Part shown: in pieces, positions 1 through 25,608 of the stretch
How the letters are laid out: each line of letters starts with the position of its first letter
Position numbering within the stretch: the stretch's first letter is position 1
The notes under the pieces: model-generated
Database searches by the model: none
The model's input: the letters and a program-made list of their open reading frames with translations, nothing else
What the model was told of the DNA's origin: nothing
Made by a program: the position numbers and the translations under genes
DNA from: a virus
Virus record (IMG/VR): IMGVR_UViG_3300046005_001432
Location: 1 to 25,608 of that record
DNA length: 25,608 nt
Reading direction: 5' to 3' (one strand)

Positions 1-206
1 GAAGTGAATAATGTTCTGACTTCAAATGTGATTTGAACTGGAGTTGGAGTATTGGAAACGGAAATTTTATCCTCCACTTGAAAACATAGATCCTCCTCTC
101 CATCCTCAATAAGACTTTTGACTCGAATGTGGTGATATGTCTTCCCAGCTTTGGATTTTACAGGGAAGCAATCCAGTATCACACCCTCACAAACACAGTT
201 CTGCAT
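1..206 (-). CDS. Partial unknown small phage protein (5' part only)
   Basis: An open frame on the minus strand starts at ATG 206-204 and runs off the left edge after 68 codons, so the C-terminus is missing. The start is well supported. AAAGGAG lies six bases upstream (219-213) and a near-perfect sigma70 promoter lies further upstream (277-249). The protein begins MQNCVCEGVILDCF and continues with alternating hydrophobic and charged residues (KTYHHIRVKSL, DLCFQVEDKISV, VQITFEVRTLF). This suggests an all-beta, possibly OB-like fold, but that is inference. There is no recognised family or catalytic motif. It is transcribed away from the rightward replication genes, in the same direction as the minus-strand genes at the right edge. 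On a circular or terminally redundant genome it could be continuous with them. Confidence 0.7.
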   Translation of the reverse strand, partial: MQNCVCEGVILDCFPVKSKAGKTYHHIRVKSLIEDGEEDLCFQVEDKISVSNTPTPVQITFEVRTLFT

Positions 207-248
207 GTCTCGCTCCTTTAGTTTTTCTTATTTGTCCTCTTTGACTTG

Positions 249-277
249 ATTATAGTATAAAACACACTCCTTGTCAA
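249..277 (-). promoter_or_regulatory. Sigma70-type promoter for the left-edge minus-strand gene
   Basis: On the minus strand TTGACA (277-272) and TATAAT (254-249) are both exact consensus and are separated by exactly 17 bases. Transcription would start near 242, about 36 bases before the ATG at 206. The -35 box lies in CTATTGACA, the same core seen at three plus-strand promoters in this window. An AAAGAGG polypurine stretch (242-236) lies at the expected transcript 5' end. Confidence 0.85.
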
Positions 278-384
278 TAGCGGAAGAGTACTTTTATTCA
301 ATATTTTTAATTAGAGAAAATATAAGAAAGAAAAGAAAGAATAAAAAACGGCCCATAGTAAAAATATTTTTCTTAAACGGCACA

Positions 385-534
385 ATGAAAAATGAATTTT
401 GAAACGGAAAGTATTTCTTCTTAATGATTTTTTCTTTTAAATGAAAAATGAATTTTGAAACGGAAAATATTTCTTCTTAATGATTTTTTCTTTTAAATGA
501 AAAATGAATTTTGAAACGGAAAATATTTCTTCTT
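385..534. repeat. 56-bp direct tandem repeat, about 2.7 copies
   Basis: Copies begin at 385, 441 and 497, each with ATGAAAAATGAATTTTG followed by AAACGG. Copies 1 and 2 are full length and differ at one base (G at 411 against A). Copy 3 matches for 38 bases, to 534, and then diverges into a palindrome. Near-identity suggests recent duplication or homogenisation. The unit has no open frame of note. Confidence 0.9.
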
Positions 535-535
535 C

Positions 536-557
536 TATAAATAAAACTTTATTTATA
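536..557. repeat. Perfect 10-bp inverted repeat (A/T only arms)
   Basis: TATAAATAAA (536-545) and TTTATTTATA (548-557) are exact reverse complements separated by AC. The dyad begins just after the last tandem repeat and abuts an AACGG motif (557-561). An extremely A/T-rich palindrome beside repeated motifs could serve as a DNA-unwinding or cruciform element. A terminator is less likely because the stem has no GC. Confidence 0.75.
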
Positions 558-703
558 ACGGAAAAGTGTTTATTTATTTTTCTACAAATGTAATTTTATT
601 TCTTGAAACGGGAATTATATTTGATGTGAATTGTCTTTTTTTCCTATCCGGAGAAATATATTTTCTAACGGAATTATAGGTACTTTGAAAATCGATGACA
701 GTG

Positions 704-759
704 TGATATACGTTAGTATATCATAACGTGGAAGGGAATAATGACTCGTAAGAGTCATT
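704..759. promoter_or_regulatory. Two consecutive perfect hairpins with 4-base loops
   Basis: The first dyad is TGATATAC-GTTA-GTATATCA (704-723). The second is AATGACTC-GTAA-GAGTCATT (740-759), which as RNA would carry a GUAA loop of the GNRA class. Both stems are perfect 8-mers. The second is followed on the plus strand by a T/C-rich stretch (765-783), which could make it a weak terminator. Equally these could be protein operators, since no gene ends just upstream. A TATAAT-like sequence follows at 786-791 without a good -35 partner. Confidence 0.55.
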
Positions 760-1180
760 GTGACATTTCTCTCTCTTTTATTTAGTATAATAGTTCTCTG
801 TTTGGCTATTGGTAGGTAGTAATTCTTAATTCTTAATACAATACGCAAGTATCATGCCAAAACACAGGTTTTAGAAAAAAATATCAAAAATAATTTACAG
901 CCTTTTCCACACCTTCTTTCCTCCATGATATCCAACACCTATTCCAACTCAATATTCCCCCTTATATATAAGGTATAGGAAAAGCACACGCCCCGACGAT
1001 ATCGACAAACTCTCCACAGTACCAAAAACAATCGATTTAAGGTATCTCCCGCTTCAAAACATGGTGTCACCCGTATCTGTAGTAGGTTTAGCTTCTTTAA
1101 GCCTGTAAAGCCCTTCAAAACACCCTTAAAAAGGAACAGCCTCAAAAACAACTATTTTAGATAATTTTCCCGTTCCTCTA
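760..1180. other. Gene-free stretch upstream of the rightward promoter
   Basis: No frame in either direction here has a credible ribosome site, start and phage-like composition. The only structure seen is a 14-bp palindrome CCTTATATATAAGG (960-973) and a loosely repeated TTCAAAACA (1053 and 1113 regions). No tRNA-like cloverleaf was recognised. Confidence 0.5.
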
Positions 1181-1209
1181 TTGACAGCTTAAGGTTCCTG
1201 TGATATAAT
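1181..1209 (+). promoter_or_regulatory. Rightward sigma70-type promoter
   Basis: TTGACA (1181-1186) and TATAAT (1204-1209) are exact consensus with a 17-base spacer, and TG one base before the -10 makes it an extended -10. It shares the CTATTGACAG core with the promoters at 9088 and 14166. Transcription would start near 1216, giving a leader of about 120 bases before the first gene at 1336. Confidence 0.9.
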
Positions 1210-1234
1210 AACGACGTAAAGAAAAAACGAGTAA

Positions 1235-1279
1235 AACAAAAAGAAAGGAGGTTCTGAAAAAGAAGAGTTGTTTTTGTTA
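1235..1279 (+). promoter_or_regulatory. Leader stem-loop with an orphan Shine-Dalgarno
   Basis: AAAGGAGG (1244-1251) is a near-perfect SD with no ATG, GTG or TTG at useful spacing. It lies in the loop between AACAAAAA (1235-1242) and TTTTTGTT (1272-1279), exact reverse complements. The position near the transcript 5' end and the lack of a gene resemble the SD-like mRNA stabilisers (STAB-SD) described for Bacillus cry3A and phage SP82 leaders. That function is inferred. Confidence 0.5.
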
Positions 1280-1335
1280 ATGAGTCATCATTAAAAGTTA
1301 TTAAATCCCGAAATCCGATATGAGGTGATGCTGTT

Positions 1336-1557
1336 ATGGATAGTTCATTAAGCGTAGAGAGTATTATGGAGATCATCAAATCCCGCAATTTCATTTCCAC
1401 TGGAATGGCGGCGAAAGCATTGGGATGCACCACTCCGACGGTGAGACATTTAGTTGATGCAGGAAAGATCATCGCGACTAGATCATCCCGCTCCATAAAG
1501 ATTCATTCACGATCATTGGTCAACTACATAAACAAAAACACCAACAAAGAGGTATGA
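1336..1557 (+). CDS. Small helix-turn-helix DNA-binding protein (MerR/excisionase-like)
   Basis: This 73-residue protein is the first gene behind the rightward promoter. GAGGTGAT, an excellent SD, lies seven bases before the ATG. Residues about 18-60 read as a winged-helix domain of the excisionase/MerR type: FISTGMAAKALGCTTPTVRH is the helix-turn-helix, followed by VDAGKIIATRSSRSIKIHSRSLVNYI as a wing with basic residues. The C-terminus is short and polar. Such proteins are often excisionases or early regulators. With no integrase in the window, an early regulator or an origin-binding protein acting on the nearby repeats is an attractive but unproven guess. Confidence 0.75.
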   Translation: MDSSLSVESIMEIIKSRNFISTGMAAKALGCTTPTVRHLVDAGKIIATRSSRSIKIHSRSLVNYINKNTNKEV

Positions 1558-1558
1558 A

Positions 1559-1954
1559 ATGCCCCGTTCCGCAGTTTCATATTTAGAATGGCTGCATCTC
1601 GATCCCGCCACGAAGGAATGCCAATCCGCCAAATTGACGAAGAAGTTGAAAGAGATCAATGAGGCGATGACTATGAGAAGGAGGACGGACAAGGAGCTTA
1701 CGAAGTGGATGCGGGACATTAGATGTCTTTTAGACAGCGTGGAGTATGATTCCGCATCCAAAGTTCTTGATTGGTACTCCACGGTTGTCGGAGGAAAGTT
1801 CATTCCCGTCATTCTTTGCGGAAAGAGTTTCTTGGACAAGTATGACAAGCTCGTAGCTTCCATGGATAGGCGTTCCGTATGTGGATTCGTGGAGTCCGAC
1901 ACAATTGATTTCGACTCTATGCAGGAGGTCATGGCGGTAAGCAGAAGGGGATGA
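1559..1954 (+). CDS. Hypothetical protein, possibly replication-initiator-like
   Basis: The protein has 131 residues; its start is one base after the upstream stop, with AAAGAGGT as the ribosome site. The N-terminal half is rich in Lys/Arg (KLTKKLKEINEAMTMRRR). The second half, with VLDWYSTVVGGKFIPVILCG followed by KSFLDKYDKLVASM, resembles the helical C-terminal part of phage replication initiator/organiser proteins (a W-rich segment, then a Phe-x-x-Lys-Tyr/Phe helix). That similarity is by eye and weak. Its place behind the control region, ahead of the helicase and loader, fits a role in initiation. There is no Walker motif and no predicted membrane segment. Confidence 0.55.
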   Translation: MPRSAVSYLEWLHLDPATKECQSAKLTKKLKEINEAMTMRRRTDKELTKWMRDIRCLLDSVEYDSASKVLDWYSTVVGGKFIPVILCGKSFLDKYDKLVASMDRRSVCGFVESDTIDFDSMQEVMAVSRRG

Positions 1955-1955
1955 C

Positions 1956-2210
1956 ATGGATTCGATAATAGAAAGCCTTTGCGAGTCTTGTGATAAGTTG
2001 GATAGGAAAGTACAAAAATATGAACAGTTGTATCATTCCGCCATAAATGAGTTGAACGACCTCCAAGGACAATTTAATTCCGTTTTTGTAGAAAAAACAG
2101 CTCTTTTAGAAGAAAAAGAAAAATTACTGATAGAGCTGCATAATTACAAATGCGAACTGGATTATTTTAGATGGTCTCTAATCAGGAAAAAACCTAAAAG
2201 AAAGGTGTGA
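1956..2210 (+). CDS. Small coiled-coil protein, unknown function
   Basis: The 84-residue product is almost entirely heptad-like and charged (LDRKVQKYEQLYHSAINELN, then VEKTALLEEKEKLLIELHNY), ending in a basic tail KKPKRKV. The start is one base after the previous stop, with AAGGGGAT upstream. Two cysteines near the N-terminus (CESC) could bind metal or form a disulphide. The basic tail may contact nucleic acid. No family was recognised. Confidence 0.6.
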   Translation: MDSIIESLCESCDKLDRKVQKYEQLYHSAINELNDLQGQFNSVFVEKTALLEEKEKLLIELHNYKCELDYFRWSLIRKKPKRKV

Positions 2211-2212
2211 GT

Positions 2213-2596
2213 ATGGACACCACATTAGACGTGAAATTTACGAGTGTTTTTATTCTTGGCGAGGGTTGTGACAACTTAAACTTGCTACAGGAATTAAATG
2301 AGACCAAGGAGAAACTATTCCGTGCGAAAGCGGACTTGAAGCAGGAGCAAAGCAACTACAACAGCATAAAATCCCGCTTGGCGGCCAAATATGATGAGTT
2401 GGAGACTATTAAAATTGAGCTGGCGGATGCAAATGCACTGATAGCTGAGTTGTCCAAACAAATGAAACAATACAAAAAATCGAAAGTGTTTGATGAGACT
2501 GTGTGTAGAGGGTGTGGCGGAAAAAAGCTCCTTGATCAATTTTTGTGCATGCCTTGTTGGATAAAGTGGAATCAAAATAAATATGGTGAGTATTGA
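2213..2596 (+). CDS. Coiled-coil protein with C-terminal zinc ribbon
   Basis: I chose ATG 2213 because AAAGGTG (2201-2207) gives five-base spacing; the in-frame GTG at 2207 would sit inside that ribosome site. The product has 127 residues. Residues about 20-90 form a long coiled coil (LNETKEKLFRAKADLKQEQS and following heptads). The C-terminus carries CRGCGG...LCMPC, two CxxC pairs about 14 residues apart that look like a zinc ribbon. It overlaps the end of the preceding coiled-coil gene or lies within two bases of it, and the two could form a complex. Function is unknown. Confidence 0.6.
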   Translation: MDTTLDVKFTSVFILGEGCDNLNLLQELNETKEKLFRAKADLKQEQSNYNSIKSRLAAKYDELETIKIELADANALIAELSKQMKQYKKSKVFDETVCRGCGGKKLLDQFLCMPCWIKWNQNKYGEY

Positions 2597-2649
2597 TAGC
2601 CATGATGTTGATACGTGCATTGAGCAACATGCGGAAATAGGGGTGATAA

Positions 2650-2877
2650 ATGAATGTAAGACAAATGTGTGTGTGGCTGTCAAAGTTTGAAGATCAAGAC
2701 GCGACAGTGTTGGTAGTCGAGCACAGCTGGGGCTATTATGATCAAGGAGGAACTGCCACAATCGTTACGTTTGACCCTGAAAAACATGCAGACTATACCG
2801 ATTTTCGGGAAAACCAATTTGTATCTAACGAACACAAAAACGGGAGAACTCTATTGCTGGGGGCGATTGACAAATGA
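2650..2877 (+). CDS. Small phage protein of unknown function
   Basis: This 75-residue protein has a strong ribosome site, GGGGTGAT, just before the ATG. It begins MNVRQMCVWLSKFEDQDATV and then VLVVEHSWGYYDQGGTATIV. That pattern is typical of small phage proteins that open with an 'M-x-V-x-x-L...L...D-V-V' alpha/beta module. A C-terminal YTDFRENQFV segment follows. It opens the block of overlapping accessory genes ending at 5362. Its stop overlaps the next start (ATGA). Function is unknown. Confidence 0.65.
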   Translation: MNVRQMCVWLSKFEDQDATVLVVEHSWGYYDQGGTATIVTFDPEKHADYTDFRENQFVSNEHKNGRTLLLGAIDK

Positions 2878-3050
2878 TCACTGAAATCCGTGGCAGATTT
2901 GAGTCAACGGGCGGGAATTGGATGGTTCAATTTGATGATTGCAAAATTGCAATCCAAACATCGTCAAAGCCAATTGACATTGCAGATGCCGAAGAGCTTG
3001 CAAACGTCATAATTTCAATCGCAAAACAACAGAAGGAAGCAACGAAATGA
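2874..3050 (+). CDS. Short hypothetical phage protein (58 aa)
   Basis: An ATG (2874) overlaps the preceding stop as ATGA, and the frame ends with a TGA (3048) that overlaps the next ATG (3047). This makes it a perfect link in the translational-coupling chain. The product begins MITEIRGRFESTGGNWMVQF, has a central DDCKIAIQTSSKPIDIADAE, and ends in a helical basic tail. The N-terminal half looks beta-rich and the C-terminal half helical. No family is recognised; support comes from the coupling and from unbroken coding on both sides. Confidence 0.7.
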   Translation: MITEIRGRFESTGGNWMVQFDDCKIAIQTSSKPIDIADAEELANVIISIAKQQKEATK

Positions 3051-3322
3051 GCCACCATACACCGGGTTCATGGAAAATATCGCCACTTTTCTATGGATAT
3101 CTAATATGTAACAATAATCTAGGTCGAATCATAGCGGAGCTACAGCCGGACAGTGTTTCAAAAATTGAATGCGAAGCAAATGCAAAACTTATAGCAGCGG
3201 CTCCGGAAATGCTTGAACTCTTGCAAGAGCTGCTCGAATGGTGGGATTACGACCAGTCTTGGAGGCCGGCGGATGAGATGAACTCAGTAAGGGAAATCCT
3301 CAAAAAAGTGAGTGAAGAATGA
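3047..3322 (+). CDS. Common phage protein with HTPG...W and EANA-LIAAAPE motifs
   Basis: The 91-residue product has the hallmark layout of a small family found in very many phages and prophages. The N-terminal SHHTPGSWKI is followed by a short beta segment and then ECEANAKLIAAAPEMLELLQ, ending in an acidic amphipathic helix. The biochemical role of the family is not established. The gene is coupled to both neighbours through ATGA overlaps. The motif match is clear; the function is unknown. Confidence 0.8.
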   Translation: MSHHTPGSWKISPLFYGYLICNNNLGRIIAELQPDSVSKIECEANAKLIAAAPEMLELLQELLEWWDYDQSWRPADEMNSVREILKKVSEE

Positions 3323-3510
3323 TCACCGAAAACATCAAAATCGTGCAAGAGTATGAAATAGAATATTCCAACGATGAAGGGCGTAAATCTGCTATTGATA
3401 AGGCAAAAAAAGGAGCTATCGACAGCACCGTTTGCCTTACAAGCGGATCAATAGCGAGGATTAGAAAAATTGGCGGACCAATGGAGATGAAGAATGAAAG
3501 CGTTAATTGA
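3319..3510 (+). CDS. Small hypothetical protein
   Basis: This 63-residue protein is coupled to the upstream gene by an ATGA overlap. It is hydrophilic, with an acidic N-terminal half (IVQEYEIEYSNDEGRKSAID) followed by a Lys-rich stretch and a short hydrophobic segment. Its last 17 bases overlap the start of the next gene in another frame. Its start (ATGATCACCGAAA) resembles that of the gene at 2874 (ATGATCACTGAAA), which may reflect an old duplication of the start region or chance. No function is recognised. Confidence 0.55.
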   Translation: MITENIKIVQEYEIEYSNDEGRKSAIDKAKKGAIDSTVCLTSGSIARIRKIGGPMEMKNESVN

Positions 3511-3700
3511 AGTGACGAAAGTAATTGTTAACGAATCAACAATGTATCCTATTTGCCCTCAATGTGGACATCAAATAGAGCCGTGCGACATCCCAGACGA
3601 TGACGAGTGGGTTGTCGAATGCGGCAACTGCGACTCAAGATACATAGCTAAAAAAGACACATCATACTCCACCGAACTGATTGAGGAGGTTCCGCAATGA
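3494..3700 (+). CDS. Small zinc-ribbon protein
   Basis: The product has 68 residues. CPQCGH (about 21-26) and CGNC (about 43-46) form a classic CxxC...CxxC zinc ribbon, flanked by an acidic loop (DIPDDDEWVVE). Free-standing ribbons of this kind in phages often bind nucleic acid or host RNA polymerase; no evidence here selects a partner. The start lies inside the previous gene, with GGAGATGA upstream, and the stop overlaps the dUTPase start. Confidence 0.7.
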   Translation: MKALIEVTKVIVNESTMYPICPQCGHQIEPCDIPDDDEWVVECGNCDSRYIAKKDTSYSTELIEEVPQ

Positions 3701-4119
3701 CTGAAGGAATTGATTTCAAGTTTTTGATGGAAAAAGGTTATGACGACCTAAAACCAACAAAAAAACATCGCTCCGATACAGGTTGGGACATCCGGGCAAA
3801 AACGGATGGATTTATCCACGGCGGATCGTTTGCAACAATAAAAACAGGTGTTTCCGTTGATTTGCCCAGTGGCTATGGAATGCAAGTCCGTGGGCGTAGC
3901 GGACTAGCTGCGAAAGGCGTATATGTTGCCATGGGCACGATTGACAATGGATACAAAGGAGAAATTGGTGTGAATGTTTTCACGCTTAATCCACGGGGGT
4001 TTTCTTGGGATCGAGGAGATCGCATAGCGCAGCTCGTCCTCGAAAAAGTGCTTGATTATGAGGATGACGATGAATCAGAACGTGGTGAAAACGGATTCGG
4101 AAGCTCGGGAATCAAATAG
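3697..4119 (+). CDS. dut: dUTP diphosphatase (dUTPase)
   Basis: This enzyme hydrolyses dUTP to dUMP and pyrophosphate, keeping uracil out of DNA and supplying dUMP for thymidylate synthesis. At 140 residues it is the usual length of trimeric dUTPases. All five motifs are visible in order: SDTGWDIRA (26-34), GRSGLAAKG (66-74), GTIDNGYKGE with the substrate-facing Asp83 and Tyr86 (80-89), RGDRIAQLV (106-114) and RGENGFGSSG (129-138). An acidic insertion DYEDDDESE precedes motif 5. All eight arginines use CGN codons, unlike the AGA/AGG-rich replication genes downstream. It is coupled to its upstream neighbour by an ATGA overlap. A ThyX-like gene follows in the same block. Confidence 0.95.
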   Translation: MTEGIDFKFLMEKGYDDLKPTKKHRSDTGWDIRAKTDGFIHGGSFATIKTGVSVDLPSGYGMQVRGRSGLAAKGVYVAMGTIDNGYKGEIGVNVFTLNPRGFSWDRGDRIAQLVLEKVLDYEDDDESERGENGFGSSGIK

Positions 4120-4127
4120 GTGTGGAT

Positions 4128-4274
4128 ATGAATTGTTGCCTGTGCGGAAAATGTGATTGCGATGATGATTGTATTCCGGAATTGATGGAAGAGGATGAAA
4201 ACAAAGTGCTCGACAAGATCGACGAAGAGCAAGACGCTGTCGAATTTGAACTCAAACAAGTGTGGGGAATATGA
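4128..4274 (+). CDS. Very small Cys-rich protein (48 aa)
   Basis: The ATG at 4128 has AGGTG five bases upstream, and the stop at 4272 overlaps the next ATG. The N-terminus, MNCCLCGKCDCDDDC, packs six cysteines into 15 residues and would plausibly bind a metal. The rest is acidic and helical (LMEEDENKVLDKIDEEQD). Function is unknown. The coupling and ribosome site are the main support. Confidence 0.65.
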   Translation: MNCCLCGKCDCDDDCIPELMEEDENKVLDKIDEEQDAVEFELKQVWGI

Positions 4275-4429
4275 GCTACATCGAAAACCTTTCAACGGAA
4301 CAACTAGCGGCCTATCTGCATTCATTGGCCGACCTTGAAAACAGCCTTCCGATTGGAGCCAATCAGATGATCAAAGAAGCCGCTAAACGACTCGAAAAAC
4401 AAGCACAAATGGAGGACGACGGGAAATGA
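4271..4429 (+). CDS. Very small helical protein (52 aa)
   Basis: It is linked by ATGA overlaps at both ends (start 4271, stop 4427-4429). The sequence MSYIENLSTEQLAAYLHSLA, with a later MIKEAAKRLEKQAQME, reads as two amphipathic helices. It resembles the next two products in being a short helical protein ending in a Lys/Asp-rich tail, so these three adjacent genes may be diverged copies. No function is recognised. Confidence 0.65.
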   Translation: MSYIENLSTEQLAAYLHSLADLENSLPIGANQMIKEAAKRLEKQAQMEDDGK

Positions 4430-4578
4430 TTATTACGCCGATGCGTGAGATAACAAACGAGGAGCTGATAAAAAAACTGTGGACGCTGTCACACGAGGTT
4501 ATGTATCCGAGCCAAGCACAGCTAGTACTTGAGGCAATTAGACGTCTTGACAACAAACAGAAGGACGATGAAAAATGA
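4426..4578 (+). CDS. Very small helical protein (50 aa)
   Basis: The start overlaps the previous stop and the stop overlaps the next start, so it sits in an unbroken coupling chain. The product, beginning MIITPMREITNEELIKKLWT with a later AQLVLEAIRRLDNKQKDDEK, is helical. The layout (helix, turn, helix, polar tail) is similar to its neighbours. Function is unknown. Confidence 0.65.
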   Translation: MIITPMREITNEELIKKLWTLSHEVMYPSQAQLVLEAIRRLDNKQKDDEK

Positions 4579-4766
4579 AAAACAATTACATGGCATTTGC
4601 TGAAAGCCTCAGAAAAGAAGCAGAGGGAATTACAAATAATGCGTTGTCGGAACTGCTTGATATTGCAGCAAATAAAATCGAGGCGTTGGCTGAAAACAAT
4701 CGAGAGCTTAGGCACCTAATCGACGAACAAAACTTGAAAAAACATTATGAGGTGAAACATACATGA
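4575..4766 (+). CDS. Small helical protein (63 aa)
   Basis: The frame is coupled on both sides by ATGA overlaps. It begins MKNNYMAFAESLRKEAEGIT and continues as an Ala/Glu-rich helix with LLDIAANKIEALAENNREL. This is typical of small phage proteins that carry a helical hairpin of about 50 residues. Function is unknown. Confidence 0.65.
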   Translation: MKNNYMAFAESLRKEAEGITNNALSELLDIAANKIEALAENNRELRHLIDEQNLKKHYEVKHT

Positions 4767-5362
4767 GCGACAAAATGTGGATGACAGTTCAAAAGATGGA
4801 AGAAGCGTTTTCAAGGTCTGCTTTTTATGGCCTTGGGTTGCCATACGGGAAGACATCAGAAACATCGTTCGATGAGTTTGATGCTAAAACAATGGAGAAT
4901 GCAGCATCGATCTGCGCGCACAAAGGCAATGGTCATGAGTCTTTTACTGAAATTATGGGCATTACGTGGAACATCAACGCGCCACGGTATTTCTGGCAAG
5001 AGTTCGACCGCTACAGAGTAGGAGTATCCAAAATTTCGGAATCTACGATGCACACTATCATGCGCAGGCCATTAACGCAGGATAATTTTAACCGCAATAT
5101 TCCGGATTCAATGTTGATAATTTTGAACGGCGAAATTCAATCAGGATGCGACATCGTCCAAGTAAAAAACATGCTTCCAGAAGGGTTTCTACAGCGTAGA
5201 GTTGTTTTTATGAACTATAGGGCAATGGCGCACATAATGCGCCAGCGAATGGATCACAGGCTTGATGAGTGGAAACTATTCATCGCCTCGATATTGACAC
5301 ATTCGAACCATCGGAATCTGTTAATGCTAATGGTAAACCAGAAAGAGGCTAGCAATGATTGA
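4763..5362 (+). CDS. ThyX-like (FAD-dependent thymidylate synthase family) protein, divergent
   Basis: ThyX methylates dUMP to dTMP with FAD and methylene-tetrahydrofolate. This 199-residue protein has the general ThyX order. First comes HESFTEI with His58. Then comes APRYFWQEFDRYRVGVSKIS (73-92), in the place of the ThyX R-HRxxS segment. Finally LPEGFLQRRVVFMNYRAM lies in the place of the late Pro-Glu and Asn-Tyr-Arg region. The signature is altered: Tyr replaces His, and there are three residues rather than two before the Ser. It may be a divergent enzyme or an inactive relative. The dUTPase in the same gene block fits a dUMP-using step. The gene overlaps its upstream neighbour and ends a run of coupled genes, followed by 75 non-coding bases. 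Confidence 0.55.
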   Translation: MSDKMWMTVQKMEEAFSRSAFYGLGLPYGKTSETSFDEFDAKTMENAASICAHKGNGHESFTEIMGITWNINAPRYFWQEFDRYRVGVSKISESTMHTIMRRPLTQDNFNRNIPDSMLIILNGEIQSGCDIVQVKNMLPEGFLQRRVVFMNYRAMAHIMRQRMDHRLDEWKLFIASILTHSNHRNLLMLMVNQKEASND

Positions 5363-5367
5363 TTAGG

Positions 5368-5396
5368 TTGTTCAGTTATTTAGTTGTATCTAAGAT
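5368..5396 (+). promoter_or_regulatory. Possible weak promoter before 5438
   Basis: TTGTTC (5368-5373) and TAAGAT (5391-5396) are 17 bases apart in the only clear gap between 2650 and 9058. Each hexamer has two mismatches to consensus, and the CTATTGACA core of the other promoters is absent. It is a suggestion only, but the gap marks a change in gene character. Confidence 0.25.
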
Positions 5397-5437
5397 ATGT
5401 GACTAACCCACCCCACCCCAATAGAGGATTTGTTCTA

Positions 5438-5659
5438 ATGAACACCAAAAAAGCGTTGAATAAGTTGTATAATAATGTTTGTATGAAATGCATCCATGAG
5501 AGTGTGGACACTCCGTGTCCTCTCTATACATTGGTTTTTGAGAATGATAATGCCGGAATTTCTTCCACAGGACTGGATGATTTGTTCGCAATTTCGGATT
5601 GTTGGTGTGAAAGTACAGAAATTTGTGATATGTTCATTAAAAAGGATATTGACTTATGA
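5438..5659 (+). CDS. Small Cys-rich protein
   Basis: I chose ATG 5438 (MNTKKALNKLYNN) because GAGGAT lies eight bases upstream. A longer TTG start at 5384 would add a proline-rich leader without a ribosome site. The 73-residue product has seven cysteines in the pattern C-MK-C ... C ... CWC ... C, suggesting a metal-binding fold. It overlaps the next start (ATGA). No family is recognised. Confidence 0.6.
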   Translation: MNTKKALNKLYNNVCMKCIHESVDTPCPLYTLVFENDNAGISSTGLDDLFAISDCWCESTEICDMFIKKDIDL

Positions 5660-5937
5660 TAAACATCGAATACAAAGAAGATGGACACAGTGAAAACTAT
5701 GAGACAAAAAAAACAGGGATATATAAAACCGTCCTTATATGTGATTGTTGCAAACACTCCCAAGAAGGGAGACAGAATATGTGGTGGCATTTAGATCGAT
5801 ATTTTGGTATAACAGGGCTTTTTTGTAGCATATGCTATGCTAAAGTATCCCATAATAGCTTTGGAGAACCTAAACACCCAAAAATATATGAAGACATACT
5901 TCAAAGATTCGAATATGATGATGACACTTCGAAATAA
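5656..5937 (+). CDS. Small protein with two CxxC pairs
   Basis: The 93-residue product has CDCC (about 29-32) and CSIC (about 57-60), separated by an aromatic linker (MWWHLDRYFGITGLF), then YAKVSH. This is a plausible zinc-binding module. The start is coupled to the previous gene by ATGA. It lies just upstream of the methyltransferase with an eight-base gap. Function is unknown; DNA or protein binding is possible. Confidence 0.6.
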   Translation: MINIEYKEDGHSENYETKKTGIYKTVLICDCCKHSQEGRQNMWWHLDRYFGITGLFCSICYAKVSHNSFGEPKHPKIYEDILQRFEYDDDTSK

Positions 5938-5945
5938 GGGTTTCT

Positions 5946-6683
5946 ATGAAAAAACATGTTAAATGGGTTTCTGAAGATGGTCGTGTGGAACTTTATTGTG
6001 GGGACGCATTCGATATTCTACATGGAATGCGATCAAATTGCATTGATGCCATTGTCACTGATCCTCCATATATGCTGGAAGGACATATGCTACGACCAAA
6101 GGATAAGCAGCTTGCCTGCGACAGTCTAAAAGGAGCTTGGAATGAGAATGATCCTAGGGACACATATATTCACTTCAAGAGAATCTGCAAGGAATCATGC
6201 AATCTAGCGGTGTTCCATGACAGGAAATCGGAACCTCCCATTCCTCATTTTGAGGGATGGAACAATCACTATCTAGTGAAAAGTCAATTCTCTCCAAGAT
6301 TCCGTGCTGGATTCTGTTCCGCAGTGGAAGTTTGCACAATCTATAAAAGGCCTAAGGTGAAATTGAAATGGTATGGAGCATCCAATGTTAAAATTCCAAA
6401 CTATACTGTCTGCGGCGTGGACAAAGCCACTAAGCATCCAGCGGAGAAGCCCATTACCCTCATCAACAAACTAATCACATGTCTGACTGCCAAGGATGAT
6501 GTGGTGCTAGACCCATTTATGGGGAGTGGAACCACAGGGGTCTCATGCGTGAGTCATGGAAGGAAGTTCATAGGAGTGGAGCTTGATCCAAAGTTTTTCG
6601 AGATGGCGAAGGAGAGGATCATCAGTTCAGGAGCCATAGGGGAGGGCAATTCTTGTGGACAACCCATTATCTTCGGAGTGTGA
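5946..6683 (+). CDS. DNA methyltransferase, beta class (N6-adenine or N4-cytosine)
   Basis: The enzyme would transfer a methyl group from S-adenosylmethionine to an exocyclic amino group in DNA. Motif IV, TDPPY (38-42), comes before motif I, LDPFMGSGTTG (188-198), and a HPAEKP segment (164-169) lies between. This order defines the beta class. TDPPY is found in adenine methyltransferases and also in some N4-cytosine enzymes, so the base is not fixed. At 245 residues the target-recognition part is small, as in phage orphan methyltransferases. No restriction gene is adjacent. Likely roles are protection against host restriction or marking of phage DNA. AAGGG lies before the ATG. The 3' end overlaps the helicase-loader gene by 29 bases. 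Confidence 0.9.
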   Translation: MKKHVKWVSEDGRVELYCGDAFDILHGMRSNCIDAIVTDPPYMLEGHMLRPKDKQLACDSLKGAWNENDPRDTYIHFKRICKESCNLAVFHDRKSEPPIPHFEGWNNHYLVKSQFSPRFRAGFCSAVEVCTIYKRPKVKLKWYGASNVKIPNYTVCGVDKATKHPAEKPITLINKLITCLTAKDDVVLDPFMGSGTTGVSCVSHGRKFIGVELDPKFFEMAKERIISSGAIGEGNSCGQPIIFGV

Positions 6684-7281
6684 AGAGATTCCCACATGTC
6701 CAATATGCGGAGTGAATCCCTGCATCTGGGACAAAATTTTGGATGATTGGGCTTATTGTCTGAAATGTCAAACATCCGTCACCGCCAATAGACATGGTTT
6801 GATAGATGATAGTGTGCTTTCATCCGTAGGAATTCCAAGCAGATATTTCTCCGCCGATCTATCCGATTTCAGTTTGGAGGATATGGGAGGAATAAAAATA
6901 GACAAGGGCGTTTTAGTGACCGGGAAAGTGGGTGCTGGGAAGACTCATCTGCTATGTGCCCTGTGCAAGCATATGCTATCGATAGGAAAAGGGGTTCTTT
7001 TCATCCCCTGCACAGCTTTGATGTCCACTTTGAAGGAAAGTGGATTCAAAGGAGGAGAGGAGTATGTGGACAGGATAATCAAAGTGGAGTGTCTTTTCCT
7101 TGATGACTTCGGAACACAGGGTAATTCAGAGTGGGTGTATGGAATCTTCTATAGGATCATAAATGAGAGATATAATAGAAATTCATACACAGGATTCTCA
7201 ATCAACGGCAATTTGAAGGATGTGTGCGATGACAGGATACGTAGACGCATAACAGAGATGACAAGGAGATTCACTCTATGA
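6655..7281 (+). CDS. DnaC-like helicase loader (AAA+ ATPase)
   Basis: Helicase loaders use ATP to place the replicative helicase on DNA. The GTG start at 6655 has an AGGGGAGGG ribosome site eight bases upstream. The 208-residue product has Cys15, Cys18, Cys23, Cys35 and Cys38 as a likely zinc knuckle. Next come Walker A TGKVGAGKTH (89-98) and Walker B CLFLDDFGTQ (146-155). An Arg-rich end (DRIRRRITEMTRRF) carries arginine-finger/sensor-2-like residues. The DnaC/IstB/DnaI family has this layout. It lies directly before the helicase, separated only by one small gene, which supports the assignment. Confidence 0.85.
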   Translation: MDNPLSSECEEIPTCPICGVNPCIWDKILDDWAYCLKCQTSVTANRHGLIDDSVLSSVGIPSRYFSADLSDFSLEDMGGIKIDKGVLVTGKVGAGKTHLLCALCKHMLSIGKGVLFIPCTALMSTLKESGFKGGEEYVDRIIKVECLFLDDFGTQGNSEWVYGIFYRIINERYNRNSYTGFSINGNLKDVCDDRIRRRITEMTRRFTL

Positions 7282-7478
7282 GTAGAAAGAAGAAGTGCCT
7301 ATATTCCGTTTCAGTTATTTATCTTTTGGCTGAACACAGTTACATGAGATATCACTATATAGGATATTTTCAGTGTTCCAATGTGGATGAATTATTGAAG
7401 TTGACGGAAGCTGATATCTCACGCAGCCACGGAAAGCATATTGTGGAAAGCGCATTAACACTAAAGGTTGATATATGA
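7278..7478 (+). CDS. Small hypothetical protein between loader and helicase
   Basis: The 66-residue product is coupled at both ends by overlaps (ATGA with the loader, ATGA with the helicase), so it would be made together with them. It begins MSRKKKCLYSVSVIYLLAEH and has an aromatic middle (MRYHYIGYF), then an acidic helix. The pattern suggests a small beta sheet followed by helices. No family is recognised; a helicase or loader accessory role is only suggested by position. Confidence 0.6.
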   Translation: MSRKKKCLYSVSVIYLLAEHSYMRYHYIGYFQCSNVDELLKLTEADISRSHGKHIVESALTLKVDI

Positions 7479-9058
7479 AAGTTAGTTCCGACAAGGATCA
7501 GGTGCTGACTGGAATTCTATCCGCCTGCGTATGGTCGAAGGAATTCCTAGCTAAATTCACACGAGCGCATAAGAAATCGGAGTACTTCACCATAGGAGCC
7601 ACTGGCACAGTCATTCAATGGTGCCTCGCATACTACAAGGATTATAAAGAAGCTCCAAAATATCATTTGCAGGATATCTATGAGAAGGAACTTCGAAAAG
7701 GCGCTATAGACAAGGGTGAGATGGAGATGGTGGAGACTGTCATAGCGGTGGCTATGATAGATCAAGAGGACAGGAACACCAAATTCCTTTTGGATGAAGT
7801 TTCCAAGTTGACTTCCATCTATGATATGAACGCGTTGAAGGACGAGTTGGAATATGCCATAGAGCGGGAGGATTTCAAGAAGGTGGAGGCTCTATTAGAG
7901 CAGAAGCGCAAAATAAACGAAGTGCAGACCTCTAAGAGCGTTGATCCGTTCAAGGACGACTACGCTATAGAGTGCGTCTTCTCGCAGTCCCAAGAGCCTC
8001 TATTCCACGTTAAAGGGGCTTTGGGAAATCTAATCAACAATCACTTGAAACGGGATTCCCTTATAGCTATTCTCGCCCCTGAAAAGAGGGGTAAAAGCCA
8101 ATTGATGATGGAATTGGCTATGAGAGCCACAATGTCCCGCTGCAATGTCGCCATGTTTCAGGTGGGTGATTTGTCCGACTATCAATTCTTCCGTAGGATG
8201 TGGAGTTGGATGATAGGCAAGACGGCGGATGAGTGGAGGGTGGGAAAAGAAATTCAAATTCCTGAAATGGACTGTCTCCTCAATCAGAACAATACCTGCA
8301 TACGTGCTGGAAGAGTCTCATGCGGACAATCTATTTTAGATGCCACAGGAAAACAAATTTCGGAACTTCCGGAAGGTTATGTCGCGTGCAAACGTTGCCA
8401 CATGCGTGATTTGAGTTTCAAAGGAGCCGTCACCATGATTCCATCTGTTTTGGACAGTATGATCACGGAGGAGGACTGCATCCGATGGAGGAAAGTATTT
8501 CAATATAGAACGAAAGGCAGACGTTTCAAGGTGTCCACTCATTCAAACTCCACTGTGAATGTGGCTGATTTGAATAACATACTTCTCAAATGGAAGTATG
8601 AGGAGCAGTATGAACCGGATGTGATCGTCATTGATTATGCGGATATTTTAGCTCCTGAGGATTCCAAGAAGGATCAAAGAACCATACAAGATGAACGATG
8701 GAGGGCACTGAGAAGACTTTCACAGGATTTCAATTGTCTTGTGATTACCGCCACTCAAGCGGGTAGAAGCACATACACTTCAGATGTCGTGTCGGCATCT
8801 GATGTGAGTGAGGATAAAAGAAAGAATGCCCACTTGACTGGAATGCTAGGACTACATCAAGTCCCAGAGGAGAAATCCCATGGGGTGATCAGAGTTGGGT
8901 GGCTTATGCTCCGTGAAGGAGACTTTAACGAAAGCGAGCAAGCTGTGGTGTTACAGGATTTATCAAGAGGACAGGTGCATTTGGACTCATATCTAATTAA
9001 CTACGAGGGAAAACCTCTATTTCGTTACTCTAAGACTATAACGGAGGATTCAGAGTGA
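7475..9058 (+). CDS. Replicative DNA helicase, DnaB-like, with Cys-cluster insertion
   Basis: It would be the ring helicase that unwinds the fork. The 527-residue protein has an N-terminal helical region (about 1-150) like the DnaB N-domain. The RecA core follows: Walker A APEKRGKS (201-208), Walker B DVIVIDYAD (382-390) and a late ITATQAG (424-430) in the position of the DnaB H3/sensor Gln. Between Walker A and B is an insertion with Cys267, Cys275, Cys283, Cys305 and Cys308, not usual in DnaB, that could hold a metal. A C-terminal Arg (LREGD) may serve as the finger. ATGA coupling joins it to the upstream gene. It is the last gene before a promoter-bearing gap. Confidence 0.85.
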   Translation: MKVSSDKDQVLTGILSACVWSKEFLAKFTRAHKKSEYFTIGATGTVIQWCLAYYKDYKEAPKYHLQDIYEKELRKGAIDKGEMEMVETVIAVAMIDQEDRNTKFLLDEVSKLTSIYDMNALKDELEYAIEREDFKKVEALLEQKRKINEVQTSKSVDPFKDDYAIECVFSQSQEPLFHVKGALGNLINNHLKRDSLIAILAPEKRGKSQLMMELAMRATMSRCNVAMFQVGDLSDYQFFRRMWSWMIGKTADEWRVGKEIQIPEMDCLLNQNNTCIRAGRVSCGQSILDATGKQISELPEGYVACKRCHMRDLSFKGAVTMIPSVLDSMITEEDCIRWRKVFQYRTKGRRFKVSTHSNSTVNVADLNNILLKWKYEEQYEPDVIVIDYADILAPEDSKKDQRTIQDERWRALRRLSQDFNCLVITATQAGRSTYTSDVVSASDVSEDKRKNAHLTGMLGLHQVPEEKSHGVIRVGWLMLREGDFNESEQAVVLQDLSRGQVHLDSYLINYEGKPLFRYSKTITEDSE

Positions 9059-9082
9059 TTTTTGTCTATTTATTCCTGTTTT

Positions 9083-9116
9083 AGCTATTGACAGATAGCT
9101 GTTTCAGTGTTATAAT
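9083..9116 (+). promoter_or_regulatory. Sigma70-type promoter with dyad over the -35 box
   Basis: TTGACA (9088-9093) and TATAAT (9111-9116) are exact consensus with a 17-base spacer. The -35 box lies inside a perfect inverted repeat AGCTAT-TGACAG-ATAGCT (9083-9100). The promoter at 14166 has the same six-base centre with different but again complementary arms, so a regulator or RNA structure is suspected. It would drive the clamp-like gene and genes beyond. Confidence 0.9.
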
Positions 9117-9146
9117 TGTGTAGTTGAGAATAAAAAGGTTATTTAA

Positions 9147-9187
9147 GAAAGAAAAAACATGTGAAAGGAGTTAAGGTTTTTTCTTCC
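9147..9187 (+). promoter_or_regulatory. Leader stem-loop with an orphan Shine-Dalgarno
   Basis: GAAAGAAAAAAC (9147-9158) pairs with GTTTTTTCTTCC (9176-9187), ten contiguous base pairs plus one beyond a mismatch. The 17-base loop holds AAAGGAG (9164-9170), which serves no start codon (the gene begins at 9228), and a start-stop ATGTGA at 9159. It repeats the design seen at 1235-1279. A role in mRNA stability or in binding idle ribosomes is inferred. Confidence 0.5.
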
Positions 9188-9227
9188 ACGGTAGGAACAA
9201 ACAATAAAATCATTGGGGTATGATCGT

Positions 9228-10373
9228 ATGCAAATCGAAAAGAAGACACTACTAGACAATCTCACTAAAATCACCTCAGCTATCAAGGGGGCTCTGCTTT
9301 TGAGTCCCACCCATATTTATTCCGTGAATGGAGTGGAGGGCGTCGCATCCTTTCGGTTGGATATCGGTGTCGAAGGTGTAATCAAAATCGATGGTTCGAA
9401 ACTTCTTTCCATCCTAAAGAAAATGCCGGATGACACTATTGATGTCTCCTACAATAAAGAAAAAGGAGAGGTTCTTGTCAAGAAAGGGAAATCCCGTTAT
9501 GGATTTAAGATCATTGAAGGCACATACACCATTCCAAATAGTGAAAACAACACCAAACTGAAGGAATTCGACAAGGACTCCTTCGCTTTGGCAGTTGGAA
9601 TGACTTCTTCAATCATGGTGAAGAAATTCACTTCGGCATTCACACCATTCGTTCACTACAATGGTAAATGCAAACGTCTTGAAGCTACTGATAGGCGGAA
9701 ACTGCTTCTGTACAATGTGGATTTAGGAGATGAGAACTTTCTTGTTTCCGATGTGGTGTTCAATTCTTCATTGAAGACCAAGCCCGACACCATTGGCGTA
9801 AGTTCCAAATGGGTCACTTTATCCGATGGAGTAGTGACCACCATGATTATGAACTGCGCCTCTTCGAACACATATCCGGACTTCACTCCATTCATTGAGA
9901 AAATGGAACTTGAAAGCAAGTCCAAAGTGGTGTTTCCTCCCAACTTGGAGGAGATGCTTTCACGAGTCGGCGCATTTGGTTTGGATTTGAATTCCTACTT
10001 CGAATTCAAAATTGAAGATGGAGTGATGTCCTTGTCCGGAAACAGTGAATCAGCTTGGTTCGAGGATAAGGAGGATGTCGGAAACAGTGAGGATGTATGC
10101 TTCAAGGTGAATAGCGTCATTCTATCCAATGCTCTTTATCTTGGTGGTACAGCCGAGAAGTTCGAGAATAAAATCACGATCAAGGGCACTGATTGGATTT
10201 ACATGACATCGCTTGCTGAAACTGAAACAAAGAATGAGAGGACGGAGATTAAAGTTCCTCCTCCGGATGTGGAAACTCCAGTGATAGAGGTGGTGGATGA
10301 GACAACGGATGTTCCGTTTGATGCGGATGAGACAAGTGTTCCAGAGGTGGAAGAGTCAGATGAGTGGAATTGA
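9228..10373 (+). CDS. Sliding-clamp-like DNA polymerase processivity factor
   Basis: A clamp encircles DNA and tethers the polymerase. I chose ATG 9228 (MQIEKKTLLDNL), with GGGGT about eight bases upstream, over a TTG 15 bases earlier that lacks a ribosome site. The 381-residue protein has the length of bacterial DnaN. It shows the repeated pattern of an amphipathic helix followed by beta strands, and DnaN-like phrases such as IDGSKLLSILKKMPDDTIDV and KSRYGFKIIEGTYTIPNSE. No single residue motif proves the family, so the call rests on fold pattern and on position before the polymerase and a clamp-loader gene. The last 45 residues are a Pro/Asp/Glu-rich tail ending SDEWN, which a typical clamp lacks. 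The ssDNA-binding protein ends almost the same way. Confidence 0.65.
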   Translation: MQIEKKTLLDNLTKITSAIKGALLLSPTHIYSVNGVEGVASFRLDIGVEGVIKIDGSKLLSILKKMPDDTIDVSYNKEKGEVLVKKGKSRYGFKIIEGTYTIPNSENNTKLKEFDKDSFALAVGMTSSIMVKKFTSAFTPFVHYNGKCKRLEATDRRKLLLYNVDLGDENFLVSDVVFNSSLKTKPDTIGVSSKWVTLSDGVVTTMIMNCASSNTYPDFTPFIEKMELESKSKVVFPPNLEEMLSRVGAFGLDLNSYFEFKIEDGVMSLSGNSESAWFEDKEDVGNSEDVCFKVNSVILSNALYLGGTAEKFENKITIKGTDWIYMTSLAETETKNERTEIKVPPPDVETPVIEVVDETTDVPFDADETSVPEVEESDEWN

Positions 10374-10391
10374 AAAGTAAAATTTAATGAC

Positions 10392-10417
10392 AGGCTCCTT
10401 CGGGAGCCTTCCTTTTA
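10392..10417 (+). terminator. Rho-independent terminator after the clamp-like gene
   Basis: AGGCTCC-TTCG-GGAGCCT (10392-10409) is a perfect seven-pair, GC-rich stem with the very stable UUCG loop, followed by TTCCTTTTAT. It lies 18 bases after the stop at 10373 and before the polymerase gene. Readthrough or a further promoter must supply the polymerase mRNA; no promoter was seen between 10374 and 10432. This could lower polymerase relative to clamp. Confidence 0.85.
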
Positions 10418-10431
10418 TAAAAGGTGGAGCA

Positions 10432-11592
10432 ATGCTTTTCGAAGAAGCTGATGGAAATGTGAACACTCCTATGTGCTCTAAGTGCAAAGGATATTCGAAT
10501 TCCAATTATTCTTATATGGAAATGATAGGAAGGGGAGACAAGATTCTTTTTGTCACGGATGATTTCAATAAGAATCCTAAAGAGTCGTGGCTGGCTCCTA
10601 GAATGGAAAGGTTCATTAAAGACATCTGCGAGGATTTGAAACTTAACTACAACACTGACTGCGGAGTGGTTCCAGCCTATAAATGCGACGGAAACGACAA
10701 AGGAGCCTCGTTTTGCCACTTTCCCGTGTGTAATATCATCCAATCCGCAAATGCCCGTAGCGTCGTTCTATTAGGCAAAAACGCCCTAGTCTCCGTTGTT
10801 GGAAGCAAGTGGAAACGGGACATAGGGGAACTTGACAAGTGGATTGGTTTCACAATACCTATTTATGATCGATGGATCATTCCGACATATAATCCATTTC
10901 AAGAGTATGGCAATGAATTTGTAATAGACAATCATGTTCCCACTAAAATTCTATTTGAGAACATCACTAAAGCGAATGATTATAGAAACCACCCCATAAC
11001 AAGTGTGCAAAAAACTGCCAAAATCAAAATCTTGTCGGAAAATGAATCCGTCATTCTTTTGGAGTCCATGAAGGAGGATTGTCCCCTTTCAGCTTTCGAC
11101 TATGAGACTACTGGGCTACGTCCATATAATAAAGGACACTCCATAGAGACTGTCAGCGTGGCATTCAAAAGAAAAGATGTTCTAACATCATATGCGTTCA
11201 CTGTGTCCGATAAGAATTCCCAAGCAATTAAAGATTACTTGCAGAATGGAAATCTCAAGAAGATAGCCTCCAATATGAAGTTTGAGGACACATGGAGCAA
11301 AGTCATCTTCGGAGTAGGTGTGAAAGGGTGGGTTTTCGACACCATGCTCGCCCAACACATCATTGATTGCAGAGAGGGGATATGCTCTTTGAAGTTTCAA
11401 GCGTTCGTGAGATATGGTTTTGAGGACTATGAGGCGAAAGTGAAGCCTTTTCTCATAGCGAAAGATGCTTCCTCGTTAAACAATATCAAAAACTGTTCTT
11501 ATCCGCTGCTGTTGAAATATAATGCCATTGACTCATACTTGGAATATGTGTTGGCGGAGGATATGATGAATGAACTGGGGGTGGTCATATGA
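10432..11592 (+). CDS. DNA polymerase N-terminal part: UDG-like domain plus 3'-5' exonuclease
   Basis: It would form the proofreading half of the replicative polymerase. ATG 10432 follows AAGGTGGAG. An earlier ATG at 10387 is unlikely because its first codons form the terminator stem. In the 386-residue product, residues 10-165 look like a uracil-DNA-glycosylase-fold domain: CSKC (15-18), Cys85 and Cys100 spaced like the [4Fe-4S] ligands of family 4 UDGs, SVVLLGKNAL, and IIPTYNPFQ near the HPS-loop position. Residues 200-386 are a DEDDy-type exonuclease: FDYETTGL with Asp223/Glu225, NMKFED with Asp286, and YNAID with Tyr363/Asp367. SPO1-like polymerases carry the same domains joined to the palm in one chain. 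Here the palm is a separate gene with an ATGA overlap at 11589. Confidence 0.85.
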   Translation: MLFEEADGNVNTPMCSKCKGYSNSNYSYMEMIGRGDKILFVTDDFNKNPKESWLAPRMERFIKDICEDLKLNYNTDCGVVPAYKCDGNDKGASFCHFPVCNIIQSANARSVVLLGKNALVSVVGSKWKRDIGELDKWIGFTIPIYDRWIIPTYNPFQEYGNEFVIDNHVPTKILFENITKANDYRNHPITSVQKTAKIKILSENESVILLESMKEDCPLSAFDYETTGLRPYNKGHSIETVSVAFKRKDVLTSYAFTVSDKNSQAIKDYLQNGNLKKIASNMKFEDTWSKVIFGVGVKGWVFDTMLAQHIIDCREGICSLKFQAFVRYGFEDYEAKVKPFLIAKDASSLNNIKNCSYPLLLKYNAIDSYLEYVLAEDMMNELGVVI

Positions 11593-14126
11593 ATCAGTTG
11601 GATGCCTATAATCTATTTCATGAGGGGACTAAGGCTCTAGGAATAGCGGAGCGCAATGGCATGAGGGTCGATGTGAGGCTTCTTGATGCCACGATAGACA
11701 AGGAGGGAGGACGATGTTCCGTTATATCAAGTGAGTTGGATGCCATGGTGGAGGGTAGACAATGGAAGGAGAAGTATGGTTCAAATTCCTCCTATCTATC
11801 TCCGCAGCAGCTCACAGTCATATTGAAAAATTATGGTTTGACCATTGAAAAAGCGGATAAAGCTGTTTTATCTAAAATAGAATCTCCATTTGTAAGGAAG
11901 ATTCTCGAACTCCGTAAAATATCCAAGATGATAGCCAGTCTGACAGGATTCAAGCGGGAAGTCACCAATGATGAAAGGATACACCCATCATTTCACCTTC
12001 ATGGAGTGTCCTCATACCGTTCCAGCAGTTCCAATCCAAACTTTCAAAACATAGCTATTCGTGATCCCGAGACTGCGGAACGCATTCGAAGTTTGTTCAT
12101 TCCCACAAGTGGATATAGGTTACTTGAGGTCGATTATTGTTTCACAGGAGACACACAAATTGAAACAACTGGTGGAAGGAAGACCCTCAAAGAAATAGTG
12201 GAAAAGCAAGATTTGTGTCATGTGTATGGATATGACAAGGATAAAGGAAGGGTGTGTGTATCTCGTATCATAAGAGCAGCTAAGACACAAACAAGCCAGC
12301 CTGTGTTTACTGTTACCTTAGACAATGGGGAAACTGCTAAAGCCACGGCTAACCATAGGTTCATGTTGAGAGATGGTTCTTATCGGGAGTTGCGGTCCCT
12401 TCGTCCTGGCGATTCCCTCATGCCATTTTATACCACCACACTGTCACAAACCAATATAAAAACTAAGTACAGATGGGTGTATTTGAATAATGGTGAAAAG
12501 ATGAAAGCCCATAATCTTGTGGCTTTGGATGTTCTTGGATACACTATCAAAGGTTCTTATAAAATTGTGCATCACAGGAATGGGAATGGGTGGGATAATG
12601 ATCCATCTAACTTAGTGGTGATGGACAGAAAAGAACACATGTCTATACATTCAAAACAAGGTTGGGAAAACACTAAAAATGGAGCAGAACACAAAAGACA
12701 GACTTATCAACGTTCGGCAGAGGGCAGAGCTGAACAAAGCATAAGAAGTAAAAGGATACATGATGAAACACCTGAGTGCATTAAAAGGGAGTGGTATAAA
12801 CACATCTCAGAAAGCCATAAGGGTCTTTATGAAGGTTCTAAAAACCCCATGTATGGAAAAAAACACAAAATTGAGACAGTGGAGAAGATAAGAGCTACTA
12901 AAAAAAGACAGAACATAAAGTCTTTTTTAGGAAGAACCCATTCTATGGAGACACGTTTACTTTTAAGTGCAAAAAACAAAGGGAAAAAACTAACGGAGGT
13001 AATCAAACGCAAAATATCTGCTTCTGGAAAGGGTAGAATATGCAAGGAGGAGACAAGGAAACTACTACGAGAGAGGGTGTTCACTGAGAGTACAAGGATG
13101 AAAATGGGGAAGGGCATTAAAGAAAGGTGGAAAAAAGCCAAGACACACTCATGCCCTATCTGTAAAAAGGAATATAGGTCGCTAAGTGGAATTCCCTCTA
13201 CCACACATTTACGTCATAAGCATGGTTTGACAACGGAAGAGTTCAAGGACACCTACAACCACAAGGTTGTTTCCGTTGATTTCTATGGTTATGAGGATGT
13301 TTACAATATCACAGTGGATAGGATTCATAATTATGCTTTGAAGGCAGGTGTCATTGTTGCTAATTGTGGAATCGAAGTCCGTGCGTCAACATTCTACAAT
13401 AAAGACCCTGTGCTTATAAATTACATTTTGGACAAGACTACTGATATGCACAAGGATATGGCTTCCGAGTGCTATATGCTGCCAAAGGATAAAGTGACGA
13501 AGGAGATTCGTTACTGCGCGAAGAACATGTTCGTGTTTCCGGCTTTCTATGGATCATACTACAAGCAGATCGCCCCTCATTTGTGGAATGCCATTGGAGA
13601 TATGAAACTAAAACTGTCCGATGGAACTGATTTGGCTTCCCATGTTGCGGCTAGAATAGGTGATCGAAATGATTTCATGGCCCACATACAAAAAGTGGAG
13701 AACGCTTTTTGGAATGATAGATTCAAAGTCTACACACAATGGAAAAAGGATTTCTACAGCAAATATTTGGAGAGGGGTTACTTCGACTCATTGACAGGAT
13801 TCCGCTACAAAGGAGAGTTCAAACGGAATCAAGTGCTGAATTATGCGATTCAAGGAACGGCATTCCACTGTCTTCTATGGAGTTTCATCGAACTCACGAA
13901 GGAATTCATCAAGAATAAGTGGAAATCAAAAGTGATAGGACAGATTCACGATAGTATCATAACTGAAATCCATGATAGCGAATTCGAGGCTTATAAGGTG
14001 TTGATCAAAGACATCATGACTAGACGTGTGGTTCAGGCGTTTCCATTCATCAATGTTCCATTGGAAGTGGAGATAGAAGCCGCAGGGGTGGACGAATCTT
14101 GGCACAAAAAGAAAGCTGTCAAGTGA
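11589..14126 (+). CDS. DNA polymerase A palm/fingers domain, interrupted by an intein
   Basis: This is the polymerising half of the split polymerase: 845 residues before splicing and 436 after removal of residues 184-592. Flanking sequence is clearly PolA. SSYRSSSSNPNFQNIAIR (141-158) is the 'RxSSxxPNxQN' region, and motif A is LLEVDY/CGIEVR (178-183 joined to 593-598) with catalytic Asp182. Motif B is RYCAKNMFVFPAFYG (641-655), with LNYAIQGTA (750-757 region) after it. Motif C is QIHDSI, with Asp788. Motif C has Ser where most PolA enzymes have Glu. The intein lies exactly in motif A, so the enzyme should be inactive until it splices. The start overlaps the exonuclease gene (ATGA), which suggests coupled translation of the two subunits. 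Confidence 0.92.
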   Translation: MNQLDAYNLFHEGTKALGIAERNGMRVDVRLLDATIDKEGGRCSVISSELDAMVEGRQWKEKYGSNSSYLSPQQLTVILKNYGLTIEKADKAVLSKIESPFVRKILELRKISKMIASLTGFKREVTNDERIHPSFHLHGVSSYRSSSSNPNFQNIAIRDPETAERIRSLFIPTSGYRLLEVDYCFTGDTQIETTGGRKTLKEIVEKQDLCHVYGYDKDKGRVCVSRIIRAAKTQTSQPVFTVTLDNGETAKATANHRFMLRDGSYRELRSLRPGDSLMPFYTTTLSQTNIKTKYRWVYLNNGEKMKAHNLVALDVLGYTIKGSYKIVHHRNGNGWDNDPSNLVVMDRKEHMSIHSKQGWENTKNGAEHKRQTYQRSAEGRAEQSIRSKRIHDETPECIKREWYKHISESHKGLYEGSKNPMYGKKHKIETVEKIRATKKRQNIKSFLGRTHSMETRLLLSAKNKGKKLTEVIKRKISASGKGRICKEETRKLLRERVFTESTRMKMGKGIKERWKKAKTHSCPICKKEYRSLSGIPSTTHLRHKHGLTTEEFKDTYNHKVVSVDFYGYEDVYNITVDRIHNYALKAGVIVANCGIEVRASTFYNKDPVLINYILDKTTDMHKDMASECYMLPKDKVTKEIRYCAKNMFVFPAFYGSYYKQIAPHLWNAIGDMKLKLSDGTDLASHVAARIGDRNDFMAHIQKVENAFWNDRFKVYTQWKKDFYSKYLERGYFDSLTGFRYKGEFKRNQVLNYAIQGTAFHCLLWSFIELTKEFIKNKWKSKVIGQIHDSIITEIHDSEFEAYKVLIKDIMTRRVVQAFPFINVPLEVEIEAAGVDESWHKKKAVK
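12138..13364 (+). mobile_element. Intein with HNH homing endonuclease in DNA polymerase motif A
   Basis: The 409-residue element (residues 184-592 of the polymerase frame) begins with Cys in CFTGDTQIETTGG (block A). It has TANH with Thr253 and His256 (block B) and ends VYNITVDRIHNYAL (block F) and GVIVAN, followed by Cys593. These are the self-splicing residues, except that the penultimate residue is Ala where His is usual. Inside lies an HNH nuclease (IVHHRNGNGWDNDPSNL, 326-342, His350), then repeated NUMOD3-like stretches (NPMYGKKH, FLGRTHSMET, SGKGRICKEET, about 418-505). A C2H2-like finger follows (CPIC 522-525, His540, His545). The NUMOD3 repeats probably contact DNA. Homing to intein-free polymerase genes is expected from family knowledge. 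Confidence 0.92.
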
Positions 14127-14160
14127 TATTGTCTAAAAAATATCGAAAATAAGCGGTTTG

Positions 14161-14193
14161 CCCTATTGACAGATAGGGAAAAGTGACTATAAT
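14161..14193 (+). promoter_or_regulatory. Sigma70-type promoter with dyad over the -35 box
   Basis: TTGACA (14166-14171) and TATAAT (14188-14193) are exact consensus hexamers with a 16-base spacer. The -35 box is embedded in CCCTAT-TGACAG-ATAGGG (14161-14178), a perfect dyad that matches the one at 9083 in its centre but not in its outer arms. It precedes the clamp-loader gene. Confidence 0.88.
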
Positions 14194-14200
14194 TAGTATA

Positions 14201-14273
14201 CAGCAAGAAAAAAGGAGCTTGACAGGTTCGGTTTCGTGTTCAAAAGCTGTAAAATAAAATCGGAGAAATTATT
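14201..14273 (+). promoter_or_regulatory. Clamp-loader mRNA leader with orphan Shine-Dalgarno
   Basis: AAAAAAGGAG (14208-14217) lies about 11-18 bases after the probable transcript start and about 57 bases before the real start codon at 14274. ACAGC (14200-14204) and GCTGT, as well as AGCTT and AAGCT around the downstream AAAAGCTG, could pair and hold the SD in a loop. The gene uses its own CGGAGA site at 14261. The role is inferred from the two similar leaders. Confidence 0.4.
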
Positions 14274-15194
14274 GTGGAACTCTACAGGTTGTACCGTCCA
14301 AACACACTGGACGAAGTAGTCGGAAATGACAATGTTAAAAATCAACTCAAAGGCATGCTTAAAAAAGATTTCGTGCATGCTCTTCTTCTCACCGGGCCTA
14401 GTGGATGTGGAAAAACCTCTCTAGCCCGCATTCTCCGCAATGAATTGAAATGCCATGACAGCGAGTTCATGGAGATCGATGCGGTGGACGCTAGCGGAGT
14501 GGACAGCATTCGTGAACTTCGTGACGGACTACAATATCCTCCTATGTTCGGCAGCGTGAAGGTTTACCTGCTGGATGAATGTCACAGAATGTCCACCACA
14601 GCTCAAGATTGTCTTTTGAAGTGTCTTGAGAATGCTCCCTCATATGCCTATTTCATCCTTGCCACAACCGAAAAGAACAAACTCATTCCTACTTTAAGGA
14701 ATCGATGCGTGGCCCTTGAGGTGTCTTTGCTCGATAATGATTTGATTGCGAAGAAGATTCTATGGCCCATCGCTAGAAAGGCTGGATTGAATGTCGAGAA
14801 GGAAGTACTCTTGGCAATTGGTGGCAACTCCGGGGGGAGTCCTCGCAAAGCTATCTCCGTCCTTGAACGAATCGCAGCATTGCCAAAAGAGCAGCAATTG
14901 TCAGAAGCCAATAAAGGAAATGACGATGAGACCCCTCAAGATATCCGAGAGCTTTGTCAGACGTTGCTCAAAGGCGGTTCTTGGGGTGCTGTGTCTAAAA
15001 TGGTTAAAAATATAAAAGAGGAGCCGGAAGCCGTACGGAGAATGATTCTAGGATATATGTCCGCCGTTCTTTTGAATGGAGTCAATCCAAGAGCGCATCA
15101 AATTATGCTCTGTTTCGAAAAGAACTACTATGACACTGGTAAGGCAGGTATGACAATCAGTTTCTATGAGGCTGTCGGGAGTTCCAATGAGTAA
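14274..15194 (+). CDS. Clamp loader ATPase subunit (DnaX-like, AAA+)
   Basis: It would open the sliding clamp and place it at primed sites. The GTG start at 14274 has CGGAGA seven bases upstream. The 306-residue protein begins LYRLYRPNTLDEVVGNDNVK, the usual DnaX/RFC opening. It then has Walker A GPSGCGKT (41-48), Walker B VYLLDECHRM (97-106), sensor 1 FILATTEKN and an NRC box (143-145) in place of SRC. GNSGGSPRKAISVLE supplies sensor 2. There is no zinc module and no tau-like C-terminal extension, so it is a minimal loader; no second loader subunit (HolA/HolB-like) was recognised. It is the first gene of the long recombination operon and overlaps the next start. Confidence 0.92.
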   Translation: MELYRLYRPNTLDEVVGNDNVKNQLKGMLKKDFVHALLLTGPSGCGKTSLARILRNELKCHDSEFMEIDAVDASGVDSIRELRDGLQYPPMFGSVKVYLLDECHRMSTTAQDCLLKCLENAPSYAYFILATTEKNKLIPTLRNRCVALEVSLLDNDLIAKKILWPIARKAGLNVEKEVLLAIGGNSGGSPRKAISVLERIAALPKEQQLSEANKGNDDETPQDIRELCQTLLKGGSWGAVSKMVKNIKEEPEAVRRMILGYMSAVLLNGVNPRAHQIMLCFEKNYYDTGKAGMTISFYEAVGSSNE

Positions 15195-15390
15195 TGAGAA
15201 GACAAGGTTCGTCAGATTCAACACACAGTTCGACACGACGATTAAATTGTGGGGTAATAAGGAAAACATCTTGAAGACTCTAAGAGAAGTTTTTCTTTTC
15301 GACAAAGTTTCGGTGGAGACAATCAGTAAAAAGTTTGATGATTATGATGCTGAATTGGAAATTAACATCAAAACAGAGGACGATTTATGA
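15187..15390 (+). CDS. Small hypothetical protein
   Basis: I chose ATG 15187 (MSNEKTRFVRFN), eight bases inside the clamp-loader gene, with CGGGAG upstream. An earlier ATG at 15166 would overlap more and lacks a ribosome site. The 67-residue protein has an N-terminal beta-like part (KTRFVRFNTQFDTTIKLWG) and a helical stretch NKENILKTLREVFLF, then strands ending in an acidic tail TEDDL. ATGA coupling joins it to the next gene. No family is recognised. Confidence 0.6.
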   Translation: MSNEKTRFVRFNTQFDTTIKLWGNKENILKTLREVFLFDKVSVETISKKFDDYDAELEINIKTEDDL

Positions 15391-15941
15391 ATTCCAGTAT
15401 AATCTCCTCCACAGGGGAGGAAGAAGATGTCAAAAAGTATTTGGAGATCGATGAGTTCAACTTGGATCGTGAGTGGCAGACATATCCCGCTAAATTCATG
15501 GAGGTTTGTCAAAAATCATTGGACTCCCAGCAGGCTTTCAATGATGCCAAGGCTCTTTTGGAGCGGGACACGGCGAAGTATCAGATGGATATCCGTGAGA
15601 ACACTAAATGCTATACTGCGAATCCTAAGTTGACTGAGACGCTGATCGAGGCTATCATAGCTTTGCAGTCTAGGATTCAAAACTTGAAAAAAGATTTGTT
15701 GGAAAAACAGTACATTAAAGATCGTTATGGTTTTCTAGTAAAAGCTATGGAATGCAAAAGGAAGTCCTTAGAGAATATGGTTCACTTGATGGGACTGCAA
15801 TATTATTCAGAACCAAAACAAAAAGGGAGTGATGTGAAATCTGTTGCTGTGAATCAAGAAATGAGGAAGAGTTTCAAGAGAAGTGTGGAAGAAAGTGTTT
15901 TTGTCACAGAAGAAGCCAATCAAAATGAAAGAGGTGAATAA
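15387..15941 (+). CDS. Coiled-coil protein, possible UvsY-like recombination mediator
   Basis: UvsY-type mediators load the RecA-like recombinase on ssDNA covered with SSB. This 184-residue protein has an acidic N-terminus and then an Ala/Asp-containing helix QQAFNDAKALLERDTAKYQM. A conserved-looking KLTETLIEAIIALQSRIQNL follows, and then a long coil ending in MECKRKSLENMVHLMG. The C-terminus is polar and disordered. The layout (helical core, basic region, Arg/Lys before a terminal hydrophobic helix) fits phage UvsY-like proteins, and it lies directly before the gp32-like gene and four genes before the recombinase. There is no decisive motif, so the call is tentative. The stop overlaps the next ATG (TAATG). 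Confidence 0.5.
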   Translation: MNSSIISSTGEEEDVKKYLEIDEFNLDREWQTYPAKFMEVCQKSLDSQQAFNDAKALLERDTAKYQMDIRENTKCYTANPKLTETLIEAIIALQSRIQNLKKDLLEKQYIKDRYGFLVKAMECKRKSLENMVHLMGLQYYSEPKQKGSDVKSVAVNQEMRKSFKRSVEESVFVTEEANQNERGE

Positions 15942-16924
15942 TGGGTTCCGACATGATTATCAGCCGTTCACGCATTGCGGATCGTATGGGTCGCTGCGCA
16001 AAAGCCAATAAAAGCGGCAATCTGCACTTTTGCCCTCCATCCGGAGTTGAGGTTTGGTGTCCAACAGAGGAGAAGGACTATCGCATTAACATTATTCCAT
16101 ATCTGATCACTAAGAAAAACCATCCGGATGGCATTCTTTCCGGCGAGGAGTTTCAGATCGGTGAGGATTGGTATCGCCGTCCGTATGGAATCCACTCCAA
16201 AGTCGGAGGAATCCGTGATGTGATCTGTCCTTTGGTCACGTTCAAAAAGCCGTGTCCTATCTGTGAGGAGGTGTTGAAACTAAGTTGGAATGACGATGCG
16301 GAATTGATTCGCACTCTGCGTCCAAAACGTATGATGCTTTACAATCTGTATCATCCAAAGCAAAACACATATTCCATCTTCGATTGGAGCAAGACAAAAT
16401 TTTCAGATGTGTTGGAAGGGGAGCTTCTGCGCAATAGTGACAAAAGTCTTTCCAATTTCGTTCAATTGGAAGGTGGGATGACACTCACCATTCGCTCAAT
16501 TCAAAAAGTGTTCGCCGGACAGAAGTTCTTCACTATCGACCGCATTGATTTCTCACCTTCCCCTAGGGACACATATCCGAAATCAGTGCTGGAGAATGCT
16601 CCAAAGCTGGATGATGTATTTACGGAGATGCCATATGAGGATATCAAGGAACTGTTCATGACCGGGAAAAAGCAGTTGAAGGACAGAATCGAGGAGACGG
16701 AGGAGACACACACACCAGTGCAGACAAGAATCAAGCAAGCCTCCGTTAAGAGTGTTCAAGATGATGATGCTCCACCCGTCCGTCCTACACGTCCTATTAA
16801 GAGCGTGCAAGAGGATGACGACGATGATGTTCCGGTAGTGAAGGCCAAGCCCACTGTCAAAAAGCCACAGTTTGAAGACTCCCCTTCTCTTCCGGCTCCT
16901 ACAGATGAAGAATGGAATGATTGA
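15941..16924 (+). CDS. Single-stranded DNA-binding protein, gp32-like
   Basis: This protein would coat ssDNA at forks and during recombination. GAGGTGA lies just before the start. In the 327-residue product, His85, Cys96, Cys105 and Cys108 (YGIH...VICP...PCPIC) match the T4 gp32 zinc site in type and nearly in spacing. The zinc subdomain sits in an OB-like core (about 30-220). From about 235 to the end the chain is low-complexity, Pro/Asp/Glu-rich and disordered, with a near-repeat ASVKSVQDDDAPPVRPTRP / IKSVQEDDDDDVPVV and a final DEEWND. Acidic C-terminal tails of gp32 and SSB recruit partners. A long hairpin directly after the stop may control its expression or separate it from the next genes. 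Confidence 0.88.
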   Translation: MGSDMIISRSRIADRMGRCAKANKSGNLHFCPPSGVEVWCPTEEKDYRINIIPYLITKKNHPDGILSGEEFQIGEDWYRRPYGIHSKVGGIRDVICPLVTFKKPCPICEEVLKLSWNDDAELIRTLRPKRMMLYNLYHPKQNTYSIFDWSKTKFSDVLEGELLRNSDKSLSNFVQLEGGMTLTIRSIQKVFAGQKFFTIDRIDFSPSPRDTYPKSVLENAPKLDDVFTEMPYEDIKELFMTGKKQLKDRIEETEETHTPVQTRIKQASVKSVQDDDAPPVRPTRPIKSVQEDDDDDVPVVKAKPTVKKPQFEDSPSLPAPTDEEWND

Positions 16925-16936
16925 GAATTGATAAAA

Positions 16937-16969
16937 AGCGTGAAAGGATAGTCACATACCTTTCACGCT
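16937..16969. terminator. Long hairpin after the SSB gene
   Basis: AGCGTGAAAGG (16937-16947) and CCTTTCACGCT (16959-16969) are perfect 11-base arms around an 11-base loop. On the plus strand the stem is followed by CATTCAAC, without a T tract. On the minus strand it is followed by TTTTTATC, so an intrinsic terminator would act mainly on antisense transcripts. On the plus strand it could still protect or process the SSB mRNA 3' end. Confidence 0.6.
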
Positions 16970-16995
16970 CATTCAACTTAAAAAGGATATTTTCA

Positions 16996-17289
16996 ATGTC
17001 TCTTAAAGTATTTCAAGTTCATGTTCACTACCACTACATTTGTCTAGCAGAGGACACTGAACAGGCTAAGGAGTTCTATAAAGAGGCTTCCCGTGATCTA
17101 GGAACATCTAATAAGGATTTTATCTTTTCCCCTGTGGAAAGCATTGAAGATGTTTCTAAGACATATTTAATGTCTGGATACATGCCTGAAGACTATATCT
17201 ATCACAGATTCCGTTCAGAGAATGTCAAACTAAAAGATTCCTTCTCATTTATCGAGAAGAAGAACAAAGAAGGAGATGTCAAATGTTAA
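16996..17289 (+). CDS. Hypothetical protein
   Basis: I chose ATG 16996 because AAAAAGGAT gives eight-base spacing. An upstream TTG at 16921 would place the hairpin inside the coding region. The 97-residue protein starts MSLKVFQVHVHYHYICLAED, a His-rich beta strand (HVHYHY). It continues with an amphipathic helix (TEQAKEFYKEASRDLG) and ends in a Lys-rich helix. It resembles a small alpha/beta protein; the His cluster could bind metal. It overlaps the following gene by seven bases. Function is unknown. Confidence 0.6.
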   Translation: MSLKVFQVHVHYHYICLAEDTEQAKEFYKEASRDLGTSNKDFIFSPVESIEDVSKTYLMSGYMPEDYIYHRFRSENVKLKDSFSFIEKKNKEGDVKC

Positions 17290-17522
17290 TTCCCTTTGAG
17301 CTTTTTGATGGGTCGATTGTTTGGTTGAAACCCACTAAGAAGACTATGGTGATCATGGTGTGCCTGTGTGATGGTTTATGGGAAACCCATTTGGATAATC
17401 AAGGAGATAGTATATATACTCTTTGCAAAGGAGAAAAGAAAACAAATGCTTTCAGAATGGCCCTAAGCGCAGTGGAAAAAATCAATATGTGCTTAGAATG
17501 CAAAGGAAATAAAAATGCTTGA
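17283..17522 (+). CDS. Small hypothetical protein
   Basis: The 79-residue product begins MLIPFELFDGSIVWLKPTKK, probably a short beta-barrel-like opening (strand-turn-strand), followed by VIMVCLCDGLWETHLDNQGD. The C-terminus has CLEC. AAGGAGATG lies before the start. It overlaps the previous gene and, by eight bases, the recombinase gene. No family is recognised. Confidence 0.6.
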   Translation: MLIPFELFDGSIVWLKPTKKTMVIMVCLCDGLWETHLDNQGDSIYTLCKGEKKTNAFRMALSAVEKINMCLECKGNKNA

Positions 17523-18522
17523 ACTATCCACTGGATCGACACTATTCAATTTGGCATTGTCCGACAATGCTTTGACAGGACTCAAAACGGGAAAGATGAT
17601 GAATCTTATCGGGGACTCATGCGCTGGAAAATCTTTTCTGGCTTTGACAATTCTCGCCAAGGCGTGTTACTCTAAGAAGTTTGACAAATACAAAAAATAC
17701 TATGATGATGTGGAGTCCGCATGTGAGTTCAACATGTTGGATTTGTTCGGTGAGAAAGCTGAAAAGGAAATAATCTCTCCTTATGAGGATTCCCCTTCCA
17801 GCGAAACTATTGAGCAGTTCTACTATAATATTGACACTTTGCTGGACAAAGGAGAGCCATTCATCTATGTCCTCGACTCTATGGATGCTCTTACCACCAA
17901 TAGTGAATCTGAATTGTTTGATGATAATAAAAAGGCTTTTGAGAAGGGAACACAAACGAAAGCCACTTATGGAGATGGCAAAGCGAAGCAGAATTCAGCA
18001 AATCTACGAAAGATCGTGGGACGTTTGAAGGAGACGGAATCAATACTGATTATCATTAGTCAGACAAGGGATAATATTGGTAATGCATATGTTCCCAAGA
18101 CAAGGGCGGGAGGAAAAGCCCTTAAATTCTATGCTAGCTGGGAAGTGTGGGTGTCCGTAGCGGAAAAACTTAAAATGAAAGTCAACGGCAAGGATAGAAT
18201 CATTGGTATCAATGCTCTATTGAAAGTGGCTAAGAACAAGGTTACTGGAAAGTATGTGGATGTTCAAGTTCCCATTTACTATTCCTGCGGGGTGGATGAT
18301 GTGGGTTCCATGATCGATTGGATGGTGGCGGAGGGTGGTTGGTCTAGTAAGACTGGTTGGATTGAATCGCCATTTGGAAAACATCGAATGGACGCTCTTG
18401 TCGAACACATCATAGAGACTAAAAAGGTGAAGGAATTGAAACTTTTAGTGCAGGAGGCTTGGACGGCCATTTGGGAAAAATGTCGTGTGAATAGGAAAAG
18501 TTCTTTGGAAGAGATCGAATAA
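17515..18522 (+). CDS. RecA/UvsX-type recombinase
   Basis: It would form helical filaments on ssDNA and promote strand exchange for recombination-dependent replication and repair. AAAGGAA precedes the ATG. The 335-residue protein has Walker A GDSCAGKS (33-40), Walker B IYVLDSMDAL (117-126) and the L2/sensor region IIISQTRDNIG (179-189) followed by RAGGKALKFYAS, all typical of the RecA/UvsX fold. The start is close to the core, so the N-terminal RecA oligomerisation helix is short. The neighbours (SSB, UvsY-like, PD-(D/E)XK nuclease, Mre11-Rad50) make UvsX-like function likely. Assignment to the recombinase rather than the DnaB family rests on the S-Q-x-R-x-N-I-G motif. Confidence 0.88.
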   Translation: MLELSTGSTLFNLALSDNALTGLKTGKMMNLIGDSCAGKSFLALTILAKACYSKKFDKYKKYYDDVESACEFNMLDLFGEKAEKEIISPYEDSPSSETIEQFYYNIDTLLDKGEPFIYVLDSMDALTTNSESELFDDNKKAFEKGTQTKATYGDGKAKQNSANLRKIVGRLKETESILIIISQTRDNIGNAYVPKTRAGGKALKFYASWEVWVSVAEKLKMKVNGKDRIIGINALLKVAKNKVTGKYVDVQVPIYYSCGVDDVGSMIDWMVAEGGWSSKTGWIESPFGKHRMDALVEHIIETKKVKELKLLVQEAWTAIWEKCRVNRKSSLEEIE

Positions 18523-18541
18523 AAACTAAAAAGGTGAATCC

Positions 18542-18781
18542 ATGCAGACGCTTGTAAGGAACAATCTACTTGAAATTTCAGTTACGAAGACAGTTCAGGA
18601 CAATCAATTCGAACCATTCTCTTTTTCCTTTAAGCAGACGTTGAACATTGAGGGTTTGACAGATCAGGAGACAGTAATCGGAATGGCTTCCGTAATTGAG
18701 GATTCCTTAGAGAGTCTGTCGGACAAAGTATTCCGTCAGAGATTGGAAAAGTCCGATAAATGGTATGGAAGAACAGAATAA
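18542..18781 (+). CDS. Small hypothetical protein
   Basis: AAAAAGGTG lies before the ATG. The 79-residue protein starts with beta-like MQTLVRNNLLEISVTKTVQD, then PFSFSFKQTLNIEG, and ends with a helix (MASVIEDSLESLSDKVFRQR). It lies between the recombinase and the nuclease genes. The beta sheet plus helix pattern gives no family match. Function is unknown. Confidence 0.6.
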   Translation: MQTLVRNNLLEISVTKTVQDNQFEPFSFSFKQTLNIEGLTDQETVIGMASVIEDSLESLSDKVFRQRLEKSDKWYGRTE

Positions 18782-18793
18782 TAGGATACTACA

Positions 18794-19018
18794 ATGAACA
18801 ATTCCATCTATATTAAATACTGTGACAGAGGGGTGTGGATCAATAGAAGATTGACTTTCATCTCTCTCGCCGTCAAAGCCTCATTTGAGAAATTCCTTCG
18901 AGAGTGTGAAGTCATCGAACTTAAAAACGGAGGAAGGGGAATGCCTGATTCCGGAGTATTCAACACAATGGTTGTTTGTGACACCTATGATATCCCAAAG
19001 GAGGATTCCAATGGCTAA
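18794..19018 (+). CDS. Small hypothetical protein
   Basis: The 74-residue frame has AGGAT upstream of its ATG and overlaps the next gene by eight bases. It begins MNNSIYIKYCDRGVWINRRL and has a hydrophobic helix (TFISLAVKASFEKFL) and an acidic loop. Its last codons carry the ribosome site (AAAGGAGG) of the following gene, so translation of the two may be coupled. No family is recognised. Confidence 0.6.
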   Translation: MNNSIYIKYCDRGVWINRRLTFISLAVKASFEKFLRECEVIELKNGGRGMPDSGVFNTMVVCDTYDIPKEDSNG

Positions 19019-19574
19019 GGGAGCTTCATTCGAAAGGGATTTCTCCAAGAAGCTCTCTCTTTGGTGGACGCATGATGAAAGAGATGATGTGTTTTGGCGC
19101 AGTCAGGCTAGCGGAGGAAGAGCCACCATAAGGAAACGTTCCAATAAGACGTTGGATGGACAGGAAGGAGATATCTGCGCCACTGATCCTATTGGAAAGC
19201 CTCTTTTAGATAGGTACACCATAGAATTGAAGTGTGGATATGGCCCTTGGTCTTGTTTGGATTACATGGAGACAACACAAAAAGATTCCGTGTTTATGCG
19301 ATTTGTCAAACAAGCCAAGGAACAAGCCAAGCGGGATTGGATGCTTGTTTACAAAAAGGATAGACATACACCAATGATCTGTGTGGATAGGATGACATAT
19401 ATCTCTTGGTTGTCCTATTTCTTTGAGGTGGAGATTCCACACGCATCGCTTTACCACATGTCTATTGGCAATGTCACTGTTTTTCCTCTTTGGTATCTGT
19501 TCAACACAGATTCGGAAGCATTCCGTCACTTTCTTAAAATGGATGAAAGGTTTTTGAAATGTCAACATCACTAG
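19011..19574 (+). CDS. PD-(D/E)XK endonuclease, putative Holliday-junction or recombination nuclease
   Basis: I chose ATG 19011 because AAAGGAGG stands six bases upstream; a frame that starts at 18885 has no comparable site. The 187-residue protein begins MAKGASFERDFSKKLSLWWT, with Glu8 in the first helix. It then has VFWRSQASGGRAT, QEGDICATDPIGKPL with Asp54, and YTIELKCGYG with Glu72 and Lys74. That is the metal-ion site of the PD-(D/E)XK superfamily. A helix with KQAKEQAKRD follows in the place where many resolvases have their Gln motif. Cleavage of branched or replication-intermediate DNA is a likely role from the neighbours; a specific resolvase family is not provable by eye. It overlaps the next gene. 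Confidence 0.75.
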   Translation: MAKGASFERDFSKKLSLWWTHDERDDVFWRSQASGGRATIRKRSNKTLDGQEGDICATDPIGKPLLDRYTIELKCGYGPWSCLDYMETTQKDSVFMRFVKQAKEQAKRDWMLVYKKDRHTPMICVDRMTYISWLSYFFEVEIPHASLYHMSIGNVTVFPLWYLFNTDSEAFRHFLKMDERFLKCQHH

Positions 19575-19915
19575 AGCAGACCATTGAATATTCAAAGAAG
19601 CTACATTCCGATGCCATGTATAATAGAAAGGTTTTTGAGGAAAGGGTGGTTCTCATTCTTAATTCCATTGAAACCATGTTGTTTGAAAAGAATAGACTAT
19701 ATGGCAATTCCGCTTTGGAGCCACTACGAATTTTTTCCAAAGCGGATGCCAAAGAGCAGATAAAGGTACGAATAGATGATAAATTATCCCGTATAGCGAA
19801 GGGAACTAATGACAATGAGGATGCTGTGATGGATTTGATTGGTTATCTAATTCTTCTTAAATTGTCTGATTACTATCAGAATAATAATGTGAAAACACTA
19901 ACACAAGATGCTTAG
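19559..19915 (+). CDS. Nmad1/MazG-like nucleotide-associated protein
   Basis: The 118-residue protein is all helical, with a conserved-looking segment LFEKNRLYGNSALEPLRIFS and later KVRIDDKLSRIAKG and DNEDAVMDLIGYLIL. K-x-x-x-YGN, R-x-DDK-x-x-R and the acidic EDAVMDLIGY end are typical of phage proteins linked to nucleotide modification (Nmad1, DUF1599) that share the all-alpha MazG-type fold. Such proteins may hydrolyse or bind modified nucleotides. No experimental function is known to me for this form. The gene starts 16 bases before the end of the nuclease gene. Confidence 0.6.
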   Translation: MSTSLEQTIEYSKKLHSDAMYNRKVFEERVVLILNSIETMLFEKNRLYGNSALEPLRIFSKADAKEQIKVRIDDKLSRIAKGTNDNEDAVMDLIGYLILLKLSDYYQNNNVKTLTQDA

Positions 19916-20101
19916 AGATATTTATGGGCTGTAGTGTTATTTTTAGTGGGTGCTCCGTCAAACAAAGCGATGGAGTTATTGTTCCAGTCAATCCAAATCC
20001 ATGCAATTTCACTATTAAATGGATGAGAATCAATGTTGATTTCCGGGAACCAATGAAACAAAGTTTTTGTTAAAATTACAAAGTATATAAAAGGGTTGGT
20101 T
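19916..20101. other. Intergenic gap with weak candidate small genes
   Basis: This 186-base gap interrupts an otherwise packed operon. A plus-strand frame 19924-20073 (49 codons, MGCSVIFSGCSVK...) and a minus-strand frame 20115-19912 (67 codons) both stay open, but neither has a proper ribosome site. AAGGG just before 20102 serves the next gene. No consensus promoter was found. The gap may be a decayed gene or an mRNA leader. Confidence 0.35.
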
Positions 20102-21124
20102 ATGTTAAAAACCATACGACTAAAAAACTTTCAATGTCATAAAAATCTGTGTCTTGAATTAGATAGAGGGGTCAATACGATCATAGGCTCCTCCGATTCA
20201 GGGAAATCCGCCGTCATTAGAGCATTGAACTGGGTGGTGTTCAATCGTCCCGGCGGGGATGCTATGATCAAGCACAATACGGATGAATGCAAAGTAGGGC
20301 TTTTCTTCGATGAGGGAAAGGTAGTCAAGACCAAAGGAACGAAAACCAACAAGTACACAGTCAATGATGTTGAACTTTCCGCAGTAGGGAGAAATGTTCC
20401 TGATGAGGTCTCCCTAATTTGTAATTTGGATGAGGGAAATTTTCAAGGACAGTTCGATGCTCCTTTCCTTTTGAATGAGTCTCCCGGGGCTGTGGCCAAA
20501 CGAATCAACAAAATAGCTAACATCGATCTGATAGATACTATGATCTCCTCTATCAGTTCGGAAAGGAGGGTAATCAATGATAGACTACAATCTAATACCG
20601 ATGGACAACGAGACATTTCCCGAATACTACAGGCGCATGAAGGCGTGGAGAAGTTTGACGAGGAGGTTGGAACTCTTAATGTTCTTTCTAATACCCTATC
20701 TGAAAATGAGAAGACGTATAAGGAGCTTCTCAACATACATAGGAAAAGCTCTTCAAAGAAGATAGTGGATAGTGTCCGTTCCATGTTGACTAAAACAACT
20801 GGAATGAGGGCCTCTACGGACGATTTGATCAAAGAGCTAGACGAGACACGGGAATTGATTTCCTCCGTCTCCACGGCGATTAAAACGGCTTGGAAAGTCA
20901 AGCAGTACTTTCCACTGAAAACCGTAAAGGAATCCTATGGTGAAATGAAGGATTTAATAAGTCAACACACATTGAAAAAGGATTTCATTGATTTTTTGCG
21001 AACATCTATTGAAAAGAAAGGTGCTTGTGCTAAGTTATTGTTAAATATTAAAAATGAAATTGAAACGCTTAGGAGTGAAACTTCTTTTGAAGTGTGTCCT
21101 TTGTGTGGAAAAGAGGTTCAATGA
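20102..21124 (+). CDS. Rad50/SbcC N-terminal half (ATPase lobe with coiled coil and hook)
   Basis: Rad50-type ATPases tether DNA ends and regulate the Mre11 nuclease. AAGGG lies six bases before ATG 20102, better than a TTG six bases earlier. The 340-residue product starts MLKTIRLKNFQCHKNLCLEL and has Walker A GSSDSGKS (29-36), QFDAPFLLNESPGAVAKRI in the Q-loop area, and a coiled coil of about 140-320. It ends almost directly after a zinc-hook motif CPLC (332-335). In SbcC, Rad50 and T4 gp46 the chain continues through a second coil to the Walker B lobe. Here that lobe is encoded at 22149-22781. An ATGA overlap joins this gene to the nuclease gene. Confidence 0.92.
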   Translation: MLKTIRLKNFQCHKNLCLELDRGVNTIIGSSDSGKSAVIRALNWVVFNRPGGDAMIKHNTDECKVGLFFDEGKVVKTKGTKTNKYTVNDVELSAVGRNVPDEVSLICNLDEGNFQGQFDAPFLLNESPGAVAKRINKIANIDLIDTMISSISSERRVINDRLQSNTDGQRDISRILQAHEGVEKFDEEVGTLNVLSNTLSENEKTYKELLNIHRKSSSKKIVDSVRSMLTKTTGMRASTDDLIKELDETRELISSVSTAIKTAWKVKQYFPLKTVKESYGEMKDLISQHTLKKDFIDFLRTSIEKKGACAKLLLNIKNEIETLRSETSFEVCPLCGKEVQ

Positions 21125-21945
21125 AATTACTGCTTTGCGCCGATCTTCATTTAAGGGACACTACTCCCGCTTGTAGAAAAGACAATTACATCAAAACGAT
21201 GGAAAACAAGTTGGATCAGATGGTCAACATCCCACATGATCATATAATCTGTGCTGGGGATGTTTTTCACAAGTGGAACACCTCCGTATCCACTATTCAA
21301 CGATTCCTTCGCATTCCCCACATAATTTCCATCTTTGGGAATCACGATCTACGATTCGATGATATGATGTCCAGTTCCGATACTGGTCTTGGTTTGATCA
21401 TGGAAATGAACACTAAGTTGAAGGAATATACGATCTTTCCAAACAGGAAGGCGTCTATAATCTTAGATGAAGTAAAAATACACATAGAACATGTAATGAT
21501 ATGGCATAAAGAACCTCCATATCCAGGATGCACAGCCTCCAATGCGGAAGATTATATGGACAAGATAGATGCTGATATCATTGTCACTGGGGATAATCAT
21601 AAGACATTTGTAGTGGAAAGAAATGGTAAGATTCTTTTTAATCCCGGCTCCCTATTAAGAAGCACAAGCATTCAAAAGGAGCACAAACCCTGTGTGTTCG
21701 TCTATGACACTAAAAGGAAGAGTTACGAAGTTCACTATCTTAAAATCGAGGAGGATGTATTTTTAGAGGACAAGACATATGAATTTCTTTTCTCCTCCTT
21801 CGTCAATAGCATCAATTCCGTAGAGTGGGATGTGGAGATAGATTTCGAAAACAATCTATTGATGCTCATTGGAATGGACAATGTGAAAAAGAGTGTGGCG
21901 GATAAGATTCGTAGTATGCTTAAACAGGCGAAAGAGGGGAAGTGA
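21121..21945 (+). CDS. Mre11/SbcD-type nuclease (gp47-like)
   Basis: This metallophosphoesterase would trim or cut DNA ends together with the Rad50-like subunit. ATG 21121 (MKLLLCADLHLRD) overlaps the upstream stop, with GAGGT before it. The 274-residue product shows the phosphodiesterase motifs in order: ADLH (Asp8, His10), AGDVFH (Asp47), FGNHD (Asn74, His75), His129 in MIWHKE, and GDNH (157-160), then FNPGSL (173-178). Its capping region is short and it ends in a helical tail (MLKQAKEGK) that could bind the Rad50 coil. The gene lies between the N- and C-terminal pieces of Rad50, which is unusual. Confidence 0.92.
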   Translation: MKLLLCADLHLRDTTPACRKDNYIKTMENKLDQMVNIPHDHIICAGDVFHKWNTSVSTIQRFLRIPHIISIFGNHDLRFDDMMSSSDTGLGLIMEMNTKLKEYTIFPNRKASIILDEVKIHIEHVMIWHKEPPYPGCTASNAEDYMDKIDADIIVTGDNHKTFVVERNGKILFNPGSLLRSTSIQKEHKPCVFVYDTKRKSYEVHYLKIEEDVFLEDKTYEFLFSSFVNSINSVEWDVEIDFENNLLMLIGMDNVKKSVADKIRSMLKQAKEGK

Positions 21946-21946
21946 G

Positions 21947-22219
21947 ATGGAACAGAAACTTGTTGAAAAGTATATGAAGATGAAGAATAGATTGGATGTC
22001 TTGGAACGGGAGCAGTCCAAGAAGGAAATTGAAATGGAGATGCTCAAGGATATGTTATTGAAGCAGTATGATATTAGAATAAATGAATTGGAGACTGTGC
22101 TTTTCGAAAAAGAAAAAGAGTTGAAAGAATTAGAGGAGCGGATTGAAAATGGAATCAACAGCATTGAAAAGCAGGTCGGAAGCATTGAGGAAGAGGTGCG
22201 GAAGATTGGTGTCCAATAA
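21947..22219 (+). CDS. Coiled-coil protein, probably the second arm of the split Rad50/SbcC
   Basis: I chose ATG 21947 with GAGGGG upstream; an earlier in-frame ATG lies deep in the nuclease gene. The 90-residue product is a continuous coiled coil (MEQKLVEKYMKMKNRLDVLE, then LKQYDIRINELETVLFEKEK and ELKELEERIENGINSIEKQ). It has no hook or ATPase motif. It lies between the Mre11 gene and the Rad50 C-lobe, and overlaps the latter in the +1 frame. In intact SbcC the descending coil would be expected exactly at this point. It may therefore be the missing arm, made separately or joined by frameshift, though an independent role cannot be excluded. Confidence 0.65.
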   Translation: MEQKLVEKYMKMKNRLDVLEREQSKKEIEMEMLKDMLLKQYDIRINELETVLFEKEKELKELEERIENGINSIEKQVGSIEEEVRKIGVQ

Positions 22220-22781
22220 GGAACACTATGAGACGGAGCTTGATAGACTGATTCAGTATGGAATCAAATTGAATCAGGAAAAAGAGGATAACATAAATTC
22301 ATTGGATTTGGTGAGGCTCACAGCGCAGAAGACACAGTTTGTTTTAGAGAACAGCATCAAAGCGGTGTCCAATTCCGCATTGAAATGCGTTTTTGGTGAT
22401 AAGTACGAATTAGGAATGGATTTCAACCTCAAAAGGAATTCCAATGAGATTGATATCTATCTTTTGGAGAAGGGAACTAATAACAGAGTCAAACCTACGG
22501 ATGCTTGCGGAGGGGGTGTAATCGATCTATTGTCCATGTCTCTTAGAATCACTATGTGGACGCTAAAACGACCAAGGACGCGTCCGCTGCTGATTCTTGA
22601 TGAGCCTTTCAAATTTCTTTCTAGGGATTTGAAGCCTTTAGCCGCTGAAATGATTAAAAATCTATCGGAGTCCCTTAAAATACAAATGTTGATCGTCTCC
22701 CATGAGAAGGATATCATCGAGTGTTCCGATAAAGTGTTCGACTTAACTCAAAATAAAAAAGGTGCTCCAAATGATAATTGA
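22149..22781 (+). CDS. Rad50/SbcC C-terminal half (signature and Walker B lobe)
   Basis: This is the second half of the split ATPase. The 210-residue frame from ATG 22149 has GAGGAG ten bases upstream. An equally attractive start is TTG/GTG at 22206/22209 after AAGAGGTG, which would reduce the overlap with the coiled-coil gene from 71 to about 14 bases. The protein has a short coil and a beta domain with EIDIYLLEKG. It then has the ABC signature ACGGGVIDLLSMSLRI (119-134), Walker B LLILDEPFKFLS (147-158) and an H-loop VSHEKDI (183-189). It must pair with the Walker A lobe from 20102 to bind ATP. It overlaps the next gene by 11 bases. Confidence 0.9.
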   Translation: MESTALKSRSEALRKRCGRLVSNKEHYETELDRLIQYGIKLNQEKEDNINSLDLVRLTAQKTQFVLENSIKAVSNSALKCVFGDKYELGMDFNLKRNSNEIDIYLLEKGTNNRVKPTDACGGGVIDLLSMSLRITMWTLKRPRTRPLLILDEPFKFLSRDLKPLAAEMIKNLSESLKIQMLIVSHEKDIIECSDKVFDLTQNKKGAPNDN

Positions 22782-23319
22782 ACAACCACGAATCACTGTT
22801 CTCGCTAGGGGAGTGTATCCGGATTTGATCAAGGAATATGGGGAGAATAAGTTTTCCCGTATTGTTAAAAATAAAACTATCTTGGACGTGTGTGATGTCA
22901 GCGTCGATTTATTAGGTCTTCCAAAGATTGTCAATGTGGAGCTTCTAGCGTTCGAATGCGGAGGTAGGGAGACTAGGGATGGAAGGGCTTGCTGCGTGTC
23001 CGACACAGCCGGAAACAAGGCATTTCCATTTAAGATAGCTAGGGATATCAACGGGATTCAAGGATACTTTTGTTTCTATGATTCCTGTCTATATGCGACT
23101 TGCGATCTAGCCCTTCGTAGGACGGACATTAAAATGTACAGGATTTCGTTGTATGGATGCACAGCGGAATTGGAAAGTCATACCGTTTGGGAGGGTAATC
23201 TGCGAGAGAGGTGTCTTGAGGACAATTATGTTCCTTTGGTCAATGCCGTAAGGCAAAAAGCACAGACTCTGTACTGCACGAAACTGCACTACAGTCTCAA
23301 TAAAGGAATCAAAAAATGA
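22771..23319 (+). CDS. Cys-rich hypothetical protein
   Basis: ATG 22771 has AAAGGTG six bases upstream and overlaps the Rad50 C-lobe gene. The 182-residue protein begins MIIEQPRITVLARGVYPDLI and has at least nine cysteines, among them AFECGGRETRDGRACCVSD and GYFCFYDSCLYATCD. This suggests metal binding or disulphides. A RISLYGCTAEL strand and an Arg-rich C-terminus follow. No family was recognised. No primase was identified elsewhere in the window, but no primase motif is visible here either, so I make no such claim. Coupling to the repair genes suggests a role in the same process. Confidence 0.65.
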   Translation: MIIEQPRITVLARGVYPDLIKEYGENKFSRIVKNKTILDVCDVSVDLLGLPKIVNVELLAFECGGRETRDGRACCVSDTAGNKAFPFKIARDINGIQGYFCFYDSCLYATCDLALRRTDIKMYRISLYGCTAELESHTVWEGNLRERCLEDNYVPLVNAVRQKAQTLYCTKLHYSLNKGIKK

Positions 23320-23711
23320 AGGATGAATTGGAAAGGGCATTGATTGACAACATAACATATTGGAATGAGGAGATGGGTTATAGGGCTTTGTGGAAAGCTA
23401 TGGAGTTTCTTCAATCTCCTCGTTCCAAGGATTCCTTCAAAGGAAAATATGAATCATTCAATATTCGAGACGATAGAAAGAAAAAAACCAAAGGCATGCT
23501 CTCATGTGCTGAACTGTGTGAGAAGTATAACACTCCTCCACATCGTTTGTCCTTCATTCTAAGAAAAAATAATTTGAAAGGACACATTCAAGGCAAGTAT
23601 CGGATGTTCGATAAAGAGACAGAGATGGAGATAGCTAAAATAATTCACACTATGGCGGAAAAGAAGAAGAACGTAAAGAGAAGAGCAATCAATACAAACC
23701 CAAAGTATTAA
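23316..23711 (+). CDS. Putative DNA-binding protein with helix-turn-helix
   Basis: The 131-residue product starts with a helical acidic segment (MKDELERALIDNITYWNEEM) and has a basic middle (DDRKKKTKG). At about 62-100 it contains LSCAELCEKYNTPPHRLSFI and LRKNNLKGHIQGKYRMFDKE, which reads as a helix-turn-helix with a wing. The C-terminus is Lys/Arg-rich (KKKNVKRRA). A regulator of late or structural genes is possible from its position near the end of the operon, but that is inference. ATGA coupling joins it to the preceding gene. Confidence 0.6.
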   Translation: MKDELERALIDNITYWNEEMGYRALWKAMEFLQSPRSKDSFKGKYESFNIRDDRKKKTKGMLSCAELCEKYNTPPHRLSFILRKNNLKGHIQGKYRMFDKETEMEIAKIIHTMAEKKKNVKRRAINTNPKY

Positions 23712-23714
23712 GCC

Positions 23715-24203
23715 ATGTTTACCCTCGACTCTACTATAATGACTTCCAAAGGAGGTATTCCAGCGAGTGATATCTCTTTGGACACGAGAATATATCTGGG
23801 AAGAGGGGATTTCCACAAACCAATCAAAATAAATAAAATAGATTTAACCACCTTTTTCATCGTGAGGTGTCATGGAGGCTATGAGATAAAAGTTTCGGAG
23901 GACACCCACTTTAAAAAAGAAAGACATTATAGACCACTAGTGTGGCTGCATCATGATGCTAGACTAGGAGTTTACGATGGTGTTCACAGCAGTCTCTATA
24001 GAAAACTATTGAATATAGAAGTCGTAGACACGAAAACCACATTCATCCAGTTGAAATTCAATTTCACGAGAGGAATAAATGTGATCGTAAACAATTTCTA
24101 TATTCAATTAAGTCCTCATCCGATTTACACGAAAGAGAAAAGTCTTGTTAGAAAATACACGACTAAAGACTTGAAAAAAATATTGAAAGAAACAGCTAGT
24201 TAG
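23715..24203 (+). CDS. Free-standing Hint-like (intein-like) protein
   Basis: The 162-residue product opens MFTLDSTIMTSKGGIPASDI, closely parallel to the polymerase intein opening CFTGDTQIETTGGRKTLKEI. The start methionine lies where the intein nucleophile Cys would be. It continues VRCHGGYEIKVSEDTHFK, like the strand and the T-x-x-H region of block B, and VWLHHDARLGV, like the 'aelkvGD' segment. It ends with FNFTRGINVIVNN and a basic tail. No block F/G splice site or endonuclease motif is clear, so self-splicing is unlikely. It could be a decayed intein remnant, a split-intein piece or a domesticated Hint domain. The ribosome site is weak and the start is close to the preceding stop. Confidence 0.6.
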   Translation: MFTLDSTIMTSKGGIPASDISLDTRIYLGRGDFHKPIKINKIDLTTFFIVRCHGGYEIKVSEDTHFKKERHYRPLVWLHHDARLGVYDGVHSSLYRKLLNIEVVDTKTTFIQLKFNFTRGINVIVNNFYIQLSPHPIYTKEKSLVRKYTTKDLKKILKETAS

Positions 24204-24565
24204 ACATTTGTCTTCCTATTCTTCGTCGTAGGAGTTTCATTATAAGCATCCCTTCTCCTTAGTCTCGCCGTCTCCGTTGCGATGTAATCTTGTGTGCCTT
24301 TGATTGCTGCCATATCAATTTTCATCTGTGAAATGGTGCCGCTCAAAGTTTTTATTGAATCGCTGGAAAGCGTTTGCTCTATCTTACAAATCCTTTGTTC
24401 ACAGTTAATTCGATGGTCTGCAAATTTTGTTTGCATGTCATCGAAACGCTTCATTATTCCGTCATACCAACGCTTCCCAAGATAACCAAGTGCAAAGACA
24501 ATCATGGCAGGAGTCGAGCCTCCTTTAAGAATCATCTCCAGTATCTCTATTTCATGCGTCGGCAT
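24200..24565 (-). CDS. Membrane-anchored coiled-coil protein, holin or lysis candidate
   Basis: The minus-strand ATG at 24565-24563 has GAGGAGGTG close upstream. The 121-residue protein has one likely membrane segment (GGSTPAMIVFALGYLGKRWY, about 16-35). It then has a coiled coil with CEQRICKIEQTL and MKIDMAAIKGTQDYIATETA, and a basic C-terminus. One membrane segment plus a coil is compatible with small holin-like or spanin-like phage proteins, but no family is certain. The gene follows the tail-fibre-like gene in transcription order, a usual place for lysis genes. Its stop codon overlaps that of the convergent gene ending at 24203. Confidence 0.6.
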   Translation of the reverse strand: MPTHEIEILEMILKGGSTPAMIVFALGYLGKRWYDGIMKRFDDMQTKFADHRINCEQRICKIEQTLSSDSIKTLSGTISQMKIDMAAIKGTQDYIATETARLRRRDAYNETPTTKNRKTNV

Positions 24566-24588
24566 CAAACACCTCCTCGTGGGTTAGC

Positions 24589-24960
24589 TTACTCAGCGTG
24601 TCCGGCTGGAGGTGGCGCGTTCGGATCGACTGGGACTGGAAGCGGGTAATTCTTGGTCGGGTCTCTTTTGTATGCCTCGTGCAAATAGGCCGATTGAATC
24701 ATTCCAAACAGTTGAGCATAGCTTACTTTCGTTTCAGTCGGCTCCAGTGTTGATGGATCAAAAATTGGAAATTCCTCAGTCATATCTGGAGTAAAATTGA
24801 ATCCCGACAAATCTTTGTAAAAATCTGCATCATCCTGCGCGACGTTGGCATATTCGCGCTCAAGGCAATCCACCGTCCAACTCGCCATTGATTTGCCAGA
24901 GCGACGAATGCCGAAATAACGGGCTGTCATCTGCGGGATAGTGTTGTCTGAGTAGTTCAT
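24589..24960 (-). CDS. Hypothetical protein, tail-module position
   Basis: The minus-strand ATG at 24960 has AGAGGAAAACA upstream, a good ribosome site. The 123-residue protein begins MNYSDNTIPQMTARYFGIRR and is acidic in the middle (DDADFYKDLSGFNFTPDMTE). It ends with a Pro-rich stretch (NYPLPVPVDPNAPPPAGHAE). The gene directly follows the Kelch-repeat gene, so a tail-fibre assembly or virion role is possible. No family is recognised. Confidence 0.55.
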   Translation of the reverse strand: MNYSDNTIPQMTARYFGIRRSGKSMASWTVDCLEREYANVAQDDADFYKDLSGFNFTPDMTEEFPIFDPSTLEPTETKVSYAQLFGMIQSAYLHEAYKRDPTKNYPLPVPVDPNAPPPAGHAE

Positions 24961-24974
24961 TGTTTTCCTCTTTT

Positions 24975-25608
24975 TTATAATTTATTGAGTGTGCCGCCAA
25001 GTAGCAGCGGCGTGGGGAAATTAAGAGACGCATGGGATATGGCTCCATCGTATATCCGCGCCTGCGATGCGTAGAATGGCACGCAGAACACACGCCCGTC
25101 GGGCAGCAGGACGCCGCCAATGTATGCGTATGAGCCCGGCGCGGCACCAACGTCGGTGGAACCGCCTGACCCATCATATATCCTTGCCTGCGTTGCGTTG
25201 AATGGCACGCAGAACACACGCCCGTCGGGCAGCAGGACGCCGCCATAGTATGCGTATGCGCATGGCGCGGCACCCACGTCGGTGTAACCGCCTGCCGCAT
25301 CGTATATCCGCGCCTGCGTTGCGCTGTGTGGCACGCAGAACACACGCCCGTCGGGCAGCAGGACGCCGCCAACGTATGCGCCACCGCCCGGCGCGGCACC
25401 AACGTCGGTGAAACTGCCTGCCGCATCGTATATCCGCGCCTGCGTTGCGTTGTATGGCACGCAGAACACACGCCCGTCGGGCAGCAGGACGCCGCCAAAG
25501 TATGCGGCACCGCCCGGCGCGGCACCAACGTCGGTGAAACTGCCTGCCGCATCGTATATCCGCACCTGCGTTGCGCTGTGTGGCACGCAGAACACACGCC
25601 CGTCTTTC
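24975..25608 (-). CDS. Kelch-like repeat protein, probable tail fibre or receptor-binding protein (C-terminal part)
   Basis: The frame is open through the right edge, so the N-terminus is missing. A GTG at 25595 is just an internal codon (DGRVFCVP). Five repeats of 42 residues follow one another. Each has GGVLLPDGRVFCVP, then an x-x-A-T/S-Q-A/V-R-I-Y-D turn and a TDVGAAPG turn. 'LPDGRV' and the repeat length match Kelch/galactose-oxidase-type beta-propeller blades. The last blade is followed by ISHASLNFPTPLLLGGTLNK and stop. Propellers at phage tail tips bind sugars or proteins, so receptor binding is a reasonable inference. The DNA is markedly richer in G+C than the rest of the window. Confidence 0.75.
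   Translation of the reverse strand, partial: KDGRVFCVPHSATQVRIYDAAGSFTDVGAAPGGAAYFGGVLLPDGRVFCVPYNATQARIYDAAGSFTDVGAAPGGGAYVGGVLLPDGRVFCVPHSATQARIYDAAGGYTDVGAAPCAYAYYGGVLLPDGRVFCVPFNATQARIYDGSGGSTDVGAAPGSYAYIGGVLLPDGRVFCVPFYASQARIYDGAISHASLNFPTPLLLGGTLNKL
25035..25608. repeat. 126-bp tandem repeat, about 4.5 copies, coding
   Basis: The sequence CACGCAGAACACACGCCCGT recurs at 25080, 25206, 25332, 25458 and 25584, exactly 126 bp apart, equal to 42 codons. Copies are nearly identical in DNA over long stretches, with differences clustered in a few codons. The last copy is cut by the window edge, where the end (GTCTTTC) departs from the repeat (GTCGGGC). Confidence 0.95.

Follow-up and report, generated by a model that had tools for sequence, protein, structure and literature searches.

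The question raised by this locus, in a stretch of viral DNA of 25,608 nucleotides (IMG/VR record IMGVR_UViG_3300046005_001432; hereafter the window, i.e. the whole stretch that was analysed), is whether two overlapping genes for an exonuclease and a DNA polymerase encode the two subunits of one replicase. In the textbook view, family-A polymerases are single-chain enzymes with the proofreading domain in cis. We report that the exo/pol split in this virus is real and that split is the majority state of its clade (156 of 177 classifiable loci). Separate genes, their domain content, precise insertion of an intein, obligate gene linkage and fused forms in relatives were all observed, and we consider it probable that the replicative family-A DNA polymerase of this uncultivated tailed-phage-like virus consists of two subunits, the proofreading one being a separable UDG-exonuclease. 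The relevant features, with their basis in brackets, are:

9213-10373, + strand: probable sliding clamp, upstream neighbour (weak DNA_pol3_beta match, Pfam 4e-4, below the cut-off)
stem 10392-10409, + strand: terminator-like hairpin separating the clamp-like gene from gene 1
10432-11592, + strand: gene 1, UDG-like plus DEDD(y)-type 3'-5' exonuclease subunit, 386 aa
10474-10983, + strand: family-4-type UDG-like domain (family profile, conserved cysteines)
11020-11583, + strand: 3'-5' exonuclease domain (Pfam, Klenow match, conservation)
11589-11592, + strand: ATGA stop/start overlap (gene 2 ATG at 11589; gene 1 stop TGA at 11590-11592)
11589-14126, + strand: gene 2, family-A polymerase precursor, 845 aa (predicted 436 aa after splicing)
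11589-12137, + strand: N-extein, thumb and beginning of the palm as far as motif A (...LLEVDY) (alignment)
12138-13364, + strand: intein in motif A, 409 aa (C1 ... AN / C+1) (Pfam, uninterrupted relatives)
12504-12641, + strand: HNH homing-endonuclease core of the intein (Pfam HNH_3, residues 306-351)
13365-14123, + strand: C-extein, with CGIEVR as the remainder of motif A, the fingers motif B, and QIHDS as motif C (alignment, Pfam)
14274-15194, + strand: clamp-loader ATPase, conserved downstream neighbour (Pfam 2.5e-23)

The two open reading frames and their ATGA overlap, first described in a sequence-only reading of this DNA, were confirmed, with gene 2 in the -1 frame relative to gene 1. 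A ribosome-binding site, AAAGGTGGAG, precedes gene 1, and GGGGGTGG, 5' of the gene 2 ATG, is likely another. For gene 1 the start at 10432 was favoured over 10387, since the latter is just 5' of the terminator hairpin.

Gene 1 combines a UDG-like domain and an exonuclease, as the same reading had it. Specifically, Pfam DNA_pol_A_exo1 is matched with an E-value of 1.6e-7, and the AlphaFold model (pLDDT 86.7) has the DnaQ-like fold and superposes on Klenow residues 329-518 with Z 21.4 and 2.5 Å over 176 residues. The active-site positions are D223/E225 (Exo I), E285 (Exo II) and Y363/D367 (Exo III); the DEDDy ligand set is thus incomplete, the Exo II Asp (Klenow D424) being replaced by E285. The same position is Glu in 97/97 family rows, and exonuclease activity can therefore not be assumed. 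For the UDG-like domain the assignment comes from homologues and the family profile: the profile finds Type-4 UDG structures (best 5.9e-25), 22 of 23 gene 1 homologues match Pfam UDG, and four cysteines (C15, C18, C85 and C95) are conserved in the gene 1 family alignment, as for the Fe-S cysteines of family 4. The window gene 1 protein by itself scores below the Pfam UDG threshold because its glycosylase motifs are degenerate (TDDFN for GEAPG and NPF for HPS), and the glycosylase activity of this domain has probably been lost; both motifs are retained in 25/98 relatives under a strict pattern. In the VIA structure list the gene 1 model has exonuclease matches only, so that support for the UDG fold comes from the sequence profiles. 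A tblastn search with gene 1 against isolate phages gave no match.

Gene 2 had been read as a PolA palm. That it encodes a polymerase stood (Pfam DNA_pol_A, 1.3e-40), but it is not the palm only: the gene begins with the thumb, and the fingers and a 409-aa intein, overlooked at first, are also encoded. All family-A motifs are present (A, DY|CGIEV; B, K..FVFPAFYG; C, QIHDS), and the mature product would be a thumb/palm/fingers polymerase. The intein (Intein_splicing 2e-18, HNH_3 7e-9, and NUMOD3 motifs) interrupts catalytic motif A at VDY|CGIEVR. Compared with approximately 100 uninterrupted relatives the insertion is precise, with a near zero-length junction, and the N- and C-extein regions are contiguous in the intein-free relatives. 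The element has Cys1, the splicing blocks, a C-terminal Asn and Cys+1, the last restricted to the intein-bearing allele in the alignment of relatives; the penultimate residue is Ala, where His is usual. Family-wide, inteins were found at five sites distributed over both subunits. The best isolate and record matches to gene 2, SP-15 and LR756508, were set aside as mainly intein similarity located in other genes.

To place the window among its relatives, 200 dereplicated loci were sampled, of which 156 are split, 21 are fused and 23 are truncated at a contig end, leaving 177 classifiable. On every contig of sufficient length both exo and pol are present, encoded on the same strand with exo first, and among the 177 classifiable loci there was no pol alone (given room), no pair on opposite strands and no reversed order. 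The exo-pol gap is 101-1000 bp in 61 loci and >1 kb in 15 (maximum 4.7 kb), and these gaps contain unrelated genes, among them helicases, HNH genes and methyltransferases as well as ORFs resembling ThyX, MazG and DnaJ. The position of the split does not vary: it corresponds to residue ~407-408 of the fused relative L034, where the L034 model has a short loop that links helix 381-406 to helix 411-430. Contrary to what had been supposed, the split is no peculiarity of this one phage, and the suggested phage-specific trend of cutting large enzymes is a property of the clade: the Rad50 pattern recurs, with a short Rad50N ORF followed by Mre11 in at least 12 relatives and all three parts seen in L055. 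As to the neighbours, the sliding-clamp-like gene has relatives in 12 loci, while homologues of the clamp loader, the ORF at 15941 and RecA are present in 120, 111 and 67 loci, respectively.

Could the two frames nevertheless yield one chain, through a programmed -1 frameshift or a fusion linked to reinitiation at the ATGA, or could the gene 1 stop be a sequencing error? No stop interrupts the gene 2 frame from 11574 onwards, and 9 bases 5' of the gene 1 stop there is a run of GGGGG, both of which would suit such an explanation; however, the sequence CTG GGG GTG contains no X XXY YYZ heptamer. Moreover, window positions 4432-17589, the overlap and the gene 1 stop included, recur without change in contig IMGVR 3300045131_001403, which nevertheless differs from the window by 6 SNPs over 14.8 kb and a small indel elsewhere; the stop is therefore shared by a near-identical but distinct assembly and is not a sequencing error. 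Among the relatives every frame relation occurs, and exo and pol can be as much as 4.7 kb apart with unrelated genes in between; as a general cause, frameshift, readthrough and error can thus be dismissed. An Rfam search of the window and nine gapped relatives at gathering thresholds, which a divergent intron might escape, matched no known intron RNA, group I introns included. Frameshift, readthrough and a sequencing error at 11590-11592, which the sequence-only reading had itself named as threats to the split, thus all failed, and we regard a single chain as extremely improbable. The direction of change is a separate matter. A tree of 85 split and 13 fused members implies at least 4-6 state changes, and the split state is probably old. 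That split is ancestral, with the single-chain members as later fusions, would agree with the large majority of split loci and with the uncertain root, a consequence of the very long outgroup branch; against this, the fused lineages diverge first, at the base of the tree with a fused outgroup, and the spounavirus and RcKickapoo homologues are fused. We therefore consider this order of events rather unlikely compared with a fused ancestor that was broken once and re-fused several times.

For the proposed two-subunit polymerase the following scheme would apply. The gene 1 product, a UDG-fold domain fused to a Klenow-type 3'-5' exonuclease, would be the proofreading subunit, encoded, as first suggested, as a protein of its own; the gene 2 product would be a precursor whose intein, predicted from sequence to splice, must be excised for the polymerase to function. 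Both products would be made as separate proteins, with translation apparently coupled at the ATGA, and would probably reassemble in trans in Klenow geometry. Together with the phage clamp, on which the pair may depend, and the clamp loader they would resemble epsilon/alpha of the E. coli Pol III core. The fused L034 model has the Klenow-like exo-pol architecture: as one body it aligns with the Bst large fragment over 562 residues at 2.9 Å and with Klenow over 567 residues at 3.2 Å; the window model covers the exonuclease half. A C-terminal LPF clamp-type tail, considered as a mechanism, is absent from the window proteins. In a mirror-tree analysis, where exo and pol were compared against the clamp loader, RecA and the 15941 ORF, the evolutionary distances of exo showed a correlation of 0.58 with those of pol but a higher one, 0.79, with those of the clamp loader, so that co-evolution lends the pair no specific support. 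This lack of specificity, the variably degenerate glycosylase motifs and the Exo II D to E replacement would all fit an exonuclease that acts apart from the polymerase, in host-DNA degradation or repair, leaving the polymerase without proofreading and the linkage merely operonic. Strict co-occurrence and order in the 177 classifiable loci speak against it, as do the Klenow geometry of the fused model and the several switches between the split and the fused state at exactly the same junction, which are expected if the exo and pol parts work together; we judge an independent exonuclease unlikely. Given the penultimate Ala and a motif A broken up by the intein, gene 2 might also be dead or decaying, another polymerase replicating the virus. 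Its ORF, splicing blocks and polymerase motifs are, however, all intact, the intein-bearing gene is unchanged in the second assembly and the 25.6-kb record, itself a fragment, holds no second family-A polymerase, which makes a dead gene very unlikely.

The split is accordingly an inherited trait that extends beyond one phage. An always-linked separate proofreading gene, with several fusion or fission events, offers a natural experiment on communication between the exo and pol sites, and the clade supplies family-A polymerases that are free of exo, together with matching proofreaders to add back; polymerase annotation in this clade is confounded by the inteins at five sites. More tentatively, and somewhat short of an even chance, the loci may represent an undescribed large clade in which a family-A polymerase is an obligate heterodimer with a UDG-exonuclease having a non-canonical D-E-E-D-y metal site. 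In such a clade inteins would have entered the active-site motifs and the cluster motifs of the two subunits repeatedly, so that in some members splicing would gate synthesis as well as proofreading. If true, this would be an analogue, built on Pol I, of the alpha/epsilon core of Pol III.

We found no description of a two-gene UDG-exo/PolA arrangement in the open-access papers searched. The order of UDG-like, exonuclease and PolA domains is that of SPO1-type polymerases, here in two ORFs instead of a single polypeptide. One-chain homologues of this type do exist, as had been stated: apart from the fused metagenomic relatives, the spounavirus Lysinibacillus phage LysYB1 has an 891-aa ORF with the same domain order, which differs in being one chain with no intein seen and in having an Exo II Asp (NGKFD). 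The phiLo phage family-A polymerase (PDB 9qhs, 1142 aa), the top Foldseek match of the gene 1 model, has a UDG-like N-terminus that matches the family profile (1.3e-10), but is one chain and not closely related in sequence. The Rhodobacter phage RcKickapoo polymerase (UUV43815.1) shares UDG-exo-PolA and an HNH_3 intein, but is fused and has its intein at an RS|S site instead of motif A. ExnV1 (PDB 7r0t) from a hot-spring virome is likewise a PolI-type 3'-5' exonuclease without a polymerase, read by its authors as a truncated PolI (PMC9629493); it belongs to another lineage, lacks the UDG domain and its genomic partner is not described. Family-A polymerase domains are distributed over several ORFs in the OM43 phages MEP401/402, where the MEP401 break is inside the polymerase domain and an intron is suspected by the authors (PMC10580990), and in Bacillus phages, where the division into several ORFs is caused by endonuclease genes between domains (PMC10684548). 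Klenow and the Bst large fragment share the exo-pol geometry of the fused relative, but are single chains with canonical DEDDy and no UDG. Finally, the E. coli Pol III core is comparable by analogy in having a separate proofreading subunit beside clamp and clamp loader; it consists of a Family C polymerase and a DnaQ-type exonuclease, and the two systems are not homologous.

The region holds the two open reading frames that the sequence-only reading had claimed, which have an ATGA in common, gene 2 lying in the -1 frame relative to gene 1. Features of the window are:

upstream of exo/pol: helicase-loader- and DnaB-like genes
9088-9116: predicted consensus sigma-70 promoter (12/12 match), before the clamp-like gene
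immediately before gene 1: clamp-like gene (weak match, 4e-4)
10392-10409: terminator hairpin stem, between the 10387 and 10432 starts
10432-11592, + strand: gene 1 (exo, protein P0001, 386 aa), UDG-like domain and 3'-5' exonuclease
11284-11286: Exo II Glu, P0001 residue 285
11589-14126, + strand: gene 2 (pol, 845 aa), family-A polymerase precursor
12138-13364: intein in gene 2, residues 184-592 (Pfam Intein_splicing 2e-18, HNH_3 7e-9, NUMOD3 5e-4)
14166-14193: predicted consensus sigma-70 promoter (12/12 match), before the clamp-loader gene
immediately after gene 2: clamp loader (homologue in 120 loci among the matches listed)
15941: conserved ORF, possibly SSB-like (111 loci among the matches listed)
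20096-21124: Rad50 N-half, ending directly after a zinc-hook-like CPLCG
21094-21945: Mre11, between the Rad50 halves
22143-22781: Rad50 C-half

The longest gene 1 frame starts at 10387, just 5' of the hairpin, and the 10432 start is preceded by AAAGGTGGAG; 10432 is therefore the better start. The suspicion that an assembly or sequencing error created the gene 1 stop is ruled out, since a second contig (IMG/VR 3300045131_001403), which seems to come from a distinct assembly or strain (six base differences over 14.8 kb and a small indel elsewhere), is identical to the 25.6 kb virus contig over 4432-17589, across both genes.

Relatives were searched for using gene 1, the C-terminal pol half, the N-terminal half and the exonuclease alignment as seeds. 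The loci are the best matches per query and proportions hold for this neighbourhood of sequence space: among the matches listed, exo and pol are two genes in 156 of 200 dereplicated loci and fused in 21, while the other 23 run into a contig end. None of these 200 lacks the partner gene where room allows, has exo and pol on opposite strands or has pol ahead of exo. In 72 of the listed split loci the frames overlap or abut; in the rest they are separated by 1-100 bp (8 loci), 101-1000 bp (61 loci) or more than 1 kb (15 loci, up to 4.7 kb). Frameshift or readthrough is excluded as the general mode because the gaps hold ORFs that by eye seem mutually unrelated (ThyX-, MazG-, DnaJ-, helicase-, methyltransferase- and HNH-like) and an Rfam search found no intron either in the window or in nine loci with a gap. 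The fused relatives have the SPO1-type layout, as in the spounavirus LysYB1. The exonuclease rows of the alignment stop at residue 407-408 of the fused relative L034, within the short loop that links helices 381-406 and 411-430. These data establish the domain content, two genes, their linkage and the fixed junction.

On a tree of polymerase columns only (98 dereplicated rows, 85 split and 13 fused, plus LysYB1 as outgroup), six split/fused changes are needed, strong branches forcing at least four. The earliest branches, next to the outgroup, are fused, which suggests that the ancestor was a single chain that split once early on and was fused again several times; the direction is tentative because the outgroup branch is long.

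In P0001 by itself, Pfam detects the PolA 3'-5' exonuclease (1.6e-7) and no UDG-like half. Pfam UDG is matched by 22 of 23 aligned relatives, and the family profile matches Type-4 UDG structures (best 5.9e-25). All four cluster-pattern cysteines are present (C15, C18, C85, C95) and the glycosylase motifs are gone (GEAPG to TDDFN, HPS to NPF). Since only 25 of 98 relatives have both motifs (strict pattern), glycosylase catalysis is probably not the common function of the domain. In the AlphaFold model (pLDDT 86.7), residues 197-384 align to Klenow 329-518 (Z 21.4, 2.5 A), so the protein ends where the exonuclease domain of Klenow ends. At the Exo II position, where Klenow has D424, all 97 of 97 aligned rows, split and fused, have glutamate, making the exonuclease D-E-E-D-y type; two outgroup polymerases have Asp, and HMMER pairs the Glu with the Asp of ExnV1, a stand-alone PolI-type exonuclease. 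The invariance of the Glu argues for function.

An 'M.GFF..E' motif, perhaps a docking peptide, is conserved at exo N-termini ahead of the UDG domain (e.g. L009, L013, L031, L077, L080); its window counterpart is MLFEEAD. In one subclade (L016, L019, L020, L022, L026, L032, L035, L131, L133) exo ends in LPF, and DDLPF ends the polymerase of two fused relatives (L004, L012), possibly a portable clamp-binding tail; window proteins have no LPF-type C-terminal tail.

What had been read as a PolA palm gene is a family-A polymerase, but as a precursor of a 436-aa polymerase and an overlooked 409-aa intein. The intein starts CFTGDTQI, includes TANH and HNYALKAGVIVAN, is followed by Cys+1, and has Ala as penultimate residue, where His is usual. 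Its flanks are contiguous in relatives (gap 0-2 residues in almost all loci). It sits in motif A (VDY|CGIEVR), so that the active site would be assembled solely after splicing, which we infer to occur; relatives show DYS, DFS or DFK, and Cys only in the intein-bearing allele. In the C-part, the DNA-binding tail of the intein carries NUMOD3 repeats, then a CPIC...H...H zinc-finger-like stretch.

Five intein sites occur across both subunits of the family:

polymerase motif A: window
RS|S, ahead of PNFQN: L026, L089, L275 and the isolate RcKickapoo
QG|SAFHC: L195, L196
exonuclease subunit, Exo II: L067 (LAGLIDADG)
UDG domain, cluster cysteine: L089

L089 has two, one per subunit. The four non-window sites all fall at active-site or cluster motifs, and their endonuclease types vary (L026, L067, L089, L195, L196, L275). 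An unannotated intein lies in the SP-15 'hypothetical protein' SP15_022 (L117, KT624200.1 12315-13934), and a 1386-aa ORF of megaphage LR756508 (L118, LR756508.1) has, by eye, several intein-like insertions.

The window exo and pol may be coupled by translation at the ATGA and their products would bind in trans. The L034 model (pLDDT 91) fits as a single rigid unit onto both the Bst fragment (2.9 A over 562 residues) and Klenow (3.2 A over 567 residues), so the same exo-pol geometry is open to a heterodimer; on the other side, distance correlations show no specificity for the exo-pol pair. The surrounding genes, among them RecA (67 loci among the matches listed), support a replicase setting.

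Rad50 is divided around Mre11 (20096-22781). This split is present as the sequence-only reading stated, but at least 12 relatives also have a short Rad50N ORF with Mre11 behind it, and L055 has all three parts; the split is thus likewise a clade trait, not this phage's own.

The components of the two-gene polymerase are of known kinds; in the open-access literature searched, we found no description of a UDG-exonuclease subunit with a separate PolA. ExnV1 was interpreted as a truncated gene (PMC9629493). The split polymerases published for phages of OM43 (PMC10580990) and of Bacillus (PMC10684548) differ from the present clade in break points or causes.

Follow-up and report, generated by a model that had tools for sequence, protein, structure and literature searches.

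Rad50 is the standard example of a long ATPase made as one chain, and its continuous coil is thought to carry signals between the head and the hook. In phages, T4 gp46/gp47 and T5 D13/D12 are homologues of SbcC/SbcD that form recombination nuclease complexes and are encoded beside replication genes; here too the ATPase is a single chain. The archaea-specific SMC-related proteins (ASRP; coalescin, Sph) are single chains for which neither a stand-alone C-lobe nor an Mre11 unit is described in the part of PMC9389158 drawn on here. Fusions of Mre11 with Rad50, Mimivirus R555 among them, are spread among viruses, plasmids and Firmicutes, and PMC3175470 notes that one SbcC P-loop segment was not seen in those of Anaerostipes and Bacillus phage 0305phi8-36. 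A separate gene for the C-lobe might explain the missing segment.

The window analysed here spans the full length of an IMG/VR virus record, 25,608 bp, and it encodes a real, conserved and apparently undescribed Rad50 of the Mre11-Rad50 kind that by its sequence should work as Mre11-Rad50 does but is made as three polypeptides and so departs from the single-chain rule. The four open reading frames that had been predicted, called N, M, K and C below, are all present and intact on the + strand. They and their main motifs, together with the phage recA gene, are as follows.

17515..18522, + strand: phage RecA, which precedes the cassette by about 1.6 kb (Pfam RecA, 5.8e-23).
20102..21124, + strand: N, 340 aa, a Rad50-like Walker A lobe and coiled coil that terminates at the hook.
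20186..20209, + strand: Walker A motif GSSDSGKS of N, residues 29-36 (G29, G34 and K35 invariant, n = 97 N sequences).
20450..20452, + strand: Q117 of N, the Q-loop candidate (invariant, n = 97 N sequences).
21095..21106, + strand: CPLC, the putative hook motif of N, residues 332-335 (C332, P333 and C335 at least 90% conserved).
21121..21945, + strand: M, 274 aa, an Mre11/SbcD-like nuclease (Pfam Metallophos_2, 1.1e-15).
21947..22219, + strand: K, 90 aa, a coiled-coil protein of two predicted helices, 2-41 and 45-88, with a break between them (AF2 pLDDT 91.5).
22149..22781, + strand: C, 210 aa, the coil base and signature/Walker B lobe (phrog_15167, 3.7e-20; Rad50 C-termini).
22503..22520, + strand: ABC signature ACGGGV of C, residues 119-124 (G121, G122 and G123 in 81, 76 and 85 of 87 sequences respectively).
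22587..22604, + strand: Walker B motif LLILDE of C, residues 147-152 (D151 and E152 invariant, n = 87).

N ends in CPLCGKEVQ, its stop codon falling five residues past CPLC, and the M start codon is shared with that stop in an ATGA overlap. K and C overlap by 71 bp in different frames. GA-rich Shine-Dalgarno-like stretches lie 5' of M, K and C (AGAGG, AGAGGGG and AGAGGAG) and an AAGGG stretch lies 5' of N; the overlapping or abutting genes suggest translational coupling. A programmed frameshift fusing K and C is not favoured, because the two genes merely abut in most relatives and the window C has a ribosome-binding-site-like stretch of its own. The cassette stands downstream of a replication module encoding a DnaB-like helicase, a sliding clamp, DNA polymerase A and a clamp loader. 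A second, independent IMG/VR contig (IMGVR_UViG_3300045131_001403) matches window positions 17149-24499 at 99.9% over 7,351 bp, with seven mismatches and no gaps, so that an assembly error is ruled out as the cause of the breaks.

Among 50,697 phage records searched by tblastn, the window C-lobe matched only Bacillus phage vB_BboS-125 (two records) and Microbacterium phage Magritte. The annotated relatives in vB_BboS-125 are gp32, which corresponds to N and ends in GGICPLCEQTHKGGGC before its stop, gp34, a 78-aa K, and gp35, a 211-aa C; its M gene lies unannotated at about 22423-23403. In Magritte, N is without CxxC and the genes for N, K and C lie at a distance from one another, an observation that counts against a three-part model. 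Two scans of IMG/VR yielded about 158 further loci. With profiles built in this analysis, M was found in all 119 viral contig loci that have both N and C, and K in 115 of them. The gene order is N-M-K-C in 94 viral loci and N-K-C-M in 21, and K is directly 5' of C in most loci. The expected succession of N-lobe, nuclease, coil and C-lobe, with the nuclease between the two halves of the ATPase, is thus conserved in those 94 but is not general, as the 21 loci with N-K-C-M and the M-N-K-C order of Tissierellales chromosomes make clear. A recA gene is present in 95 of the 162 viral loci.

That Rad50 is split at the hook, and naturally so, is borne out by these relatives. More than 100 other loci, at about 20-35% protein identity, are broken at these same points, which is far beyond chance, and in the window and these relatives alike three ORFs are found where Rad50 would be a single polypeptide. 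Among CxxC-bearing N proteins of at least 280 aa, a set that takes in chromosomal N fragments, 206 of 207 terminate no more than 25 residues past CxxC, and the remaining one does so at 28. No close relative with an intact, hook-bearing, one-chain Rad50 was seen among those examined, phage or chromosomal, and no full-length SbcC was found in 10 phage records that carry the cassette (TIGR00618, no match at 1e-5).

The families have the motifs and profile matches of Mre11-Rad50. By Pfam and NCBIfam, N groups with AAA_23 and Rad50 N-termini, M with Metallophos/Mre11 and C with SMC_N and Rad50 C-termini; Rad50 profiles also match the N family. The C family has the signature consensus xSGGG or RGGG. 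Of 87 viral C sequences, 37 retain the signature Ser, whereas the residue is mostly Arg in chromosomal C and is Cys in the window C. The window C also carries the H-switch, and the H of this switch is present in 66 of 87 C sequences. The M family (n = 168) conserves the motifs DxH, GD, GNHD or GQHD, H and GxxH, of which GD, GxH, H and H never vary and the first D-x-H is conserved in at least 98%; in the last nuclease motif Asp often replaces the first His (GDNH), in the window M too. Judged by sequence, these residues of N, C and M are what one would look for in a working ABC head and a working nuclease of the Mre11 type, and the CPxC motif of N is probably a zinc hook. In a tree the split family falls on one side of SbcC (SH-aLRT 92) and the window within a 68-row viral clade (98), an indication only, as the method was quick and the branches are long. 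Parts of the system are already listed as PHROG families, namely phrog_16465 ('exonuclease') for N, matched by all 97 N members, phrog_15167 ('ATPase') for C and phrog_18563 for one subgroup of K. The families are listed separately, and no statement joining the three as one split Rad50 was found; nor was a description of a split SbcC or Rad50 found in the 5.39 million open papers that the search covered, where the nearest account is that of the Mre11/Rad50 fusions in PMC3175470.

The original prediction took each piece to be a complete structural arm. This was only partly right: the return strand has a further break, between K and C, and as the lengths of K and C are near constant and that of the N arm varies, the middle of N would fold on itself. 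K has a median length of 81 aa and the N-terminal extension of C is about 50 aa, both nearly constant, and the N arm from head to hook ranges from 146 to 368 residues across 149 loci, so that N must partly fold on itself. There is no positive correlation between K length and N arm (Spearman -0.28), a further observation counting against a three-part model. The shortest N arms (about 146 aa) approach the combined length of K and the C base (about 131 aa), and the N arm has a core of about 140 residues, again near that of K plus C. Most of nine N proteins of 298-308 aa are without one contiguous stretch, at about residues 235-285 of the N protein P0001, and long N proteins match the coil part of the profile twice. 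The variable middle of N lies about 45 residues from the hook, opposite the break in K. We infer that K and the first helix of C may form the return strand of the core coil, with the middle of N folded on itself.

N and K are both predicted to be helical. The AlphaFold (AF2) model of N, built from the 97-sequence alignment (A4, too diverse for a genome scan), has a pLDDT of 87 and a pTM of 0.51 and consists of a head, four coil helices parted by breaks (141-178, 182-215, 219-269 and 272-326) and then the hook. Its best solved match in Foldseek is Mre11-Rad50 3av0_B (E 2.9e-8), which supports a Rad50/SMC head and is silent on how the coil folds. The same kind of fold search with K gave no match. 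The K family follows a pattern of helix, conserved G, FGCxSLEEA-type break and second helix, and its HMM recognizes the window K at 7e-15; the window K alone finds few relatives. K sequences match generic coiled coils, which also counts against a three-part model. Because their matches fall at various places along the coil and include generic coiled coils, K is not taken for a piece of any particular segment of the Rad50 or ASRP coil, and no homology is claimed for it.

The cassette is wider than phages and also exists as a recA-linked chromosomal system. A GTDB genome scan gave 13 loci, and the chromosomal order is M-N-K-C in Lagierella, Mediannikoviicoccus, Miniphocaeibacter, Peptoniphilus, Soehngenia and Tissierellia MAGs. 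By inspection, the flanks in Lagierella and Peptoniphilus are housekeeping genes, with pgsA and recA upstream and an rny-like gene or miaB-mutS-mutL downstream. For 20 further regions, most of them from Tissierellales, the order of anaerobic bacteria that includes Peptoniphilus catoniae, recA is upstream in 19, usually less than 60 bp away, and M, N, K and C overlap or abut; the Tissierellales cluster usually lies directly 3' of recA. C-lobes were found in 66 of 398 genomes of a phylum sample, a few of them within fusions or other proteins, and in 1 of 249 genomes of the phylum of a Thiobacillus MAG, namely that MAG itself.

In Tissierellales the split system and SbcC nearly exclude each other. 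Of 150 genomes, 85 have a stand-alone C-lobe and 47 an intact SbcC, and only two (G067 and G123) have both (Fisher p about 5e-20). Four SbcC candidates were scored per genome in this search, an observation that counts against the three-part model, and for this reason 20 split genomes were rescored more deeply; no full-length SbcC was found in them, and whatever TIGR00618 matched in split genomes was N-lobe-sized, SMC-sized or otherwise weak. SbcC is also absent from the Peptoniphilaceae genomes behind the GTDB loci. Brevibacillus and Sutcliffiella have normal SbcC frames (1228 and 1148 aa) beside the split cassette, which in these two belongs to the phage-type N-K-C-M group.

Natural fusions bear on which parts belong together. 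In three chromosomal loci (L264-L266) M, N and C form a single chain of 684-700 aa without coil, hook or K, and in one viral locus (L103) N and M share one 707-aa ORF. These fusions link N, C and M as one machine, and the loss of K where coil and hook are missing ties K to the coil. No N-K or K-C fusion was seen in the loci examined, which counts against a three-part model. Suspected N-K-C fusions of 686-702 aa in three genomes turned out to be M-N-C fusions without coil or hook; a 562-aa match looks like RecN, and C matches of 282 and 314 aa are stop-to-stop frames with K separate.

We propose, and consider it probable, that N, K and C form a three-polypeptide Rad50 within one Mre11-Rad50 (SbcCD-like) complex, with K and C as the return strand, that acts with RecA and has replaced SbcCD in Tissierellales. 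N and C would fold together into the ABC head, and two heads would close around two ATP to drive the M nuclease dimer. The N coil would run from the head to a CPxC zinc hook at the C-terminal end of N; K would begin just past the hook and, with the N-terminal helix of C, supply the return strand of the coil core, a strand with one nick at the hook and another some 50 residues short of the head, with the extra, variable middle of the N coil folding on itself. Together with RecA, the complex may process or tether DNA ends in the recombination-dependent replication of the phage, and in Tissierellales it would be the resident replacement for SbcCD.

Another possibility is that N, C and M make up the Mre11-Rad50 complex and K is a separate coiled-coil accessory protein or regulator, the N coil alone folding back as a complete antiparallel arm. 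The breaks between the four N coil helices, the independence of K length from the N arm, the two coil-profile matches in long N proteins and a K without a Rad50-specific match would all fit this. However, K is nearly as constant (115 of 119) as N, C and M, it lies directly before C in most loci, it is absent where coil and hook are absent (L264-L266), and the smallest N arms leave just enough coil for pairing with K and C; we regard an accessory K as rather unlikely. More adventurous, and in our opinion doubtful, is the idea that the nicks are themselves functional. K would then be a dissociable return strand and the arm could come apart at the hook or where K meets C, which would create an entry or exit gate for DNA, or swappable hook arms; the gated version would have replaced SbcCD in Tissierellales as a recA-coupled end-processing machine, and the absence of N-K or K-C re-fusion would reflect selection to stay split. 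Gating or arm swapping of this kind would be impossible for a one-chain Rad50.

Two readings that do away with a split Mre11-Rad50 altogether fare worse. One is a role in defence against phages or in competition between them, with an SMC-like ATPase at its core comparable to Lamassu LmuB, Gabija GajA and AriA; PADLOC models for AriA, LmuB and GajA do match the N ATPase head weakly. But the matches are mostly to the shared P-loop, the operon has no effector gene, and the neighbours are recA and DNA replication genes in phages and, in chromosomes, recA, pgsA, cinA, miaB, mutS and mutL; we find such a role very improbable. Decay or artefact, in which frameshifts, misassembly or the insertion of an Mre11 gene disrupted a single Rad50 gene, has practically nothing left to recommend it. 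The 71-bp out-of-frame overlap of K and C does resemble a frameshift at first sight, but the second contig has the same structure, the break points recur in more than 100 divergent loci as well as in bacterial chromosomes, and every ORF retains its motifs and a ribosome-binding-site-like stretch. The second contig and the relatives together rule out a pseudogene, a frameshift or an assembly error.

If the complex assembles as we propose, a strand cut both at the hook and near the head would imply either that the coil need not be continuous or that the cuts have a function of their own. The cassette would also come already divided into parts with which the signalling from coil and hook to the nuclease could be tested. 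It would further explain the apparent lack of SbcC in many Tissierellales, including the human-associated Peptoniphilaceae, and supply a likely function for abundant unannotated phage genes.

The closest described systems each share a part of this design. Like ASRP, the split system has a putative zinc hook, and N matches the N half of the ASRP profile: 87 of 97 N members match it, and P0001 does so over 8-310 of 593, scoring 49 bits against NF045487, below the cut-off of 300 bits. ASRP, however, is a single chain without an Mre11 unit or separate C-lobe in the part of the source used here, whereas N, K and C are split and accompanied by M. The Mre11/Rad50 fusion proteins share the two activities expected here, but there M is fused with Rad50, and in the sections cited neither a three-way split nor K is described. 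In T4 gp46/gp47 and T5 D13/D12 the ATPase is a single chain, in contrast to the three proteins found here. With SbcCD/Mre11-Rad50 of E. coli, archaea and eukaryotes the system shares an ABC head with Walker A, signature and Walker B, a long coil as far as predicted helices show it, a CPxC hook, an Mre11 nuclease partner and the linkage of the genes. It differs from them in a signature of xSGGG or RGGG rather than LSGGE, in a last nuclease motif that is often GDNH with Asp for the first His, and above all in that their Rad50 is one chain, whereas the Rad50 of the cassette consists of three proteins, with breaks at the hook and within the return strand.

The genes around the split Rad50 cassette of the window include the following.

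11589-14126, DNA polymerase A with an intein (splicing domain, 2e-18; HNH endonuclease, 7e-9)
18885-19574, phage PDDEXK endonuclease (PDDEXK_15, 1.1e-10)
23715-24203, 162-aa ORF
24860-25597, minus strand, repeat-bearing ORF (~40-aa repeats, VFCVPHSATQARIYDAAG...GGVLLPDGR)

The PDDEXK endonuclease gene is flanked by RecA on one side and the cassette on the other, and the polymerase intein is inserted ahead of a motif-A-like sequence, GIEVRAS. The 162-aa ORF had no match in Pfam and looks like a free-standing Hint/intein-like domain. The repeats of the minus-strand ORF (24860-25597) are Kelch/beta-propeller-like, and two repetitive frames overlap at the contig end.

Features of related loci are as follows.

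L003 (Bacillus phage vB_BboS-125) 7053-7625, AP2-domain protein between the Walker A lobe (N) and coiled-coil (K) genes
L003 8893-9873 (NC_048735.1 about 22423-23403), Mre11 gene between gp36 and gp37
L166 3989-5041 (gp155), L005 2220-2480 and L004 284-934, cassette parts of Microbacterium phage Magritte
L264 2652-4754, L265 3264-5318 and L266 3083-5170, Mre11-N-C fusion genes of bacterial genomes (C, signature/Walker B lobe)
L103 (viral) 3144-5267, N-Mre11 fusion, one 707-aa ORF

The vB_BboS-125 Mre11 gene is unannotated in the GenBank record, and the AP2-domain protein may be what is left of a mobile endonuclease. In the Magritte genome record the N, K and C genes are widely separated, and N lacks the CxxC. 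The bacterial fusions (684-700 aa), which have neither coil nor hook, are single-chain minimal Mre11-Rad50 heads. In L103 C is encoded apart from the fusion, which perhaps resembles the Bacillus phage 0305phi8-36 protein from a paper on Mre11/Rad50 fusions (PMC3175470).
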